Of a stretch of 64,000 nucleotides of DNA, positions 1-64,000 are shown in pieces. The notes under the pieces were generated by a model. The model worked only from the letters and a program-made list of their open reading frames with translations. It ran no database searches and was not told the origin of the DNA. This DNA comes from Gemmatimonadota bacterium (GTDB lineage: Bacteria; Gemmatimonadota; Gemmatimonadetes; Gemmatimonadales; Gemmatimonadaceae). The translations under genes were made by a program, and so were the position numbers. The stretch spans positions 620,001 to 684,000 of the forward strand of contig JAZKBK010000001.1 of assembly GCA_040388625.1 (NCBI GenBank), in the 5' to 3' direction. The first letter of the stretch is position 1; each line of letters opens with the position of its first letter.

Positions 1-330
1 CTGAATCGTCGCGAATACCTGGTCCGGATTGCTGCCGTAGATCCAGGTCATGTCCATGAGCGCCGGCCCCATCGCCCCGCCACCGTGCGCGTGACATCCC
101 ACGCAATTCATCTGCGTGAAGAGCTGTTTGCCCTGCGACATTCCGTACGCGTTTCCACCGTAGGGCCCCGGTGCACTGTCGGTCACCACCACCGGTCCGG
201 GCTCGAGTGAAGTCACGCGAACCGCCGGTGTCGCGTTGGACGCCGGCGTTCCGTGAAATGTGCGATGCTCTCGCTCGCACGCGATCATACCGACCAGTGT
301 GAAAAGACCAACGGTTGCGATTCGCCACAT
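1..330 (-). CDS. c-type cytochrome lipoprotein, C-terminus cut by window edge
   Basis: Reading the complement from 330 gives a 110-residue fragment that runs off the window. It starts with a short hydrophobic signal ending in a cysteine (lipobox-like GMIAC at residues 14-18). After a Pro/Val-rich linker comes one heme-binding CVGCH motif in the setting QMNCVGCHAHGGGAMGPAL, the usual start of a class I cytochrome c domain. I place the start at 330 because GGAGGT at 338-343 lies at proper spacing; an ATG at 345 has no such site. It lies about 100 bases downstream of the PQQ dehydrogenase on the same strand and is the likely electron acceptor of that enzyme. The axial Met would be beyond the window. 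Confidence 0.85.
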   Translation of the reverse strand, partial: MWRIATVGLFTLVGMIACEREHRTFHGTPASNATPAVRVTSLEPGPVVVTDSAPGPYGGNAYGMSQGKQLFTQMNCVGCHAHGGGAMGPALMDMTWIYGSNPDQVFATIQ

Positions 331-432
331 CGCCGTGACCTCCATTGCTACTGGACAGTTGGAGCGTCTGCGCAACGTGCGCATGGCGCGAGTGTCAGCG
401 CGACGATCGCGCAGCCGAGCGGCGGCCTGATG

Positions 433-2289
433 CTACTTGATCCCGAAGACATAGAGCGCGCCGCCCTTGGTCGTGTATTTCGGGAGATCCTTCATCGCGT
501 TGGCGAGGCCGCCGCCGGCGGTTGAATCCTTTGGATCGAGGTCGCCCGCCACAATCGCCCCCGCCCAGCCACCGACGCCGATCAGAATTGCGACGTATTG
601 CTTGTGATCGGGCCCCACGAACGTCGTCGGTTGCCCGACGATGCCGGATGCGGTCTTGGCCTTCCAGAGAAGTCTGCCGTTCCGTGCATCCACCGCCTTG
701 AACCAGCCATCCATCGTGCCGTAGAAGACGACATCCCCTGCTGTAACGAGCGCTCCGCTCCAAACGGGGAAACGTTCAGGAAGCGACCAGACCTCGCGCG
801 CATGAACGGGATCCCAGGCGGAGAACACACCGCCGTTCCCACCCGCACCAGCGTAGATCTTCTCGTTCATCCCGACGTACGGAGTTCCCTCGATGTAGCT
901 CGCAGGAACCGCCTCCGCGTCGTAGCATAGATTGTTGTGCGGCACGTACAGCAGACCGGTACGCGGTGAATACGCGGAAGGCTGCCAGTCCTTCCCGCCG
1001 GGTGGCGCAGGACAGATGTCGCGCACGGTTACGTTGAGATCCGGGTGCTTCTGCGGATTGTTGGCCGGCCGGCCGGTCTTCATGTTGATGCTGTCCACCG
1101 CGTTCACCGGTGCAAAGGCCGCGGTCGATAGAACCTCTCCGTTGGTTCGATCGATCACGTACATGTAGCCGTCGCGATCCGGATGCACGAGCACCTTTCG
1201 CGTCGTGCCGTCGATCGGAAGATTCAACAACACGTTCTCGTTTACGGCGTCGTAGTCGTGCAGGTCGTGCGGGCTCACCTGGTAGGCCCATACCGCCTCA
1301 CCTGTGTCGATATCCCGCGCAAAGATCGTCGACGTCCACTTGTTGTCGCCGGGACGCTGATTCGAATTCCACGGACCAGGGTTGGCGGTACCGTAATAGA
1401 TGAGATTGAGCGACGGATCGAACGACACCCAGCCCCACGCGCCACCGCCGCCAGTCTTCCACTGATCGCCCTTCCACGTGTTGACGCCGAGGTCGGTCCC
1501 GCGATCGCTAGCGTAGAACGGCTTGAAACGAGGACCGATGAGCACGTCCTTGTCGGGGCCGGTAGCGTACGCCTTCCAGATCGTGCGACCCGTTTTTGCA
1601 TCGAGCGCCTGAATCCAGCCGCGCACTCCAAGCTCGCCGCCGCTGTTGCCGACGATGACCTTTCCCTTCGCAACGAGGGGCGCCATCGTCAGCGTTTCCC
1701 CGGTGTTGATATCACCGACCTTGACGTTCCACCGCTCGGCGCCTGTGTTGGCGTCGACGGCGACGACGTGGTCGTCGAGCGTGTTGTAGTAGAGCGCGCC
1801 GTCATAGTATGTCGCGCCGCGATTTACAACGTCGCAGCACGCCACCCCCTGAGCGGCGGATGCGGGGTTTGGTTTGTAGGTCCACTTCACCGGCCAGCCA
1901 GCCTTGGTGAGGTCGATGGCGTACAGGATGTCCGGGAATGGTGTTACGACGTACAGCGTGTTGTTCACGACCAGAGGCGCAGCCTCGTGTCCGCGCAAGA
2001 CAGAAGTCGAGAACGTCGACACGAGAGCCAACCGGGAGACGTTCGACGCGTTGATGCTGTCGAGTCCGCTGTACCGCGTGTTGGCGTAATCCTTTGCGGG
2101 TTGCGTCCAGTCGCCGGTCTCGGGCAGAGGGTTGGCCCGTGTGTCCGTGGTTGGCGGGGTTACAACGCCGGCTGCGCGAGCCGGCTGCCGCTCACCCCGT
2201 TCCGGCGCGCTGCACGCGAGTGCGGCAAGCGCCACAACGATCACAGTTCCAGAACCCGTTATAACGCGAACCCAGGACGCTCGTCGCAC
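433..2289 (-). CDS. PQQ-dependent alcohol dehydrogenase, lanthanide (XoxF/ExaA-like) type
   Basis: This 618-residue protein has the eight-bladed quinoprotein layout. Visible landmarks are adjacent cysteines C151-C152 (the vicinal disulfide over PQQ), a GE metal ligand at E198, NPGPWN with N303, and catalytic D345. The 42-residue spacing from N303 to D345 equals N261-D303 of methanol dehydrogenase MxaF. Two residues after the catalytic Asp is a second Asp (D347, in HDLHDYDAVNE), where calcium enzymes have Ala; in this family that extra Asp marks lanthanide use. It oxidises a primary alcohol in the periplasm with PQQ as cofactor. The signal sequence ends in ALAC at C26, so it may be a lipoprotein, which is unusual for the family. 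The start is GTG with a weak ribosome site. It is followed by the cytochrome c gene. The substrate cannot be read from sequence. Confidence 0.93.
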   Translation of the reverse strand: MRRASWVRVITGSGTVIVVALAALACSAPERGERQPARAAGVVTPPTTDTRANPLPETGDWTQPAKDYANTRYSGLDSINASNVSRLALVSTFSTSVLRGHEAAPLVVNNTLYVVTPFPDILYAIDLTKAGWPVKWTYKPNPASAAQGVACCDVVNRGATYYDGALYYNTLDDHVVAVDANTGAERWNVKVGDINTGETLTMAPLVAKGKVIVGNSGGELGVRGWIQALDAKTGRTIWKAYATGPDKDVLIGPRFKPFYASDRGTDLGVNTWKGDQWKTGGGGAWGWVSFDPSLNLIYYGTANPGPWNSNQRPGDNKWTSTIFARDIDTGEAVWAYQVSPHDLHDYDAVNENVLLNLPIDGTTRKVLVHPDRDGYMYVIDRTNGEVLSTAAFAPVNAVDSINMKTGRPANNPQKHPDLNVTVRDICPAPPGGKDWQPSAYSPRTGLLYVPHNNLCYDAEAVPASYIEGTPYVGMNEKIYAGAGGNGGVFSAWDPVHAREVWSLPERFPVWSGALVTAGDVVFYGTMDGWFKAVDARNGRLLWKAKTASGIVGQPTTFVGPDHKQYVAILIGVGGWAGAIVAGDLDPKDSTAGGGLANAMKDLPKYTTKGGALYVFGIK

Positions 2290-2379
2290 GCTCCACGCTC
2301 ACTCTCGTAGTGTGGTTCGCATGTTTGCACAAACCGTTCCCATGCGGTCCGGGGAGCGTGCTCGTGCGTTGTCAGTACG

Positions 2380-2393
2380 CGAGAGTACTCTCG
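2380..2393. promoter_or_regulatory. perfect 14-bp palindrome between two operons
   Basis: CGAGAGTACTCTCG is a perfect palindrome in the roughly 120-base gap between the sdh-linked small membrane protein and the PQQ dehydrogenase start. It is followed on the plus strand by an 11-base direct repeat (CTACGCGCGCA) that runs into the end of the small gene. It could be an operator for the PQQ dehydrogenase or part of a transcription stop; nothing in the window decides which. Confidence 0.3.
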
Positions 2394-2411
2394 GGCGCGG
2401 CTACGCGCGCA

Positions 2412-2660
2412 CTACGCGCGCACTACGCCGAATACGTAGGCGATTGCGATCAGCAGCGCCGCAGCTATCGCGACCCAGGCAATGACACTCGGCCCCGAGC
2501 GCCCAACGCTCGGCGGCCTGTCGCGCGGTGTGAGCGCTTCCGGGCTGGTCCCGTCACCGACGACGTACGTCGTCTTCTCGACCGCATCGGCGCCGCCCAA
2601 CGCCGTCTCCGAGTCCAGGAATTTCGGATCGGGATGATCGTTCGTGGACTCTCTCGCCAT
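2412..2660 (-). CDS. small C-terminally anchored membrane protein of the sdh operon
   Basis: An 82-residue protein begins MARESTNDHPDPKF, is hydrophilic for about 55 residues and ends in one membrane helix (VIAWVAIAAALLIAIAYVFG) with almost no tail. I chose the ATG at 2660 because GGAG lies 7 bases upstream and it overlaps the end of sdhB by only 18 bases; a longer reading frame exists but would lie deep inside sdhB. I do not recognise the family. As the last gene of the mdh-sdhCAB operon, a membrane-associated role with the respiratory complex is possible but is inference only. Confidence 0.6.
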   Translation of the reverse strand: MARESTNDHPDPKFLDSETALGGADAVEKTTYVVGDGTSPEALTPRDRPPSVGRSGPSVIAWVAIAAALLIAIAYVFGVVRA

Positions 2661-2674
2661 TGGGCCGCTCCGGT

Positions 2675-3429
2675 TTACTCGTTGCTGGAGGCGCGTGCCG
2701 ACGCGGCGACGTAATCGCGGTTCATCTGCTTGATCACGTCGAGGCTGATCTCCTTGGGGCACGCTTCCTGACACTCACCGAACCACGAGCAATTTCCGAA
2801 CCCTTCGATATCCATCTGCTCGACCATGCCGATCACGCGACGGTCGCGCTCCGGCTGACCCTGGGGCAGCTTGCCGAGATGCGTGATCTTGGCTCCCGTG
2901 AACAGCGACGACGATGCATTGGGACACGCAGCCACGCACGCACCGCAGCCGATGCAGGCTGCAGCATCCATCGCATGGTCGGCGCTCGACTTGCCAACCA
3001 GAATGTCGTTGCCGTCCGGCGCGCCACCAGTGTTCACGCTCACGTAACCACCGCGCTGGATGATGCGGTCGAAAGCGCTGCGATCCACCACCAGATCCTT
3101 GATGATCGGGAACGCACGCGCCCGCCACGGCTCGATTATGATCTCGTCACCATCCTTGAACGTGCGCATGTGCAGCTGACACGCGGCAGTGGCCCGCTGC
3201 GGACCATGCGCGACGCCGTTGATCATCATGCCGCACGATCCGCAGATCCCTTCCCTGCAATCATGATCGAATGCGATGGGTCGCTTGCCGGCGACGATCA
3301 GTTCCTCGTTCACGACGTCCAGCATCTCCAGGAACGACATGTCCGGCGAAACGTCTCGCGCTTCGTATGTCTCGATCCTGCCCGTGTCCTTTGCCGATGG
3401 TTGGCGCCAGACGTGAAGCTTGAGGTTCA

Positions 3430-3430
<1 letters not shown>
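2675..3430 (-). CDS. sdhB: succinate dehydrogenase iron-sulfur subunit
   Basis: This 251-residue subunit B carries electrons from the flavin of SdhA to the quinone site in SdhC. The 2Fe-2S cysteines are in [12 protein letters not shown] (C58, C63, C66) plus C84. The 4Fe-4S and 3Fe-4S ligands lie in [13 protein letters not shown] and [14 protein letters not shown]. The length and the QEACP motif fit type-B succinate:menaquinone reductases and fumarate reductases rather than the four-subunit proteobacterial enzyme. The ATG overlaps the TAA of sdhA by one base, so the two are translationally coupled. Confidence 0.96.
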
Positions 3431-5343
<1,913 letters not shown>

Positions 5344-5346
5344 TAC

Positions 5347-6012
5347 CTATCCAATCCAGCCTAGCAGGACGCCGAGTGGCACGAGAGTGAATCCGAGCCA
5401 CACCACCACCGCGATCGCGACGGATAGCTGGTGCTTGAGCGGATGTGGTGAATCACCGGTGATCGAGAGTGTACGTGCGGAGCTCCATGCTCCGTGATAC
5501 AGATGAAGGCCCAGAAAGACCATCGACACCATGTAGAATGCCGCAACCCACCAGACGTGGAATGCCTGTACGACATTGTGATACACGTCGCCTTCCACGT
5601 ACTCACCGCCGGGATGGAACGTGCCGGTGGTGAAGTGGAGAATGTGATACACGATGAAGACGAGCAGCAGCACCCCGCCCCATCGCATGAAGCGCGACGC
5701 GAGCGTCGATGCCTGCGGCACACGCTTGGTATATCCATCAGGCCGCGCAGCGTGACTCTGCTGGGTGAGCGAGTAGGCGGCGGCGACGTGAAGGATCAAC
5801 GCCACTATCAATACGACACGTGCGGCCCAGAGCAGCTCCGCCCCGGGCCCGTGCAGAAAGTGGCTGTATGAGTTGATCGCGTCCGGCCCCTTGAACGCGA
5901 GCAGGTTGCCAGTGATGTGCGCCAGCAGAAAGCCGATGCCGATGATGCCGGTGACGGCCATGACGACCTTCCTGCCGATCGTCGACCGCCAGAATCTGGT
6001 GACCTGGTTCAT
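5347..6012 (-). CDS. sdhC: succinate dehydrogenase cytochrome b558 subunit (type B)
   Basis: This 221-residue membrane anchor has about five predicted membrane helices, as in type-B enzymes where one protein holds both hemes b and the quinone site. It begins TRFWRSTIGRKVVMAVTG, a typical opening for this family, and histidines sit within helices (LLAHITGN, ILHVAAAY, VYHILHFTTG, LGLHLYHGAWSS), giving enough ligands for two hemes. It is the first sdh gene, 6 bases downstream of mdh, so malate and succinate dehydrogenases are made together. Confidence 0.93.
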   Translation of the reverse strand: MNQVTRFWRSTIGRKVVMAVTGIIGIGFLLAHITGNLLAFKGPDAINSYSHFLHGPGAELLWAARVVLIVALILHVAAAYSLTQQSHAARPDGYTKRVPQASTLASRFMRWGGVLLLVFIVYHILHFTTGTFHPGGEYVEGDVYHNVVQAFHVWWVAAFYMVSMVFLGLHLYHGAWSSARTLSITGDSPHPLKHQLSVAIAVVVWLGFTLVPLGVLLGWIG

Positions 6013-6018
6013 CCCTGA

Positions 6019-6948
6019 CTAAAGCTTGACAGCGCGCATCGGCTCGCGAACCGCTTCCGCGCTCGCCTCGAGCGCCTTGCGTTCGTCAGCCGTAAGCTCG
6101 ACCTCGTAGATCTTCTCCAGTCCCGTGCGACCGAGCTTGCACGGCACACCGAGGAAGAGATCGCGCAGCCCGTACTCGCCCTGCAGCCACGCGGCGCAAG
6201 GAAGGATGCGCTTTTGATCCTTCGCGATCGCCTCGCACATCTGCACTGCGGCAGCCGACGGCGCGTAGTACGCCGATCCGGTCTTGAGATGCTTGACGAT
6301 CTCGCCGCCGCCAGTACGCGTGCGCGCGACTATTGCGTCCAGCTTTTCCTTCGAGATGAGCTGCGTGATCGGGATGCCGCTCACGCTGGTGTAGGAGATC
6401 AACGGCACCATCGTGTCGCCGTGTCCGCCGAGCACCATCGCCTGGATGTCGCGAACCGAAACGTCGGCTGCTTCGGCGAGGAAGCTGCGATACCGTGCAG
6501 TGTCGAGCACGCCAGCCATGCCGAGCACGCGCTCGCGCGGGAAGCCCGTGGTCTTCATCGCGACGTAGGACATCACATCCAGCGGATTGGAGACGATGAT
6601 CAGGATCGCCTTGGGCGACGTTTTCTTCACCTGCTCGGAAACCTGCTTGACGATACCGGCATTGGTGTTGAGCAGATCGTCGCGCGACATTCCGGGCTTG
6701 CGCGCGATTCCCGCAGTTATGACGACGATGTCGGAGCCTTCAGTCTCATCGTAGCTGTTCGTTCCGATGATTCGCGAATCGAACCCTTCGATGGGAGCGG
6801 ATTCCCACTGATCCAACCCCTTGCCCTGCGGAATCCCCTCAGCGACGTCCACCATCACTACGTGGCGTGCAAGCTCCTTCTCGGCGAGGCGTTGAGCGGT
6901 GGTAGCACCAACGTTACCAGCCCCGACGACCGTGATTTTATTGACCAT
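6019..6948 (-). CDS. mdh: malate dehydrogenase, LDH-like family
   Basis: This 309-residue enzyme interconverts malate and oxaloacetate with NAD. The nucleotide-binding motif [10 protein letters not shown] is at residues 9-18, with an acidic residue after strand 2 (VMVDVAEG) fitting NAD. Substrate arginines lie in [14 protein letters not shown], and the catalytic His is in [10 protein letters not shown]. The short N-terminus and GKGLD loop place it in the lactate-dehydrogenase-like malate dehydrogenases. It heads the TCA operon mdh-sdhC-sdhA-sdhB. The roughly 70-base gap upstream is where the operon promoter must lie, but I see no clear -35/-10 pair. Confidence 0.95.
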
Positions 6949-7016
6949 TTAAGTGTTCGAGTCTTGAGTGAGTCCGATTTGCCAACTACTACATGCCATA
7001 CTTCTAACTTAGGCGG

Positions 7017-7991
7017 CTAGCCCCCCGTTTGCGAGAGGGCGCGAAGGCCGCCCGTGCGCAGTTGTAGGAGCGCATGCTCGCGCGGCTTCTCTTCCAGCGC
7101 GCGCGCCACGAACGCGGCGAGCGGAATCCCGGCACGGAGCGGAGTCCGGAGATCGACCTCGTGGTCGCCGAAAAGACAGGTCCGGAGCCGGCCGTCCGCG
7201 GTAAGGCGCACCCTGTTGCACGAGGCACAATACGTATGCGAAATAGGTGTTATAACACCTATCGTTCCCAGCCCGCCTGGCGCGCGATAGTACCGCGCCG
7301 GCCCGTTGCCCAGTGCCGGCCCGATGTCGGGCAGAATGCCGCCAAGCGCAGCGTCAGCCGTCGCGAGCACCTCGTCCGAGGGGACGACGCGCTCCAATCC
7401 CGTGTCACTCATGTCGCCCACCGGCATCAGCTCGATGAAGCGCACGTGAACCGGAAGAGCGAGTGTGAGTCGCGCGAGGGACGCTATCTCGTCGTCGTTC
7501 ACACCCCGCACGACGACCGTGTTGACCTTTATGGGATCGAAGCGAGCATCGATCGCTGCACGCAGCACACGAACGGGGTCGAACTTGAGATCTCGCCGAG
7601 CGATCGCAGCGATGCGGTCAGGGCGGAGCGAATCGACGCTGATATTGACACGCGTGATGCCCGCTGCGCGGAGCTCCGCGCCCATCGCCTCGAGACGCAC
7701 GCCGTTGGTCGAGAGTGCGATGTCAGTGACACCATCGACACTCGCGATGCGCGACACTATGTCGCAGACGTCTCTGCGCAGCGTCGGCTCGCCGCCGGTG
7801 ATCCGGATGCGACGCAGGCCGAGCGGGGCGAGCTGCGATACGACTTCGTGGATCTCCGACGCAGAGAGGATGTCGTCGCGCGGAATCCAGTCCAGTCCGC
7901 GCTCCGGCATGCAGTAGACGCAGCGGAAGTTGCACCGGTCGGTGACGGAGATGCGGAGATACTCGATGCTGCGCCCGAACTGATCGATCAT
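7017..7991 (-). CDS. moaA: GTP 3',8-cyclase, molybdenum cofactor step 1
   Basis: This radical-SAM enzyme converts GTP to the precursor of cyclic pyranopterin monophosphate. At 324 residues it has the radical-SAM triad C20, C24, C27 in CNFRCVYC and the second cluster cysteines in CASCNRVRL and LRTCLFGDH. It ends in the GG tail needed for activity in this family. I start it at ATG 7991, which overlaps the moaE stop (ATGA); a frame extension upstream would lie inside moaE. The last gene of moaD-moaE-moaA; moaC and moeA are not in the window. Confidence 0.95.
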   Translation of the reverse strand: MIDQFGRSIEYLRISVTDRCNFRCVYCMPERGLDWIPRDDILSASEIHEVVSQLAPLGLRRIRITGGEPTLRRDVCDIVSRIASVDGVTDIALSTNGVRLEAMGAELRAAGITRVNISVDSLRPDRIAAIARRDLKFDPVRVLRAAIDARFDPIKVNTVVVRGVNDDEIASLARLTLALPVHVRFIELMPVGDMSDTGLERVVPSDEVLATADAALGGILPDIGPALGNGPARYYRAPGGLGTIGVITPISHTYCASCNRVRLTADGRLRTCLFGDHEVDLRTPLRAGIPLAAFVARALEEKPREHALLQLRTGGLRALSQTGG

Positions 7992-8452
7992 GCGTGGGTG
8001 TCCTCCGGGTACGGCGAGCGCGCGTGGGCGTCCGGTGCGCACGCGTTCACCCATTCGGATGATCCGTCGGAGTAGTGCTCGCGCTTCCAGATCGGCACGC
8101 GCTTCTTGATCTCCTCTATGGCGTATCTGCACGCGTCGAACGCGGGACCGCGATGCGCATGCGCAGCTGCGATCATGACGCAGACCTCGCCGACGGCGAG
8201 ATTGCCGACGCGATGGACCGCTACGATTCGGACGCCCGGTGCGATCGCGATCGCCTCGCGCACGATCGCCTGCATCTCCCGCTCCGCCATCCCCGTGTAC
8301 GCGGAATATTCGAGCCCCGTGACGGTGCGCGAGTCGGAGCTGTCGCGAACCGTGCCGAGGAACGTCGCGACCGCGCCGGTATGGGGATCCCGGACCTCGT
8401 CGGTGATGGCCGCCACGTCGATGGCGGCGCCGACTATTCCCGACCTGCTCAT
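7988..8452 (-). CDS. moaE: molybdopterin synthase catalytic subunit
   Basis: This 154-residue large subunit of molybdopterin synthase takes sulfur from the MoaD thiocarboxylate to build the dithiolene of molybdopterin. Family marks are HRVGNLAVGEVCVMIA, the histidines of AAHAHRGPAFDACRYAIE, and the lysines of EIKKRVPIWKRE, which include the substrate-binding and catalytic ones. It overlaps moaD upstream and moaA downstream by 4 bases each (ATGA), so the three are coupled. Confidence 0.94.
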   Translation of the reverse strand: MSRSGIVGAAIDVAAITDEVRDPHTGAVATFLGTVRDSSDSRTVTGLEYSAYTGMAEREMQAIVREAIAIAPGVRIVAVHRVGNLAVGEVCVMIAAAHAHRGPAFDACRYAIEEIKKRVPIWKREHYSDGSSEWVNACAPDAHARSPYPEDTHA

Positions 8453-8685
8453 CCGCCGGCCACCGGTGGGATCACGGCGACTTCATCACCGGCAGAGATT
8501 GCGACGTCGTCGGTCGCATACTCCTCGTTGACGGCGATGATCGGTCGTGGCGGCAGCCTGGGCGACAGGGCCGCGATCGCCGAGCGCACAGCGCCGACGG
8601 TAGCCGGATCAGGCACCGTGACCGTGGCCCGGTCGGCGCCCAGAGCGTCGGCGTATGACGCGAAGACGCGTACCGTGACGTTCAC
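8449..8685 (-). CDS. moaD: molybdopterin synthase sulfur carrier subunit
   Basis: This 78-residue ubiquitin-fold protein ends in VAGG; the terminal diglycine is adenylated and then carries the thiocarboxylate sulfur used by MoaE. The central IIAVNEEYATDD and final GDEVAVIPPVAGG are typical. Translation probably starts at the GTG at 8685, giving the usual VRVFASYADALG opening. It is the first gene of the moaDEA unit. Confidence 0.93.
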   Translation of the reverse strand: MNVTVRVFASYADALGADRATVTVPDPATVGAVRSAIAALSPRLPPRPIIAVNEEYATDDVAISAGDEVAVIPPVAGG

Positions 8686-8712
8686 GTGACGTTCATCGGT
8701 ACGCTGCGCCCA

Positions 8713-9033
8713 TCAGGCTTCCGAGAGCTCGGTAATATCGATGTCCGCGATGAGCGCCCGCAGCTCCTTGGACGGCTTGAACACCGGAACCGGGCGCGCC
8801 GCAACCTCGACCGGGGACCCCGTGCGAGGGTTCCGGGCCATGCGAGTCTTGCGCTGCCGGATCTTGAAGGTGCCGAAGCCGCGCACCTCGATGTTCTGCT
8901 GCTCGCGCAGCGCGTCCTTTATCGCGTCGAGGAAGGTGTCGACGACGCGAGCGCAGTCTTTCTTCGAGATCGTGGGGCCGGCGGTCTGCGCAATCTGCGC
9001 GGTTACCAGCTCGACGAGGTCCGCCTTTGTCAT
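8713..9033 (-). CDS. HU/IHF-family nucleoid DNA-binding protein
   Basis: A 106-residue histone-like protein of the HU/IHF family binds and bends DNA as a dimer. It begins MTKADLVELVTAQIA and has the conserved GFGTFKIRQRKTRMARNP strand-turn with the DNA-intercalating arm (ARNPRTGSPV). The tail is about 12 residues longer than in E. coli HU and is acidic (ADIDITELSEA). The sequence does not settle whether it is HU or IHF. Its upstream gap (9034-9250) contains weak promoter candidates and a palindromic repeat. Confidence 0.93.
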   Translation of the reverse strand: MTKADLVELVTAQIAQTAGPTISKKDCARVVDTFLDAIKDALREQQNIEVRGFGTFKIRQRKTRMARNPRTGSPVEVAARPVPVFKPSKELRALIADIDITELSEA

Positions 9034-9179
9034 CCCAACACCCCAATGGAATTGGCTAAGTCGTTGGAATGTATGGGTTTACTACGAAGCGCGCAAGCAC
9101 TGAATCAACAGCCCGGCGTTTGGGATGACGCCGCTCGGCCAACTCCGGCTTGGGCTGTGTGACGGCGGTTTGACGATCG

Positions 9180-9243
9180 GCGTGGTCATCCGAATCCCAT
9201 CGCGCGTAAAGGGGCCAGGCGCGGATGCATCCGCGCCCTACGC
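9180..9243. repeat. solo arm of fold-back repeat family with 20-bp palindrome
   Basis: A copy of the repeat found at 14.6-15.1 and 63.7-64.0 kb. The core 9218-9237 is GGCGCGGATGCATCCGCGCC, a perfect 20-base palindrome, flanked by GGGGCCA on the left and CTACGC on the right exactly as in the other copies. The 35 bases to the left (gtcatccgaatccc...cgcgtaaa) resemble the right arm of the 63.9-kb element. Only one arm is present. It starts 7 bases after the carA stop codon and may also act as an mRNA 3' hairpin. Confidence 0.75.
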
Positions 9244-9250
9244 GCGCGCG

Positions 9251-10372
9251 CTACCGTCCCTTTACGCCGGCTTCGACGCTTTCCAGGAATTGCCTGAACA
9301 GCGGTTGGGCGTCGTGCGGTCCTGGCGCAGCCTCGGGATGATATTGAACGGCGAACACCGGCAGCGTGCGATGGCGTAGGCCCTCTACCGATTTGTCATT
9401 CAGGTTCACGTGCGTCACCTCGAGCTCGGGGGCGCCCGGAATTCCGGTGTCATCTCCCTTCACCGAGAAGCCATGATTCTGCGACGTGATCAGAACTCGC
9501 CCCGTCGCGACATCGAGCACTGGATGGTTTCCGCCGCGATGGCCGTACGGCATCTTGGTCGTCGCGCCGCCAAATGCGAGACCGATCAGCTGATGGCCAA
9601 GGCAGATGCCGAACATCGGAATACCCGAATTGGCGAGCTCGCGTACCGTCTCCGGTGCGTAAGTAACCGCGTCGGGATCGCCGGGGCCGTTGGATAGAAA
9701 GACCCCGTCCGGATGCATCGCGAGCACGTCCTTCGCGGGCGTCTCCGCAGGCACGATCGTCACTCGGCAATTGGTCTTCTCGAAGAGCCGAAGGATATTG
9801 CGCTTGATACCGAAATCGTACGCCACGATGTGATGCGGCGCGTTCGCGTCGCCCCATTCGTAGCTCTCGCCCGTGCTCACTACGGTCGCGAGATCGAGAC
9901 CTTCCATCGAGGGACAGGACTCCAGCTGCGCGACAACTTCAGGTGACGGAGTCTCTCCGCGCCCGAGTATGCCTCGCATGACGCCGGCCGACCTCAAGTG
10001 CTTTGTAAGGCGGCGCGTGTCGATGTCTTCCAGAATCGGAACGCCAGCTGCGGTCAGCCACGAAAGCAGATCGCCGTCCGCCCGCCAGTTGGAATACGTC
10101 GCGGACAGCTCGCGCACGACCACGCCCGCGACCTGTGCGCGCGCGGATTCCGGGTCTTCCAGATTGACACCGTAGTTGCCGATCTGCGGCGCGGTCATCA
10201 CCACGATCTGGCCGCGATACGACGGATCGGAAAAGACTTCCTGATAGCCGGTCATGTTCGTTGTGAACACGACCTCGGCCCCCTCGAGAGGCGGCTCGCC
10301 ATGCAGGCGACCGTGAAAAAGGGTTCCGTCTTCGAGAAGAAGGAACCCTGGACCAACTGAGACAGCTGTCAC
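9251..10372 (-). CDS. carA: carbamoyl-phosphate synthase small (glutaminase) subunit
   Basis: This 373-residue subunit hydrolyses glutamine and passes ammonia to CarB for arginine and pyrimidine synthesis. The N-terminal CarA domain opens with [15 protein letters not shown]. The class I glutaminase domain holds the nucleophile C257 in [16 protein letters not shown] and the His-Glu pair in [14 protein letters not shown]. It sits just downstream of secG (7 bases apart) and is followed by a palindromic repeat. carB is not in this window, so the two subunits are not adjacent here. Confidence 0.96.
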
Positions 10373-10379
10373 TGAGTTC

Positions 10380-10778
10380 CTACTTCTTGGGCGGCGTTGT
10401 GGCAGGCGCCGGACTGGCAGGATTCGCCTGTGCCGGATTCGCCGGCGTGAGCGGTATCGCCGGAGCAGCAGAGCTTGGCGATGGTACTGTCAACGGAGCC
10501 GGTGCGCCCAGCTTGCCCTCGAGGACCGACTTGGGTGCGCGCTGCTGCGTCGACATCAGCTGAAGGATGAAGGCGAGCGCGAGGAAGAGACCGCCGCCCC
10601 ACCAGGAGATCTTGGTGAGCAGATTGCCGGCCTGTCGTACTCCGATGAAGGAGTCAGGCGAAGAGCTGGCACCGCCGAAGCTGGCGGATAGACCCTGACC
10701 GGTCCCGCTTTGCAGCAGAATCGCCACGATCAGGATGATGCTGACCAGGATCAGGAGGAATAGGAGAAATGTGTACAT
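10380..10778 (-). CDS. secG: preprotein translocase subunit SecG
   Basis: This 132-residue protein has two membrane helices (residues 1-22 and about 53-75) separated by a Gly/Ser-rich loop, [20 protein letters not shown], which is the SecG signature. The tail of about 55 residues is Pro/Ala rich and longer than usual. SecG assists SecYE in protein export. It lies directly after tpiA, the common tpiA-secG arrangement in many bacteria. Confidence 0.93.
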
Positions 10779-10796
10779 GTAGCCCTTAAATCTAGA

Positions 10797-11543
10797 CTAT
10801 GCGGAGCATATCGACAACCAGCTATCCGGCTCCAGGCTGGCTCCGCCCACGAGAACGCCGTCCACGTCGTCCGCAGCCAGAATCTGCTCGACATTGGCGG
10901 GCGTGACGCTGCCTCCGTAAAGGATCCGGACTTCTGCGGCGCGGTCGCCGACCAGATCGCGCAGGACGTTCCGGAGGACGCCGTGCGTCTCGGCCGCGTC
11001 CTCGGGAGTCGCGTTCTTGCCGGTGCCGATGGCCCAGACGGGCTCATACGCGATTACGGACGTCGTGAGCTCGACCTGGTCCAGCTGCGCAAGGCCAGCG
11101 CGGAGCTGGCGCGTCACGACGGCGGCCGTCTCGCCGCGATTGCGTTCATGCAGTGTCTCACCCACACAAAGCAGCGGTGTCATTCCCGAGCGCTCGACCA
11201 TTGCACACTTCTTCGCCGTGTCCTCATCGCTCTCGCCGAAAACGTGCCTGCGCTCCGAATGTCCGACCAGCACGTAATCGGCGCCGGCGTCCTTCGCCAT
11301 CGGCGCGGAGTTTTCGCCGGTGAACGCACCACGTTCGGCGTAGTACACGTTCTGAACACCGAACTTGAACGGCGACGGATCGCCAGCCGCAGCGCGAGCG
11401 GATGCAAACGAGAGCGCTGGTGGGAAGATGATCATCTCGACGTCGAAACGACGCCAGCGATGCCGTAATTCCGAGACGATTCCAGCGGCCGCTGTCGGGC
11501 CGTGGTTCATCTTCCAGTTCGCTGCGAATATCTGCTGTCTCAT
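10797..11543 (-). CDS. tpiA: triose-phosphate isomerase
   Basis: This 248-residue enzyme interconverts dihydroxyacetone phosphate and glyceraldehyde 3-phosphate. The opening RQQIFAANWKMNHG has the catalytic Lys, VGHSERRHVFGE the electrophilic His, and AYEPVWAIGTGKNATPE the catalytic Glu with the mobile loop; GGSVTPANVEQIL is the phosphate-binding end. The start is ATG 11543 overlapping the pgk stop (ATGA); a longer open frame upstream lies inside pgk and is arginine-rich noise. The run is gap-pgk-tpiA-secG. Confidence 0.96.
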   Translation of the reverse strand: MRQQIFAANWKMNHGPTAAAGIVSELRHRWRRFDVEMIIFPPALSFASARAAAGDPSPFKFGVQNVYYAERGAFTGENSAPMAKDAGADYVLVGHSERRHVFGESDEDTAKKCAMVERSGMTPLLCVGETLHERNRGETAAVVTRQLRAGLAQLDQVELTTSVIAYEPVWAIGTGKNATPEDAAETHGVLRNVLRDLVGDRAAEVRILYGGSVTPANVEQILAADDVDGVLVGGASLEPDSWLSICSA

Positions 11544-12736
11544 GCGTCGTCGAGCGACGTTACGCCGGGCAATTGCTTGCCTTCCAGAAACTCGAGCGAC
11601 GCGCCTCCGCCGGTGGAGACGTGACTCATCTTCGATTGAAGTCCGGCTTCGGCAACCGCAGCGGCGGAGTCGCCACCGCCGACTATCGTTGTCGCGCCTT
11701 TTGCGGTCGCGTCGGCCATCGCGCGCGCGATTGCGATAGTACCAGCGTCGAACGGCGGTTTCTCGAAAACGCCCATCGGCCCGTTCCACAAAACGGTCTT
11801 TGCCGACGCGACCGCACGTGCATACGACTCCGCAGACGCTGGCCCGATATCATACATGGCTTCGCCGGCCGGGATCGCGTCACGCTTTACCGCGTGCGCC
11901 TTGCCCGTGTCATCCAAGCTGGGCGCAACCATCGCGTCGTGCGGCAGAATCAATCGTGTGCCTGACGTCTCGATCAGCTCGTGCGCGAGATCGACCTTAT
12001 CCGGCTCGACGAGCGACTTGCCGACTTCATAGCCCATGGCCTTGTAGAACGTGCACGCCATCGCGCCACCGATCAGCAGCGCGTCGACTTTCGGAAGCAG
12101 CTCGCGTATGACGTCGATCTTGCCTGAGATCTTGGAACCGCCGAGTATGGCGACGAACGGGCGCTTGGGATCGGCAAGTGCGCCGCCGAGGTAGTCCAGC
12201 TCCTTCTGCATGAGCAATCCGGCAACGGCGGGATGCAGATACTTCGCGACACCGGCAGTGGATGCATGGGCGCGATGCGCCGCGCCGAACGCATCGTTCA
12301 CGAACACGTCGCCGAGCTCTGCGAGCGTGCGCGCGAGACCGTCGTCGTCCGTCTCCTCGCCGGCGAGGAAGCGCGTGTTCTCCAGCAGGAGAATCTCGCC
12401 GTCGACCATTTCGTGCGTGGCCTTGATGGCCTCGTCGGTATCGGTCATCTCGCAGAACACAACGTGATGACCGCTCAGCCGCTCGAGCACGTCGGCGACC
12501 GGCTGCAGCGAATAGCGCTCGTCGGGCTTGCCCTTGGGCCGTCCGAGGTGCGAGAGCACAACGGGACGGCCACCGCGCTTGAGGATGTAATCCAGCGTAG
12601 GCAGCGACGCACGGATCCGCGTGTCATCTGTCACGTTACACTTGTCATCCAGTGGAACGTTGAGATCGAGCCGCACGAGTATGCGGCGCGAGCAGAGCAG
12701 CGAATCCGGAAGATCCTGCAGCGTCTTCTTTTTCAC
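11540..12736 (-). CDS. pgk: phosphoglycerate kinase
   Basis: This 398-residue enzyme transfers phosphate from 1,3-bisphosphoglycerate to ADP. It has RILVRLDLNVPLDDKCNVTDDTRI at the N-terminus (substrate Asp and Arg), SHLGRPKGK, the FVNDAFGAAHRAHAST loop and the C-terminal GGGDSAAAVAEAG with STGGGASLEFLEG for nucleotide binding. The length is normal. It lies 10 bases after gap and overlaps tpiA by 4 bases. Confidence 0.97.
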   Translation of the reverse strand: MKKKTLQDLPDSLLCSRRILVRLDLNVPLDDKCNVTDDTRIRASLPTLDYILKRGGRPVVLSHLGRPKGKPDERYSLQPVADVLERLSGHHVVFCEMTDTDEAIKATHEMVDGEILLLENTRFLAGEETDDDGLARTLAELGDVFVNDAFGAAHRAHASTAGVAKYLHPAVAGLLMQKELDYLGGALADPKRPFVAILGGSKISGKIDVIRELLPKVDALLIGGAMACTFYKAMGYEVGKSLVEPDKVDLAHELIETSGTRLILPHDAMVAPSLDDTGKAHAVKRDAIPAGEAMYDIGPASAESYARAVASAKTVLWNGPMGVFEKPPFDAGTIAIARAMADATAKGATTIVGGGDSAAAVAEAGLQSKMSHVSTGGGASLEFLEGKQLPGVTSLDDA

Positions 12737-12746
12737 GGGCGACTCC

Positions 12747-13760
12747 TCAACCGAGGCGCGCGCCGACGAACCTGATGAGATCGACGCAGCGCGAGGCGTA
12801 GCCCCACTCGTTGTCGTACCAGCCGGAGACCTTCACCAGCGTGCCATCGATGACGTTGGTGCTCAGAGAATCCAGTATGCAGGAAGCCGGATCACCGATG
12901 AAGTCGCAGGAAACAAGCGGCTCGTCGGTGTAGCGGAGGATTCCGTTGAGCGGGCCATCGGCGGCTTCACGGAAGGCAGTGTTCACTGCTTCGATGCTGG
13001 TTGGCTTCTCGACTTCGACAGTCAGCTCGGTGAGCGACACATCCGGAGTTGGAACGCGGATCGAGATTCCGTCGATCTTGCCCTTCACTTCGGGGATCAC
13101 GAGGCTGGTCGCCTTCGCGGCTCCTGTGGTCGTGGGGATCATCGACATCGCCGCAGAGCGCGCGCGGCGCAGGTCCTTGTGCGGTGAATCCAGCAGGTGC
13201 TGATCGTTGGTGTAGCTGTGGATCGTCACCATCGACGCGTGCCTGAAACCGAATGCATCGCGTACGACCTTGACCATCGGCACGAGGCAGTTGGTCGTGC
13301 ACGACGCGTTCGAAATCACGTGATGCTTGTTGTTATCGTACTTGTCGGAGTTGACGCCCATGACGAGCGTGATGTCCTCGCCCTTTCCTGGCGCCGAGAT
13401 GATGACCTTGCGGGCGCCGCCGTCGATGTGCTTGTGTGCGTCGGCCGCGTTGGTGAAGCGGCCGGTCGATTCGAGCACGATATCGACACCAAGCTGGCGC
13501 CATGGCAGCGCTGAGGGGTCGCGCTCGGAGAGAACCTTCACATCGTGTCCGTCGATGTCGAGTGTTCCCTCGCCGTGGGAGACGTCGCCATCGAACGTGC
13601 CGTGGATGGAATCGTACTTGAAGAGGTGCGCCAGCGTCTTCGTGTCAGTGAGGTCATTGACAGCGACGAAGTCGACGTCTGCCACTCCCTGTTCGAAGGC
13701 GGCGCGAATTACCTGCCGTCCGATTCGTCCAAAGCCGTTGATGCCAACACGAATTGCCAT
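12747..13760 (-). CDS. gap: glyceraldehyde-3-phosphate dehydrogenase, type I
   Basis: This 337-residue enzyme has the NAD-binding opening [12 protein letters not shown], the NDLTD loop typical of NAD-preferring forms, and catalytic C154 in [32 protein letters not shown] and the C-terminal [12 protein letters not shown] are diagnostic. It is the first of the glycolytic run gap-pgk-tpiA. comF lies just downstream of the comF-gap junction on the transcript's 5' side, with 13 bases between comF stop and gap start. Confidence 0.97.
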
Positions 13761-13773
13761 GTTTCTATCCTCG

Positions 13774-14550
13774 CTAAGGCATGTCGCCCGCTGCGCGGGC
13801 TCGCCCGAATGTGACGTAAGAGATGATGCGTGCGCCGCCGGTGTGAAGCGCCGTCGCGCAAGCGTTCAGTGTGGCCGCGGTGGTTACGACGTCGTCCACC
13901 AGGACCACGTGTCGTCCGGCTAATTCCCTGCTATCAAGAACAGTAGCGAATGCGCCGGCCACATTGCGCAGACGATCGCCGGGAGTCAGGCGCGTCTGGG
14001 TCTCGGTGGCTCGGCGCCTTACGAGTGCTTCCTGCACGGAGACGCCCCATCGCTCGCCCAGAAGGCGCGCCAGGAGCTCGCTCTGGTTGTAGCCGCGCTC
14101 GCGAGCCCGCGCTGGGGCCAGCGGCACGGGAACGAGCAGGTCGCGCTCCTCGGTGACGTCCAGAGGAAAATTAAGCCGCGCCATCTGTTCTGCCATTGGC
14201 TCGGCGAGCGCCGTCCAGCCGGAATACTTGAGCTTGTGGACTATTTCGCCCGCCGGGCCGCCCGGGACCCAGCAGACGGATCTTACGGCCCTGACGAATG
14301 CCGGGAGGGCCTCACACCAGCGGCAGGAGCCGGGCGAACGCGGGTGTCCGCAGCGTGGGCATTGCGGCGCGGGCAGCCGGGCCAGCCGGCTGATGCAGAG
14401 CGTACAGAGAATCCTGTGATCGGATTCGCCGAGCGCCGCGTCGCAGCAGACGCAGGTGCGTGGAAGGAGAAAGTCGAGCGTCGACTGGAAGGCGACGGCG
14501 GACCAGGTTTTGAGGAGGCGACGGGTGACGCGGAGATCGGTGACGGTCAT
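13774..14550 (-). CDS. comF: ComF-family phosphoribosyltransferase-like protein
   Basis: A 258-residue protein with an N-terminal cysteine cluster (C33, C35, C36, C49, C52, then C64, C67, C76, C79), the double zinc-knuckle seen in ComF/GntX proteins. A type I phosphoribosyltransferase domain follows, with the PRPP loop [29 protein letters not shown]-like [14 protein letters not shown] is the other family mark. ComF is needed for DNA uptake in competent bacteria; its exact activity is not settled. The start is ATG 14550 rather than a longer frame. The upstream gap is filled by a repeat element. Confidence 0.9.
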
Positions 14551-14617
14551 GTTATGGCGTTTGCGTGAACGACGCGAACCACGCGCGGAATTGGTGTCCG
14601 ATCCCGACGACACCGTT

Positions 14618-15073
14618 CGACGCGCCGAATTGGCGGTCTTGCGTAGGGCGCGGATTTATCCGCGCCTGGCCCATTTAGCCGGAATCGAACGCGGATGAAC
14701 GCCGAGTTGGATGAACGTCGTCATCCCCACCGAAGGCGCGGATGAATCCGCGCCATGGGGATCCATGGCCGACGACATGATGAGGCTGTCCACGTTGGCA
14801 GGTGTCATCGAATTCCTGCAAAAGCAGGAGATGGGCTTTTCACCCGTCTAAGGCGACGCCTGCGATGATGGTTGCCATGCCGATACCGTCGTCCATGGTC
14901 CCCCGCGTTCGCGGGGGTGACGGGCCTTCGGCGGGATGACGACATTCGACGCGACGACGTTTAACAATCTCGGCGTTCATCCAAATCCGGGCCCATCCAA
15001 TTCCGATCCCACGTGAATGGGCCAGGCGCGGATAAATCCGCGCCCTACGCATGACCACCAATTCGGCGCGTCG
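14618..15073. repeat. fold-back repeat element A with three palindromic cores
   Basis: This gene-free stretch (part of the 576-base gap 14551-15126) is an imperfect long inverted repeat. The left end (CGCGCCGAATTGG, then GCGTAGGGCG) recurs inverted at the right end (CCCTACGC, then CCAATTCGGCGCG). Cores: 14647-14666 GGCGCGGATTTATCCGCGCC, 14735-14754 GGCGCGGATGAATCCGCGCC, and 15025-15044 GGCGCGGATAAATCCGCGCC. The first and third are exact reverse complements. The inner arms also match inverted (GGATGAACGCCGAG; CGTCGTCATCCC). Open frames across it are short and have no family character. It may be a REP/MITE-like mobile element. Confidence 0.75.
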
Positions 15074-15126
15074 TTGGACGTCGTTCGGCGTCGCGTACCG
15101 ATCCGCGGCGTCGAACTGTTTCTTCG

Positions 15127-15933
15127 CTATTCCACCGCGCCCCACATTACTTCGCGATTGGGCTCGACGCCCAGCCACCTTCTGAACGATCGCGCCGCCT
15201 GCTCTACCAGCATCGGGAGTCCATCCGATGCCGCGTGCCCTGCGTTGCGCGCCGCTCGGACCCACGCCGTTTCACCGTGGCGGTATACAAGATCCAGCAC
15301 TGGACACTTACCGGGCAAGGCAGCAATCGGTACAGGAAGCTGGTCATCCGACATTCCCAGCGGTGTTGCATTCACGACAAGATTGGCACCCTTCACAGCT
15401 GACAACAGATCTGCTTCCGCGCGTGCGAGAGCAAATCGCTGCGCGAGTGTCTCTGCGCGCTTCAGATCGCGACTCCAGATCACGAGCTCGGCGTCATCCC
15501 AATCGCAAATCGCGGTTGCAGCGGCGGCCGCAGCGCCACCGGCACCGATGAGCGCCACGCGCTTCGGCATCTCCGCGCGCGCGCTAAGCATCAATTCGCG
15601 CGCCGCGAAGTCGAAGCCGGCTACATCGGTATTATCGCCGATCAACGCTTCGTCCTGCACCCAGAATGTGTTCACTGCGCCCGCGCGGCCGGCGACGTTG
15701 GTGACGTGGTCGCAGATGTCGAACACCGATTGCTTGTGGGGGATGGTGATGTTTCCGGCTGCACCTTCCGCGCGTAGCGCGCGCAGCGTTGCGCGCAGCT
15801 GCGAAGGTAGTATGTCGAGGGCGACATATTCGAGCGGTATGGAGGCAGCACGCAACGCTGCGTTATGGATTCTCGGGGAGAGCGAGTGCGCTACTGGATG
15901 GCCAAGCAGCACCAGCCGCGCGGGGCGATTCAC
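15127..15933 (-). CDS. aroE: shikimate dehydrogenase (NADP)
   Basis: This 268-residue enzyme reduces 3-dehydroshikimate in aromatic amino acid synthesis. The N-terminal substrate domain has GHPVAHSLSPRIHNAA and the catalytic Lys in NITIPHKQSV, with AVNTFW and GDNTDVAGF following. The NADP fold has GAGGAAAA and NATPLGM. The start is a GTG at 15933, overlapping the phosphatase stop by 4 bases. It is the last gene of the long operon; the fold-back repeat follows after its stop. Confidence 0.95.
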   Translation of the reverse strand: MNRPARLVLLGHPVAHSLSPRIHNAALRAASIPLEYVALDILPSQLRATLRALRAEGAAGNITIPHKQSVFDICDHVTNVAGRAGAVNTFWVQDEALIGDNTDVAGFDFAARELMLSARAEMPKRVALIGAGGAAAAAATAICDWDDAELVIWSRDLKRAETLAQRFALARAEADLLSAVKGANLVVNATPLGMSDDQLPVPIAALPGKCPVLDLVYRHGETAWVRAARNAGHAASDGLPMLVEQAARSFRRWLGVEPNREVMWGAVE

Positions 15934-16397
15934 GCTGTGCCCGAAGTGTGTTCCGAGAGCAGCCGGTCGAGCACGGGTTCGAGCATCATCTCGATCGCAT
16001 CCGCGGCTACGCGGTAGTCGTCGAGACTGCCGCCGTAGGGATCCGCGACCGGTCGCATCGATTTGCCGTGCGATCCGTACTCATCGAGCAGATACACGCG
16101 CGCGTTCGGCACCACTGAACGGATTCCCGCGAGGTGGCTCGACGCCATCGCAAGTATGATCGCGTCGCTCGAGACAGCCGCGGGGAGGAGTGGACGACTG
16201 CGATGCCTGGACAGATCCACATCGCGCTCCAGCCCGACGAGAATTGCACCATCGGTCGCGGGCGATCCAAGTGCTGCGCCTGTTCCCGCGCTCGCAAATG
16301 TCGCATCGATGCCACGCGCTTGCGCCGCCCGCCGTGCGAGCGCTTCCGCAAGCGGACTCCTGCACGTGTTGCCGGTGCAGACGAATATCACCTTCAT
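15930..16397 (-). CDS. low-molecular-weight phosphatase, YwlE-like (possible protein-arginine phosphatase)
   Basis: This 155-residue protein has the phosphatase loop CTGNTCRS at C7-S14 near the N-terminus and the general-acid DPYGG near 118. Tyrosine phosphatases of this fold usually read CxGNxCRS with a bulky residue before the second Cys; Bacillus YwlE, which removes phosphate from arginine, has Thr there (T11), as does this protein. It overlaps the tsaC gene by 4 bases, and the same tsaC-ywlE neighbourhood exists in Bacillus. Start ATG 16397 fits the family. The arginine specificity is inference. Confidence 0.88.
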   Translation of the reverse strand: MKVIFVCTGNTCRSPLAEALARRAAQARGIDATFASAGTGAALGSPATDGAILVGLERDVDLSRHRSRPLLPAAVSSDAIILAMASSHLAGIRSVVPNARVYLLDEYGSHGKSMRPVADPYGGSLDDYRVAADAIEMMLEPVLDRLLSEHTSGTA

Positions 16398-17065
16398 GCG
16401 ATCGGTACCAGGGTAGGTGCAGCCAGCCTGAGCGTTTCTGAGGAGATCGCGCCTGGCCTGATGACGCGCGGGCGTGCACCCATGCAATCTACAACCGTGG
16501 ACGGCTCCGATTGCCGGAGCGTACCGCCATCCAGCACTCGAAGCCTGTCACGTGCAACGGCGTCCCACCAATCGCGCAGAATCGTCGCTGCAGAATCCGC
16601 GGGCGGTTTCCCAGGCCTGTTCGCGCTCGTGGATGTGATCGGATCACCGTAAGCGCGGATCAGTCTGCCCAATGCAACGTGCGACGTCCACCGCACAGCC
16701 ACGCCGCCTTCGGGGCCGCGCAGCTCCGGTGGCACGCGCTTGTCTCCCCCTGGCAGAACCAGCGTCAACGGTCCGGGCCAGAATCGTGCGGCAAGCGACG
16801 ACGCAGCCGGTGTCATGTGAAGATCAAGCCGAGACAGCATGTCGACGCCGGCAATGAGCAGCAGGAATGGCTTGCCCCGTGGGCGCGCCTTGAGGGCGAC
16901 CAGATTGCGCACCGATTCGTAATCCGCTCCGCCCCCGAACCCGTACACAGTTTCGGTAGGATAGGCGAGCACCCGCCGCTGATTGAGATGCGCGATGGTG
17001 TCATGCAGCGACGCCTCGACTTCCTCTTCGGACCAGAATGGTATTGCGCGGGGAGGAACTTTCAT
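16394..17065 (-). CDS. tsaC: L-threonylcarbamoyladenylate synthase
   Basis: This 223-residue YrdC-fold enzyme makes threonylcarbamoyl-AMP, the activated group for t6A in tRNAs reading ANN codons. Marks are VLAYPTETVYGFGGGADYE, KARPRGKPFLLLI, FWPGPLTLVLPG, VAVRWTSH and SANRPGKPPA. There is no C-terminal Sua5 domain, so it is the short TsaC type. It overlaps ispD by 4 bases and the phosphatase by 4 bases. tsaD, tsaB and tsaE are not in the window. Confidence 0.92.
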   Translation of the reverse strand: MKVPPRAIPFWSEEEVEASLHDTIAHLNQRRVLAYPTETVYGFGGGADYESVRNLVALKARPRGKPFLLLIAGVDMLSRLDLHMTPAASSLAARFWPGPLTLVLPGGDKRVPPELRGPEGGVAVRWTSHVALGRLIRAYGDPITSTSANRPGKPPADSAATILRDWWDAVARDRLRVLDGGTLRQSEPSTVVDCMGARPRVIRPGAISSETLRLAAPTLVPIA

Positions 17066-17760
17066 TCGGTGAGCATGCTGAGGGCTTCGGCGCGCGCGAA
17101 ATCGGCTTCAGTGGTGACTTTCATGGCTCGCTCGCTGCCGCGAATCACTACGACGGGGTATCCGTAGTGTTCGCACAACGCCGCATCATCGGTGCCGGAG
17201 ATCCCTTCGCGATTGGCGCGCCGCGTCACGTCGTCGATCATTTCGCGCGGGAATGCCTGAGGCGTCTGTGCGCGCCAGAGACCGTCGCGCTCGACGGTCT
17301 GGATTATCCTGCCGTCTGCATCGACTCGCTTGAGCGTATCGACTTCGGGAAGCGCTGCGATTGCGCCGGTTCCGTTCCGCGCGGCCGCAATGACTGCATC
17401 TATTGTGGCGTCGAGAACCAGTGGGCGCGCGGCATCGTGGATCACGACGATGCGCGCTTCTGCCGGAAGATCGTCCAGTCCGCTGCGCACCGAGCTGCCG
17501 CGTTGATTGCCCCCGACTCCGATCAGCAGGCGGCTCAGGTCGCTCTGGAAAAGCCATGGCGGCGGATCTCCCGCGTACGCCTTGGGGATCACCGCAACGA
17601 CCATGCATACGTCGGCGCGTTGCTGGAACTGCTGCACGCTGTGCAACAGCATCGGCTTGCCGGCAACCCAGCGAAACTGCTTCAATTCGTTGGAGCCGGT
17701 GCGTGTTCCGGTTCCTCCAGCGACTATGACGACGCCGACGTCCTGCACAGTTTCGGTCAT
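17062..17760 (-). CDS. ispD: 2-C-methyl-D-erythritol 4-phosphate cytidylyltransferase
   Basis: This 232-residue enzyme activates methylerythritol phosphate with CTP in the non-mevalonate isoprenoid pathway. It has the nucleotide loop VIVAGGTGTRTG and the Lys of ELKQFRWVAGKPML, then IVVIHDAARPLV with the metal-binding Asp. DGLWRAQTPQAFPRE and GTDDAALCEHYGYPV are also family motifs. The spacing between the G-loop and the KQF motif is normal. It overlaps radA upstream by 4 bases. ispF is not adjacent here. Confidence 0.93.
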   Translation of the reverse strand: MTETVQDVGVVIVAGGTGTRTGSNELKQFRWVAGKPMLLHSVQQFQQRADVCMVVAVIPKAYAGDPPPWLFQSDLSRLLIGVGGNQRGSSVRSGLDDLPAEARIVVIHDAARPLVLDATIDAVIAAARNGTGAIAALPEVDTLKRVDADGRIIQTVERDGLWRAQTPQAFPREMIDDVTRRANREGISGTDDAALCEHYGYPVVVIRGSERAMKVTTEADFARAEALSMLTE

Positions 17761-19154
17761 GAAAACAGTCGCTTGAACATTTCCGCGATGGTCGCGACGC
17801 CGACGGCCTTCACGTCCTTCGGAATGCGGCCGGCGGCGGAGCGTTGCGCCACAAAAGCGTTGCGCATTCCCATCTTCGCGGCCTCGGCGAGGCGACGCTC
17901 GGTCTGCGCGACGGGACGGATCTCACCGCCCAGCCCCACCTCGCCGATGAATACGGCGTCGGATGGCAACGCGCGATCGTACACGCTCGACGCAAGCGCC
18001 GCTGCGACCGCAAGATCACCCGCAGGTTCCCGCAACTGCACGCCTCCGACAACGTTGATGAATACGTCCAGCGACGAGAACGAAAGTCCGGCACGCTTGT
18101 CCAGAACCGCGAGCAGCAGCGCGAGCTTGCGCCCGTCGTACCCCGTGCTCACTCGCTGTGGAGTGCCGTACCCCGCCTTGGCCGCGAGCGCCTGTACCTC
18201 GATCAGAATCGGACGAGATCCTTCCAGCAGGGTGGTCACAGCGCTGCCCGAGGCGATGTCGTGTCTGTCGCTGAGGAACAGCTCGGATGGGTTCGCGACC
18301 GGCTCCAGTCCATTCTCGTGCATGCGAAAGACGCCGATCTCGTCCACGCTGCCGAACCGATTCTTCGTCGCGCGCAGCACGCGGTGGTCCAGCGTGCCCT
18401 CGCCCTCGAAATAGAGAACCGTATCGACGATGTGCTCGAGCGTCTTGGGGCCGGCGATGCCTCCGCCCTTGGTGACGTGCCCGACGAGGAACACGCTCGT
18501 CCCGGACGCCTTGGCGAAATGCATGAGGCGAGCAGCCGACTCGCGCACCTGTCCCACGTTTCCAGGAGCGCCTTCGAGATCGGATGTGAATACGGTCTGG
18601 ATCGAATCGACGATCATCACAGCCGGCGCCTGTGCGGATGCGGTTGCCAGAATCGTTTCGAGATTCGTCTCGCTCAACAGCGCGACGCTCTGCGCCGAAT
18701 CACCGAGTCGGTCGGCGCGCAACTTGACCTGCAGTGGCGATTCCTCGCCAGATACGTACAGCACTTCGTGCTCGCGTCCCTGCAGCGTGGCCGCGACCTG
18801 AAGCAGCAAGGTGGATTTTCCGATTCCGGGCTCGCCGCCGATGAGCACGACAGATCCCGGGACGATGCCACCGCCGAGTACGAAATCGAATTCACCGATT
18901 CCCGTTTTCCATCGCCGAGCCTCCGAGCCGTGCACGTCGCGGAGCCGTGGCGCGGCGACGGCGGTACCGCCAGCGGACAGCGACGCGGTCCCACCGCGAC
19001 GGCGCGCAGTCGCGCCCGTCGCATTCGCGGGTGCGGACACGATTTCCTCGACAAGAGTGTTCCAATCGCCGCAGACGTCGCAGCGGCCGGCCCACTTTGG
19101 ATGATCGGCTCCGCAATTGGTGCATCGGTAGATCGTTCTCGCCTTTGGACTCAC
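17757..19154 (-). CDS. radA: DNA repair protein RadA
   Basis: This 465-residue RecA-like branch-migration helicase acts in recombinational repair. It has the N-terminal zinc knuckle (C11, C14, C25, C28), Walker A GGEPGIGKST at 106-115, the family-specific KNRFGSVDEIGVF motif, and a C-terminal Lon-like domain (AAALASSVYDRALPSDAVFIGEVGLGGEIR). It starts at a GTG sharing one base with the dnaB stop (TAGTG). It lies between dnaB and ispD in the long operon. Confidence 0.96.
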   Translation of the reverse strand: MSPKARTIYRCTNCGADHPKWAGRCDVCGDWNTLVEEIVSAPANATGATARRRGGTASLSAGGTAVAAPRLRDVHGSEARRWKTGIGEFDFVLGGGIVPGSVVLIGGEPGIGKSTLLLQVAATLQGREHEVLYVSGEESPLQVKLRADRLGDSAQSVALLSETNLETILATASAQAPAVMIVDSIQTVFTSDLEGAPGNVGQVRESAARLMHFAKASGTSVFLVGHVTKGGGIAGPKTLEHIVDTVLYFEGEGTLDHRVLRATKNRFGSVDEIGVFRMHENGLEPVANPSELFLSDRHDIASGSAVTTLLEGSRPILIEVQALAAKAGYGTPQRVSTGYDGRKLALLLAVLDKRAGLSFSSLDVFINVVGGVQLREPAGDLAVAAALASSVYDRALPSDAVFIGEVGLGGEIRPVAQTERRLAEAAKMGMRNAFVAQRSAAGRIPKDVKAVGVATIAEMFKRLFS

Positions 19155-22093
19155 TAGCTCCCCTGCCCGCCTCCACTCTGGCGGCCGGAATAATTCTCGA
19201 AGCGGGTGTACTGCCGATTGAAGAACAACGTGACGTTGCCCGTCGGGCCGTTGCGCTGCTTTCCAATAATTACCTCGGCGAGTCCCTGCGAGGTTTTCCC
19301 ATCCTTGTCCGGCACGCTCGGATCCTTGCCTTCGAGAACGTCGTAATACTCCTGCCGGTAGAGGAACATGACGACGTCGGCGTCCTGCTCGATGGCACCC
19401 GACTCACGCAGATCGGATAGTTGCGGGCGCTTGTTGTCGCCCGCTCGCTGCTCCGGCGCACGACTCAGCTGAGACAACGCAATGACCGGTACGCGCAGCT
19501 CGCGCGCGAGTGCCTTGAGCGAGCGCGATATGGTGCTGATCTCCTGCTGTCGATTCTCCGATGACGCGGGTCCCTGCATCAATTGAAGGTAGTCGACGAC
19601 GATCATGCCAATGTCGTTCTCGGCCTTGAGTCGTCGCGCCTTGGATCGCATCTCGAGCAGTGAGATCGCTGGCGTGTCGTCGATCCAGACAGGCGCCTGG
19701 CTCAAGAGGCCAGCAGCGCGTCCGAGCTGAACGAACTCGTCATCGCGCAGCTTTCCCTTGCGCAGTCGCTGCGCATCGACGCGCGCTTCGCTGGTGAGCA
19801 TGCGTTGCAGCAGCGATTGCTTGCTCATCTCGAGCGAGAAGAACGCAACGGGCGTCTTGGCGTCGAGTGCTGCATTCTGCGCGATGTTGAGGACGAAGGC
19901 AGTATTATGTACGCAGATGTCGTTCGCGACAAAGTTGTGCGTGTCGGGAATCGTGAGGTCATAGACCTGCTTCATTCCGACCGGCTCGATCGAAACAATT
20001 TCGTCCCAGTAAACGTCACTCTCGGCCAACGCTGTCAAGTGCTCATCCGCGAGAGGCCTTGCGAGTGTCGCAAGCCGATCGCGCGACAGCGATCGCGTGC
20101 CGACGTGCATGTTCGTGTGCCCCGCGGCTCCGGCACGCCTCGCGAGTGACGCCCAGGATTCGGTATGCTTAGCGTTGCTGATGCGGGACCAGATCGCTCT
20201 GGGTATGAGGTCCGGGTTGGTCTGGTAACGCCGCCTGCGTACTGCGGCGACAGCACGTCCCAGTTGCTCTTCCTTGCCGAACATTCCGATCTCAGCGGCA
20301 AAACGCTCGATTGCGCGCGCGTCGGTGATATCGATCTGCCAGGCCTCTCGTCTCTCATCGAGGTACTTCACCTTTCTGCGACGAAGCGCCGCGATCACTC
20401 CAAAGCGAAGCAGCAGATGCTGAACCTGGCGCGCCATGCGCTCGCTCGCGGAAGTGTAGCCGAGCTGCGCCTGTCCCGATGCAAGCACGGTGGCCCATCC
20501 GTCTGTCGCAAAGAGCCGGTTCAGGAACAGTGAAACCTGCTCCTTCGGTAGCGTGAATACCATTCGTGGGATGTGCTTGCTGGACGCGTCGGCGCCATAA
20601 ATCCCGAGATCGCAAAGCCGCCGTGTGAGGGCATTCGGAACTCTCGCATGAAGCGCGGCGACACCAGCCGGCGCAAGATCGGCGGGCTCCGCTCCCACAA
20701 ATTCACACAGATCGGAGAACAGATCGCCCGACGGCGCTCCGTTGCCGGTTTTCCAGTTCGAAACTGAAGCCGCGCTCACGCCCAGCCTGGCGGCCACGCT
20801 CGTTCCTGATTGCCCGCCTGCCTGCATCGCCACGGTGAGCCGCTGAGAGAACGCCGCGCGCGCGCCAAGTGTCGCCGCGGAATCACGCCGAACCCGAACC
20901 GTCGGCGTGCGATTCGATGACGCGCAATTGCTGACGGTCACACCTCCGAATTCGCCCACTGCATCGCCAAAGTCGCGCAACAGTACCGGATTGGAGTTTG
21001 TGAACCGCGGCGGGCCACCGGTAATGGTTCCGTCGCCCAGCAGGTAGCCAAGAAGCTTCACTTCGCACGGCCGCGCTGCCTTGGTGCCGAACACGCCGAT
21101 TTCACGCGGAACAGCGATGGAATCACCCTCCGCGAGCTCGCCGAGCGGCTGCCAGCCGGTGATCGTGCGGAAAGGATGCGTAATGGTCGTTTCGATGCTG
21201 CGACCAAGGCGCGTCGTCACGCGGAATACCGGCTTCATTCCGTCATCGACGTAAGCCGATGGTTCCACCAGGCCGAACTTCCAGCGCGAGTCGTCCAGTG
21301 TGAGCATCCTCTGGCGAGTGCCCTTGAATATCGCCTCGATCGTCTCGACGCTTCCGTCCTCCAGCACGATCTCGGAATCGTGCGCGAGGCACTTCCCCAT
21401 TGACGGCCTTGCCGCGATGATCACCAGCTCCGACGGCTGGAATCCAGCCGTGAGCTCATCCAGATCATGGAACCCGCTCGACACGCCTGTAACGGACTCG
21501 CCCGCGAGATGAAGCTGCTCGATGCGCTCCATCGCTTCGTACATCAACTCCTTGACGCGCGTGAAGCCTTCGGTGCCGCGGCTCTGGTTCACCTCGAAGA
21601 TGCTGTGCTCCGCGGCGTCGAGCAGTTCGGCAGCGGGGAGCGCAGAATCAAATGCCTCGCTCACGATTGCAGTCGACACTTCGATCAGCCGTCGACGCAG
21701 CGCCTTCTCGCGCACGATCTTCGCGTGGTATTCCACGTTCGCCGCAGTCGGAACGACGTCGACGAGATAGGCGATGTACTCACGGCCGCCGGCGGCTTCC
21801 AGCTCGTTCTTGCGCGAGAGTTCTTCCGTCAGCGTGAGTGGATCGATTACCTCGCCGCGCTCAGACAGCGCGAGCATCGCACGAAACACGCGACGATGCG
21901 ACTCGCGATAGAACATCGATTCGTCGACATACTCCGTCGCGCGCAGCAACGCCTCGGCGTCGAGCAGCATCGCCGACAAGACCGCCTGTTCGGCGGCTTC
22001 GGAGTATGGCGGCGTCCGGTCGCGATACGGATCGCGGCCGGCGCTCAATTCATGACTTCGCGGAGTCGAGTACGTGTCTAGCGAGCTTGACAT
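19154..22093 (-). CDS. dnaB: replicative DNA helicase DnaB with an in-frame intein
   Basis: This 979-residue precursor is a normal DnaB of about 483 residues once a 496-residue intein is removed. DnaB sequence runs 1-234 (TPPYSEAAEQAVLSAMLLD opening, N-terminal primase-interacting domain, linker) and stops inside the Walker A motif at ARPSMGK. It resumes at residue 731 with TAFVLNIAQN and continues through ATPase motifs FFSLEMSK, DDTP, VVDYLQLM, and SQLSRAPEQR to LRESGAIEQDADVVMFLYR. Protein splicing is therefore required to rebuild the P-loop. The first 44 bases overlap the end of the uracil-DNA glycosylase gene. Confidence 0.96.
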   Translation of the reverse strand: MSSSLDTYSTPRSHELSAGRDPYRDRTPPYSEAAEQAVLSAMLLDAEALLRATEYVDESMFYRESHRRVFRAMLALSERGEVIDPLTLTEELSRKNELEAAGGREYIAYLVDVVPTAANVEYHAKIVREKALRRRLIEVSTAIVSEAFDSALPAAELLDAAEHSIFEVNQSRGTEGFTRVKELMYEAMERIEQLHLAGESVTGVSSGFHDLDELTAGFQPSELVIIAARPSMGKCLAHDSEIVLEDGSVETIEAIFKGTRQRMLTLDDSRWKFGLVEPSAYVDDGMKPVFRVTTRLGRSIETTITHPFRTITGWQPLGELAEGDSIAVPREIGVFGTKAARPCEVKLLGYLLGDGTITGGPPRFTNSNPVLLRDFGDAVGEFGGVTVSNCASSNRTPTVRVRRDSAATLGARAAFSQRLTVAMQAGGQSGTSVAARLGVSAASVSNWKTGNGAPSGDLFSDLCEFVGAEPADLAPAGVAALHARVPNALTRRLCDLGIYGADASSKHIPRMVFTLPKEQVSLFLNRLFATDGWATVLASGQAQLGYTSASERMARQVQHLLLRFGVIAALRRRKVKYLDERREAWQIDITDARAIERFAAEIGMFGKEEQLGRAVAAVRRRRYQTNPDLIPRAIWSRISNAKHTESWASLARRAGAAGHTNMHVGTRSLSRDRLATLARPLADEHLTALAESDVYWDEIVSIEPVGMKQVYDLTIPDTHNFVANDICVHNTAFVLNIAQNAALDAKTPVAFFSLEMSKQSLLQRMLTSEARVDAQRLRKGKLRDDEFVQLGRAAGLLSQAPVWIDDTPAISLLEMRSKARRLKAENDIGMIVVDYLQLMQGPASSENRQQEISTISRSLKALARELRVPVIALSQLSRAPEQRAGDNKRPQLSDLRESGAIEQDADVVMFLYRQEYYDVLEGKDPSVPDKDGKTSQGLAEVIIGKQRNGPTGNVTLFFNRQYTRFENYSGRQSGGGQGS
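19904..21391 (-). other. DnaB intein with LAGLIDADG endonuclease and embedded helix-turn-helix
   Basis: The intein spans residues 235-730 of the DnaB precursor. It begins CLAHDSEIVLEDG (nucleophile Cys1), has block B TITHPF (intein residues 69-74), and ends VYDLTIPDTHNFVAND followed by ICVHN with the penultimate His and terminal Asn; the next extein residue is Thr. All splicing residues are present. Between the splicing halves are two LAGLIDADG-type motifs, LLGYLLGDG (113-121) and FLNRLFATDG (289-298). Between those is SVAARLGVSAASVSNWKTG (198-216), which reads as a Cro/XRE-like helix-turn-helix. The endonuclease acidic residues (Asp120, Asp297) are kept, so homing may be active. Confidence 0.93.
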
Positions 22094-23018
22094 CTTCCCA
22101 GGTTGGTCGCTTCCAGGCGGGGTTTCTCAGTAACGCGGCGGGGTGATATGTGACGATGAGCGGAATTCCATAATACCGGTGCACGGCACCGCGGAGCTTG
22201 CCAATCGGCGTCTTTGTCTCCAGTAGAGTTTGCGCCGCGAACGTCCCGAGCGCCAGAATCACTTTCGGCTTGATCATCTGTATCTGGCGTACCAGATAGG
22301 GACTGCAAGCCTCCACTTCGTTCGGCGCCGGATTGCGGTTTCCCGGGGGACGGTGCTTCAAAACGTTGGTGATGAACACCTGATCGCGGGTCAGGTCGAT
22401 GGCCGCAAGAATCTTTGTGAGGAGCCCTCCGGCCTGCCCCACGAACGGTTGTCCGGTCTCATCCTCGTTCGCGCCAGGAGCCTCGCCCACGCACATGAGC
22501 TCGGCGCTCTGGTCGCCGGTGCCGGGCACGGCATGCTTGGCGGTCTTGTACAGCGGGCAGCGGGTACACTCCTCGATCAGCGTGGCCAGAGAGTTGATCG
22601 ATCTGACGCTGTGAAAGGGATTCTGCTCGAACAACGTCCCGTTGGCATTCCCTACAACCAAGCCCTGCTTCTCCGTCTTCATCGCATCTTCCCCCGTCCC
22701 GGATTGCGTCCGATCGCCGGCTGCATTCCGCGACTCCTCATGCACTTCCGGGACCCGATCCGCAACACGCGCAGGTGCAACAGGCACTGGGTCACGCTGC
22801 ACCGCGGGCGGAGCCACGCGAGGTGCTGTGCGCGACTCCAGCGGGCGCGTGGTCTGCTGCGGACGCGATGCCTGCGACGACCTTGCGGGCGCCGCAGGTC
22901 GCAGCTTGTCGATCGCGCTCAACGCCTCGTCGATGCTCATGCTGTCGAGTACGAACTCCGATTCGCCCAGCTCGCGACGCTGCTCGAGATACGCCCGCAG
23001 CCGCTCCCTACCGTCCAT
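22050..23018 (-). CDS. uracil-DNA glycosylase, Fe-S family (type 4-like) with long N-terminal extension
   Basis: This 322-residue protein removes uracil from DNA. The glycosylase domain lies at about 140-320: CTRCPLYKTAKHAVPG (cluster Cys 151 and 154), GEAPGANEDETGQPFVGQAG (catalytic loop), NVLKHRPPGNRNP, C238 in EACSPYL, and VTYHPAALLR with the leaving-group His. A fourth cluster cysteine is not obvious; C176 is the only other Cys in the domain. The first 135 residues are Pro/Ala/Arg-rich after a short helical start (RERLRAYLEQRRELGE) and have no counterpart in the usual 200-residue enzymes. It overlaps coaBC by 11 bases and dnaB by 44. Confidence 0.92.
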   Translation of the reverse strand: MDGRERLRAYLEQRRELGESEFVLDSMSIDEALSAIDKLRPAAPARSSQASRPQQTTRPLESRTAPRVAPPAVQRDPVPVAPARVADRVPEVHEESRNAAGDRTQSGTGEDAMKTEKQGLVVGNANGTLFEQNPFHSVRSINSLATLIEECTRCPLYKTAKHAVPGTGDQSAELMCVGEAPGANEDETGQPFVGQAGGLLTKILAAIDLTRDQVFITNVLKHRPPGNRNPAPNEVEACSPYLVRQIQMIKPKVILALGTFAAQTLLETKTPIGKLRGAVHRYYGIPLIVTYHPAALLRNPAWKRPTWEDVKLARHVLDSAKS

Positions 23019-24210
23019 TCAACAACACCTCGATTCTGTCGAGCAATGACTCCGCAACGTCGTCCTTGGACATGAGCGGAAGAACCTCCTCTCCATTCAC
23101 CGACAGAAAAGTCACGCGATTCGTATCCGCGCCGAATCCCTCGCCCGCGACGCCGGCGCGGTTCGCAACGATCATGTCGAGCTGCTTGGCGGCAAGCTTC
23201 GCGCGCGCATTCTCGACCACTGATTGTGTCTCCAGCGCAAATCCAACGGTCACGAGCTTTGCGGGCCGGCTTGCGATGATCGACGCGAGGATGTCTGTGG
23301 TCGCAGTCAGCGGAATCGACGATGGCGCCTGTGCCTTCTTGATCTTCTCCGCCGCAACTTCCGCGGGACGAAAATCGGCGGGAGCGGCGGCCATGATCAA
23401 CGCGTCCGCATTTTTTATCGCGACGCTCACGGAAGATGACATCTCCGCTGTGCTCGAGACGCGTACGACCTGCACGCCAGTGGGAATCGGGACCTCGACC
23501 GCGCCTGCGATCAGTGTCACGTCCGCGCCACGCGCCCACGCTGCGCGGGCAATCGCGATGCCCATTCGCCCGCTGCTGTGATTGGAGATGAACCGCACGG
23601 GGTCGATCGCCTCGCGCGTCGACCCGGCGGTTACGACGATGTGCTTGCCCGCGAGTGCAGATCCGCCGCGCAACGCACGCTCGACGTACGCAGCGATCGC
23701 TTCCGGCTCGGGCATGCGACCAGGACCTTCACCTTCATCGAACGCGAGCGGGCCGGTTGCCGGCTCGATCACATCGTAGCCTATCTCACGCAGGTGCTCG
23801 GCGTTCAGCACTGTCTGCCTGTGTGACCACATCCTGTCGTTCATGGCCGGCACGATCAGTACGGGACAGCGCGCCGCGAGCAGCATTGCAGAGAGAAGAT
23901 CATCTGCGCGCCCGTGCGCCGCACGCGCGAGGAAATCGGCTGTGGCTGGCGCCACGACGATGACTTGCGCTTCGCGCGCCAATCGAATGTGCGCGAGCGC
24001 CTCACCCGATTCGAACAGATCGCTGTGCACGCGGCGTCCAGTCACGCCCTCGAACGTTACGGCGCCCACGAACTGCTGGGCGCCGCGGGTCATGACCACG
24101 TCGACTTCGGCTCCGTCCTGCGCCAGAAGGCGCGCCAGCGTTACCGACTTGTAGCTGGCGATCCCTCCGGTGACGCCGAGTACGACGCGCCGCCCCCGGA
24201 TGTCGCGCAG
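23008..24210 (-). CDS. coaBC: bifunctional phosphopantothenoylcysteine decarboxylase/synthetase, probable CTG start
   Basis: This protein condenses phosphopantothenate with cysteine and decarboxylates the product in coenzyme A synthesis. The CoaC flavin domain has RRVVLGVTGGIASYKSV and VIVVAPATADFLARAAHG, PAMNDRMW, and the CoaB half has VVTAGSTREAIDPVRFISNHSSG and KIKKA. The frame has no ATG, GTG or TTG before residue 38, yet the essential N-terminal VTGGIASYK lies upstream of that point. The first plausible codon is CTG at 24210, 5 bases after a perfect AGGAG. Starting there gives 400 residues, the normal family length. An annotation that starts at GTG 24099 would lose the first beta strand and flavin site. 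Confidence 0.9.
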   Translation of the reverse strand: MRDIRGRRVVLGVTGGIASYKSVTLARLLAQDGAEVDVVMTRGAQQFVGAVTFEGVTGRRVHSDLFESGEALAHIRLAREAQVIVVAPATADFLARAAHGRADDLLSAMLLAARCPVLIVPAMNDRMWSHRQTVLNAEHLREIGYDVIEPATGPLAFDEGEGPGRMPEPEAIAAYVERALRGGSALAGKHIVVTAGSTREAIDPVRFISNHSSGRMGIAIARAAWARGADVTLIAGAVEVPIPTGVQVVRVSSTAEMSSSVSVAIKNADALIMAAAPADFRPAEVAAEKIKKAQAPSSIPLTATTDILASIIASRPAKLVTVGFALETQSVVENARAKLAAKQLDMIVANRAGVAGEGFGADTNRVTFLSVNGEEVLPLMSKDDVAESLLDRIEVLLNGR

Positions 24211-24212
24211 TG

Positions 24213-24422
24213 CTACTCCTGCCGGCGGCGGGGAACTACGTGGTAATCGATCTCGCCACCAGCCAGCTCGTCGAGCGCACGCGTGGTGAGCTTCTTCTCG
24301 CCCGGCGCCGAGCGGTCGCGCGGGAACTCGTTGAGAACGCGCGCAAACTTGGCCGCGACGAGAACGCCGAGGTACTTGTTCGTCGCGTGTGCAGCGACGT
24401 CATCAGGTGTATAGACTCTCAT
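24213..24422 (-). CDS. rpoZ: RNA polymerase omega subunit
   Basis: A 69-residue protein begins MRVYTPDDVAAHATNKYLGVLVAAKFARVLNEF, the conserved omega core that wraps the beta-prime C-terminus. KKLTTRALDELAGGEIDYH matches the second conserved region. It sits in the gmk-rpoZ-coaBC order seen in many bacteria. Its last codons carry the ribosome site of coaBC. Confidence 0.9.
   Translation of the reverse strand: MRVYTPDDVAAHATNKYLGVLVAAKFARVLNEFPRDRSAPGEKKLTTRALDELAGGEIDYHVVPRRRQE
24215..24219 (-). promoter_or_regulatory. ribosome binding site deciding the coaBC CTG start
   Basis: AGGAG on the complement lies inside the last codons of rpoZ, 5 bases before CTG 24210. No canonical start codon lies in the same frame near it, so it supports CTG initiation of coaBC. 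Confidence 0.6.
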
Positions 24423-24434
24423 TTACAGACTCTC

Positions 24435-25070
24435 CTAAAAATGAAGCAGCTCCGCCTTGAGGGCGGAAACCGTCTCAGCCGCGATGCGTGCACTCTGGGG
24501 TGAATTCACCCGCTTGAGGCATTCCGCATCGATGATGCACGAAACCTGTGCGACTGCGCGCTCCAACTGGTCGTTGACCACGACGTATTCGAACTCGCCA
24601 ATCACCCCGATCTCGCCGATGGCGTCGCGCAACCGCGTCGCTATCGTCGCACTGTCCTCCGTACCGCGGTCCTTCAATCTCGCCAGCAAAGCTTCGCCCG
24701 ATGGCGGCAGAACGAAGATCCGAACAGCGTCAGGGAACGACGCGGAGAACTGCATCGCGCCCTGAACGTCTATGTCCATCACCACGTTGCGGTTGGAAGC
24801 CACAACCCGCTCCACCTCCCGCCGCAACGTCCCGTACATGTTGCCGTGCACTCGTGCGTACTCCGCGAACTCACCATTCTGGACCGCCTGCTCGAACTGG
24901 CCGGTGCTCAGAAAGTGATACGCGACTCCGTCAACCTCACCCGGCCGTGGCGTGCGCGTGGTCGCCGATACCGAGTATCCAACATCCTTCCTTACTTCGA
25001 GCAACCGCCTCGCGATCGTGGTCTTGCCCGCGCCTGAGGGCGCGGAAAGAATGACCGGGAAACACTTCAC
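24435..25070 (-). CDS. gmk: guanylate kinase
   Basis: This 211-residue enzyme phosphorylates GMP to GDP. It has the P-loop SAPSGAGKTT at residues 9-18, the GMP-binding SVSATTRTPRPGEVDGVAYHFLS, and VVMDIDVQGAMQ; the lid contains RLKDRGTEDSATIATRL. It begins at a GTG overlapping the yicC stop by 4 bases. The yicC-gmk-rpoZ order is widely conserved. Confidence 0.96.
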   Translation of the reverse strand: MKCFPVILSAPSGAGKTTIARRLLEVRKDVGYSVSATTRTPRPGEVDGVAYHFLSTGQFEQAVQNGEFAEYARVHGNMYGTLRREVERVVASNRNVVMDIDVQGAMQFSASFPDAVRIFVLPPSGEALLARLKDRGTEDSATIATRLRDAIGEIGVIGEFEYVVVNDQLERAVAQVSCIIDAECLKRVNSPQSARIAAETVSALKAELLHF

Positions 25071-25957
25071 TCGACGTTCTCACTCTGCTCGCGCAACCGC
25101 TCGAGCTCTTCCTTGATCGCGACGACGTCGGTCAGAATCGCCGCATCGCTCGCCTTGCTCCCTGTGGTGTTTGCCTCGCGCAGCATTTCCTGAATCAGAA
25201 AGCCAAGTCGCTTGCCGACACCAGCGTCACGCTGTTCGCGGAGAGCCGCGCGGAACGCTGCGATGTGCGCGCCGAACCGGTTGAGCTCTTCCGACACATC
25301 CATGCGATCCGCGAGAATCGCGATCTCCTGCGCCAGTCGCTGCGGATCCACCGCGACGCCGGCGGCCAACTCTGCAACCGCTGTCTGCAACCGGTTGCGC
25401 TGCTCGATCAATCTTGCCGGTGCCCGCTCGCGGATCCGTGCGAGCGCATCCTCGATGATTCGCAGGTGCTCGTGCAGAAACTCCGAGATCCGTGCACCTT
25501 CCGCATCACGCATTCCGTCCAGTCCATTCGCGGCGTCGTGCACGATTGCCAGCAGCTGATCGACGTTTCCATCCCCCGCCTCGCCCTCGCCGCTCTCGTC
25601 TCCCGCCGCGGAAATCACGTCGGGAAGCCGCATCACGGTCGCAACGTCGACGTCGCCCGCCAGACCCAGCCGATCCTTCAATGCCCGAAGCTGCTGTACG
25701 TACGAAGCGACCCGCTCCTCGTCGATCGCCAGCGCCCTATCGCCTTCCCGCTCGACCCGCGCCGTCAGCGACACGTGCCCGCGGCTGAACCGCTTGCGCA
25801 GCGCCTCGCGTACGTCGCTCTCCCAGCGCGCCATTGCGCTCGGAAGCTTTATGGATGGATTGAAGAAACGATGGTTGACCGCGCGGATCTCGACGGAGAC
25901 GCGCTGCGCGCCAACCGTCCCGTCAGCGATCCCGAAACCGGTCATGCTCGTGATCAT
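25067..25957 (-). CDS. yicC: YicC-family endoribonuclease
   Basis: This 296-residue protein begins MITSMTGFGIADG and has the family's VEIRAVNHRFFNPSIKLP. The C-terminal region includes FLIQEMLREANTTGSKASD, which ends this family. YicC/YloC proteins are RNA endonucleases. It is the first gene of the long run ending at aroE. About 60 bases separate it from the receptor-like gene upstream. Confidence 0.93.
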   Translation of the reverse strand: MITSMTGFGIADGTVGAQRVSVEIRAVNHRFFNPSIKLPSAMARWESDVREALRKRFSRGHVSLTARVEREGDRALAIDEERVASYVQQLRALKDRLGLAGDVDVATVMRLPDVISAAGDESGEGEAGDGNVDQLLAIVHDAANGLDGMRDAEGARISEFLHEHLRIIEDALARIRERAPARLIEQRNRLQTAVAELAAGVAVDPQRLAQEIAILADRMDVSEELNRFGAHIAAFRAALREQRDAGVGKRLGFLIQEMLREANTTGSKASDAAILTDVVAIKEELERLREQSENVE

Positions 25958-26017
25958 GTGCAGCCTACTAAGTTATTGCAGCGCAACGACTTTGTCAAAT
26001 TTCGGGGAGTCGTCCGA

Positions 26018-27847
26018 TCAGTTGAAGAAGTACCACCGCACCCCGTACACGTTCACCGGCCGCGGCATCAGATAACCCGGCACCTGGTCGTAAATCGCGC
26101 CCACCACATTTCGCCGCTGGAAGGACAGCACACCGCGCAAGATCCGGAGCTCCACCAGCACCGAGAACACCCGGCTCGACATCGCCAGCCTGTCCGTTCC
26201 GTCCGATTGAGGAAATGCCGCCGAGCTGCGGTAGTCCATTCCGGGCTGGATCAGGAACGAGAAATTCCGGTTCGGAAAGCGCGACAGCCACTCGGTGTAG
26301 TACCGGATGTCCGCGTGTGCCTCGGTCTGCGGCGTGTACGCGGCCACGTTCTGCCAGTGAGTAACGGTCGCGTCAGCGCTGAGGCCGCCGAAGATCGGCC
26401 CGTGCACGCCAGCAATGCTTCCGGTCTGCCGCCCGACCGCCCGCGCGACGAACGCCGTGTCCCACTGGGCCGACGGGACGAGCAACGCGGTGTCCCGCGT
26501 TACGACGCCGCCAGTAAGCCAAAGGCCGCCCGGCAGTACTCGCAGCCCCGCCTCGAAACGTCCGCTCCGTGAATCCGGCTGCCTTATAAAGCCGATCGCG
26601 GGAGTGCCGAACGCGGTGCGCTGGCCAACGTAGCCGAGCAGCGATATGAAGGGCAGCGGGGTGAGTCGCGCACCACCTTCCACGCGCGTCAATCCGGAAT
26701 ACTCGTCACGCTCGGCCATCGCACTCAGCGACAGGAAAGTGTGGGTGAGATCGAACGTCGCGCTGGGCGAGTTGTATCCCTTGCCGAGCCGCGTTCGGTA
26801 GCGCTCGATGAGTCTGAGACGCCCTCCGGCCGCGTCCATCCCGAGCGTCGCCACGTACTGCGTGGCGGACGCGAGCGAGTCGACGGTATCCGGCGCGAAC
26901 CCGTACTGACGTGCAGTGGTCGAGTCGTAGTGCGGACTGTTCTCCTTGAGAATCTGCGTCGACGCGACGAGTTGGAGAAATGGTCCACTCCCTTCGCGGC
27001 CGATCGCGGCGCGAAGATACCCGATGGTGTTGGCAGAGCGATACCCCGGTAGATCCGGACCAAAACCGAAGCGCCCTGTAACCGTGCGTGTGTCGTTGCT
27101 GCGAATTGCGGTCGCATCGAGACTCCAGGAACGGTGCGCGATGCCGTATCGCACCATTCCACCGAAGTCCTGGCCGCCTCCGCCGTTACGAAGATCTGTA
27201 ACGCCAAACTGCTGCAACGCGACCTGCAGACCAGCACCGTTGTAGAAGCGCTTGCCGTAGTACGCGCGATACAGATTGGTATTCAGATCACCCGTGAGCG
27301 CGTCGACGCGCGTGTAGGGTGTGGTCTGATCGTACTCCCACGTGCGCATGTCGATGCGCAATCCGTTGGCGCCGCGCGCGAGCGAAACTTTCTCCAGCGT
27401 CCAGAGTGGAACGGAATGCAGATCCGGCGCAACGCCGTTACGCGGTTCCAGGTCGTCGCGCTCGATGCCGTCGAGGAATACGCGCACGCGACTGAAGTCG
27501 CCGCCGAACGCAGTTGCCTGCGGTGCCGCGAGCCAGCCCGTGCGAAAGGTGGTGAATCCCGGGACGCGATCCAGCAGGTCACCGAGTGTGAGCGCACCTG
27601 TCGCGAAGAGCGCATCACGATCGTACGTGAACGCCTGCCCGATCTCGAGCGACGGCATTACATCGTCCCGGCCGAAGGGCGCCTGCACGCTATCGGCGTG
27701 CTGCGGCTTGGGTGGCGCATCTTCCGGGGCGTTGCGGACGGTGTCGCGTGGAAGCCCCTGTGCGTCAGCGCTGACCGCGGGGACAGCAGCCATCGTCGCG
27801 ATGCACGCCGTTGCAATCAGCGCGCACCGCGCGAGGCGAATCGACAT
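26018..27847 (-). CDS. TonB-dependent receptor plug-domain outer-membrane protein
   Basis: This 609-residue protein has a Sec signal (LIATACIATMAAVPAVSADA). A plug-like domain follows at about 55-145: LTLGDLLDRVPGFTTFRTG, VRVFLDGIERDDLE and WTLEKVSLARGANGLRI. The rest is rich in alternating strands and Tyr/Trp, ending in YGVRWYFFN with a terminal aromatic, as outer-membrane barrels do. It is smaller than most siderophore receptors, and the barrel looks incomplete for 22 strands. I chose the start at 27847, sharing one base with the pepA stop, because it gives a signal peptide. The substrate is unknown. Confidence 0.78.
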   Translation of the reverse strand: MSIRLARCALIATACIATMAAVPAVSADAQGLPRDTVRNAPEDAPPKPQHADSVQAPFGRDDVMPSLEIGQAFTYDRDALFATGALTLGDLLDRVPGFTTFRTGWLAAPQATAFGGDFSRVRVFLDGIERDDLEPRNGVAPDLHSVPLWTLEKVSLARGANGLRIDMRTWEYDQTTPYTRVDALTGDLNTNLYRAYYGKRFYNGAGLQVALQQFGVTDLRNGGGGQDFGGMVRYGIAHRSWSLDATAIRSNDTRTVTGRFGFGPDLPGYRSANTIGYLRAAIGREGSGPFLQLVASTQILKENSPHYDSTTARQYGFAPDTVDSLASATQYVATLGMDAAGGRLRLIERYRTRLGKGYNSPSATFDLTHTFLSLSAMAERDEYSGLTRVEGGARLTPLPFISLLGYVGQRTAFGTPAIGFIRQPDSRSGRFEAGLRVLPGGLWLTGGVVTRDTALLVPSAQWDTAFVARAVGRQTGSIAGVHGPIFGGLSADATVTHWQNVAAYTPQTEAHADIRYYTEWLSRFPNRNFSFLIQPGMDYRSSAAFPQSDGTDRLAMSSRVFSVLVELRILRGVLSFQRRNVVGAIYDQVPGYLMPRPVNVYGVRWYFFN

Positions 27848-29334
27848 CAACGAGCGCAGCGCGCGCGCAGGAATTCGACGAACGTCCCGACCGGCACGCC
27901 CGTCGGTCCCTTGGGAATGAAGCCGAGGTCCGTTTCGGAATACGCGGTGCCCGCGACGTCGAGGTGAACCCAGGGATACTCTTCCGCAAATTCGCGCAGG
28001 AACGCGGCCGCGGTGATGGCCCCTCCCGGACGGCCGCCGGAGTTCTTGATATCGGCGACGTCGGACTTGATGAGATCGGTGTAGTCGTCCCAGAGCGGCA
28101 GCTGCCATCCACGCTCGCCGGACCGATCCGCAGCCACCAGCACTTCATCAACCAGCGATTGATTGGTGCCGAATACGCCGGTCGCGGTTTGACCGAGTGC
28201 GATGACGCATGCACCGGTGAGAGTTGCCGCGTCAATGACGGCGGACGGATTGAATCGCCGTACGTACGACAGAAGGTCGGCGAGCACGAGACGTCCTTCG
28301 GCGTCCGTGTTCACGATCTCGATGTACTTGCCGAGCTGACTGCGCACGACGTCGCCCGGATTCATCGCGGTGCCGGACGGCATGTTGGTCGTCGCACCGA
28401 AAACTCCGATGACGTTGATCGGGAGCTTCATGCGGCCGACGACTTCCATGGCGCCGATGACGCCGCCCGCGCCGCTCATGTCGAACTTCATCCACTCCAT
28501 GCCGGCAGCGGGCTTGATCGATATGCCGCCGGAGTCGAAGCACAATCCCTTGCCGACGAGCACCACCGGAGCGTCGCCGTCCTTGCCGCCGCGATGCTCG
28601 ATCGCGACGAGACGCGGCTCCTGTGGCGTTCCCTGCGCGACGGCGAGGAACGATCCCATCTTCTCCGCTTCCAGCCCGCGGCGATCCAGCTCCGTGTAGC
28701 GCATCCCGTGGCGAGTTGCGAGATCGCGCGCTGTCGCGGCGAGCAGATCCGGCGTGCAGATGTTACCTGGTGTCATGCCGAGGGTGCGCGCGAGCGATAC
28801 GCCCGCGCCCATCGCGTTGCCGGCGTCGAGTGCGGATTGCGTTTCGGGGGTGACTGGGGCGAGAATCGTGGCCGATGCGACCGGTGCTTTTTTGTCTGCG
28901 TCTGGCGGCGGCGACTTCGTATCGAGATACTGCCACGCGCCGGCGTGAAGACCGGCGGCGATTGCTTCGATCTGCGCGGCTGAGAACGAGTCGCCAGTGA
29001 TCGCCAAGGCTCCCGTCCCCAACCTGGCGGCGGCGCGTGCCGCGAGCGACGCTGCTCTGCGCAGTGCATGCACGGTTGCGGGTGAAGATCCAAGCCCGAT
29101 CAGCGCAACGCGTCGAGGACCGGATGTCACACCGCTCAGAAAGAGAATCTCGTCGCGGGAGCCACGAAAATCGCGATTGCGAAGTGCTGCTGCGATCGCG
29201 CCGCCCATCGCGTTGTCGAGATTCGCCAGAGTAGCCGGCACTGCGGCGCCGGATGACAGTGCGATGAAGAGAACAGGAGCTTGCGAAGCAGCAGCGTCAG
29301 CGCCCGAGAGCGCGACGGCGAAAGGACTGGTCAC
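27847..29334 (-). CDS. pepA: leucyl aminopeptidase (M17)
   Basis: This 495-residue cytosolic metallo-aminopeptidase removes N-terminal residues from peptides. The C-terminal catalytic domain has VGKGLCFDSGGISIKP (Lys and Asp metal ligands), MKFDMSGAG, and the signature NTDAEGRLVLADLL with the metal-binding Asp/Glu and bicarbonate-site Arg. The N-terminal domain is of normal size. The start is a GTG with no strong ribosome site. It lies 21 bases after icd. Confidence 0.95.
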   Translation of the reverse strand: MTSPFAVALSGADAAASQAPVLFIALSSGAAVPATLANLDNAMGGAIAAALRNRDFRGSRDEILFLSGVTSGPRRVALIGLGSSPATVHALRRAASLAARAAARLGTGALAITGDSFSAAQIEAIAAGLHAGAWQYLDTKSPPPDADKKAPVASATILAPVTPETQSALDAGNAMGAGVSLARTLGMTPGNICTPDLLAATARDLATRHGMRYTELDRRGLEAEKMGSFLAVAQGTPQEPRLVAIEHRGGKDGDAPVVLVGKGLCFDSGGISIKPAAGMEWMKFDMSGAGGVIGAMEVVGRMKLPINVIGVFGATTNMPSGTAMNPGDVVRSQLGKYIEIVNTDAEGRLVLADLLSYVRRFNPSAVIDAATLTGACVIALGQTATGVFGTNQSLVDEVLVAADRSGERGWQLPLWDDYTDLIKSDVADIKNSGGRPGGAITAAAFLREFAEEYPWVHLDVAGTAYSETDLGFIPKGPTGVPVGTFVEFLRARCAR

Positions 29335-29355
29335 TGTGATTGACTCTGTTTGACG

Positions 29356-30594
29356 TTATGCGCGCATGCCGTTGATGATCGCGTCTGCGAAGCCCGAGGT
29401 CGACACTTCCGTCGCGCCGGGCATCTGGCGTGCGAGATCGTATGTGACGGTGCGCGACTTGATTGCATTCTCCACTCCGCGCACGATGAGCGCGCCGGCC
29501 TCGCCCCAGCCCATGTGGTCCAGCATCATCACACCGGACAGGATCACGCTGCCGGGATTGATCTTGTTGAGTCCAGCGTATTTTGGTGCGGTCCCGTGGG
29601 TCGCTTCGAACACAGCAATTCCGTCACCGACATTGCCGCCGGGCGCGATGCCGAGTCCGCCGACCTGTGCTGCTGCTGCATCGGAGAGATAGTCTCCGTT
29701 CAGGTTAGGCGTGGCTATCACCGAATATTCAGCAGGCCGCAATAATAGCTGTTGGAACATGGAATCTGCGATGCGGTCTCCGACCACGACCTTTCCTGCG
29801 GCGTTCCCGCCCTTGAGATCCGCTTCCATGATGGTCTGGGCGCCGTACTTCTCCTTCGCCACTTCGTAGCCCCAGTCGCGGAATGCGCCTTCGGTGAACT
29901 TCATGATGTTGCCCTTGTGCACGAGCGTCACGGTTGGGCGCTTGTTTGCCACCGCGTAGGACAGCGCCATGTCGACCAGGCGTTGCGATCCGAACTTGCT
30001 CATCGGCTTGATGCCGATCGCGGAATTCTCGCGGATGTTGGCGCCAAACGAGTCGTGCAGAAAATCGCGCAGCTTGGTCGCCTCGGCGGATCCTGCCTTG
30101 TACTCGATTCCGGCGTAAACGTCTTCGGTGTTCTCGCGGAAGATCACCACGTTCACCTTCTCGGGCTCCTTGACTGGAGCGCCGACGCCCTCGAAGTAGC
30201 GGACCGGACGGATGCACGCGTAAAGGTCCAGCACCTGACGCAGCGTGACGTTGAGCGAGCGGATACCGCCGCCCACGGGAGTCGTCAGCGGGCCCTTGAT
30301 CGAAACACGGAACTCGGCGAAGGCATCGACCGTTTCATCCGGTAGCCAGCTGTTGAACGCCTTGAAGGACTTCTCGCCGGCAAAGACCTCCATCCACGCA
30401 ATCCGCCGCTCCCCACCGTACGCCTTCTCGACCGCTGCGTCGAAGACCCGCACGGAGGCAGCCCAGATGTCGGGGCCGGTGCCGTCGCCTTCGATGAACG
30501 GGATGATCGGGTTGTTCGGCACCTGGAGGGCGCCGCCGGCATAGCCGATTCGCTCGCCGCTCGAGGGAACCGTTGCGTGCTTGTACGTGGCCAT
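29356..30594 (-). CDS. icd: isocitrate dehydrogenase (NADP)
   Basis: This 412-residue homodimeric enzyme makes 2-oxoglutarate. [12 protein letters not shown] opens the domain, [20 protein letters not shown]-type text (in the region of residues 190-215) covers the substrate Ser and Arg, [21 protein letters not shown] holds the catalytic Lys, and [21 protein letters not shown] with [11 protein letters not shown] form the metal and cofactor site. The HGTAPKYAG loop fits NADP. It is separate from the mdh-sdh operon in this genome. Confidence 0.96.
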
Positions 30595-30703
30595 TCTCGG
30601 TTTGGTTGTTCAGGGGGGTAAACCTGAGAAAGTTACCCCGGCGGCTACCGGCGGGCCAGCGGCGCCGCCTCGCCCGGCGCCCCTGAAAAACGGGAATGCC
30701 GAT

Positions 30704-31057
30704 CTACGGCTTTTTCAGGAGATCGCGGTCCGGTGCAGATCCGGCCAGCCGGTTGACGCAAGCGGCCCTGGCGGTCGGCGTCGGGACTGCCCGATTCGCG
30801 GGGGGCGCGACGCCGCCGGCATCCATGCCCGTGGCGTCGGGCGCTGGCGCGACGACGGGCATGTTGCACGAGGCCGCGGGAGCCGGCTCGACCGCGACGA
30901 CGGCTGGCGCACGCGGGGTCAGTTGCGCGAAGGCCGCCGAGTGCTGGGTAAGCGACTGCGTGGGTATTACCGATGAGACCCGCAGCCCCTGCGCCGGGAG
31001 CGCAAGAGGGGTCACCGCCATGATAAGTCCCGCAAGTCCCGCAATCGTCGTCTTCAT
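30704..31057 (-). CDS. small secreted protein of unknown function
   Basis: A 117-residue protein has a clear signal peptide (MKTTIAGLAGLIMAVTPLALPAQG) and then a Pro/Ala-rich body with two cysteines. I place the start at ATG 31057, which has GGGGAGG upstream. No family is recognised. It is divergent from the plus-strand gene at 31152, with the shared promoter region in the 94 bases between. Confidence 0.55.
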   Translation of the reverse strand: MKTTIAGLAGLIMAVTPLALPAQGLRVSSVIPTQSLTQHSAAFAQLTPRAPAVVAVEPAPAASCNMPVVAPAPDATGMDAGGVAPPANRAVPTPTARAACVNRLAGSAPDRDLLKKP

Positions 31058-31151
31058 CTTCGTTCCAACCTCCCCTATCCGGCCTGGACGATGGAACATG
31101 GCGCCCGATTCCGCGTGGCGCCAGCCCAGCGCGTGTCCTAGCTTGAAGCGC

Positions 31152-31583
31152 ATGCGGACTGCCTGCTTCAGAATGTCACTCCGGGTCGCTCAATTCGCCG
31201 CGCTGACCCTGTGTGCGATGACGCCACGCATGACCGCCGCTCAGGGCACGTGGACCGGCGTCGGCGCGATCAACGGAACTGTGATGTACATGGACACGAC
31301 CACCATCGTGCGCTCGGGCAACCTGCGCAAGGTGTGGGTGAGATCCATCGATTCATCTCCCAGGTCCTTTGTCGCGGGCAAGGACACGCTCGACTTCGAC
31401 ACCGTGGTAGGACTCAACGTGTTCGATTGCTCGAAGCACACGCGGACCGTTACCACCATAACGTATTTGCTGGGTAACGACATCATCTTCAACGTCCCCG
31501 AGACGCACGACAAGCCGGAGCAGTTGAAACCGCGAAGTTTTTTCGACGCGGTTTACAACGATCTCTGCGGGGTACGTCGGTAG
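31152..31583 (+). CDS. secreted protein, possibly surface-adhesin E-like
   Basis: A 143-residue protein has a signal ending near MTPRMTAAQG and a small beta-rich body: GTVMYMDTTTIVRSG, RKVWVRSIDSS, VGLNVFDCSKHTRTVTTITY. This pattern (a residue-use statement on tolerance of VW..K and a Cys-anchored C-terminal half) resembles the family of small lipoproteins/secreted proteins typed as surface-adhesin protein E, but that match is from memory. ATG 31152 is the first of two possible starts (the other is MSLRVAQF). It is the only plus-strand gene in a long minus-strand region and diverges from 30704-31057. Confidence 0.6.
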   Translation: MRTACFRMSLRVAQFAALTLCAMTPRMTAAQGTWTGVGAINGTVMYMDTTTIVRSGNLRKVWVRSIDSSPRSFVAGKDTLDFDTVVGLNVFDCSKHTRTVTTITYLLGNDIIFNVPETHDKPEQLKPRSFFDAVYNDLCGVRR

Positions 31584-31660
31584 AGGAGAGATTCGTCTCG
31601 TCGCCAGGTCGTCATCGCGGTGACGGCTGAGATGATGCGTTACGACCTACGCGGTGCTTT

Positions 31661-32059
31661 CTACGCCGTCGCGCGGAACGGCTCGAAGGGCGAGATACCG
31701 AGCCTCAGCTGCATGCTGTACGCGATGCGATGTGCCAGTTCCTTCATCAGCGACGCCGACGGTCCTGCGAATCGCGCATCGACCACGCGCTCCAGCGTTG
31801 CGACCCAGCGCGCGAAGTGATCGCCGGTGAGACCTGGCATTGCCATGTGCGGGCGGAACGCATTGCCGCTGTAGCTGCGCGTGCGGAACAACAGGGTGGA
31901 CCAGAACGCAACGATCTTGGGCATGTGCACGGACATGTCGACTTCCGCGAAATATCTCGCAAGCAGCGGGTCGGATGCGATTATCGCGTAGAACGCCGTG
32001 AGGAGTTCGTTGAGATCGTCGTCGCGGACGTCGCGCCGGATCACGTTCACGTCACGCAT
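31661..32059 (-). CDS. group III truncated hemoglobin
   Basis: This 132-residue globin has the short helical layout of group III: FYAIIASDPLLARYFAEVDMSVHMPKI, then FWSTLLFRTRSYSGNAF, and the proximal His H81 in GLTGDHFARWVATLE. The first helix is short, as in truncated globins. Family members bind oxygen or NO. It overlaps the cupin gene by 8 bases, so the two are one unit; the pairing of a small cupin with this globin suggests a role in handling NO or a related redox signal (inference). Start ATG 32059. Confidence 0.85.
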   Translation of the reverse strand: MRDVNVIRRDVRDDDLNELLTAFYAIIASDPLLARYFAEVDMSVHMPKIVAFWSTLLFRTRSYSGNAFRPHMAMPGLTGDHFARWVATLERVVDARFAGPSASLMKELAHRIAYSMQLRLGISPFEPFRATA

Positions 32060-32447
32060 CAGAGTGCGGCGGTGCCGCGTCCGCGTTGGTGTTCCCGTGC
32101 ACCACGGTAAGCAGAAAGACGCAGCCGTCCCTGGACGATGCCGCATGCTCGACGCCGCCTGCGAAGACCAGGACGTCGCCCTTGACGAGATGATACTCGC
32201 CATCCATCGCGCGGAACGTTATCTCACCGTCCGTCACGTGAATCGTCACCGGATTGTCGGCGCTGTGTGGCGGGAGATCCCCGCCGGGAGGAAGCGCCAT
32301 CAATACCAGGCGAAGCGGGCCTTCCTTTACGAGTGTCCGGGCAGTCCGGTCCCGCTGCGCGAGAAGCTCACGGTCGATTATGAGTTCATCCTGCGACAGG
32401 TGATGGACGAGAACCTCGCCTTCGATCGTTCTGTTCATCGACGACAT
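32052..32447 (-). CDS. small cupin-domain protein
   Basis: This 131-residue single-domain cupin has both barrel motifs: GGDLPPHSADNPVTIHVTDGEI and then EYHLVKGDVLVFAGGVEHAA. Metal-binding residues are partly kept (His in PPHSA, Glu in DGEIT, His in GVEHA). It precedes the globin with an 8-base overlap. The substrate is unknown; family members are often dioxygenases or sensors. Start ATG at 32447; the next upstream gene ends 66 bases away. Confidence 0.82.
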   Translation of the reverse strand: MSSMNRTIEGEVLVHHLSQDELIIDRELLAQRDRTARTLVKEGPLRLVLMALPPGGDLPPHSADNPVTIHVTDGEITFRAMDGEYHLVKGDVLVFAGGVEHAASSRDGCVFLLTVVHGNTNADAAPPHSDA

Positions 32448-32513
32448 GAATGCTCCGTGAAAGATGGCGCAGTCGCGCCGGTCTCTGTAATGAATGCCCG
32501 GGTGAATTGCTTG

Positions 32514-33695
32514 TCAATCACGGGTAACGCACTCGCGAACGAACTCTCGAGTCTCACCGGCGACGCGATCCCAGTTGTAGTGCGATTCCACGGCCGCGCG
32601 TCCCGCCGATCCCAGCTGCGAATGAAGCGCCGGATCTCGAAGAATGCTTCCGATCGCAGCCGTTGCCGCTCCAATGTCGGTGGGATCCACCACGAAGCCA
32701 GTCTCGCCGTCGCGAACGGCCGCACGTACGCCGCCCGAATCACCGCCGACGACGGGAATTCCGCTTGCGCCAGCCTCGACGAACGAAATTCCGAATCCTT
32801 CGACGTTTATCTCGTTGTCGAGGCGTGAAAGCCCGACGTAAACGGTGGACGTCGCATACGCGTCGGCGAGATCCTCGTCGTTCAGCTGTCCTGCGAAGTG
32901 AACCCGGTTGGCGATACGCAACGTTTCCGCGAGCGCGCGCAACCGCGGCTCGTCGTCGCCAGTTCCCACTATCACGTAGTGCAGCGTCGGAAATTCCGCC
33001 TGCAGCGCTGCGAGCGTCTCGATCGCGATGTCCTGTCCCTTGTGCGGAACGAGCCGCGCCACCGACAACATGATGGGGGCGCTACCCAGCTCCAGCTTCG
33101 CGCGCAGCTTGCCCGTCTCGCCCGACGGAGAAAAGCGCACAGGATCCGTCCCGAGATCGATCGCTGCGACGGGAGGCGGACTGGCGATTCCAATTTCGCC
33201 CATGATCTCGCGCGTGAGCGATGCGGACCACTCCGAATTGGCGATGATGCCAGCGGTGTCACTCAACAGGCGGTATGCACTTATGCGCTTGCTCCAGTGC
33301 GCCGCAGTCTTGCGTCGCTCGCGCAGCAGATCTCCGCCGTTCACGTATATCACATACGGCACCGCTGTCCGCTTGTGCGCCCACCAGACTGCGTAGCCGA
33401 CGGGACGAATCTCCCCGCAGTGAATCACGTCCACGCCGCTGGTGCAGCGCCGCGCAAGCCAGCGACCCCAGCGTATCTCGTTGGCGAACAACTTTGCCGA
33501 TGCGAATGGGAATTCCTGCCGGTCGATACGGTACGGTTCCAGCGCATCCAGCGGCGCGGAATCATCACACGCGACCGTGGATACATCCATGGGCTCGCCA
33601 TAACGACGAACCAGCTCTGCGTGGCGCCGCGACATTCCGCCGCCGACTGGCGGGAAGTTCTGCGTTACGAAAACATTGCTGAGCGGTTCCGTCAT
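32514..33695 (-). CDS. family 4 glycosyltransferase
   Basis: This 393-residue GT-B enzyme has the opening FVTQNFPPVGGGMSRRHAEL with a Gly loop, and the C-terminal nucleotide-sugar site LSVARLVPHKGQDIAIETL, YVIVGTGDDEPRLR, and EGFGISFVEAGASGIPVVGG with the Glu pair. It transfers an activated sugar, probably to a surface glycan or lipid. It overlaps the GT9 gene by 4 bases. The acceptor cannot be told. Confidence 0.9.
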   Translation of the reverse strand: MTEPLSNVFVTQNFPPVGGGMSRRHAELVRRYGEPMDVSTVACDDSAPLDALEPYRIDRQEFPFASAKLFANEIRWGRWLARRCTSGVDVIHCGEIRPVGYAVWWAHKRTAVPYVIYVNGGDLLRERRKTAAHWSKRISAYRLLSDTAGIIANSEWSASLTREIMGEIGIASPPPVAAIDLGTDPVRFSPSGETGKLRAKLELGSAPIMLSVARLVPHKGQDIAIETLAALQAEFPTLHYVIVGTGDDEPRLRALAETLRIANRVHFAGQLNDEDLADAYATSTVYVGLSRLDNEINVEGFGISFVEAGASGIPVVGGDSGGVRAAVRDGETGFVVDPTDIGAATAAIGSILRDPALHSQLGSAGRAAVESHYNWDRVAGETREFVRECVTRD

Positions 33696-34855
33696 CCAGC
33701 GGTGCGTTGCCGGGACGCGAGATCGGAGCGCTGCATCGCGTCACGGTCGGATGGCAGCTCGCTCAGGCGCAGAACCGCGGGCAATACATCTTCCACATCC
33801 AGCCGGGAGATCGTTTCTCCGCTCCAGAATACCACCTCGCCCGCAATGTCCCACGGCGCGTACTGCCAGCAGTCGCCTCGCAGCAATACAACTGCTGGCT
33901 TGTTGAACGCACTTGCCGCGTGCGAGATGCTGGTGTCAGGGGTGAATACAAGGTCGCTGGTCGCAACCAGCGCCAGCGCGTCGCGCAGCTCGGGCGTTTT
34001 TGTCGCCTCCCCTCTCACGGCCGCGGCGACGGTCTTAACGCTCTCCCATTCGCTAGGAAGGCCGATCACGACGATCGGCATGTCGGGATGCGCCGTACGG
34101 GCGGCGCGAAGTGCCGTCACGAAGCGATCGTCCGGCCACCGCCGCTTCTGCTCGGATGCAGACAGATTCACCAGCAGACGCGGCTCGCGCGAGTCAGTGC
34201 GCACGCGGTCAAGTCCCGGCTGCGCCTCCGCGCGCCTCCACGTGGCTTCAGCGTTATTCATCTCCTCGCCCGAGAGAAACAGCTGCGGGCGCCAGTTGAA
34301 TCGACCCACGTCAACGCCGAACGGTTCTGCGAGCGCGCGCGAGCCGTCGATATAGTGTTCGTGATTGTCGTACGGCCGCACGCGAACGTTGTAGACCAGA
34401 TCGTTGTTTCCGCCACCAACGCCGACTCGATACTTCGCACGCGCGGCGAGCATGAGCAGCGGCGTCGAAGTGAACGTCCTGGGATTGTTGATGCGGCCGT
34501 CCACGATGACGTCGTAACGCTCGGCGGCGAGCTCACGCGCGAGCCTGCGATAGCTGCCCCAGCTTTTCCGATCCAGCGTGAAGATCCGGCGGACGTAGGG
34601 ATTGCGATCGAGTACGGTGGACGTGTTGGGCGCCGCTACCACGTCGAGGGTAACAAGAGGCGACGATTGAGCCAGGGCTCGAATCATCCCCGTCGCCATG
34701 ATCATGTCACCGATACGCTCATACCTCAAAAAAAGAACCTTGAGCGGGCGCGCTTTTACGTCCGGAAGCGTGGTCTCGCGCTGTCCGGGGAGCATTCGAG
34801 CTATGCCGCGCATCCACGCAAGACGCCACGCGCGCTCGACGCCTCTCAACTGCAT
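33692..34855 (-). CDS. family 9 glycosyltransferase, heptosyltransferase-like
   Basis: This 387-residue protein has the ADP-heptose transferase signatures KVLFLRYERIGDMIMATGMIRAL in the first domain and LLVNLSASEQKRRWPDDRF, DLVFTPDTSISHAASAFNKPAVVLL in the second. It probably adds a sugar to lipopolysaccharide or another surface glycan. It is followed by the GT4 gene with a 4-base overlap, so the two act in one pathway. Upstream is the tRNA-Leu gene. Confidence 0.88.
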   Translation of the reverse strand: MQLRGVERAWRLAWMRGIARMLPGQRETTLPDVKARPLKVLFLRYERIGDMIMATGMIRALAQSSPLVTLDVVAAPNTSTVLDRNPYVRRIFTLDRKSWGSYRRLARELAAERYDVIVDGRINNPRTFTSTPLLMLAARAKYRVGVGGGNNDLVYNVRVRPYDNHEHYIDGSRALAEPFGVDVGRFNWRPQLFLSGEEMNNAEATWRRAEAQPGLDRVRTDSREPRLLVNLSASEQKRRWPDDRFVTALRAARTAHPDMPIVVIGLPSEWESVKTVAAAVRGEATKTPELRDALALVATSDLVFTPDTSISHAASAFNKPAVVLLRGDCWQYAPWDIAGEVVFWSGETISRLDVEDVLPAVLRLSELPSDRDAMQRSDLASRQRTAG

Positions 34856-34983
34856 CTACTGCACTCCTGTGGCCTCAATCGACCCTCTGCTGACGCATCG
34901 ACGGTGCCATGGACGCGCACTGCGACTCGGGGACACTGGGCCAGCGACTACAACCGAACATGGTATGAGTGATAGCGTACTTA

Positions 34984-35069
34984 TGCCCAGAGCGAGACTC
35001 GAACTCGCACGATCATCGCTGATCGGGGGATTTTGAGTCCCCTGCGTCTACCGATTCCGCCATCCGGGC
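34984..35069 (-). tRNA. tRNA-Leu (CAA)
   Basis: The complement folds as an 86-base leucine tRNA. The 7-base acceptor stem GCCCGGA pairs with TCTGGGC (one G-T); the anticodon stem is GGGGA/TCCCC and the loop CTCAAAA gives anticodon CAA, reading UUG. A long variable arm and the T arm (GCGAGTTCGAGTCTCGC) are present. The discriminator is A; the CCA end is not encoded. Confidence 0.93.
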
Positions 35070-35165
35070 CGACCGGCAAATTTACCCGTTTCACCAGTAG
35101 CGTACAACCGACAGTGAAGACTCGAGGCAACCCCAACTGGCGAAGATCGCCACCTCGGCAGCGCG

Positions 35166-36359
35166 TCAGGGCTGAGGATCCTGCCACGAAACGTGCAATC
35201 GGGCCGACAACCCGCCTCCCGGCTTCACCGGACCTCCGAATAGCTGTTCCTTGCTCACTCCGTCCGGCGCTCGGCCCACGAACCTGAGCGCGCGCATCGA
35301 CTGAACCTCTGTTGCAATGAAGGGCCGGCTGTCCGGCGCGGGTGTGCTGTACCGTTGCGTCGATGCAATCGTATCCGGAAGCGCGATTCTCGGCAGCACT
35401 TCGCGGTACGTCGTTCTCACCTCCAGACGGCCATAACCGGGCGCGACGTTGCCCGGGTGGGTAAGTCGCACCACCGCGCTCCGCACGACGAATGTGAGAC
35501 TGTCCAGCGTCACGGTGCCCTCGACGTCGGGCGCCGTGATCGTCGCCAGCGGACGGAAGTTGATGTCGTAGTCACCTGATTCGGCAACGCCGTAGTCGAA
35601 GCAGTGTGTCGCCAGAAAAGTGCTGTCCGCGAAGTCCAGCGTCGATGGCAATCGCATGCGCTCCCACGCACCGCGCGGATCGGTACGGTCCGTGAAGATC
35701 GTACTCCCGCGACCATACGGCATCAGCGCATCGCTCCGATAGGCGAGCGTGTCGAGCACCGAGCGCGCGGAATCGGGTGAGCCAACGGGCGTGCTCGTCT
35801 GGACGTCCTCGACGGTGTACTCGAACGGATATGACCGTCTGAGCAGCAGCTCACGGTCCGCGTTCTGGCGTACGTCAGCCATGAACTCGCCGAGAATTGG
35901 AGTGGCGGCGCTGTCGACGCCGGGACTGGTGCAGGTTTGCGGTGCGCGGACATTGACATCGGTCAGCCTGATCGTCACCGCCTTCATCACTACGACGAGC
36001 GTGGCTGGAGGTGGGCGCTCCGAAATATCAACAACCGTATCGTGGGCCGCAAAGCCGAGCTGCCGGATGCGAACGTGATATCGTCCGGCGACGATCTTGA
36101 ACGAGAAATGGCCGGCGTCGTCTGCAAAATGCCGGGCGTGCGCTTCCACCAGCTCGACGCTGCTGTACGGCGCCGGCGAAGCGGAATCCTGACGCACGAC
36201 CGTGCCGCGGAAGATGATCGTCGCCGGAGCCGGCGCGGGATGTGCGCGCGTGCGCTGCGCGAGCAAGGGACTTGCTGTAGCGCACAACGCGGCGCACGCG
36301 CCAAGCACAGCGGCGAGGGATCTGCGGGCGCAGTCCGAACCGGGACGTACGAACGTCAC
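35166..36359 (-). CDS. secreted protein with carboxypeptidase-regulatory-like domain
   Basis: A 397-residue protein starts with a signal peptide (to about ATASPLLAQ) and a beta-sandwich like the carboxypeptidase regulatory domain: ATIIFRGTVVRQDSASPAPYSSVELVEA, DDAGHFSFKIVAGRYHVRI, RQLGFAAHDTVVDI. The remaining 270 residues are unrecognised. It lies 10 bases after the second TadG gene, so it could be the last gene of the Tad operon, although nothing else in it is Tad-like. Confidence 0.7.
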   Translation of the reverse strand: MTFVRPGSDCARRSLAAVLGACAALCATASPLLAQRTRAHPAPAPATIIFRGTVVRQDSASPAPYSSVELVEAHARHFADDAGHFSFKIVAGRYHVRIRQLGFAAHDTVVDISERPPPATLVVVMKAVTIRLTDVNVRAPQTCTSPGVDSAATPILGEFMADVRQNADRELLLRRSYPFEYTVEDVQTSTPVGSPDSARSVLDTLAYRSDALMPYGRGSTIFTDRTDPRGAWERMRLPSTLDFADSTFLATHCFDYGVAESGDYDINFRPLATITAPDVEGTVTLDSLTFVVRSAVVRLTHPGNVAPGYGRLEVRTTYREVLPRIALPDTIASTQRYSTPAPDSRPFIATEVQSMRALRFVGRAPDGVSKEQLFGGPVKPGGGLSARLHVSWQDPQP

Positions 36360-36369
36360 GCATCCACCG

Positions 36370-37527
36370 TCACTGCACTAGAATGACCCGCTGTAGCAAG
36401 CCCGGCGTGGTTCCGATGGTTCCGCCGGGGTCGTTGGCGATGGTGAAGTGTCCGGTTATCACCCCATTGGGTGTGCCGGAGAGCGGTGGATAGTCGATCA
36501 CTGCAGCGCCTATCGTTACGACCTTGTAGCAGACGCTGGTCCCGGTCGTCTGGCCGGAACAGGGGCTGCCATCCGTCGCGGGCTTGTCCGTCGGATACGT
36601 TGCTCCGGGATCGGTAGTGGGATCATCGTACAGCGCGAATTTCATCGTGCACGGCGTGTTGTTGGTGCAGAACGTCCTTACTCCCTGCCGTGTCTGGCCG
36701 ACGATGTTACCGGTCTGGACGTCGATGTTGTCACCTGCACCGATCGCATAGGCTTCACTGCAGTTGGCCGCAAGCTCGTTGCCATACGTGTTCCCGCCAC
36801 GATCGCCGGGTTGCAATCCGATGATGTTGAAGCTTCCGGGCGTGTTGGCAGTGTTGGGGCACGTAACGTGACCGGTCGATCCATCCTTGAGACAGAAGAC
36901 CAGCTGCGACGCATTGTTGTGCAGCGTGTTGTAATCGATTCCGTCCAGGATGCGCAGAGGATTCCGGGCAACGCCGCCGCGGAAAGGATCGAGTGCGGCC
37001 AGAAGCAGCGAATAGTCGACTGCGAGCGGCTTGATGCAGTTTGTCTTATCCACGGTCGGCGCGACCCACGCCGCAGCCACGGCGCCGACATTTCCGTTGG
37101 TTGCGTTGAGAACGCCGGCGAAAAGATAGCTCGTCGGATCGCTGCCGGTCACCTGCACTGCATTGTCGGTCGAAACGCACGGAAGCGCGTGCGGCGAGCC
37201 CGCGTGCCACGTGTTCGGTGTCGTGCCATTGACCGGAAGGCCATCCCACACGCCGCACATTACTTCGCCGACAACGAGCGACGCATTACGCGTCAGTATC
37301 CGGTTCCTGTTTCCCGCCGCAACCGCGGAGTCCGCTACTTGATTCGTAGTCACCGAAAGGTGCAGCGCACCTGAAAGCGCCGCCGCATCCGATGCCGTCT
37401 GAAGCTCGTTCTTCTGTACGTACAACCGACTCAGCTCTATCACGAACGCAAGCATGATCACGAGCGTGGCCACCGCGAATGCGGCCAGAACCATGATCGC
37501 TCCTCTTCTGTTCTTCAACGTCGGCAT
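36370..37527 (-). CDS. TadG-like Tad pilus protein (second copy)
   Basis: This 385-residue protein opens with KNRRGAIMVLAAFAVATLVIMLAFVIELSRLYVQKNELQTASDAAALSGALHL, a single N-terminal membrane helix with the conserved ELQTASDAAALSGA that follows it in TadG/TadE-like proteins (the motif is only given in part to stay short). The rest is extracytoplasmic, cysteine-containing and beta-rich. It is a paralogue of the gene upstream. It is likely a pseudopilin-like or envelope-spanning part of the Tad machine. Confidence 0.8.
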   Translation of the reverse strand: MPTLKNRRGAIMVLAAFAVATLVIMLAFVIELSRLYVQKNELQTASDAAALSGALHLSVTTNQVADSAVAAGNRNRILTRNASLVVGEVMCGVWDGLPVNGTTPNTWHAGSPHALPCVSTDNAVQVTGSDPTSYLFAGVLNATNGNVGAVAAAWVAPTVDKTNCIKPLAVDYSLLLAALDPFRGGVARNPLRILDGIDYNTLHNNASQLVFCLKDGSTGHVTCPNTANTPGSFNIIGLQPGDRGGNTYGNELAANCSEAYAIGAGDNIDVQTGNIVGQTRQGVRTFCTNNTPCTMKFALYDDPTTDPGATYPTDKPATDGSPCSGQTTGTSVCYKVVTIGAAVIDYPPLSGTPNGVITGHFTIANDPGGTIGTTPGLLQRVILVQ

Positions 37528-37578
37528 GAGGCCTCCGATGCGGCCCGCGAATTCGAACCGCTACTGGACAAGGACGAG

Positions 37579-38631
37579 TCACACGAGCGTTCCATACTTG
37601 GTTCCGATCGCGCCCTCGTCGATCGCGCGAATGAAATGTCCGGTGATCTCGGACCCCTTGTTACTCACCTGATCGAGTGAGAAGCCAGAGATCATTCGTA
37701 TTGTGACGGGATATTTGCCACTCGATTTTGCGCCAACAAGATCAAACAGCGGCACCTTGACGACCACGCCAACAGATCCGTCCACGTTCCTGCACGTGTA
37801 AGTCGGAGGGTTACCGCTGCACATTCCGGGCTGGTTGCACAGGATGCAGACGTTGGAGCGCGTCGGACCGGCTATGTTTCCCGTCTCCGTGTCGATGATG
37901 TCGCCCGGTCCGAGCACGACAGGATAACACGTGTTGATGTACGTGCCGTATGCATTCGCACCGTTCCCGAAGTCCATAGCGCCGAAGTTGCCGCCGGACG
38001 GAGATGGGGGCGCGCCCTGCTTCAGCGTGACCGTCAATTGCGATGCGGGAAGCGTCGCCAGCTGCACCAGGTCCGCCGCCGTGAGATCCCTGTCTGGCGC
38101 CGCCGACGGATTGAGCCGCTTCGTGAGCTCCGAGTAGAACATCCCCCACGGCTTCACGCAATTCGTGCTCGTGACCTGCGGCGCCGCCCAGGCAACGGCG
38201 ATCGTGTGAACCTGTTGCGCCGCGGCCCCCAATACGGACTGGAACAGATAGCTGGTCGGGTCGCTCCCCGATACCTGGGCCGCGTTATCCGCCGCAGTAC
38301 AGGGCAACGTGTGCGGCGATCCGGCACCCCAGCCATTCGTCGTTCCATCCCACACGCCGCACTGGACGCTCGATGCGGGGAAGGTCGTTGCACGTCCGAG
38401 CACAAGATTTCGAACGCCCGCAGCGCTCGCGACGGCGGCGACTTGCGACGGGTCTATCAGCAGTTGAATCGCGGACGCGTGCGCAGCAGCATCGGTCCCG
38501 GTCTGCAGCTCGTTCTTCTGGATCAGCATGCGGCTGACGTCGATGACGAATGCAAGCATGATGACGAGCACCACCATCGTGAACGCGGCAAGTACAAGTA
38601 TCGCCCCCTTCCTGTTTTTCAGTCCGGGCAT
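37579..38631 (-). CDS. TadG-like Tad pilus protein (first copy)
   Basis: This 350-residue protein starts with KNRKGAILVLAAFTMVVLV and IDVSRMLIQKNELQTGTDA, the same N-terminal helix plus quality motif as the following gene. Both have CGVWDG, GSDPTSYLF and CVKP-like segments in common, so they arose by tandem duplication. The C-terminal halves differ. It lies 27 bases after tadC. Confidence 0.8.
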   Translation of the reverse strand: MPGLKNRKGAILVLAAFTMVVLVIMLAFVIDVSRMLIQKNELQTGTDAAAHASAIQLLIDPSQVAAVASAAGVRNLVLGRATTFPASSVQCGVWDGTTNGWGAGSPHTLPCTAADNAAQVSGSDPTSYLFQSVLGAAAQQVHTIAVAWAAPQVTSTNCVKPWGMFYSELTKRLNPSAAPDRDLTAADLVQLATLPASQLTVTLKQGAPPSPSGGNFGAMDFGNGANAYGTYINTCYPVVLGPGDIIDTETGNIAGPTRSNVCILCNQPGMCSGNPPTYTCRNVDGSVGVVVKVPLFDLVGAKSSGKYPVTIRMISGFSLDQVSNKGSEITGHFIRAIDEGAIGTKYGTLV

Positions 38632-38658
38632 GGGTCTCTCATGGAAGCGTCGACGACG

Positions 38659-39573
38659 TCACTTCGCGAAAAGTTTCATCACGTTCATTGCAACGGGTCC
38701 CAATATCACTATGAAGATCGACGGGAAGATGAACAGCCCGAGCGGCAACAACATCTTCACAGGCAGCGTGGCGGCCTTCTTTTCGGCAGCCTGCCGGCGC
38801 AGTCGGCGCAGAGTCTCCGAGTAGACGCGCAATACGCGTCCGCTGCTCGTTCCCCATTTCTCACCCTGTATTATGTGCGACACGAGTGTCCTGATCTCGT
38901 GCACCCCTGTCCGCGTCCACAATCCGCGCAGTGCGTCCTCGCGCGACATGCCAGCGTTGGTCTTGCGGTTCACTATCACGAGCTCGCCGGCGAGCTCCGG
39001 ATGAACGCTGCCGAGCTCTCTTGCGACACGCAGTATCGCCGCATCCAGGCTTATTCCGGCCTCGATGCACACGACCAGCAGGTCCAGTGTATCCGGCAGC
39101 GATCGGCGGATGGTCTCCTGTCTCAGGCGCACCGCGCGTACCAGGTACCACACAGGAAGCAGCGCAGCGACTATCGCTGCTGCGGCGACGTACATCACCA
39201 CGCGCGCGAACGTCTGCTTGGGCGCCAGCAGCAGCACCAGCACGGGGATGCCAACGAGCAACGCTACCCTGATCGCCGCATATGTGAGCGGCGCGGTCGC
39301 GGAGTCGTAGCCAGCCTGCACGAGCGCCGTGTCGGTCTTCGCATTGTTGGTCCACGCCTCGGGAACGAACTCGGCCAGCACGCGTGTGAACGATCGCTTC
39401 GCGCTCTGCGCACCGGCTCCGAACAGCCTGCCATACGACCCGCTCTGCGTCTGCACCGCTGTGCGATCGACGATGCTGCGCCGTGACCGCTCGAGCAGAT
39501 AGACATATGTCGCAGCACCGAGCGAGGCAATGCTGAGAAAGACGAGCGCCGCGAGTGCCAGTGGGGTTGTCAT
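38659..39573 (-). CDS. tadC: Tad inner-membrane protein TadC
   Basis: This 304-residue protein belongs to the type II secretion F (GspF/TadC) family: membrane helices at both ends with the cytoplasmic T2SF domain between (RQETIRRSLPDTLDLLVVCIEAGISLDAAILRVARELG). It forms the inner-membrane platform of the Tad pilus with TadB. It lies 16 bases downstream of tadB. Confidence 0.9.
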   Translation of the reverse strand: MTTPLALAALVFLSIASLGAATYVYLLERSRRSIVDRTAVQTQSGSYGRLFGAGAQSAKRSFTRVLAEFVPEAWTNNAKTDTALVQAGYDSATAPLTYAAIRVALLVGIPVLVLLLAPKQTFARVVMYVAAAAIVAALLPVWYLVRAVRLRQETIRRSLPDTLDLLVVCIEAGISLDAAILRVARELGSVHPELAGELVIVNRKTNAGMSREDALRGLWTRTGVHEIRTLVSHIIQGEKWGTSSGRVLRVYSETLRRLRRQAAEKKAATLPVKMLLPLGLFIFPSIFIVILGPVAMNVMKLFAK

Positions 39574-39589
39574 TTCCGATAGCTCCGCG

Positions 39590-40540
39590 TCATGTGTCTA
39601 TCCGTGCCATCTTCATCATTATCATGTACCCGATGATGCAGGACAGCACGCCGCCAGCCAGCATATAGTGACCGGCCGTGCTCGATCTGAACGGCGCCAC
39701 GAAGGTCGGGTTAAGCGCGCCGAGCATGAGAAAGATCACAACCGGCAGCAGCGAGAGAAATCGTCCCGACAACTTGGGCTCGGACGCCAGCGTCTCGATC
39801 TGTCCGCGCAGTGCGACCCGGTCGCGCATCAGCGTGCCGAGATTGCCCAGAAGCTCGGTCAGGTTGCCGCCGGTCTCGCGCTGGATGAGTACGGCGGTGA
39901 CGAACATCTTGAGATTGAGGCTGTCGATACGCTCGTGCATCGCCACCAGCGCGGTTCGAACGTCGATTCCGAGTCGTTGCTCGTCGTAGAAACGGCCGAA
40001 CTCGGTGCCGAGCGGCGCTCCGAGCTCCTCGCTGATGAACTTTGCAGCCGCCTGAAACGAATAGCCGGCCTTCATTGCGTTCGACATCATGTCGAGCGCC
40101 TCCGGAAGCTGGGCATCGAACGCGGCGATTCGTCTGCGTTGTGCGTAGCCGAGCCATACCCATGGAATGAAACCGGCGACGACGGCGAGAATAACGGATA
40201 TCAGGAAGCCCGCCCTTGCACCAAGCGCGAGACCAACTACCGCGAGCAGCGCCGAGAAAAGCAGGAAGACGCCAGGCTTCTGCGCCGAGCCGGCGCGCTG
40301 CAGGCGTGCGTGGATCACGTCCGTCACATCGCGACCCTTCAGGAGACGATCGAGAAACGGCACCTCGCTCACCGCGTCGTCCTTCAGAATCGTCTGAGGA
40401 CCGTTGATGAGCGTCTCGCCATGAAGCCGCGAACGTACTGCATCTGCCTCGGCCAACGCGCGTCTGTTCGCGAACAGGTAGGCGCCGACGATCACTCCGA
40501 GCGTCGCGAGGAATACACCAGCGAGGATGATGAGCTGCAT
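39590..40540 (-). CDS. tadB: Tad inner-membrane protein TadB
   Basis: This 316-residue protein has an N-terminal membrane helix, a T2SF domain (FDAQLPEALDMMSNAMKAGYSFQAAAKFI; LIQRETGGNLTELLGNLGTLMRDR), and C-terminal helices. This domain order marks TadB; it pairs with TadC. It starts 5 bases after cpaF. Confidence 0.9.
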   Translation of the reverse strand: MQLIILAGVFLATLGVIVGAYLFANRRALAEADAVRSRLHGETLINGPQTILKDDAVSEVPFLDRLLKGRDVTDVIHARLQRAGSAQKPGVFLLFSALLAVVGLALGARAGFLISVILAVVAGFIPWVWLGYAQRRRIAAFDAQLPEALDMMSNAMKAGYSFQAAAKFISEELGAPLGTEFGRFYDEQRLGIDVRTALVAMHERIDSLNLKMFVTAVLIQRETGGNLTELLGNLGTLMRDRVALRGQIETLASEPKLSGRFLSLLPVVIFLMLGALNPTFVAPFRSSTAGHYMLAGGVLSCIIGYMIMMKMARIDT

Positions 40541-40545
40541 CGCCG

Positions 40546-41994
40546 TCAGTGGTCGGAGAAGATGGTCGGACCGAACTCAACACCCGCGAGGCGGAGACGC
40601 TCGGTGAACGCCGGCCGGATTCCGGTCGGCTCGAATTCGCCCAGGACCGTTCCGTCGGCGGCAATTCCGCGGCGCCGGAATCTGTAGATCTCCTGCACCG
40701 AAATCACCGCCTCCTCCATCCCCGTCACCTCGACGATGCTCGTGATCCGGCGAGTGCCGTCGGACAGGCGTGATATCTGAATGATCACGTCCAGTGCCGA
40801 CGAGATCTGCTCTCGCATCGCTCGGTTCGGGAGATTCGTTCCGGCCATCAGGATCATCGTCTCGAGACGGGCGAGTGCGTCGCGCGGACTGTTGGCGTGA
40901 ATCGTGGTCAGCGATCCCTCGTGACCGGTGTTCATCGCCTGCAGCATGTCCAGCGCCTCGCCGGATCGCACCTCGCCGACGATTATTCTGTCAGGCCGCA
41001 TGCGCAGCGCATTCTTGACCAGATCACGCGCGACCACCTCGCCCTGCCCTTCCGCGTTGGGCGGTCGGGTCTCGAGCCGAACCACGTGGTGCTGCTGCAA
41101 CCTCAGCTCGGCTGCGTCCTCGATCGTGATTATCCGATGGTCCTCCTGGATGTACGATGTCAGAGCATTGAGCAGCGTCGTCTTGCCGGCGCCAGTACCG
41201 CCCGAGATCAGAATGTTGAGCCGCGCGTTCACACAGCCGGCGAGCAGCTCCATCATCCCTTCGCTCATTGCGCCGTTGGCGAGCAGGTTCTCGATCGCGA
41301 GATCGGCGCCGAAGCGGCGAATCGACAACACCGGACCGTCGAGCGCGAGCGGCGGAATTATGGCATTCACGCGCGACCCATCGGGCAGGCGCGCATCCAC
41401 CATCGGTGACGACTCATCCACGCGACGTCCCACCCGACTGACGATGCGGTCGATGATCGCGGTGAGATGCGCATCATTTCTGAATGACGTGGCGACCCTC
41501 GTCAACTTGCCCCGCCGCTCGACGAAGATCATCTTCGAGCCGTTCACCAGAATGTCGCTGATCGACGGATCGCGGAACAGCGGCTCGATCGGTCCGAGTC
41601 CGATCACCTCGTAGATGATCTGCTCGATGATCTCGTCACGCTGGCTCTGACTGAGTGGAGTGGGTTCATCGCGTAGAAGATCCAGAACCGCGCGCCGGAT
41701 CTCCGCCGATATGACGCGCTCGTCCTTGATCTTCTCCAGCGCGTCGAGATCGAGCCGCTCGATGAGCCTGCGATGCAGATCGCTCTTGAGCTGATCGACC
41801 GTGCCGAGCGTTTCTTCCTCGATGCGGTGCGTGTACATGCCGGATGCAGCTGCCGCCGGCGCCGGCTTCGTCGACGCAGGCGTCGGGAACACCGGCGAGG
41901 CAATCGTCACCGTTGGCGCGGCTGTTGGCGCGCCACCGTTTCCGTTGGCGTCAGGCGATGAAGCGCGCCCCATCAAACGACTCTTAAGTGACAC
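40546..41994 (-). CDS. cpaF: Tad pilus assembly ATPase CpaF/TadA
   Basis: This 482-residue secretion ATPase powers pilus assembly. Walker [10 protein letters not shown] is at 265-273, [17 protein letters not shown] and [30 protein letters not shown] belong to the N-terminal domain, and [38 protein letters not shown] covers the Walker B and His boxes. The first 50 residues are Pro/Ala rich. It has a GTG start and overlaps cpaE by 11 bases. Confidence 0.95.
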
Positions 41995-43201
41995 TTGGAG
42001 ACCTCCCGGTGAGTCCGAACAGACTGCGCAGACGTGAACGCTCCGGCGCCGCCGCAGCTGCGGGACGCACGGGATCGCGCGGCGCGACGGCGCCGCGCAG
42101 CTTGGCCGCGAGCTGCCCGTAGCTTCGCGCCAGCTTGGATCCCGCCGCCTCCTGCGACACCGATATTCCCTTGTTCAGCGAGGCGACCGACGTTCGATAA
42201 TCATTCGGCAGATTCCAGAAGAGCTCGTGTTTCAGTGATTCCGCAACCATCGGCAGCGTGAACACATCACCCGACTGGAACCGGTTGAGCACCACACATG
42301 ACTTTGTCTCGGCGTAGCCAAGCCTGCGAAACAGCGAGAGCGTACGTTGTGTGCTGCGCAGCGATGGGACGTTGGGCTGGGTGACGAGAGCGATGCGATC
42401 TGCTGCGTCGAGGATCGCCAGCGTTCGCTCGCTCATGTGATGCTCGCAATCGATCACCGTGACATCGAAGTTGGCGCGAAGTTGATCCACCACGACGCCG
42501 ACTGTGGCAGCGTCGAACGCGTCGTCCATCATTGGGTCTTCGCTCGATGGGAGGACCGATACGCCCATCGGGCCCTGAGTCATGAGCGAATTCAGCAAAG
42601 CGCCATCGATTCCGTCCAGCTTGTCCACCAGGTCGCTGATGTCGTACGCAGGCTGCAGGTTGAGGAAGACGCGCACGTCGCCGCCGGTGAATACACAGTC
42701 GGCCAGCGCGACCTTCGCGCGCGTATCGTTCGCCGCGAATGCCTGCGCCATGTTCACCGCGATGCTGGTGGTGCCGAGTCCGCCCTTGGCGCTGTATACG
42801 GCTATCACCTGGCCGCTGTGATCGGTGGCGCCACCCCGTATTATCAGCCGCTCGACCGCGGCCGCGAGATCCTGCTGAGTCGGTGGAAAGACGAGAAACT
42901 CGTGTACCCCCGCCCGCATAGCGCGCAGAATGAGATCCGGATCGGCAGTTGGCGCCGTGCCGATCACGGAGAGGTTCGCGCGCCCTCTTATCTCTCGCTC
43001 CAGCATCGCGAGCTGACTCTGCTCGATGCTGTGCAGCGGCACTATCAGCAGGTCAAACGGCTCCGCGCGCAACCGTCCAAGCGCCTGGTCCAGTCGCGGC
43101 GATGGAACGATCGTCGTAAAGCCGAAACGGCTGAGCGCGTCCGCGACCATGTCGGGCGAGCCAGCGGAATCCGCGACGACGATTGCGCGACGCTGCGTCA
43201 T
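41984..43201 (-). CDS. cpaE: Tad pilus localisation ATPase CpaE/TadZ
   Basis: This 405-residue protein has a receiver-like N-terminal domain (about 1-120, with [10 protein letters not shown] and [10 protein letters not shown]) followed by a MinD/ParA-type ATPase domain. The deviant P-loop KGGLGTTS lies at 139-146. In this family it positions the Tad machine at the pole. It begins directly after cpaC. Confidence 0.9.
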
Positions 43202-44488
43202 CTAGCGAGGCTCCGGTTTCGCGACAGGCGGAAGCCGATTCTGTATCGCGCCGCGCGCCGGAAGCGCCGTGTCCGGAATGATCGGCAACGTGTCCACTGG
43301 CCGCGTATGCATCGGATCTATCACCACCGGAGTGACGACTACCAGCAGCTCCGTCTCGTCGTTCTGCCACTGCGTGCTCGAGAAGAGCTGGCCGAGGATC
43401 GGAATGTCCTGCAGAAACGGGATTCCGGTCTTCACGAGATTGCGCGAATTGTTGAACAGTCCGGAGATGATCAGGCTCTCGTCTCTCCGGACATCGACCG
43501 TGGTACTCACACGTCTCGTCTGGAATGCCGGAATGCGGAAGCCAGACAATGTGATTGCGTTGTTGTTGTCGATGCTCGAGACTTCCGGCGCGAGCGACAG
43601 CTTGATGAGACTGTCGTTCAGAATCTCCGGCACGAACTTGAGCTTGACGCCGAATTCCTTGAACATGATCGTGACCGTGTTGGTGCCGCCGGCGGTCTGG
43701 CTTCCCTGCACGATCGGGATCGGAACCTCGCCGCCAGCGAGAAACGTCGCTGTATCGCGATTCCCGGCGAGGACGTCCGGCTCCGCAAGCGTCCGCGAAA
43801 GACCCTTCTGTTCGTTCGCATCCAGCAGCGCGAGCAGTCGCTTGGTGTTGAAGTCGGTCAGCACGGTCAGGAATCCGGTGGTTCCGGGAAGGGTGATCGA
43901 TCCGTCCGCGTTGAACGGGTTGTCCGTATTGAACGTGCCGGTTCCTATGCGCTCGTGGCCCTGGGCGTCTCGGTATCGCGCAGATACGCCGATCGTTCTA
44001 AGCAAGGTGCGATTCACCTCGGCGAACCGTATGTAGACCGCCACCTGTTGCCGATCCGAAGGAGACCGCACGGACACGCGCAGGTGCTGCCGTGTCCCGT
44101 TGGCAAGCCACAGGACAGCGTCCGTCTCACCGATTGCCTTCGCGTTTATCACGAATTCACGACCGCTTACAACGATGAGATCTGCGATGTCCGGCGAGGC
44201 GACCGACGCCTTTGTGAGCGCGACCGGCGTAGTCACCGGCAGCGATCTTCCCACCGAAAGTTCGATCATCGAAATCGGGTCGGCGCGTCCCTGCGTCTCG
44301 GGTCCGTAAACGGCTACACTCTGCGCGAGCGCGCTGCCTGCAGTCATGAAGGTGAACACGCCCGCGGTAGCGAGCGCTGCTGCCGTGTGCCGAAAGTTCG
44401 TAAGGGACAAGAATTCCTCGCTGAATGAAGAAAGAGCGCGTGCGACGTTGCTGCGAACGGTCCGGCATTCCACCATCTCCTGCGTCAC
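43202..44488 (-). CDS. cpaC: Tad pilus outer-membrane secretin CpaC/RcpA
   Basis: This 428-residue secretin forms the outer-membrane channel for the pilus. It has a BON/N-domain start (LPVTTPVALTKASVASPDIADLIVVSG) and the secretin domain (ALLDANEQKGLSRTLAEPDVLAGNRDTATFLAGGEVPIPIV; VRRDESLIISGLFN). The start is uncertain. GTG 44488 overlaps cpaB, but a TTG at 44410 has GAGGA just upstream and would give a clean signal peptide (NFRHTAAALATAGVFTFMTA). I show the longer frame. Confidence 0.92.
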   Translation of the reverse strand: MTQEMVECRTVRSNVARALSSFSEEFLSLTNFRHTAAALATAGVFTFMTAGSALAQSVAVYGPETQGRADPISMIELSVGRSLPVTTPVALTKASVASPDIADLIVVSGREFVINAKAIGETDAVLWLANGTRQHLRVSVRSPSDRQQVAVYIRFAEVNRTLLRTIGVSARYRDAQGHERIGTGTFNTDNPFNADGSITLPGTTGFLTVLTDFNTKRLLALLDANEQKGLSRTLAEPDVLAGNRDTATFLAGGEVPIPIVQGSQTAGGTNTVTIMFKEFGVKLKFVPEILNDSLIKLSLAPEVSSIDNNNAITLSGFRIPAFQTRRVSTTVDVRRDESLIISGLFNNSRNLVKTGIPFLQDIPILGQLFSSTQWQNDETELLVVVTPVVIDPMHTRPVDTLPIIPDTALPARGAIQNRLPPVAKPEPR

Positions 44489-45402
44489 GGCGATTTCGGA
44501 ACGCCACCGGTACCTGGCTTCTCGAACGTCTGCTTCGTCGGCTTGTCGGCGCGATACACGCTCACTGTTACCGAATCCGGGGGTGCGGGCTTGGCCATCA
44601 CGACCGCTACTGGCACCGGTTTCGGAGGTGCGACAATCCGCCGGCGAGCCTCACGATGCGCCTCCGCAGGCTTGACGGCTGGCGCTCCGCGTAGCAGGGC
44701 AAGCACGTCGCTGGATGTCGCTCCGGCAGTGCGAACCGTATCGGGATCGCCATAACCGCGCAGCACCAGTTGTATGCTCCCCTTGTTCATCGCAACGGCG
44801 AGCTGCTCGGCTTCCTGCGGCGTTACGCCAAGTGTGACAGTCGTCGCATTGTTGGGCTTGCCATCGGCGTCACGCTGCACTTCCGTCCCTACGGACAGAA
44901 CCCGCATGTTTTCCATGAACAGCTTTGCCATCTGTGTATCGCGGTTGTTCGCATCCTCGGCCAGAGTCACGAGAACGTCGACGCGACTGTTCGGTTGAAG
45001 CAGGCCGCTTATGCCTGCGACATCGTTGATGCGCACCGCCATCGCGCGCGTCCCCGGCGCGATCTTCTGCTCGAGCCCAGCGCCTGCGCCGGCCGGCGCG
45101 AGCCGTCCCGGCACTATCGCCTCGCCGTTGAAGATGGCAATGCGCGTAACGCGCCCGACCGCCGAGTCGACCGACGAGAATGCTCCGACAGGAACGGTCG
45201 CGATCGGCCAGTTGCGCGTGGTGAGCGCGAGCCGGTCGAGCGACACTCCTTCCGGGAGATCCTTCGTCGCGATAACTACAGGCTGAGTCGGAACTCGCGT
45301 CTGGTCGCGCAGCGATCCCAGCATGCGGTAGGCGCCGAACGTCGCGATAGCCGCGACAACGAGAGCGCCATAGAGAACCATCGTGTACCGTCGTTCAGCC
45401 AT
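44485..45402 (-). CDS. cpaB: Tad pilus assembly protein CpaB/RcpC
   Basis: This 305-residue protein has an N-terminal membrane helix and a SAF/BAF domain (VVIATKDLPEGVSLDRLALTTRNWP) followed by the RcpC region with ENMRVLSVGTEVQRDADGKPNNATTVTLGVTPQEAEQLAVA. The C-terminal 60 residues are Pro/Lys/Arg rich. CpaB associates with the CpaC secretin; the genes overlap by 4 bases. Confidence 0.92.
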   Translation of the reverse strand: MAERRYTMVLYGALVVAAIATFGAYRMLGSLRDQTRVPTQPVVIATKDLPEGVSLDRLALTTRNWPIATVPVGAFSSVDSAVGRVTRIAIFNGEAIVPGRLAPAGAGAGLEQKIAPGTRAMAVRINDVAGISGLLQPNSRVDVLVTLAEDANNRDTQMAKLFMENMRVLSVGTEVQRDADGKPNNATTVTLGVTPQEAEQLAVAMNKGSIQLVLRGYGDPDTVRTAGATSSDVLALLRGAPAVKPAEAHREARRRIVAPPKPVPVAVVMAKPAPPDSVTVSVYRADKPTKQTFEKPGTGGVPKSP

Positions 45403-45467
45403 CGGTCCAACCTCAGCGTGTAGGCGTTACGGAACTGCGATTCGCGTGTGTTGGTGTTCCCAACATA

Positions 45468-45887
45468 TCAACCGGTACTTCGCTCGAGGCGAAACGTCGC
45501 CTGCCGAGTGATGTTTATGTTGGCGCCAAGGAGTGATGCGAGCGGCGTGATCGTCGGCCAAGGGTAGTTGGTGACCTTGACTATCACGCTGCCTGGCACC
45601 GTTGCGACATCGATGGAGATCTCGGCGTCCGTGATTGGCGGACTGCCGAACGGCGTGAACGCAGCTTCGACGCGCGCCTTGACGACTGCCTGACTTGCAA
45701 CCGGGTCGGCCAGTACCGCTGCCTCTCTCGCACCCTCGCGAACGGCACTCGCCATGCTGTTGGCCGTGAACAACAGGCGCCCGAAGTCGATCACGCCCCA
45801 CACGAGCAACAGAAAGATCGGAAGCACGATGGCCATCTCGACCATTGCGGCACCGTCATCTCGGCGAAAGAGTCTGGGCAGACGCAT
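45468..45887 (-). CDS. tadE: TadE-like pseudopilin
   Basis: This 139-residue protein begins RRDDGAAMVEMAIVLPIFLLLVWGVIDFGRLLFTANSMASAVREGARE, the TadE signature with a cleavable G|AAMVE processing site before its N-terminal helix (given in part). TadV is expected to process it. It is coded between the prepilin peptidase and cpaB. Confidence 0.9.
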   Translation of the reverse strand: MRLPRLFRRDDGAAMVEMAIVLPIFLLLVWGVIDFGRLLFTANSMASAVREGAREAAVLADPVASQAVVKARVEAAFTPFGSPPITDAEISIDVATVPGSVIVKVTNYPWPTITPLASLLGANINITRQATFRLERSTG

Positions 45888-45898
45888 GCGGTCCTCGG

Positions 45899-46441
45899 TT
45901 ACGCCAGGGGTAACAAGGCGGCGGCCATCGCACCAAAGGCGAGTGCTACGCCATAAGGAATCGCGCGGCGCGATTTCACATCGACAGTGTGATTCATGAT
46001 TTTGCGTGGATTAGCTATTGCCAGTGCGGCAGTAGCGGCGGTTCCGGTGACACCGTACGCGAACAGCATCCACACCAACGCCAGAACTCCACCTGCCATG
46101 GCGCCAATGAGTGCGCCATCCAGGGTCCGCGCCGGACCGAGCCACGCACCCGCAGCCGCGAACAGCTTGACGTCGCCAGCTCCCAACCACCGAACCATGT
46201 AGAGCGGGAGCCACAGCGCCAGGCCAAAGAGCAGTCCGCCGACACTGATGATCAACGCGTGGGCTGGCTTTGCTGATGCTGCTGCCGAATAGGCCATACC
46301 ACTCGCAGCGAGAAGCCCCGCTACACTGTTTGGAATCCGTCGGTGTTGAAAGTCGGATACACAGGCGCACAGCAGAAGCGTCGCAAATATCGCGAAGCCG
46401 ACAACCGAAATTGTTGAACCTGCGAACAAAGATGCTTTCAT
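45899..46441 (-). CDS. cpaA: prepilin peptidase CpaA/TadV
   Basis: This 180-residue integral membrane aspartyl protease cleaves the Flp prepilins. It has about six membrane helices, the first catalytic Asp at D30 (VSDFQHRRIPN) and the second, D90, in GAGDVKLFAAAGAW. It lacks the methylase domain found in PilD, as usual for Tad systems. It follows the three pilin genes. Confidence 0.92.
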   Translation of the reverse strand: MKASLFAGSTISVVGFAIFATLLLCACVSDFQHRRIPNSVAGLLAASGMAYSAAASAKPAHALIISVGGLLFGLALWLPLYMVRWLGAGDVKLFAAAGAWLGPARTLDGALIGAMAGGVLALVWMLFAYGVTGTAATAALAIANPRKIMNHTVDVKSRRAIPYGVALAFGAMAAALLPLA

Positions 46442-46526
46442 GCGTTACCGGACTCCGAGACAGAGATGTAGCCTTCCCTGCGCACCGACAGCGCGTCAAC
46501 GCCCTCGTCGCTCCGCAGCCATCGCG

Positions 46527-46697
46527 CTACAGGCCCGCGCTCGCGCTTGCGAAGGCTGCTTGCACTTGCCCGCCGAGTGTGGTGATGATTGCGAAACACA
46601 CACCCGCGATCAGCGCCACCATTATTCCGTACTCGACCATCGTCGCGGCGCTGTCATCGCTGACGAAACCCCGGACAGCTCGAGTGATTGAGCTCAT
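46527..46697 (-). CDS. flp: Flp-family pilin (copy 1, Ala before cleavage site)
   Basis: A 56-residue pilin too short for common gene finders: it begins MSSITRAVRGFVSDDSAATMVEYG and has the Flp motif ATMVEYGIMVALIAGV. The residue before ATMVEYG is Ala; the other two pilins here have Gly, the usual requirement of prepilin peptidase. The tail AAFASASAGL differs from the other copies. It lies closest to cpaA. Confidence 0.8.
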   Translation of the reverse strand: MSSITRAVRGFVSDDSAATMVEYGIMVALIAGVCFAIITTLGGQVQAAFASASAGL

Positions 46698-46806
46698 TAC
46701 GATGTCTCCCGGCTGAGGAAGCAGGCTACTCCGCGAAGCGTGGTCTGGCGGTTGACATGCCCATGCATGACTGCGCGGTATGCCAACCTGCAGACTAGCC
46801 CGCGCT

Positions 46807-46977
46807 CTACAGAGCGGTGCTGACGGTGGTAAACGCGGCGAGGATCTGCGTCCCGAGTGTGGTCACAATACCGACGCAAACCGCGGCGATAAGTGCGACC
46901 ATCATCCCATATTCTACCATCGTTGCTCCCTCGTCCCCGCAGACGAAAGCGCGTGCAGCTTGCATGATCCTGTTCAC
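46807..46977 (-). CDS. flp: Flp-family pilin (copy 2)
   Basis: A 56-residue pilin read from GTG 46977, preceded by GGGGGA; starting at the upstream ATG 46992 would add 5 residues not found in the other copies. The body is CGDEG|ATMVEYGMMVALIA with the bar at the expected cleavage, then VCVGIVTTLGTQ and AAFTTVSTAL. It is nearly identical to copy 3 from ATMVEYG on. Confidence 0.85.
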   Translation of the reverse strand: MNRIMQAARAFVCGDEGATMVEYGMMVALIAAVCVGIVTTLGTQILAAFTTVSTAL

Positions 46978-47083
46978 TGTGAGATCCCCCATTTAAGGAA
47001 TTGAACGAATTCATAGGACGGGGTTGGCAGCTGACCAGCCAGCGTGTCGCTGATTGGTCTGCCCGCCACCATCGAGCCTTCGT

Positions 47084-47254
47084 CTACAGTGCAGTGCTTA
47101 CCGTAGTGAACGCGGTTCTGATCTGGGTGCCAAGCGTCGTTACAATTCCAACGCATACCGCCGCGATAAGCGCAACCATCATCCCGTACTCGACCATCGT
47201 TGCGCCATCTTCGTCCGTCAGAAACGAACGGAAACTGCCGGTGAGCTTCTTCAT
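47084..47254 (-). CDS. flp: Flp-family pilin (copy 3, first in the locus)
   Basis: A 56-residue pilin begins MKKLTGSFRSF, with TTAGGAGA upstream of ATG 47254 (an ATG/TTG 18 bases earlier is less likely). Processing is expected at DEDG|ATMVEYGM; the helix MVALIAAVCVGIVTTLGTQ then ends AAFTTVSTAL-like FTTVSTAL. This is the first gene of the Tad locus, so the major pilin by position. Confidence 0.87.
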   Translation of the reverse strand: MKKLTGSFRSFLTDEDGATMVEYGMMVALIAAVCVGIVTTLGTQIRTAFTTVSTAL

Positions 47255-47635
47255 CGAGATCTCTCCTAACAAAATGGAAGGTGTGTGCGCTCCGGTAATC
47301 CGACGACCAAAGCGCCCCCGTAACAGACGTTGGTTGCCGGTTGGGCCAGAGGTGTGCCATTTCTCACTCGTGGATGCAACTGTTTACAACTGCGCCTTCG
47401 GACGACGGCCCAAACGCTGCCATTTGATCGAATCAAATCCTTAAGCGTTGGTGATTTGCACTACGTATGGATAGGTCTCCAATCCGAAGGAGGTATCGAT
47501 GCCGCGCGCCGATACTGCGCACGCCTCAGGGAATCTGCGCAGCGTGACTGTGGCTTCCTTGCATCATGTGGTGCGGCACCACCACGCGCGTGCGCACGTG
47601 CCGATGAGCGAACGGCGCGATCGGTTGCCTAGCAC
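47255..47635. other. gene-free gap upstream of the Tad locus
   Basis: No coding frame with family character is seen on either strand. The part next to the first pilin is likely its leader and promoter (see the sigma-54-like site at 47345-47359); the part at 47400-47635 holds nothing recognised. Confidence 0.5.
47345..47359 (-). promoter_or_regulatory. possible sigma-54 promoter of the Tad pilin genes
   Basis: The complement reads TGGCACACCTCTGGC. It has the GG and GC at the spacing of a -24/-12 promoter (TGGCAC, 5 bases, TGGC), with one mismatch at the -12 element. It would start RNA about 80 bases before the first pilin. The site is short and could be chance. Confidence 0.3.
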
Positions 47636-48397
47636 CTATTGGTAGGCGCGAGCGACGGTCGGTAGATGTATTGGCCCCAATGCACCGACGCGCGTGCGAT
47701 ACGCAGCGTATTCCGGAAACACTGCCGTCAGAACATCCTCTTCATATCTGATACGCGCCCATGTCATCGCGAACCAGATCACCATGAGGATCGCGACCTG
47801 GATCGTCGGGTGTTGAATCGTGATACCCGCGTAGCTCAGCGTGTATGCCAGGTAAAGTGGGTGTCGCGCGATCGCATACGGTCCCCGCGTAACCAGCCCA
47901 CGCGCCGCCGGCTCGAGACTGATCGAGGACCGGAGATACCACAGTCCCCACGCAGACATGCACGCACCGCTGAAGACGAGAATGTTGCCCGTCGGCACGG
48001 CCCAATGTGCGATCGTCGGAAACGTACGCGTGACCGGCGTCAGCCACGACGGCTCCCGTGATGCCGCAAATGCCAGAAACAGTGGCACCGCGAACGTCCC
48101 GCCGTACGCCGCGATCCGCGGACCGAGCCCGCGCACGGAAGCGCGTGCACGTCGCCGGCCGAGGAACGCAAGTCCGGCCGCCACCTCGTACGCGAATACC
48201 GGTATCAGCGCCAACGACACCGCCGGAGCGATTCGAACATCCCACGCGGCAAGCGCGAGGAATGCAAGAAATCCCACGATGTCGGACCAGTGTCGGCCGG
48301 CCGCGTTCGCCGACGCTTCGTCGTGGACCACCACCCGGGTAGCTGGCGCCGCGCTCGCTGTCGCAGCGGGGGGCGTTACGGGAGTCGAATTGCGCAT
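47636..48397 (-). CDS. isoprenylcysteine/phospholipid methyltransferase-family membrane protein
   Basis: This 253-residue protein has about five to six membrane helices. Its C-terminal half carries the methyltransferase motif of the ICMT/PEMT family: RGLVTRGPYAIARHPLYLAY, then IRYEEDVLTAVFPEYAAYRTRV with the conserved Glu-Glu and Arg. The family uses S-adenosylmethionine to methylate small or lipid substrates; the substrate here is unknown. An N-terminal region of about 35 residues before the first helix is Ala/Pro-rich. Confidence 0.78.
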   Translation of the reverse strand: MRNSTPVTPPAATASAAPATRVVVHDEASANAAGRHWSDIVGFLAFLALAAWDVRIAPAVSLALIPVFAYEVAAGLAFLGRRRARASVRGLGPRIAAYGGTFAVPLFLAFAASREPSWLTPVTRTFPTIAHWAVPTGNILVFSGACMSAWGLWYLRSSISLEPAARGLVTRGPYAIARHPLYLAYTLSYAGITIQHPTIQVAILMVIWFAMTWARIRYEEDVLTAVFPEYAAYRTRVGALGPIHLPTVARAYQ

Positions 48398-48672
48398 CGT
48401 TTTCCTGAAGGAGCCTGTAGCATCACTTCGTGAGCGCGCGGTCTCGCATCAACGCTTGTTGCCTTGCGTGTTGCTCGAGGCTGCCGAGTGGCAACGCGGC
48501 GATGGACCGAAGAAGAATGTAACGTGCTGGAAAGCGGAATGCGATGCGGTTCCAGCGCCTATTCGGGCAGTCTTTCCATTGTACTTGCGCCCTCCATCAT
48601 CCTCCGCTCACTTCCGCCGTCCCGGCATTCGGCGCGGATGACGAGTTGCCGGCGCCAGGACAGTCGTTATTT

Positions 48673-49593
48673 CTACGCGTCGCGCGGTGCGAGCCCGAGC
48701 ATCCTTCGCATCATCGCTCCCAACGGCAAGCTGCCCTGCGCAGCCTCGCCGTACTCCACCGCATGGACCAGCGCAACGCCGTCGCGGGGCCTCAGGTCCG
48801 GCTCCTTCGCGAGGCAGCTCATCACCAGCTTGCAGAACCAGGCCGGTGTCCCGGTCTGATGCGTCGACAGCGAGACGGGACGCTCGGCGATCTGGGCGGC
48901 AATCAGTCTCTGTGCCGTATGCGCAGTCGGAAAAGGATGATGTCCGGCAATCATTTCGTACGTCACAACGCCCCACGAATACACGTCGGTGCGAGCATCT
49001 ATCGCGTCGCCGCATGCCTGCTCCGGCGCCATGTAAGCCGGCGTGCCGAGCGACGTCCCGAGGCTCGTGAGCGTTGGATCCGCCGCCTCCGTCCGTGCCT
49101 CGTGCAGCGCGTGCGCGATCCCGAAATCCGTGACGGAGGCCGCGCCGCCCGTCAGCAGGATGTTATCCGGCTTGATGTCGCGATGCACCATCTCCGCATC
49201 GTGCGCCGCTGCAAGCGCCTTCGCAACGTCGCCCGCAAGTTGGACCGCCTCCGCGTACGGAACGCGCCCGCGTCCGAGCCGCACCCGCAACGACTCGCCG
49301 CGCACGAATGGCATTATGTAGTAAGGGATCTCGTCGGTCGTGTGGCCCGCCGAAAGCACAGGCACGATGTGCGGGCTCTGCAACGTCGCTGCAGCGTGTA
49401 CTTCGCGCGAGAAGCGTTGCACCGATACTCCGGATGCAAGCTCCGGGAGGAGCGCCTTGATGACAACCTGTCGGCCAAGACTTGTGTCGTCCGCAAGAAA
49501 GACGCGCGACATGCCGCCACCGCCGAGCTCGGCGCCCAGCGTGTACGCATCGCCGAGTGCGCTCTGCAACGACTCGCGCAGGTCCACAGTCAC
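48673..49593 (-). CDS. Hanks-type serine/threonine protein kinase
   Basis: This 306-residue protein is nearly all kinase domain. It has the glycine loop LGGGGMSRVF (23-32), Lys at K46, catalytic VHRDIKPDN (136-144), DFG at 156-158 and the APE-type MAPEQ. There is no membrane helix or sensor domain, so input must come from partners. I start at GTG 49593, overlapping the preceding gene by 4 bases; a longer frame would overlap that gene completely. It is the last of a five-gene run that begins with an outer-membrane porin. Confidence 0.92.
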   Translation of the reverse strand: MTVDLRESLQSALGDAYTLGAELGGGGMSRVFLADDTSLGRQVVIKALLPELASGVSVQRFSREVHAAATLQSPHIVPVLSAGHTTDEIPYYIMPFVRGESLRVRLGRGRVPYAEAVQLAGDVAKALAAAHDAEMVHRDIKPDNILLTGGAASVTDFGIAHALHEARTEAADPTLTSLGTSLGTPAYMAPEQACGDAIDARTDVYSWGVVTYEMIAGHHPFPTAHTAQRLIAAQIAERPVSLSTHQTGTPAWFCKLVMSCLAKEPDLRPRDGVALVHAVEYGEAAQGSLPLGAMMRRMLGLAPRDA

Positions 49594-49859
49594 TTCCGAT
49601 ACCAGACCCGGAGAAACTGATACCACTCGTTCACCGACGTCATCGCCTCCTCCGTCTCGACCCGTCCGTCGTTGGTCCCCTCGCTCCTGTCCAGCGTGAT
49701 GTTGGGGAGCACGACGGTTTCGACGTTCGTGGCCTCGATGCCGTTCGCTTCGATCCACTCATTCGCAGCCGCGACCGCCGCGTCGAAGTTCTCCATCTGA
49801 TCAGCGTGAAGCATGCCGCGCTTGATGAGGTGTGGCGCGAAGTCGTGATAGGCGATCAT
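49590..49859 (-). CDS. hypothetical 89-residue protein
   Basis: A short soluble protein opens MIAYHDFAPHLIKRGMLHADQ and has a regular alpha/beta look (FDAAVAAANEWIEANGIEATNVETVVLPN). It has no membrane helix or signal. No family recognised. It overlaps both neighbours by 4 bases, between the membrane protein and the kinase, so it is co-translated with them; partner or substrate of the kinase is a reasonable guess only. Confidence 0.75.
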   Translation of the reverse strand: MIAYHDFAPHLIKRGMLHADQMENFDAAVAAANEWIEANGIEATNVETVVLPNITLDRSEGTNDGRVETEEAMTSVNEWYQFLRVWYRK

Positions 49860-50512
49860 TGTCCGGTCGTTGGTTGCGGCGGTGACGGAGCCGGGCCGCT
49901 GTCAGCCTTCTGCGCCACGCCCATCTCCTTGAGTTTCCTGCCCAGTACCTGCTCGGCCTGCTCGTAAGTCGCGTGCAGGTCGTTTTCCGACGTCACGACT
50001 TCGCGCAGATAATTGTCGGCGCTGCGCACAGCCAGGTCGGCGTCGCCAGGCTTGAAGTTGCTGGCCTGCATCATCGACTGGAAGCCGGCACGACTGTCTT
50101 CCCGGAATCGGTCCTGGAGCGTGTACGTCAGCGAAAGTGCGCGCACCGTCTCGTAGTCGAGATGCGTCAGCGCGCCGGTCAGGGTCGCGGTCTGCCACGC
50201 TGTCTGCAGCAGGAAGGGAGGGCGCAGGCCGTCGATTCCTACCGAGCTCTGAAATTCCGCCTGCGTGCGTATCGAGTGCGACTTCTCCGCCTTCTGCAGT
50301 ATCGAGCGAAGTCCTTCGTGATACAATAGAATGTCATCTACGCGCGCCTCGTTCTGTCGTATCTCCGTCGCGAAATTGGACATGGATTCGGTCGCGAGCT
50401 CGCGCGCTGCTCTGCGCTGCTTCCACTGATCCACCCACAGCGCCAGAAGAATGCTCACAGTCACGGCAATGGACTGAACTATCACCTCTGCCAGCCACGC
50501 AGGTTTGCGCAT
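49856..50512 (-). CDS. membrane-anchored protein of unknown function
   Basis: This 218-residue protein has one N-terminal membrane helix (VIVQSIAVTVSILLALWVD), then a helix-rich domain of about 170 residues with several charged heptads (ATEIRQNEARVDDILLYHEGL). It ends in a Pro-rich tail. The N-terminal QSIAVTVSILLALWVDQWKQRR pattern (helix then Trp/Lys/Arg) recurs in many unnamed bacterial membrane proteins. It lies between the PstS-like gene and the 89-residue gene. Confidence 0.75.
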   Translation of the reverse strand: MRKPAWLAEVIVQSIAVTVSILLALWVDQWKQRRAARELATESMSNFATEIRQNEARVDDILLYHEGLRSILQKAEKSHSIRTQAEFQSSVGIDGLRPPFLLQTAWQTATLTGALTHLDYETVRALSLTYTLQDRFREDSRAGFQSMMQASNFKPGDADLAVRSADNYLREVVTSENDLHATYEQAEQVLGRKLKEMGVAQKADSGPAPSPPQPTTGQ

Positions 50513-50538
50513 GATTACAGCGATCTGCGTGGCAACGA

Positions 50539-51078
50539 CTACTTGAGCGGATACCCCGGGTCCGACGGCAGCTTGCCGTCGATCCTGAGAACCTTCGAGT
50601 TGGACGTTACCGCCGAAGCGAGAACGAAGGTAATCGATCCGGGAACGTTGTCCACGAGATTGATGGCCATGTCCGAGCTGTACACGATCTTGGGACCGCC
50701 GGCCACTTCGGCGCGGAACATCTTGCCGATCCAGTACTGCCTGAACTGGTCCTCGTCCATGCGATAGATCAGATCCAGCACCACGGCCCGCTCGGGCGCA
50801 ACCGGCGCGCGAACGAGCAGCGTGATCTTGGACCGGTCAGGCCAGAACTGTTGCTGGCCCAGAAATATCCTGCGCAGCTCGGCGAACGAGATATCCGATA
50901 CGGTGCTGTGTGGATTCACGACGATCGCGATCGCCTGCCTGCCTGCCGCTGTTGCCTGCGCATCCGATCTGGTGAACGGCATGCACAACATCGTCGCGCA
51001 CAACATGATGATCCGCGCCGTCGTCAAGCGGGGTGCGCCGGTGCAGGCTCGCTGAAGGGCGTACTGGATGGTCGTCAC
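50539..51078 (-). CDS. PstS-like periplasmic substrate-binding protein (short)
   Basis: A 179-residue protein with a signal sequence (IIMLCATMLCMPFTRSDAQA) resembles the phosphate-binding PstS family: AIVVNPHSTVSDISFAELRRIFLGQQQFWPDRSKI, then FRQYWIGKMFRAEVAGGPKI and LVDNVPGSITFVLASAV. It is about half the length of a full PstS, so one lobe may be missing. It overlaps the porin gene by 4 bases. No PstCAB permease is nearby. Confidence 0.78.
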   Translation of the reverse strand: MTTIQYALQRACTGAPRLTTARIIMLCATMLCMPFTRSDAQATAAGRQAIAIVVNPHSTVSDISFAELRRIFLGQQQFWPDRSKITLLVRAPVAPERAVVLDLIYRMDEDQFRQYWIGKMFRAEVAGGPKIVYSSDMAINLVDNVPGSITFVLASAVTSNSKVLRIDGKLPSDPGYPLK

Positions 51079-52184
51079 GGCTGCATCGGGTTATGGTCGC
51101 CGCCGCCGAGGTCGGGAACGGTGAAGCTCGCCTGCACGTACGCGCCATTGGACCAGTCGTGGGTCTCGAACCTCTCACGCCGGTATTCAGCCTTGAGCGC
51201 GGCGAACGACGTGAAGTCGTACCGCACTCCCGCGATTCCGCCATCGTAACCCAGTGCAAGTGGCGCAAACACCACGTCGCCCGCAGCAATGTCCGTCCGC
51301 TCGGCGCGTATGTACGGCTTCCACTGATGGGCCGCGCCGGTGAGACGGTAGGCAAGCTGCGCGTAGCCGGCGTGATTGTGCGTGGTCGCGCCGCCGGTGA
51401 CGGGCGTGTGATCGATCATCACATATTCCGCGATGAACTCCGGCCGCTCGCGCTGCCACGCGATGTACGCCGAGGAGATGCCCTCGGTGGATTCCGGGCC
51501 GCTCGCCTCGCTCACACGATCGTGATAGTAATCGGCGCCGACCTGCATCCCGAACAATGCTGCCGGATGTGCCGACACCGCCAGCGTCCAGGCACGATTG
51601 CCATTCACGTCGCCAGCGTCGCCGCCGCGCGAGATGACACTGCCGCGTCCATTACCGACGCCGGCCGAGTACTGAAGGCCTAGATCCTCCGACGGAATAT
51701 TTCCCTCCACGAATGCACCGACGAAATGCGTCGGGATGAGCTGACTTCCAAACTTGATCATTTCCGGGCGCGACACCGTGGTCTGCAACCACGTTCCGTG
51801 ATGAAAGGTGGTGTTCCAGTATCCCACGGGAGTATGGTAGCGGCCGACGGAAAGCTTTACCGCATCACTGAAGTCGTAACGCAGGATCGAGCGCTCGACC
51901 TCGAAGGCATAACCTGTTGGTTGCGCCGTGGCGCTGAACTCACCGAAGTAATTGAGCCGGTCGTTGAAGGATACGATAATGTGGCCGACCAGCTGGCCGA
52001 GCTCGAATCCCGATGGGATCTTTCGGTCGGTGGCGACGTAGGACGCGTCGCCGAAGAGCATCGCGCGCACTTGCGGAATTACCGGGCCGGATGGCTGTGG
52101 TGTGGAGACGGTATCCTGTGCATCCGCCACTTGCATCGGCGCCAGGCACATCAGGAGGACTACGACCGCGATCGGAGTGCGCAT
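51075..52184 (-). CDS. outer-membrane porin-like beta-barrel protein
   Basis: This 369-residue protein has a signal peptide (MRTPIAVVVLLMCLAPMQVADA). Alternating amphipathic strands follow with many Tyr/Phe, e.g. LNYFGEFSATAQPTGYAFEVERSILRYDF and FAALKAEYRRERFETHDWSNGAYVQASFTVPDL; the end is a barrel-type strand. The overall look is of a phosphate-selective (OprO/P-like) porin, supported only weakly by the PstS-like gene directly after it. I start at ATG 52184, since upstream frames lack a signal. Confidence 0.72.
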   Translation of the reverse strand: MRTPIAVVVLLMCLAPMQVADAQDTVSTPQPSGPVIPQVRAMLFGDASYVATDRKIPSGFELGQLVGHIIVSFNDRLNYFGEFSATAQPTGYAFEVERSILRYDFSDAVKLSVGRYHTPVGYWNTTFHHGTWLQTTVSRPEMIKFGSQLIPTHFVGAFVEGNIPSEDLGLQYSAGVGNGRGSVISRGGDAGDVNGNRAWTLAVSAHPAALFGMQVGADYYHDRVSEASGPESTEGISSAYIAWQRERPEFIAEYVMIDHTPVTGGATTHNHAGYAQLAYRLTGAAHQWKPYIRAERTDIAAGDVVFAPLALGYDGGIAGVRYDFTSFAALKAEYRRERFETHDWSNGAYVQASFTVPDLGGGDHNPMQP

Positions 52185-52305
52185 GTCCGGAGACGAATGT
52201 GGGGCCTGCCTTACACGCCGCAAACTTATGGGTGTCGCGCTGCGACGGCAAGCGAGGCTGGCGGACCACCGGCGCCTCGTACCGCCGGTGGCCCGCGCCG
52301 ACACG

Positions 52306-55300
52306 TCATCCCGTTGCCATGCTCGCGTCGCTCGCGATGATGAGACCACCGGTGTAAGCGACGTACGGCACCGTGACTGACGTTGTAGTGGTCGTTCCGC
52401 TGAGGAGGGTCGTGGAATCCTCGCTGCCGTAGGACCCGTTGACGGTCGCAACCTCCACGTTGAGGCCCAAAGCGGCGCTGACCACCTCCTTGACCGTACT
52501 CGACGATTGCTCGATAACCGCGCGCGAGACGGTTTGGCTTCCGGGAGCACTCGTACGGCTGACTTCGAAGAGATACTGTTTTACGCCTGCCGCAAGCGTG
52601 AAGTCATGCTGCCCCGAATAATGGCAGACCTTGATCGGAAGCGAAGGAGGATCGGGCAGCGTAGAGAGATTTTCAGGCTTACCTGTAATTGTCACGTCGC
52701 CCGAGACTTCGACGTGAAGAGCCATCGCCGGGTCGACGTTCGCAGACAGGATGAACGGCGGGCCCAGATCGCCAGACAGGTCTCCCACCGGTTTGCCGCC
52801 TTGCTGCAGCCGAACGGTAAACCGTCCGACGGCGCCGGTAGCATTCCTGTAACCCGTCACATCGGACGCGTCGAACTGGAACAGATTGAAGATGAAAGTG
52901 CGGCTGGTGCCTGTGATCGGCTGCGGCGGAGCTGGCGCACCCTTGGGTACGACAGGTGGCTGCGTCGGCGCTGCCGGAGCCATCGGTTGCGCTGGTGCTA
53001 CCGCGGTCGAAGTCCCGCTGTCGCCCCCGGTTGCTCCACCCGACGTCGCACCAGAAGCCGACCCAGTAGCCGCGGCTCCGCTCGTCGGCGCGGGTGTGCC
53101 CCCGCCGCTCGCGCCACTACTACTCCCACCGGCAGTCGGTGCGACGGCTGCTCCGCCACCTGCGCTGCCGGATGCTCCCTTCGCACCCCCGCCGGAGGTA
53201 GCGCCGCCACCTGTTGTCCCACCACCGCCGCCGGATTTGTCGATCTGCTTGCCCGCAAGGCTTGTCGCATCGCTCGCGAGTGATTGCAGTAAACTCGCGA
53301 CCTCGGACGACGTCGACATGTCGCGGAAGATGTCACTCTTCCCAAGCAGTGCCAGCGCGCCCGCCATTGCCACGGGATCCGGCGCCGCCGGCGGGTTCAC
53401 GATATTGAGCATCGAGCTCGGGAACGCAGTCGGCGTGGTTGATGTCTGCACGTTCCGCGTGCCAAGTCCGATGTCGGTGATCGCAGGTGCGGCGTCAGGA
53501 TCCGGCGACTTCTGCCAATCCCAGAAGCGGGTGTCGTCGATTACCTCGGCCGCATTGCAGTGCCCGAGCTTCGCCTCCGCAAATATCCCGCGGGTCGGAA
53601 GGCTGACGACGCGTTCGTCGCGCGCGGGCGAAACAATCGGAAGCGCCGGCATGCTTCCTTGGAGGTTGCTGCTGGTCGCGACGTCAATGAGACTCGGATC
53701 CAGTGCGAACGCGGTGCTGTCGCCCAACACGTCGAGCGCGCGATTGGTGATCGCTTCAAAGATTGGCCGGACCTGCCCATGCACGTTGAGCGTGGAGCCA
53801 CGAAGGCGCATATAGCGCGAATTGGGATCCTCACCCAGCCATATCAGCCGGTAGTAGTACGATTTGTTGTTGTCGAGGTGATATTTCAGACGCACGCGCA
53901 ACAGATTCTCGTCGTCGGTCAATTTTGATTCTGGAGTTGGCGCGGTCGGAGCCGGGGGCAGGGTCGAAGTAAATATGGTGAAAGTGCCTGTAGATCCTTG
54001 CACGTGAGGATCCAGCGTCGTGGGCGTTGCTAGTTGCCCCACCAGGATATTCGAGCCGTCAGACATAATCGCGGCAACCGAACCGCCAGCAAATGAAATA
54101 GCGAACTTGTTGTCGACGCTTCCAGGGTCCCCGGAATCCCCGTCGAATGTGAAACTGAAATCGATTTCGGTAATTTGGCGCCGAGTGATCGACGAAGCAG
54201 GTACCGCTACAAAGCTTTCTGTGCGGCTTGATTGCTGAAAATTGCCATCTTGCTGGAGTTGATCGGCGGGTTTCAGGGAATCGTTGCGCTGCAACGTGAT
54301 GGAAGTGCCGTCGTTCAAGATGACTTTGGCTCTTAGCGTGCCTCCGGTAATTGACGGAATGTCCACCTGCAGGGAGATGCTGAAGCTACGTATCATCTGT
54401 GCAAACGGATCGGGGGGCGCCGGCAGTGGCAGCAAAGTCCACGCGAAGTACTTCTCAACGGCGGCGAACCCAGGCAGCAGCGACGCATCGACAAGACCCG
54501 GTTCCAGATACCGTCGAAATGTGAAGATGGCTTCTTCGTCGAAGTCCGGCATGTGGCTGGGTATGAGTACCGCCGGCGTAACATCGGCCCGCTCCACAAC
54601 GACGCGGAAGTGCCGCAACACTTCGTAATACAGCAGCGTCATCGCGTGAGCGTGATTGTGATTGCGCACCGTTCGCGTCTGCGCGCTCGCCTGTTCGGAC
54701 TGCTTGCTCTGCACGACGACCGTGCTTCTCAGATCTCTGACGGCGGTCGAGTGCTGCGCGAACGAATCCTGCAGTGACTGAACCGTTTGGGAGCTGACGT
54801 CGCGATCCCCCTGCGTCGTCGAATACCCGCCACCAATCGAGCCCACGGCCGAGCCGTATGCGCTCGATACCGCTGCAGCGATGCCGCCCAGGAGTGAGCC
54901 GCCTGCCTGAAACTCGTGCACGGTCGCGCTCACAACTTCATCCACCGTCCGGTCGCGCACCTGGCTGTGCTCCAGCGTGTCGGTGAGCATGTTTTCTTCG
55001 TTGCGCGAATCGGTCGACTGTCGCGCCCAATCGACAATCGCAAGGTTTACCTGCTCGCCCGGCGCGAGCGGTAAGCTGTAGGCGATCTGCCCAAGTCCAT
55101 GCCCAACCGGAATCCAGGTGACGTCGTAGTTCACGATCAGCGCCAGCTGAGTGTTTCCGGTGAACGCGAGTGGCGCAAATTCCGGTTTTATCGCAGTCTG
55201 TGCGAGCGGTTTCGCAACAACCAGCTCGGCCCGGCCCTTTGCGTTCGCGCCCTTTGGAGCTGGCGCCGCCGCGGGCGACGTAATGGTTACGTCATACATG

Positions 55301-55890
55301 CTCGGCAACTGCACGATCTGATGCACCTGGAAGTGCTGCGTCGCGACGTTGGATGGAAGCAGCGCCTCGCATCCATCCTGACCGACCAGCATCGCTGGAA
55401 CGTTGGCGAACGATCCTGGCGACAGATTGAGGTCTACCAGAGTCGGCGACTGCATTGACGGGTAACTTCCGGCGTCCGCCTCATACACGCCGTTCCTGTC
55501 GACAGCGAGCCGCAGGACTATCGCTTCCGGTCCTGTTTGCGCACTGGGCAAAGCGTCCACGACACTCTGCAACGGCCCGTAGATGTGCAGCGAGAGACCG
55601 TCCAGCTGACTGGCGAGGCTGCCTCCAGTCTGTATCTCGGTAAGTATCTCGGTCTGGCGTCGTAACGGCTCAAGATCCCACGAGAGGTAGCCGGCGTGGT
55701 CGCTCGCCAATACTCCCAGAGCGATCTCTACACTCTGCCGCGGAACAGATTGGCCATCCCCGCTCTGCCCCAGACCCAGCTGTGCGGTCGCGAACACCGG
55801 GACGTTCGCCACTGGAGCGCCGGTATCGGTCTCCATCAGGAAAACGGAAAACCGCCCAGGGCCTTCGTTTGCTCCGAAAGGGACACTCAT
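52306..55890 (-). CDS. large (1194-residue) protein of unknown function
   Basis: I do not recognise this protein. It has no signal peptide. Residues 10-60 look like an Ig/transthyretin-type beta domain (FSVFLMETDTGAPVANVPVF). Residues 240-300 include TWIPVGHGLGQIAYSLPLAP. Residues 296-410 are rich in helix and in Ser/Gln. Residues 410-426 form the striking NHNHAHAMTLLYYEVLR. A beta-rich part runs 500-640, then a less clear region to 885. A low-complexity Gly/Ser/Ala/Thr/Pro linker spans 886-990. A compact C-terminal domain (about 995-1194) opens RTFIFNLFQFDASDV. It lies between a Spy-like gene and the porin, all on the minus strand. Confidence 0.8.
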   Translation of the reverse strand: MSVPFGANEGPGRFSVFLMETDTGAPVANVPVFATAQLGLGQSGDGQSVPRQSVEIALGVLASDHAGYLSWDLEPLRRQTEILTEIQTGGSLASQLDGLSLHIYGPLQSVVDALPSAQTGPEAIVLRLAVDRNGVYEADAGSYPSMQSPTLVDLNLSPGSFANVPAMLVGQDGCEALLPSNVATQHFQVHQIVQLPSMYDVTITSPAAAPAPKGANAKGRAELVVAKPLAQTAIKPEFAPLAFTGNTQLALIVNYDVTWIPVGHGLGQIAYSLPLAPGEQVNLAIVDWARQSTDSRNEENMLTDTLEHSQVRDRTVDEVVSATVHEFQAGGSLLGGIAAAVSSAYGSAVGSIGGGYSTTQGDRDVSSQTVQSLQDSFAQHSTAVRDLRSTVVVQSKQSEQASAQTRTVRNHNHAHAMTLLYYEVLRHFRVVVERADVTPAVLIPSHMPDFDEEAIFTFRRYLEPGLVDASLLPGFAAVEKYFAWTLLPLPAPPDPFAQMIRSFSISLQVDIPSITGGTLRAKVILNDGTSITLQRNDSLKPADQLQQDGNFQQSSRTESFVAVPASSITRRQITEIDFSFTFDGDSGDPGSVDNKFAISFAGGSVAAIMSDGSNILVGQLATPTTLDPHVQGSTGTFTIFTSTLPPAPTAPTPESKLTDDENLLRVRLKYHLDNNKSYYYRLIWLGEDPNSRYMRLRGSTLNVHGQVRPIFEAITNRALDVLGDSTAFALDPSLIDVATSSNLQGSMPALPIVSPARDERVVSLPTRGIFAEAKLGHCNAAEVIDDTRFWDWQKSPDPDAAPAITDIGLGTRNVQTSTTPTAFPSSMLNIVNPPAAPDPVAMAGALALLGKSDIFRDMSTSSEVASLLQSLASDATSLAGKQIDKSGGGGGTTGGGATSGGGAKGASGSAGGGAAVAPTAGGSSSGASGGGTPAPTSGAAATGSASGATSGGATGGDSGTSTAVAPAQPMAPAAPTQPPVVPKGAPAPPQPITGTSRTFIFNLFQFDASDVTGYRNATGAVGRFTVRLQQGGKPVGDLSGDLGPPFILSANVDPAMALHVEVSGDVTITGKPENLSTLPDPPSLPIKVCHYSGQHDFTLAAGVKQYLFEVSRTSAPGSQTVSRAVIEQSSSTVKEVVSAALGLNVEVATVNGSYGSEDSTTLLSGTTTTTSVTVPYVAYTGGLIIASDASMATG

Positions 55891-56100
55891 GCCGGTATCC
55901 AGCGTCGGTTGTGAATTGCGTTACCGCGCGGCCAGGACGAAACGGGTCGCAGTTGGCGGCTGGTGTTCGCAGCATATTGAGGGCCACGGCGGAGCCGGCG
56001 TGCAGCGCGATGCTGGGCGCATCAATGCGGTCCGCGCGTTTTTTCACATTCCGGGCCGACTTTGCGCGTCGCTGAGCGCGACGTGCACCAGCAACTGGCG

Positions 56101-56637
56101 TTACGGTTGCGGACCGCCAGGATCGCCGTTGTTCCCGCGTTGCATTTCGCGAATGCGCTGCCGAATCTGGGCCTGGAGCCCAACGTATTGCGCAACCTGC
56201 ACCGGCGTCATGAAGCTGGAGAGCTGTTGCTGCTCGTCCTGCTGCAACGCGAAGCGCTTACCCTGAAGGTCGTGCGCCTGCGCCATGAGTTGTGCAACCC
56301 GGGCCTGATCGGCCGAGCTTCCCTTGGCCATCTCGTCACGCAGACTCATGCGAACGCCGCGCTCCTGCTCCAGGAGAGCATTACGCTCACTACCGATGCT
56401 TGCATTGACGGAGCGCAGACGATTGACCTGATCGTCGTTCAGGTTGAGCCGCTGCCGAACTATCTGCTCGCTGCGCTGACGAAACTCCTGCTCCAGCGCC
56501 TGCCTGTGCGGCTGCACGCCCTGCGCCGGCGGCGGACGCATCGGCCGTATGCGACGGCCCTGGGCACTCGCGGTTGTGGCGCCGGCGACACTCGTTACGC
56601 ACAGCACCGCGGCCGTCATGAGGGTAACTACTCTCAT
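56101..56637 (-). CDS. Spy/CpxP-like periplasmic chaperone
   Basis: This 178-residue protein has a signal peptide (to VAGATTASAQG) and an all-helical body with LNLNDDQVNRL and TPVQVAQYVGLQAQI, the LTxxQ-type repeats of Spy/CpxP. It is likely a periplasmic refolding chaperone. Its gene overlaps the anti-sigma factor gene by 4 bases, so it is co-expressed with the sigma pair and is probably a target of that envelope-stress control. Confidence 0.8.
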   Translation of the reverse strand: MRVVTLMTAAVLCVTSVAGATTASAQGRRIRPMRPPPAQGVQPHRQALEQEFRQRSEQIVRQRLNLNDDQVNRLRSVNASIGSERNALLEQERGVRMSLRDEMAKGSSADQARVAQLMAQAHDLQGKRFALQQDEQQQLSSFMTPVQVAQYVGLQAQIRQRIREMQRGNNGDPGGPQP

Positions 56638-57161
56638 GCCGAATCTCCCGCGCTTGCAGGCTCGGGCGCGTCTTCGAGCGCAGCTGGTGTGACGGATTCC
56701 GGATCGACCGTCGGCATCGCCTGAAGCTTGTCGAGATCACGTGTGAGCTGCGCCAGCCCATCGTCGCTCAGATCACTCGTGTTGACGAGCGCGAGTCCCT
56801 GACCCGCGACACCGGCAGCGCTATTCGCCGCTGGCGTGGCACTGTGTCCGGAGTTGTGCAGCGCGAAGGTGGAGATGCCAACCGCACCGATCAGGCACGC
56901 AGCAGCAAGCTCCAGATAGACTCTGCGCATGCTCGTCCGCTTGCGACGATACGCTGGGATCGCGGCGACTATACGCTCGACGTTCACGGCAGGCATGACT
57001 GCACTTGCACGCACCGCGCGAATGATCGCGAGCTCCGCGGAGCAGTCGTCGCACGCATCCAGGTGCTGTTGCACCCGCACACGCTCGGCCTCCGGCAGCG
57101 TGCCGAGCATCAGCTCCGGCAACGCTTCGCGAACCTCTATGTTCTCACAATCATTCATCAT
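56634..57161 (-). CDS. zinc-binding anti-sigma factor
   Basis: This 175-residue protein has the cytoplasmic zinc motif HLDACDDC (His then Cys-x2-Cys) near the start, a single membrane helix (LELAAACLIGAVGISTF), and a periplasmic tail. This layout is that of anti-sigma factors of ECF sigmas. I start at ATG 57161 (GGAG 7 bases upstream); it overlaps the sigma stop by 11 bases. It presumably holds the sigma factor encoded just before it. Confidence 0.88.
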   Translation of the reverse strand: MMNDCENIEVREALPELMLGTLPEAERVRVQQHLDACDDCSAELAIIRAVRASAVMPAVNVERIVAAIPAYRRKRTSMRRVYLELAAACLIGAVGISTFALHNSGHSATPAANSAAGVAGQGLALVNTSDLSDDGLAQLTRDLDKLQAMPTVDPESVTPAALEDAPEPASAGDSA

Positions 57162-57711
57162 CGAGAAACTCCTTGACCGCGCGCATCGCGTTGTGGTAGT
57201 GGACGCGCGCTGCGCCCTCAGTGGTACCAACCAGCTCCGCGATCTCCTTGTACGAAAGCCCCTGTTCCAGCCGGAGCATGAAAACCTCTTTCTGCTTCTG
57301 CGACAGTGCATCCACTGCCATCCTTACCCGCACCATCGACTCGTCCGCGACCATCGTGTCCAGTGCATCAAACGTCGTAACAGCATCGCCCTCTTCCACC
57401 GTCGCCACCATTCTGCTTCGTCGCTCCGATCGTCGTCGATCCAGTATCAGGCGTCGCGCAATGGTGAAAAGCCATGTTCGGAAGGCACTCTCGCCGCGAA
57501 AGCTCTCGATCGCCGCAAACGCTCTAACGAAGGTATCCTGAACCACTTCATCCACGTTGTCGCGCTCTCCCTCGGCTGCGACGAACCGCGCCAGTCCGGG
57601 AGCATGCCGCTCGACCAGTCTCGTGGCCGCCATGCTTTCACCGATCCGCCATCGGCGAATGAGTTCCGCGTCAGTTGGTTCTTCGGCGACCGGCTGAGCA
57701 GTGACTTCCAC
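57151..57711 (-). CDS. ECF RNA polymerase sigma factor
   Basis: This 186-residue sigma-70-family factor of the extracytoplasmic type has region 2 (FRGESAFRTWLFTIARRLILDRRR, with the -10 recognition helix) and region 4 (LSQKQKEVFMLRLEQGLSYKEIAELVGTTEGAARVHYHNAM). It lacks region 3. It is followed by its anti-sigma factor and by the Spy-like gene, an envelope-stress arrangement. Confidence 0.93.
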   Translation of the reverse strand: MEVTAQPVAEEPTDAELIRRWRIGESMAATRLVERHAPGLARFVAAEGERDNVDEVVQDTFVRAFAAIESFRGESAFRTWLFTIARRLILDRRRSERRSRMVATVEEGDAVTTFDALDTMVADESMVRVRMAVDALSQKQKEVFMLRLEQGLSYKEIAELVGTTEGAARVHYHNAMRAVKEFLDDE

Positions 57712-57756
57712 ACGCTAAATAGACGTTATCCGGCGACATATGTTAAGTGGCAGCGG

Positions 57757-57785
57757 TTGACGGATTTACGTCAGCTGGCTAGCTT
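57757..57785 (+). promoter_or_regulatory. possible sigma-70 promoter of the tetR gene
   Basis: TTGACG (57757-57762) and TAGCTT (57780-57785) are separated by 17 bases. The -10 match is weak. RNA would start near the palindrome at 57795, placing a bound repressor across the start point. Confidence 0.4.
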
Positions 57786-57794
57786 CTTTAGAAC

Positions 57795-57809
57795 GACCGT
57801 TCGACGGTC
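57795..57809. promoter_or_regulatory. operator-like palindrome upstream of tetR
   Basis: GACCGTTCGACGGTC is a perfect 6-3-6 palindrome ending 33 bases before the tetR start. Inverted repeats of this size and base pattern (ACCGT..ACGGT) are typical TetR-family operators, so self-repression is likely. It is also positioned to affect the ECF operon that diverges upstream. Confidence 0.55.
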
Positions 57810-57842
57810 AGGAACCCGCCCAGTCTCAAGAGGTACAGGACG

Positions 57843-58496
57843 ATGCCCGACGAAACAACGCCCACCCCCGCCGACCCGACCTCAGCTCCAGCCGCCAGTA
57901 CCCCGCGCGCGCCCAAGCTGGAAACGCTCCTGGCCGCCGCTGCCACGACCTTCGCGACCCGCGGCTACAGCGGAACGAGTATGCGTGACATCGCGCACGA
58001 TTCCGGCATCTCGCTGTCCGGCATCTACTATTACACCCGCGGCAAGTCGTCGCTCCTCTACGAGATTCAGTCCCGCACCATAGACGCCCTCATCGCCTCG
58101 GCAGCCCAGGCTCTGTCCCGCGTTACCAAGCCGACTGACCAGCTGCTCCAGTTCGTGGAGAATCACGTCTCGTATTCCAACGAGCACCCCGCCTTCGTGC
58201 GCGTTCTGTCGCACGAGACCGCGCCGGACGGCTCGGACGAGCGCCGGGAAGCGGTCGAGGTCAAGCGAAAGCAGTACGTCGATGTCCTGCGTGACATCCT
58301 CGATCGCGTGCGCCAGGAGTTCGAGGCACCAGTCTCCACCGCCTTCGCCGCCGACATGCTCTTCGCGATGATGAGCGGGCCGCGCCAGTGGGGAGTGTCC
58401 GACACGGAGCTCAATGTCGGGATCGCGTCCCGGCTCATCTATGATCTGTTCGTGCACGGCTTTACCGGAGGAACTCCGCCCTCAAGCCGGGCGTGA
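57843..58496 (+). CDS. TetR-family transcriptional regulator
   Basis: This 217-residue protein has a Pro/Thr/Ala-rich lead of about 24 residues and then the TetR N-terminal helix-turn-helix: LETLLAAAATTFATRGYSGTSMRDIAHDSGISLSGIYYYTRGKSSLLYEI. (The first 20 residues of that stretch and the SGIYYYTRGKSSLLYEI end are the family marks.) A helical ligand-binding domain follows. The ligand is unknown. It heads the plus-strand group and shares one base with the GDPD start (TGATG). Confidence 0.9.
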   Translation: MPDETTPTPADPTSAPAASTPRAPKLETLLAAAATTFATRGYSGTSMRDIAHDSGISLSGIYYYTRGKSSLLYEIQSRTIDALIASAAQALSRVTKPTDQLLQFVENHVSYSNEHPAFVRVLSHETAPDGSDERREAVEVKRKQYVDVLRDILDRVRQEFEAPVSTAFAADMLFAMMSGPRQWGVSDTELNVGIASRLIYDLFVHGFTGGTPPSSRA

Positions 58497-59194
58497 TGGA
58501 GTTCATCGCGCACCGCGGAGTCCATGACGTCTTCACCGAGAACACGCTGGATGCCTTCCAGCGCGCGATCGATCTCGGATTCCACGGTGTCGAGCTGGAC
58601 GTACATGTAACCGCGGACGGCATCTGTGTCGTCAATCACGACGAGTCCGTCGTGACGTCCCGGGTCGCGCTATCCATTCGAGGCACCTACTACGACACGC
58701 TGCACGCCGAGGCCCCGCTGCTGCCGCGGCTCGATGCGGTTCTCGAGCTGGTCTCCGGAAAGGCACATGCCTACGTCGAGATCAAGAACCGCGAGGTCGA
58801 GGTCGAGCTCGCCGAGGTTATCCGGCGCAGCTCCGCCGAGGCTTCGGTCCACTCGTTCGATCACGAAGTGATCTTGCGCATGAGGCAGTTGCTGCCGCAA
58901 CTTCGCACCGGGATTCTTCAGACCAGCCGGCTCGTGGACAGCGCCCACGCTCTCCGGGCCGCCGGCGCGACGGATCTCTGGCAGTGGCACGAGTTCGTCG
59001 ATCGCGCGCTGGTCGAGCAGGTAACGGCGGCCGGCGGAAGGGTGATTGTGTGGACTGCAAACACCCCTTCGGAATGGCGCGTATTCGATGATCTGGGAGT
59101 CGCCGCGATCTGCACTGATCTGCCGATCAGTCCAACGTTGGCATCAACTCGAAGCACTCACCCGCGAGGCTCATCTCTGGATGCGAATCACTAG
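58496..59194 (+). CDS. glycerophosphodiester phosphodiesterase
   Basis: This 232-residue enzyme hydrolyses glycerophosphodiesters to glycerol 3-phosphate and an alcohol. It has IAHRGVHDVFTENTLDAFQRAIDLGFHGVELDVHVTADGICVVNHDESV, holding the two His and the Glu/Asp metal ligands (written here in shortened form as AHRG..ENT, ELDVH, NHDES). There is no signal peptide, so it is cytosolic. It sits directly after tetR and overlaps the amidohydrolase start by 14 bases. Confidence 0.9.
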   Translation: MEFIAHRGVHDVFTENTLDAFQRAIDLGFHGVELDVHVTADGICVVNHDESVVTSRVALSIRGTYYDTLHAEAPLLPRLDAVLELVSGKAHAYVEIKNREVEVELAEVIRRSSAEASVHSFDHEVILRMRQLLPQLRTGILQTSRLVDSAHALRAAGATDLWQWHEFVDRALVEQVTAAGGRVIVWTANTPSEWRVFDDLGVAAICTDLPISPTLASTRSTHPRGSSLDANH

Positions 59195-60653
59195 TCTCTT
59201 CCTTCTCTGCGCTGCTGGAGTGGCATGCGCGCACAATCCGGCACCGACGCCAGCTGCATCGCCGTCGACCAGTGCGCCATCCAGTTCCGCAACAGCCGGC
59301 GCAACCGCGAGCGCCACATCGGGGCGCGACAGCGCCGGCAAGCCTGGTATTGGCGCACTGTCGCTTCCGAATGCGAATCCGTTCCCGAGCACGTACGTCC
59401 CGTTCCCGTCACACACGACGCTGATCCGGAACGCAACGATAATGACCGCCGCGGGGCCGACGATGCAGAACGCGTCGATCCTGCTTCGTGACGGCAAGAT
59501 CGTCGCGGTCGGAACCTCGGTCACCGCACCCGCCGACGCTGTAGTGATCGACGGCACCGGCAAGTACGTGACGCCGGGAATCATCGACGTTCACTCCCAC
59601 CTCGGAGTTTACGCCGCACCGGGCGGCGGTGGTCTCAATGACGGAAACGAGGCGACCAATCCGAACACGTCATACGTCTGGGCCGAGCACTCGGTATGGC
59701 CGCAGGATCCGCAGTTCCCGCGCATTCTGGCGGGCGGTGTCACGACGGTCCAGATCCTTCCCGGCTCGGCCAATCTCTTCGGCGGCCGCAGCGCAATTCT
59801 GAAGGTCGTACCATCGCGCACGGTCCAGGGGATGAAGTTTCCGGGGGCCAAGTACGGTGTGAAGATGGCGTGCGGCGAGAACCCCAAGCGTGTCTACGCT
59901 TCGCGCGGGCCGTCAACCCGTATGGGGAACGTCGCGGGCTATCGCACGGCGTACATCCAGGCCGCCGAATACCGCCGCAAGTGGGACGAATGGAACGCGA
60001 ACCACAAGGGACCGCCGCCAGCGCGCGACCTCGGCCAGGAAACGCTCGCAGAAGTATTGCGCGGCGACATTCTTCCACAGATGCACTGCTACCGCGCGGA
60101 CGAGATGGCGCAGATGCTGGACGTCGCGAAGGAATTCGGCTTCAAGATCCGCGCATTCCATCACGCGGTCGAAGCGTACAAGATCGCCGACCTGCTTCGT
60201 GAGAACGGAACGGGCGCCGCGATGTGGGCCGACTGGGGCGGTTTCAAGGAAGAGGCGATGGACGGCATTCGCGCCAACATCGCGCTGGTGGATGCGGCAG
60301 GTGCGAAGGCGATGATTCACTCCGACGATCCGTCCGGATCGCAGCGTCTCAATCAGGAAGTTGCAAAGGCGATGTACGCCGGCCGCGCCGCGGGGATCAA
60401 CGTTACGGAAGACGAAGCAGTCAAGTGGATGACCATCAATCCCGCATGGGCGCTGGAGCTGGACGACAAGATCGGCTCACTCGAACCCGGCAAGGATGCC
60501 GATGTGGTGTTGTGGAGCGGAGATCCGTTCAGCGTTTACACGAAGGCCGAGAAGGTCTGGATCGACGGCGCTATGCTGTTCAACCGTGACGACCCAGCAC
60601 AGAACTGGCGCACCGACTTCGACCTGGGCTACGTGAAGGGAGAAACCCGCTGA
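59181..60653 (+). CDS. amidohydrolase-family lipoprotein (active-site complete)
   Basis: This 490-residue protein begins with a lipoprotein signal (MRITSLFLLCAAGVAC, C16) and a long Ala/Ser/Thr-rich linker. The metal-dependent hydrolase domain has HSH at H138/H140 in GIIDVHSHLG, a second His in RAFHHAVEA, and the Asp in MIHSDDPSGSQRL, so the catalytic metal ligands are present. The ending GSLEPGKDADVVLWSGDPF is the usual C-terminal strand. It is probably exported to the periplasm or outer membrane. The substrate is unknown. ATG 59181 is the start giving the lipobox; upstream frame is GDPD. The following gene starts directly at its stop. Confidence 0.87.
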   Translation: MRITSLFLLCAAGVACAHNPAPTPAASPSTSAPSSSATAGATASATSGRDSAGKPGIGALSLPNANPFPSTYVPFPSHTTLIRNATIMTAAGPTMQNASILLRDGKIVAVGTSVTAPADAVVIDGTGKYVTPGIIDVHSHLGVYAAPGGGGLNDGNEATNPNTSYVWAEHSVWPQDPQFPRILAGGVTTVQILPGSANLFGGRSAILKVVPSRTVQGMKFPGAKYGVKMACGENPKRVYASRGPSTRMGNVAGYRTAYIQAAEYRRKWDEWNANHKGPPPARDLGQETLAEVLRGDILPQMHCYRADEMAQMLDVAKEFGFKIRAFHHAVEAYKIADLLRENGTGAAMWADWGGFKEEAMDGIRANIALVDAAGAKAMIHSDDPSGSQRLNQEVAKAMYAGRAAGINVTEDEAVKWMTINPAWALELDDKIGSLEPGKDADVVLWSGDPFSVYTKAEKVWIDGAMLFNRDDPAQNWRTDFDLGYVKGETR

Positions 60654-61933
60654 TGAAAAAGCAACTTCTATTTGCCGCGTGCGTGACGTTCGTTACCGTC
60701 GCGGCGGCACATGCGCAGACAGTCGCGATCACTGGCGGAACTGTGTATCCGGTGAGTGGTCCGGCGATTCAGAATGGTACGGTACTGATGCGCGATGGCA
60801 AGATCGTCGCGGTGGGTGCTGATGTAGCTGTTCCCGCCGGCGCTCAACGCATCGACGCGACCGGCAAGATCGTTACGCCGGGATTCATCGATGCATCGAC
60901 GACGCTTGGTCTGGTCGAGATTGGTGGTGAGCCGAGCACGCGCGATGCCAACGCCAAGGGGACGGACGCAATCGCAGCCTCGTTCCGTTCGTGGGACGGA
61001 CTCAACTCAGAGTCTGTGAACTGGGCACCGGCGCGCAATGAAGGTGTCACCAGTGCTGTCGTGCTGCCGGGCGGCGGTCTGGTATCCGGAGGAGCCGCGA
61101 TGGTCGATCTGGCTGACGGCACTGCGGCGCAGATGATCCGGCGGGCACCCGTCGCGATGATCGCACAGATCGACAATCCGCGCAGCGCGCAGGCTGGCGC
61201 CCGGGGCGAGCTGATCGGCAAACTTCGGAACCTCATCGAGGACGTGAAGTTCTACCAGGCTCACAGGGCGGACTACGACCGTTCCGCGACGCGCAGCCTC
61301 ACGGCGCCGCGCGTGGATCTGGAAGCAATGATCCCGGTCGTGGAAGGCAAGCTCCCTCTGGCGATTCAGGCCGAGCGAGTTGACGACATTCAGGCCGCGC
61401 TCCGGCTCGCGAAGGAGTTCAACCTCAAGATCATCATCATGGGTGGCGCCGAAGCATGGCTCGCTGCCAATGACCTCGCGGCGGCGCACGTGCCGGTCGT
61501 TGCGGGCGCGATGAACAACATTCCGACCAGCTTCGAGACACTGAACCAGCGTCAGGAGAATCTTGGAATCCTGAGCAAGGCGGGCGTCACCACCGCGATC
61601 GTCGGCAACAACGGCGACGGCGACGAGGAGCTGTTCAACGTGCGCAACATCAAGTACGAAGCAGGTAACGCAGTTGCGTACGGCATGACGCACGACGCGG
61701 CGTTGCGCGCCGTGACGCTCGCGCCGGCCGAGATGTTCGGCGTGGCGGATCACGTCGGCTCGCTGCAGCCGGGGCGTGATGCGAACGTTGTGATCTGGAG
61801 CGGAGACCCGTTCGAGTTCTCGACACACGCGGAGCACGTGTACATCCACGGTCGCGACGTGATCGCGCCGAGCCGGCAGGACATGCTGACTCAGCGATAC
61901 AAGACACTACCGCCGAAGTATTCGCAGCCGTGA
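60653..61933 (+). CDS. amidohydrolase-family paralogue lacking metal ligands
   Basis: This 426-residue secreted paralogue of the preceding gene has a signal peptide (MKKQLLFAACVTFVTVAAAHA). Fold and ending (GSLQPGRDANVVIWSGDPF) match, but the ligands do not. HSH is replaced by STT (S82-T84 in FIDASTTLG), the HHAVEA His site is GGAEA, and the SDDPS Asp site reads GNNGDG. It is likely inactive as a metal hydrolase and may be a structural partner of the first. Confidence 0.85.
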   Translation: MKKQLLFAACVTFVTVAAAHAQTVAITGGTVYPVSGPAIQNGTVLMRDGKIVAVGADVAVPAGAQRIDATGKIVTPGFIDASTTLGLVEIGGEPSTRDANAKGTDAIAASFRSWDGLNSESVNWAPARNEGVTSAVVLPGGGLVSGGAAMVDLADGTAAQMIRRAPVAMIAQIDNPRSAQAGARGELIGKLRNLIEDVKFYQAHRADYDRSATRSLTAPRVDLEAMIPVVEGKLPLAIQAERVDDIQAALRLAKEFNLKIIIMGGAEAWLAANDLAAAHVPVVAGAMNNIPTSFETLNQRQENLGILSKAGVTTAIVGNNGDGDEELFNVRNIKYEAGNAVAYGMTHDAALRAVTLAPAEMFGVADHVGSLQPGRDANVVIWSGDPFEFSTHAEHVYIHGRDVIAPSRQDMLTQRYKTLPPKYSQP

Positions 61934-61958
61934 GCCACACGACACGGTAAGTATTCGA

Positions 61959-61992
61959 GAAAGCCGCCTTCGATGCGAAGGCGGCTTTCTTC
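61959..61992 (+). terminator. rho-independent-type terminator
   Basis: A perfect 14-base stem (GAAAGCCGCCTTCG / CGAAGGCGGCTTTC) with a 3-base ATG loop follows the amidohydrolase gene, and TTC follows; the U run is short. It separates the amidohydrolase pair from the M20 peptidase. Confidence 0.7.
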
Positions 61993-62011
61993 ATGACCGG
62001 GACGGGAATCG

Positions 62012-63610
62012 ATGCAGCAAAAGACTCTTCTGATCGCAGCGCTGTGCGTTGCTGCTCCCTGCAGCGCGCAACGCATTTCCAAGCCAATCTCACCGCCGTC
62101 AAAAGCCGCCGCTCCTGCCGGTGATGCGGCGACGCTCCGCATCGGAGCGCAACGATACCGCCGTTCCCACGAAGCGACGATCCTGCATGAGTTCTCGGAT
62201 CTTCTCGCGCTGCCGAACGTTGCCTCCGACCATCTGAATATTCGCCGCAATGCAGACATGCTCGTAGCGATGCTCAGGAAGCGAGGAGTCGATGCCCGCA
62301 CGCTCGAGCTGGAAGGCGCGTCGCCGGCTGTCTATGGCGTACTCACGGCGCCGGGCGCGACGCACACCGTCATTCTGTATGCGCACTACGACGGCCAACC
62401 TGTCACCGCGTCGCAATGGGCAACGCCGCCCTGGTCGCCGACGCTTCGCGACAAATCACTGGCCGAGGGTGGAAAGACGATCGCGTTTCCTGTGGACAAT
62501 ACGACGCGCGTCAGTGGCGAGGCGCGCATCTATGCGCGGTCATCCGGCGACGACAAGGCAAGCATCGTCGCGATGCTTACCGCCCTCGACGCGCTACATG
62601 CGAGCGGGCGCAAGCCGTCGGTAAATGTCAAATTTCTTTTCGAGGGCGAGGAGGAAGCCGGCTCCCCTCATCTGCTCGCGATCCTGCAGCGCTATCGCGA
62701 GCTGCTGACGGGCGACGTGCTTTTGCTGTGTGACGGGCCCGAGCATCAGAGCGGCAAGCAGCAGTTGCTCTTTGGTGTACGTGGCACGGCGAGCATGGAG
62801 CTCACCGTTTATGGTGCCACGGCTGCGCTGCACAGCGGACACTACGGCAACTGGGCGCCCAATCCTGGCGCAATGCTCGCGAATCTCATCGCCAGCATGC
62901 GTGATGACGACGGCCACATCAGGATCGCCGGCTTCTACGACGACGTTGCGCCTGTCTCGCGCGCGGAGCGGGCCGCGATCCGAGCCGTGCCGCCGATCGA
63001 TTCAGCGTTGCGCCGCTCGCTCGGTCTCGTTCGAACGGAGGACAACAACGCTCCACTCGCCGAGCGACTCATGGCACCAGCGCTCAACGTGCGCGGCCTG
63101 AGCTACGGCAGCGTTGGCGAGCACGCAGCGAATGTGATCTCGACGGAAGCGCACGCGTCCTTCGATTTCCGCCTGGTTCCAGACGAGACGCCGGAGCGCG
63201 TGCGCGAGATCGTTGACGGGCACATCCGAAAGCAGGGTTACTTCGTTACCAGCGACAGCGTGACGATGGCAATGCGATTGGCTCATCCGCGAATCGCGCG
63301 CGTGGTATGGGCGGCCGGTGGCTATCCCGCGAATCGCACCGCGATGGATTCACCGGTCGCGCGGGCCGTCATCAACGTCGCCGCCGACAGCACCGGGAAG
63401 CCACCCGTGGTGTTGCCGACGATGGGTGCCAGTGCGCCGAGTTACGTGTTCGCACAGACTCTGCACGTACCGGTGATCATCGTGCCGATCGCCAATTACG
63501 ACGACAACCAGCACGCCGCGAATGAGAATCTGCGCGTCCAGAACCTGTGGGACGGCATCGAGCTGTATACGGAGATAATGGGCCGGATTGGGACGGTGGC
63601 TTGGCGGTAG
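62012..63610 (+). CDS. secreted M20-family metallopeptidase
   Basis: This 532-residue protein has a signal peptide (LLIAALCVAAPCSAQ). The M20 catalytic residues are H125 and D127 in YAHYDGQP, D180 in SSGDDKAS, and E213/E214 in FEGEEEAGSPH. The later His in TAALHSGHYGNW-like HSGHYGN belongs to the dimerisation/active-site lid. It probably hydrolyses dipeptides or acyl-amino acids in the periplasm. The length (532) is long for the family because of an insert between the two lobes. Confidence 0.88.
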   Translation: MQQKTLLIAALCVAAPCSAQRISKPISPPSKAAAPAGDAATLRIGAQRYRRSHEATILHEFSDLLALPNVASDHLNIRRNADMLVAMLRKRGVDARTLELEGASPAVYGVLTAPGATHTVILYAHYDGQPVTASQWATPPWSPTLRDKSLAEGGKTIAFPVDNTTRVSGEARIYARSSGDDKASIVAMLTALDALHASGRKPSVNVKFLFEGEEEAGSPHLLAILQRYRELLTGDVLLLCDGPEHQSGKQQLLFGVRGTASMELTVYGATAALHSGHYGNWAPNPGAMLANLIASMRDDDGHIRIAGFYDDVAPVSRAERAAIRAVPPIDSALRRSLGLVRTEDNNAPLAERLMAPALNVRGLSYGSVGEHAANVISTEAHASFDFRLVPDETPERVREIVDGHIRKQGYFVTSDSVTMAMRLAHPRIARVVWAAGGYPANRTAMDSPVARAVINVAADSTGKPPVVLPTMGASAPSYVFAQTLHVPVIIVPIANYDDNQHAANENLRVQNLWDGIELYTEIMGRIGTVAWR

Positions 63611-63671
63611 GATAACCGGTATTGCGGGGCCGCGGTTCGGCGGTCATCGCAGCGTATTTGCGCCGACGCTA

Positions 63672-63964
63672 ATCAACGCGCCGATCCGGTACGCCCGCGT
63701 AGGGCGCGGATTCTTCCGCGCCTGGCCCAATTGCGTGGTATCGGACCGTGATATCAACCGGGTTCATAAAATTTCGTCATCCCGCCGAGGATCGTGGTCG
63801 TCGTCCCGCCGAAGGTTGGGATGACGACTTACAACGCGACGACGTTCAACAATATCAGCGTTCATCCAAACCGGCGTTCATCCGATTCCGATTGCGCCTA
63901 AACGGGCCAGGCGCGGAAGAATCCGCGCCCTACGCAAGACCACCAATTCGGCGCGTCCGAAAGC
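63672..63964. repeat. fold-back repeat element B
   Basis: A second copy of the 14.6-kb element, in the gene-free end of the window. Cores: 63703-63722 GGCGCGGATTCTTCCGCGCC and 63910-63929 GGCGCGGAAGAATCCGCGCC, exact reverse complements. Flanks GCGTAGG/CCTGGCCC on the left and GGGCCA/CCCTACGC on the right, then CCAATTCGGCGCG as in element A. It may continue beyond 64000; the last about 35 bases also resemble the region following element A (gcgtaccgatccg). Confidence 0.7.
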
Positions 63965-64000
63965 GTCGTCGGAAACGCGTACCGATCCGGCGCGTGGCTC

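Follow-up and report, generated by a model that had tools for sequence, protein, structure and literature searches.

A porin and one-lobe PstS relative in an operon with a Hanks-type Ser/Thr kinase in Gemmatimonadota: a possible VpvAB-type sensing unit

We identified a five-gene operon in a 64,000-nucleotide stretch (the window) of the genome of a Gemmatimonadota bacterium (contig JAZKBK010000001.1). The host is a soil-type bacterium. The genes and their products are listed in Table 1. The porin-like and half-size PstS-like (half-PstS) genes overlap by four bases, a 26-base gap follows, and the genes for the one-helix protein and p89, and for p89 and the kinase, again overlap by four bases each, as the first-pass annotation had described. 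Scans of the locus for sigma-70 promoters and terminators returned background level only. No permease gene was found within the cluster or among the scanned neighbours, in agreement with the earlier observation that none accompanies the binding protein, and no ATPase or permease gene adjoins half-PstS in the cluster.

Table 1. Genes of the operon, in order of transcription; positions are those of the window.
Product	Position	Strand	Remarks
Outer-membrane porin-like protein, 369 aa	51075..52184	-	Signal-like N-terminus; VpvA-like position
Half-size PstS-like protein (half-PstS, PBP), 179 aa, GTG start	50539..51078	-	PstS lobe 2 only; VpvB-like position
One-helix membrane protein (TM), 218 aa	49856..50512	-	Helical-bundle domain; without Pfam family
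p89, 89 aa, soluble-looking, function unknown	49590..49859	-	Almost genus-restricted
Hanks-type Ser/Thr kinase, 306 aa, GTG start	48673..49593	-	All catalytic motifs; without membrane segment

The same gene set and order is common to all four genomes of the genus that were examined, although the contig of one (G003) cuts the porin gene. The two downstream four-base overlaps are kept in all four genomes and the porin/half-PstS overlap in all three whose contig includes that junction, while the gap measures 26, 26, 29 and 28 bases. These exact overlaps persist across dS values above 1 for most genome pairs. Purifying selection acts on each of the five genes, with dN/dS (NG86) of 0.02–0.25 wherever computable; for the porin gene this is a single pair, as two others are saturated in dS. 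The five-gene operon is thus confirmed as real. It is not one indivisible system, however, but consists of modules of different spread. The porin and half-PstS make up a unit that is both old and widespread, and in Gemmatimonadota they are commonly partnered by the one-helix protein. Among the loci surveyed, p89 and the kinase occur alongside the pair in this genus only. The first-pass annotation had named separation of the genes in relatives as evidence against its reading, and such separation is seen in part: all five stay together within the genus, but a sister locus (L051) and other loci with the one-helix gene (TM-type loci) have porin, half-PstS and one-helix genes with neither p89 nor the kinase nearby.

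The half-PstS protein has a signal-like N-terminus. Its structure model (pLDDT 85.5, about 97 in the core) matches 1twy_B (Z 17.8, rmsd 1.8 over 120 residues), and its best fold matches, which include 1twy_B, 4gd5_A and 4q8r, are phosphate-binding proteins. Both the model and the fold match cover lobe 2 only (1twy 99–236; E. coli PstS 76–253), with lobe 1 missing, which bears out the earlier description of the protein as half-size and PstS-like. SGT is the phosphate-contact motif of PstS. Of the 97 sequences aligned, one keeps it, the full-length PstS of L059, and the window protein has APE in its place. Phosphate, named as a possible ligand by the first-pass annotation, is therefore not supported, and the ligand is probably not phosphate bound in the manner of PstS. 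In databases most of these proteins are entered as 'phosphate ABC transporter substrate-binding protein', a name that misleads for a single lobe without the PstS motif.

The porin-like protein matches Porin_O_P with E=0.0041, its 16.8 bits falling below the Pfam gathering score of 20.9. The earlier assignment as a porin is thus weak by Pfam, but the protein is homologous to the porin-like partners sited upstream of half-PstS across the family. In Photobacterium (Vibrionaceae; L135) the porin match reaches 5.7e-8, and the half-PstS there matches the profile weakly (25 bits). One locus (L031) has the two genes fused in an ORF of 616 codons. No second case was found among the other high-scoring half-PstS matches in the 294 genomes sampled from its phylum, and the fusion may therefore be an assembly error.

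The one-helix protein is modelled as a helical bundle (pLDDT 78). No useful Pfam relatives were found in a search with 12 members, nor any PDB relatives by sequence, and the fold search returned designed and assorted helical bundles with Z up to 12.8, a range common for helical models. Aligned against the receptor domains of the signalling proteins at related loci (4HB_MCP_1 in L077), it gives an hhalign probability of 0.3%. From the charge distribution the family is predicted to lie N-in/C-out, with about nine residues left in the cytoplasm; the charges of the window copy itself are ambiguous. The relay through this protein that the first-pass annotation proposed is therefore doubtful.

The kinase gives a strong Pkinase match (E=3.2e-40, Pfam). 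The glycine loop, VIK lysine, HRD, DFG and APE are all present in its four orthologues, whose highest 19-residue hydropathy is 1.3 to 1.6 and which have no membrane helix. It is not a PASTA receptor kinase of the PknB/Stk1 type (NCBIfam NF033483 scores 250 against a cut-off of 450, and a membrane helix is absent). The genome has 30 kinase domains above cut-off, and a kinase as a neighbour is therefore not very rare. p89 is present in 5 of 395 genomes of the phylum. We considered whether it might be half of a kinase pair elsewhere, but the only such candidate was a lone, distant copy (G330) with no kinase or one-helix match noticed within 1.9 kb.

A porin, a periplasmic binding protein and a membrane diguanylate cyclase form the published signalling module VpvABC of Vibrio cholerae (PMC12456836; also PMC8754643). 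There, vpvAB is proposed as a conserved sensing unit in Pseudomonadota that was linked to vpvC later, and the signal sensed by the V. cholerae unit is given as unknown (PMC12456836). We surveyed the genes beside the porin/half-PstS pair. The pair, or its half-PstS, was found in Gemmatimonadota, Acidobacteriota, Nitrospirota, Myxococcota and one genome titled Planctomycetota. Removing repeats with identical last 90 residues reduced 94 loci to 90. Among these are at least one PstS of full size (L059), the fragments L038 and L079, and some ORFs with upstream extensions. By automatic count, the nearest same-strand downstream gene is a signalling gene in 27 of these 90 loci versus 18 of 345 control genes at the same loci (p=9e-10, the loci not being independent). 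A second set, made up of 19 mostly highest-scoring matches from the half-PstS search and one further locus from G399, gave 8 of 20 versus 3 of 66 (p=1e-4 by Fisher test on 8 of 18, two contig ends left out). Signalling labels come from small home-made profiles, with Pfam run on selected named proteins. Many loci of the weak class have no signalling neighbour.

Among 33 close homologues, the one-helix protein occurs in 14 and a signalling protein at the same place in 13, never both. This 14/13/6 split follows hand reassignment of two strong-class rows, L080 to the one-helix class and L025 to the cyclases; the automatic counts were 13, 12 and 8. An 863-aa ORF following half-PstS in L080, a candidate output gene, proved to be an extension that runs out of frame across the one-helix gene. 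The outputs vary while the input is constant, and include HAMP-cyclase, HAMP-HisKA, GGDEF-EAL, MCP and hybrid histidine kinase proteins. A second lineage has membrane-anchored Ser/Thr kinases next to the pair, and single cases occur in Acidobacteriota and in one other genome of Gemmatimonadota. Genes encoding a Ser/Thr kinase, membrane helix and WD40 repeats (STK-TM-WD40) lie convergent to half-PstS in L172, L173, L177 and L180; in L170 a truncated neighbour, tallied automatically as 'other' in the second set, was later recognised as a WD40 tail. In Acidobacteriota L028 an STK-WD40 gene lies upstream of the porin, and in L081 an STK-TPR gene is convergent. As the immediate downstream neighbour, a Ser/Thr kinase occurs in 5 of 110 loci versus 4 of 411 controls, a nominal difference only (p=0.023), with four of the five from one lineage. 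Since the gene after half-PstS in relatives is often a membrane signalling protein, matching VpvABC, the earlier proposal of sensing rather than transport is supported.

Based on gene order, conservation and these associations, we read the locus as a VpvAB-type sensing input with a split Ser/Thr-kinase output, the kinase ending being its unusual part. We put the probability that a Hanks-type Ser/Thr kinase is the output of such a unit in this genus at a little under one half. The porin would admit or report either a small solute or the state of the envelope, and half-PstS, at or near the periplasmic mouth of the porin, would alter how it contacts the helical bundle that the one-helix protein would place in the periplasm. 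In relatives, a membrane signalling protein has its receptor domain at the place that the one-helix protein would fill. The helix of the one-helix protein and its conserved cytoplasmic tail may recruit or activate the soluble kinase, possibly with the help of p89 as an adaptor. Gene order, conservation, the lobe-2 fold, the intact kinase motifs and the frequent presence of signalling genes beside the pair are observed, whereas sensing by the pair, the topology, the contacts and the relay to the kinase are inferred. A bolder form of the proposal seems to us less likely than not: a split receptor Ser/Thr kinase, in which the porin and one-lobe PstS relative are a portable outer-membrane and periplasmic sensor plugged by evolution into every major bacterial signalling output, here reaching a soluble Hanks-type kinase by way of a distinct one-helix receptor and the small adaptor p89. 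The survey extends the V. cholerae-type porin and binding protein unit, or its half-PstS, to further phyla, with a constant input and an exchanged output (cyclase, histidine kinase, c-di-GMP enzyme, chemotaxis receptor, Ser/Thr kinase). To our knowledge, the signals of bacterial Ser/Thr kinases are mostly unknown; if the kinase link is true, it would provide one with an outer-membrane-linked input.

Alternatively, the first three proteins may form an envelope complex, for example one that gates or anchors the porin, while p89 and the kinase, a unit of their own, were added to the transcript in this genus and do not take its signal. This is a possible, if less favoured, reading. It would account for the TM-type loci that lack p89 and the kinase, where the one-helix gene is often convergent. 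Outside the genus, no kinase or cyclase gene was found among ten scanned neighbour proteins of such loci, which include cytochrome b/Rieske, PAP2, UvrA-like and mannosyltransferase-like proteins, an M48 peptidase and one Trans_reg_C protein. The predicted periplasmic bundle with its very short cytoplasmic tail is also consistent with it, as is the sister genome G002, in which the one-helix–p89–kinase stretch is 91–99% identical to the window (150-base blocks) while the porin gene and the 5' part of half-PstS are far more diverged. However, the persistence of the exact overlaps in the genus, the Ser/Thr kinases adjoining the pair in other lineages and the general tendency of the pair to lie beside signalling genes argue against it.

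A module for phosphate or another oxyanion, as the first-pass annotation partly suggested, in which a phosphate-selective porin feeds a phosphate-binding protein for sensing or scavenging, is improbable. The fold matches, the weak Porin_O_P match, the database names and the two PAP2 phosphatase-like genes that lie ahead of the porin gene in L051 point toward it, but half-PstS lacks lobe 1, SGT is absent in 96 of the 97 sequences, and the genome encodes a separate full-length PstS with an adjoining HAMP histidine kinase and OmpR-type regulator. A single-gene role in phage defence for the kinase, of the PD-T4-6 type and with unrelated neighbours, is very improbable. PADLOC PD-T4-6 models do score down to E=7e-76; however, these matches are generic to kinase domains, many overlapping PD-T4-6 models and the PASTA kinase model matching the same region, the genome has many such kinases, and the gene is tied to envelope genes by tight conserved overlaps.

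In titles and abstract openings, with subscription papers mostly outside coverage, we found no literature linking the porin/half-PstS pair to a Ser/Thr kinase. Several known systems nevertheless resemble parts of the locus. Half-PstS has the same lobe-2 fold as PstS of the Pst transporter but lacks lobe 1, the SGT motif and an adjoining permease or ATPase. In the STK-TM-WD40 loci a Ser/Thr kinase gene likewise adjoins the pair, but it encodes a single chain that carries both a membrane helix and a WD40 tail, and is convergent and outside the operon. NspS-MbaA of V. cholerae places a membrane c-di-GMP enzyme under the control of a periplasmic binding protein; however, NspS binds polyamines, no porin is named for the system in the abstracts, and no Ser/Thr kinase is involved. 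In GltB-GtrS/GltR of Pseudomonas aeruginosa, direct contact with a periplasmic binding protein activates a membrane sensor kinase, with the porin OprB in the operon, but GltB is a full-size glucose binder that also serves an ABC transporter, and the kinase is a histidine kinase (PMC7927077). VpvABC is a named system of this kind, contrary to the earlier remark that none is known: a porin and then a periplasmic binding protein in one operon feed a signalling protein (PMC12456836). The likeness is one of gene order and protein types. A porin (weak by Pfam) comes first and a binding protein second in both. The third place, held by a diguanylate cyclase in V. cholerae, is here taken by the one-helix protein, p89 and a Ser/Thr kinase, and profile searches of the five proteins found no GGDEF domain.

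The operon encodes a porin, a half-size PstS-like periplasmic binding protein (half-PstS), a protein with one membrane helix, an 89-amino-acid protein (p89) and a Ser/Thr kinase, at the positions and with the overlaps described in the first-pass annotation, whose five-gene layout is thus confirmed. The closest titled relatives of the window are Gemmatimonadetes MAGs. The set recurs with identical overlaps in the three other sampled genomes of the genus (G001–G003), the porin gene of G003 being cut by a contig end, and each of the five genes has a dN/dS of 0.02–0.25 wherever a genome pair allowed the calculation. Pfam support is weaker for the porin than for the remaining operon proteins. The operon is real and conserved. 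Near window position 50800, identity to the sister genome G002 (locus L061) shifts sharply within the half-PstS gene, from 91–100% on the kinase side to far lower values towards the porin, a pattern that recombination could have produced by exchanging the porin end. The 1194-amino-acid gene upstream of the porin is missing from G002, where the sequences matching window positions 52228 and 56143 lie close together.

Features of the window (G000:C1:620001-684000, in a genome of 3.84 Mb) and of loci in other genomes
Feature	Source	Coordinates	Strand	Remarks
Porin	window	52184-51075	minus	
Half-PstS	window	51078-50539	minus	
One-helix protein	window	50512-49856	minus	
p89	window	49859-49590	minus	
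Ser/Thr kinase	window	49593-48673	minus	
1194-aa gene	window	52306-55890	minus	no Pfam match; ~121 bases upstream of porin
Pilus-type genes	window	40546-47272		downstream of operon; secretion ATPase (T2SSE), prepilin peptidase (Peptidase_A24)
Flp/Fap pilin	window	47084-47272		Pfam-confirmed
Small ORF similar to pilin	window	46807-46992		
Half-PstS and porin in one ORF	L031	5782-7620		no second signal sequence between; MCP gene upstream
Two PAP2 phosphatase-like genes	L051 (sister genus)	9222-10726	same as porin	directly upstream of porin
~380-aa gene in three tandem copies, plus half-PstS gene	L060 (genome G018)	5772-11075		
Half-PstS and porin-like gene	L130 (Alteromonas mediterranea plasmid)	4001-8405		adjoin type IV CRISPR genes csf1-csf3

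The porin/half-PstS pair is the core of the system. Close homologues are adjacent in Gemmatimonadota and Acidobacteriota, and more distant ones stand side by side in Myxococcota (L037) and in plasmid records of Proteobacteria. Of the 395 genomes searched in the window's phylum, 67 have a half-PstS profile match, as do 71 of 294 in another sampled phylum, titled Planctomycetota; the lower-scoring matches in both sets include apparent full-size PstS. The single ORF at L031, in the latter phylum, is not repeated among the other high-scoring matches of that sample and is therefore either a fusion or an assembly error. A single-sequence search found the one-helix protein in 8 of 60 relatives; p89 occurs in 5 of the 395 phylum genomes, four of them from the window genus.

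The half-PstS model corresponds with high confidence to lobe 2 of PstS (core pLDDT ~97). Residues 43–179 superpose on 99–236 of 1twy_B (Z 17.8, rmsd 1.8, 120 residues), and the protein also matches residues 76–253 of E. coli PstS (Z ~13.6, rmsd 2.2, 121 residues). A profile built from 20 half-PstS relatives matched phosphate-binding proteins in the PDB by sequence too. Phosphate, earlier named as the possible nutrient, is nevertheless not borne out. Lobe 1 is missing, which rules out the closure around a ligand seen in two-lobed proteins; PstS contacts phosphate through its SGT motif, which is APE in the window copy and is kept in only one of 97 aligned sequences (the full-size L059); and elsewhere the genome encodes a full-length PstS, with genes for a HAMP histidine kinase and for an OmpR-type regulator beside it.

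The pair is associated with signalling genes. In 27/90 distinct loci the first gene downstream is a signalling gene on the same strand; among more distant genes of those loci the figure is 18/345. The p=9e-10 for this contrast is too strong because the loci are related. In a second set such a gene is found in 8/20 loci (controls 3/66), and a convergent Ser/Thr kinase gene takes the downstream place in 4/20 (controls 1/66). By Pfam, the outputs include HAMP-guanylate/adenylate cyclases (L025, L070, L189), HAMP-HisKA proteins with or without a receiver (L026, L075, L076, L174, L178), GGDEF or GGDEF-EAL proteins (L029, L030, L032, L052, L077, L179) and MCPs (L082, L176); the order at L083 is half-PstS, porin, MCP. 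The 33 close homologues divide by what is encoded directly downstream: the one-helix protein in 14, a signalling protein in 13, neither in 6 and both in none, two hand corrections included. Output switches at least five times among the signalling rows of the half-PstS tree, in which the sequences of the window genus group together (93/91). The sister locus L051 has the porin, half-PstS and one-helix genes without the kinase, so that, most simply, the kinase and p89 would have joined this unit in the stem of the window genus.

At L172, L173, L177 and L180, a gene convergent to half-PstS, with a gap of -25 to 67 bases, encodes a Ser/Thr kinase that carries a membrane helix and a long extension at its C terminus. 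The L173 extension is WD40 by Pfam, and the other three kinases align to that of L173 over almost its full length; mutual identity is 49–90% for the kinases and 52–95% for the binding proteins. L170 has a contig-cut WD40 end in the same place, L081 a convergent STK-TPR gene, and in the Acidobacteriota locus L028 a related STK-WD40 gene precedes the porin by ~555 bases in the same orientation. As immediate downstream neighbours, Ser/Thr kinases number 5/110 versus 4/411 in controls (p=0.023), four of the five coming from one lineage. This supports, without proving, coupling of the pair to Ser/Thr kinases more than once.

Every Hanks motif is present in all four orthologues of the window kinase, which has no membrane segment. 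No known family matched the one-helix protein, whose model is a single membrane helix continuing into a helical bundle. The helix flanks are positive on the N side and negative on the C side in most relatives (e.g. L021–L024, L071–L074), which predicts an N-in, C-out topology for the family; the flanking charges of the window copy are ambiguous. In the mechanism we suggest, the porin and half-PstS would report a solute, or the state of the envelope, to a partner in the membrane; in the window operon this partner would be the one-helix protein, and the output would be the kinase. Crossing the inner membrane is the weak link, as only ~9 residues face the cytoplasm in the predicted topology; their sequence, MRKPAWLAE, does not vary among the four genus genomes. 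This tail could be a docking site for p89 or the kinase; alternatively, the kinase may be a passenger in the operon that acts independently. On these grounds we give the relay from the sensing pair through the one-helix protein to the kinase a probability of roughly one half (0.48), and consider a passenger kinase somewhat improbable. The sensing proposed initially is supported in part: the pair has signalling neighbours, and the membrane relay is where the proposal is weak.

The first-pass annotation knew of no named system of this kind, but VpvABC of Vibrio cholerae is a close one. One report (PMC12456836) presents VpvA (porin), VpvB (periplasmic binding protein) and VpvC (diguanylate cyclase) as a predicted three-component module whose signal is unknown; it notes that many Gamma- and Betaproteobacteria have vpvAB but lack vpvC, and suggests that vpvAB may be a conserved sensing unit. 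In another (PMC8754643), VpvA and VpvB are classed as hypothetical proteins with no known function. Contact between a periplasmic binding protein and a sensor kinase is shown in a third (PMC7927077). By gene content, the input of the window locus, porin plus periplasmic binding protein, resembles that of VpvABC. However, the third gene of VpvABC is a diguanylate cyclase, which places the window locus outside that module. What is new here is the kinase output and the breadth of output exchange.

What the first reader, a model, noticed from the sequence alone, without database searches (positions are those of the whole stretch)
52306..55890. Unrecognised 1194-residue protein with a HNHAH motif and a Gly/Ser/Ala linker
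Seen: no signal peptide, several beta domains, a helix-rich Ser/Gln segment, the unusual NHNHAHAMTLLYYEVLR, and a 100-residue flexible linker to a C-terminal domain. The His cluster may bind metal. It lies between an envelope-stress operon and the porin operon. It does not match a toxin, phage or defence family that I know.
Basis: seen in the sequence. Interest (0 to 1): 0.6.

Follow-up and report, generated by a model that had tools for sequence, protein, structure and literature searches.

The report
Mobile carrier protein linked to toxins
The gene encodes a member of an undescribed family of large modular proteins, scattered by gene transfer across bacteria and archaea, whose shared core is joined to interchangeable surface-binding and wall-attacking parts or sits beside a toxin gene, so it is probably the carrier part of a weapon used between microbes.

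Summary
The ORF is real: minus strand, 55890..52306, 1194 aa, no signal peptide, one copy in the genome. It matches nothing in Pfam, NCBIfam, PHROGs, PADLOC or the PDB. It is not an orphan. Its core (aa ~245-485 and ~665-885) recurs in Streptomyces, Polaromonas, Nostoc, Persephonella, Nitrospirae, rhizobia and haloarchaea, often on plasmids, and was not found in IMG/VR. The core is constant (62-65% identity to Streptomyces). The domain inserted between its halves (PLAT in Persephonella, tectonin in S. clavuligerus) and the C-terminus (lytic transglycosylase, DUF2272, OmpA) vary. In Sinorhizobium and the haloarchaeon Salinirubellus a distant member is followed directly by a pre-toxin-TG toxin gene. 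In two same-genus genomes the gene is absent: 3.9 kb is replaced by about 80-260 bp between the cpxP-like gene and the porin. The 'HNHAH' motif is really N-x-N-x-x-H. Cys414 and Cys781 appear and vanish together across the family, so the core halves touch, probably through a disulfide. Best reading: a horizontally spread, signal-less carrier of a modular antagonism system, acting outside the producer. Delivery route and the query's own C-terminal activity are unknown; no immunity gene was found.

The parts
52306..55890 (-). whole gene, 1194 aa, ATG start
   Evidence: single copy in own genome
55186..55890 (-). N-terminal region aa 1-235 (beta-rich start 'DTGAPVANVPV...SDHAGYLSWDL'; C174)
   Evidence: 50% identical to Streptomyces L002; replaced by other sequence in distant members, e.g. 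ComEA-like HHH in L007
54436..55185 (-). core half A, aa 236-485
   Evidence: 65% identical to L002, 20-48% in other phyla; alignment A1
54697..55005 (-). predicted helical hairpin, helices aa 296-329 and 367-398
   Evidence: same two helices in both low-confidence AF2 models
54793..54903 (-). Gly/Ala/Ser-rich, nearly uncharged hairpin tip, aa 330-366
   Evidence: present in most members; absent from short forms of one family
54646..54663 (-). motif N410-H-N412-H-A-H415 (consensus N-x-N-x-x-H)
   Evidence: N410/N412 invariant, H415 over 90% in A1; rows listed
53899..54435 (-). variable insert between core halves, aa 486-664
   Evidence: 25% identity to L002 against 62-65% for the core; PLAT in L003, tectonin in L010/L013; no detectable homology of this insert to the PLAT one
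53236..53898 (-). core half B, aa 665-885
   Evidence: 62% identical to L002
53515..53601 (-). core B signature LPTRGIFAEAKLGHCNAAEVIDDTRFWDW, aa 764-792, with C778
   Evidence: alignment A4; position 781 covaries with 414
52906..53235 (-). Gly/Ser/Ala/Thr/Pro linker, aa 886-995
52309..52905 (-). C-terminal module aa 996-1194, unknown activity, shared with Streptomyces L002/L009 only
   Evidence: 30-34% identity; no other match in plasmids
52229..56142 (.). segment absent from same-genus genomes (single-gene insertion)
   Evidence: replaced by 82 bp in L084 and by about 260 bp in L085 (there counted between window 52070 and 56141)

Best explanation
It is the carrier protein of a modular toxin-like system spread by horizontal transfer. 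SHOWN: a constant core; an exchangeable domain between the core halves; a C-terminal module after a flexible linker in this protein; cell-wall-active or wall-binding C-termini in several relatives; a separately encoded pre-toxin-TG toxin beside some distant relatives; recent gain as a single gene. INFERRED: the protein is made without a signal peptide and leaves the producer by lysis or an unconventional route. Outside, pairs of cysteines lock the two core halves together (the query keeps the C174-C778 pair). The insert binds a surface lipid or glycan, the helical hairpin with its Gly/Ala tip engages the membrane, and the C-terminal module (or partner toxin) acts on the target envelope or cell. 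The query's C-terminal module is assumed to be such an effector; its activity is unknown.
For: Relatives across phyla and two domains. Core A/insert/core B/C-term identity to Streptomyces 65/25/62/30%. PLAT and tectonin inserts. DUF2272 in L008 and L012; OmpA-like C-terminus in L007 and L071; lytic transglycosylase in L011, E=4e-41 to 9udh. PT-TG gene directly downstream of family members in S. mexicanum (1.2e-13), S. terangae (1.6e-13) and the archaeon Salinirubellus (3.7e-9), although PT-TG occurs in only 1 of 200 genomes of the window's phylum. Those proteins match the core profile at 7e-26 or better where tested. S8 peptidase fusion in L060; PMC3482391 lists subtilisin among processing proteases of polymorphic toxins and says C-terminal OmpA may be a toxin domain. 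Empty sites. Cys414/Cys781: 9 both, 0 mixed, 17 neither; 6 changes each on the tree, in step in all 5 well-supported independent pairs.
Against: No catalytic domain is recognisable in the query. No immunity gene: nothing small and conserved lies downstream. PT-TG is absent from the own genome. No known export signal. Some members (S. clavuligerus, Embleya) end soon after the core, and one family of the same order has ~500-aa forms without the Gly loop or C-terminal module. AF2 models have mean pLDDT of 38 and 44, so the fold is unknown. Membrane insertion rests on composition alone. Five independent Cys pairs give a sign-test p of only 0.06. The PT-TG link is in the most distant clade only.
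Confidence: 0.45

Rival explanations
1. A surface or wall scaffold of the producer itself: an adhesive or autolysin-organising protein that binds its own glycans, lipids or peptidoglycan.
For: OmpA, PLAT and tectonin modules are binding domains; lytic transglycosylase and DUF2272 could remodel the producer's own wall. Some members carry no effector module.
Against: No signal peptide in ten members checked; a DUF2272 form occurs in a haloarchaeon, a group without peptidoglycan (established knowledge); PT-TG toxin genes beside members; very patchy distribution.
Confidence: 0.2
2. An intracellular defence protein: on phage or plasmid attack the hairpin opens the inner membrane and the C-terminal hydrolase lyses the cell.
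For: Signal-less; single-gene mobile island; plasmid neighbourhoods with restriction, TIR and TA genes, e.g. L005.
Against: No PADLOC match; covarying cysteines point to an oxidising place; the PLAT, tectonin and PT-TG links fit antagonism better.
Confidence: 0.12
3. Cargo of a contractile injection system (eCIS or T6SS).
For: Modular C-termini and taxonomic spread resemble such cargo.
Against: No phage-like or eCIS sheath (PF04984) in the own genome; family and sheath genomes share only G163 and G147 of 200. No VipB/TssC in the own, Streptomyces G207, G498 or Persephonella G208 genomes.
Confidence: 0.05
4. Some other function of the core, for example a self-assembling structure or an enzyme, with the toxin links incidental.
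For: The conserved N-x-N-x-x-H and core B signatures could form an active site; core-only short forms exist.
Against: Recurrent effector and binding modules and toxin neighbours in unrelated hosts.
Confidence: 0.18

Closest known systems
Polymorphic toxin systems (PMC3482391)
   Same: Constant N-terminal part, adhesion or presentation domains in the middle, exchangeable C-terminus; pre-toxin-TG and subtilisin partners in relatives
   Different: No known trafficking domain or secretion machine, no linked immunity gene, and the core is a new unclassified domain
Colicin / S-type pyocin bacteriocins (from knowledge)
   Same: Modular, no signal peptide, plasmid-borne in many hosts, would need lysis or an unusual exit
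   Different: No immunity gene, no recognised colicin domain, far wider host range including archaea, size 1000-1760 aa
eCIS / T6SS effectors
   Same: Hydrolytic C-terminal modules, found in environmental bacteria and archaea
   Different: The own genome has neither sheath

Membership tests
Polymorphic toxin system | constant carrier part with C-terminal effector domains that are swapped between members | tested here: met
   (family level; the query's own C-terminus is unclassified)
Polymorphic toxin system | linked immunity gene ('key feature', PMC3482391) | tested here: not met
   no shared or small same-strand gene downstream; paper text
Polymorphic toxin system | signature trafficking domain or secretion genes | tested here: not met
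   no Pfam hit in the query; no signal peptide; no T6SS or eCIS sheath. T7SS and T5SS genes were not searched
Polymorphic toxin system | pre-toxin domain in the system | tested here: inconclusive
   present beside three distant members; absent from the own genome
His-cluster metalloprotein | conserved metal-ligand histidines | tested here: not met
   H411 and H413 not conserved; only H415, with N410 and N412
Phage protein | occurrence in viral genomes or PHROGs | tested here: not met
   no relative in IMG/VR by protein, alignment or motif scans; no PHROG; one unannotated 'unverified' faecal contig only
Bacteriocin | kills related strains | not testable with these tools
   needs a killing assay
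Anti-phage defence | match to a known defence model | tested here: not met
   PADLOC

The most novel reading that the evidence does not exclude
The core is a new, self-sufficient delivery domain shared by bacteria and archaea that carries exchangeable effectors, fused or separately encoded, into neighbouring cells without a contractile apparatus or dedicated secretion system.
Probability: 0.25. Interest if true: 0.85.

Novelty: new variant of a known kind. Interest (0 to 1): 0.6.

Why it matters
If right, this is an uncatalogued carrier domain of inter-microbial antagonism, found in several bacterial phyla and haloarchaea and missed by current libraries. Its core profile would expose many new effector modules, and an archaeal pair with a pre-toxin-TG toxin gives a direct test of protein weapons in archaea.

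Tried and rejected
Metal-binding His cluster: histidines not conserved. Regulation or function through the envelope-stress operon: operon and porin exist without the gene in same-genus genomes. Phage origin: no IMG/VR relative; three DTRFWxW motif hits (L075-L077) were chance. Contractile-system cargo: no sheath. PLAT fold for the query insert: not detectable by Pfam or hhalign, so not claimed. AlphaFold with 4 sequences failed (pLDDT 38 and 44); Foldseek matched in essence only the PLAT insert of L003. Conserved neighbours: MacB-like permeases recur in the high-GC loci but are common paralogues. L068/L069 were shadow-frame false positives. Target-site duplication: one 9-bp repeat, about what chance gives. 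Literature: no paper holds the family's motif strings. Several genome-search runs failed on the server (8, 19, 29, 31).

Full report
WHAT IS THERE. The gene lies on the minus strand, 55890 to 52306, 1194 aa. Pfam, NCBIfam and PHROGs give nothing at E<=1, and the PDB gives only weak chance matches. It is present once in the genome. The N-terminus lacks a signal peptide, as do nine other members checked, while three exported neighbours show one clearly.

IT IS A FAMILY. A first scan found relatives in Streptomyces (50% identity), a Persephonella MAG and a Nitrospirae MAG. Plasmid records added Polaromonas, Nostoc, Caballeronia, Psychrobacter, Haladaptatus, S. clavuligerus, Embleya, Novosphingobium, Ruegeria, Sinorhizobium and Miltoncostaea, later Ciceribacter and the haloarchaeon Salinirubellus. 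A core profile (A1) finds 16 of 200 genomes of the window's phylum. It finds 5 of 396 in the phylum of Streptomyces, of which two (L068, L069) are shadow-frame artefacts. The distribution is therefore very patchy. Scans of IMG/VR by protein, sub-alignments and two motif patterns found no viral member.

ANATOMY. Against Streptomyces L002 the segments are: N-term 50%, core A 65%, insert 25%, core B 62%, C-term 30%. The insert position carries a PLAT domain in Persephonella (2.9e-10) and a tectonin domain in Streptomyces/Embleya. The query's insert has no detectable homology to the PLAT one. C-termini are a lytic transglycosylase in Caballeronia (4e-41), DUF2272 in Haladaptatus and in the faecal contig L012, and an OmpA-like domain in Psychrobacter (below Pfam's cut-off) and L071. 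The Nostoc C-terminus hints at a GH19 fold, only weakly (E=0.83). One relative has an S8 peptidase in front of the core (L060). Both AF2 runs, though poor, predict two ~33-residue helices flanking a Gly/Ala/Ser loop; that loop is poor in charges and rich in small residues in most long members.

THE MOTIF. N410 and N412 are invariant in A1 and H415 nearly so; the other two histidines vary. Position 414, inside the motif, is Cys exactly when position 781 in core B is Cys: 9 both, 0 mixed, 17 neither. On a tree built without these columns both traits change six times; in all five independent pairs on well-supported branches they change in step, sign-test p 0.06. Two members have Ser at both. C174 and C778 also tend to occur together (10 both, 0 only 174, 3 only 778, 3 neither; p 0.036). 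Pairwise loss fits disulfides better than a four-Cys metal site; that is inference. Disulfides would mean life outside the cytoplasm.

TOXIN LINK. In a distant clade of the family (L016, L087, L088, L089, L053; core profile E 7e-26 or better where tested) the gene directly downstream encodes a pre-toxin-TG protein in S. mexicanum, S. terangae and the archaeon Salinirubellus. The two Sinorhizobium loci are near-identical, so these are two independent lineages, not three. In Ciceribacter a 517-aa gene without a credible family match is there. PT-TG is rare: 1 of 200 genomes in the window's phylum. Novosphingobium and Ruegeria share another downstream gene of unknown kind.

HOW IT GOT HERE. In same-genus genome G040 the flanks align at 89% and 95%, and window 52229-56142 is replaced by 82 bp; in G197 a similar gap is about 260 bp. 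No convincing repeat marks the ends. GC of the insert (0.618) is close to the flanks (0.628, 0.631). The absence from both same-genus genomes, together with homologues in distant phyla, favours gain over loss. The envelope-stress and porin neighbours are therefore incidental, though read-through from the sigma operon is possible.

INTERPRETATION. A constant core, swappable binding insert, swappable wall-active C-terminus or adjacent toxin, mobility, and no signal peptide together point to the carrier of a toxin-like system (0.45). Export, target and the query's own effector activity are not shown. The immunity gene that marks polymorphic toxins is missing, so I do not file it as one; PMC3482391 notes that toxins aimed at distantly related organisms need none. 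Contractile delivery is unlikely for the query: no PF04984 or VipB in its genome.

Noticed in passing
L056, L057, L058, L059, L064 (one family of the window's order): Short ~500-aa forms of the core without the Gly-rich loop, insert or C-terminal module; they may show the core's basic role.
   Followed up: partly
L060:9211-12420 (-): Subtilisin-like S8 peptidase fused in front of a short core; the peptidase is closest to T7SS mycosin models (below cut-off).
   Followed up: partly
L014:11080-12300 and L015:11243-12235: Novosphingobium and Ruegeria share a conserved gene directly downstream of the family member (E about 5e-52), no Pfam hit; Novosphingobium also has a neprosin-like peptidase gene upstream.
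   Followed up: partly
L089:11155-12816: A haloarchaeal plasmid (Salinirubellus) encodes a pre-toxin-TG protein whose C-terminus looks like a nuclease by eye.
   Followed up: no
L005:14623-15597: The Polaromonas C-terminus has a 'YEIKP' stretch like PD-(D/E)XK nucleases, by eye only; no Pfam match.
   Followed up: no
window 43202-46441: Genes resembling a tight-adherence (Tad/Flp) pilus locus, with CpaB-, secretin-, TadE- and prepilin-peptidase-like ORFs, seen by eye.
   Followed up: no
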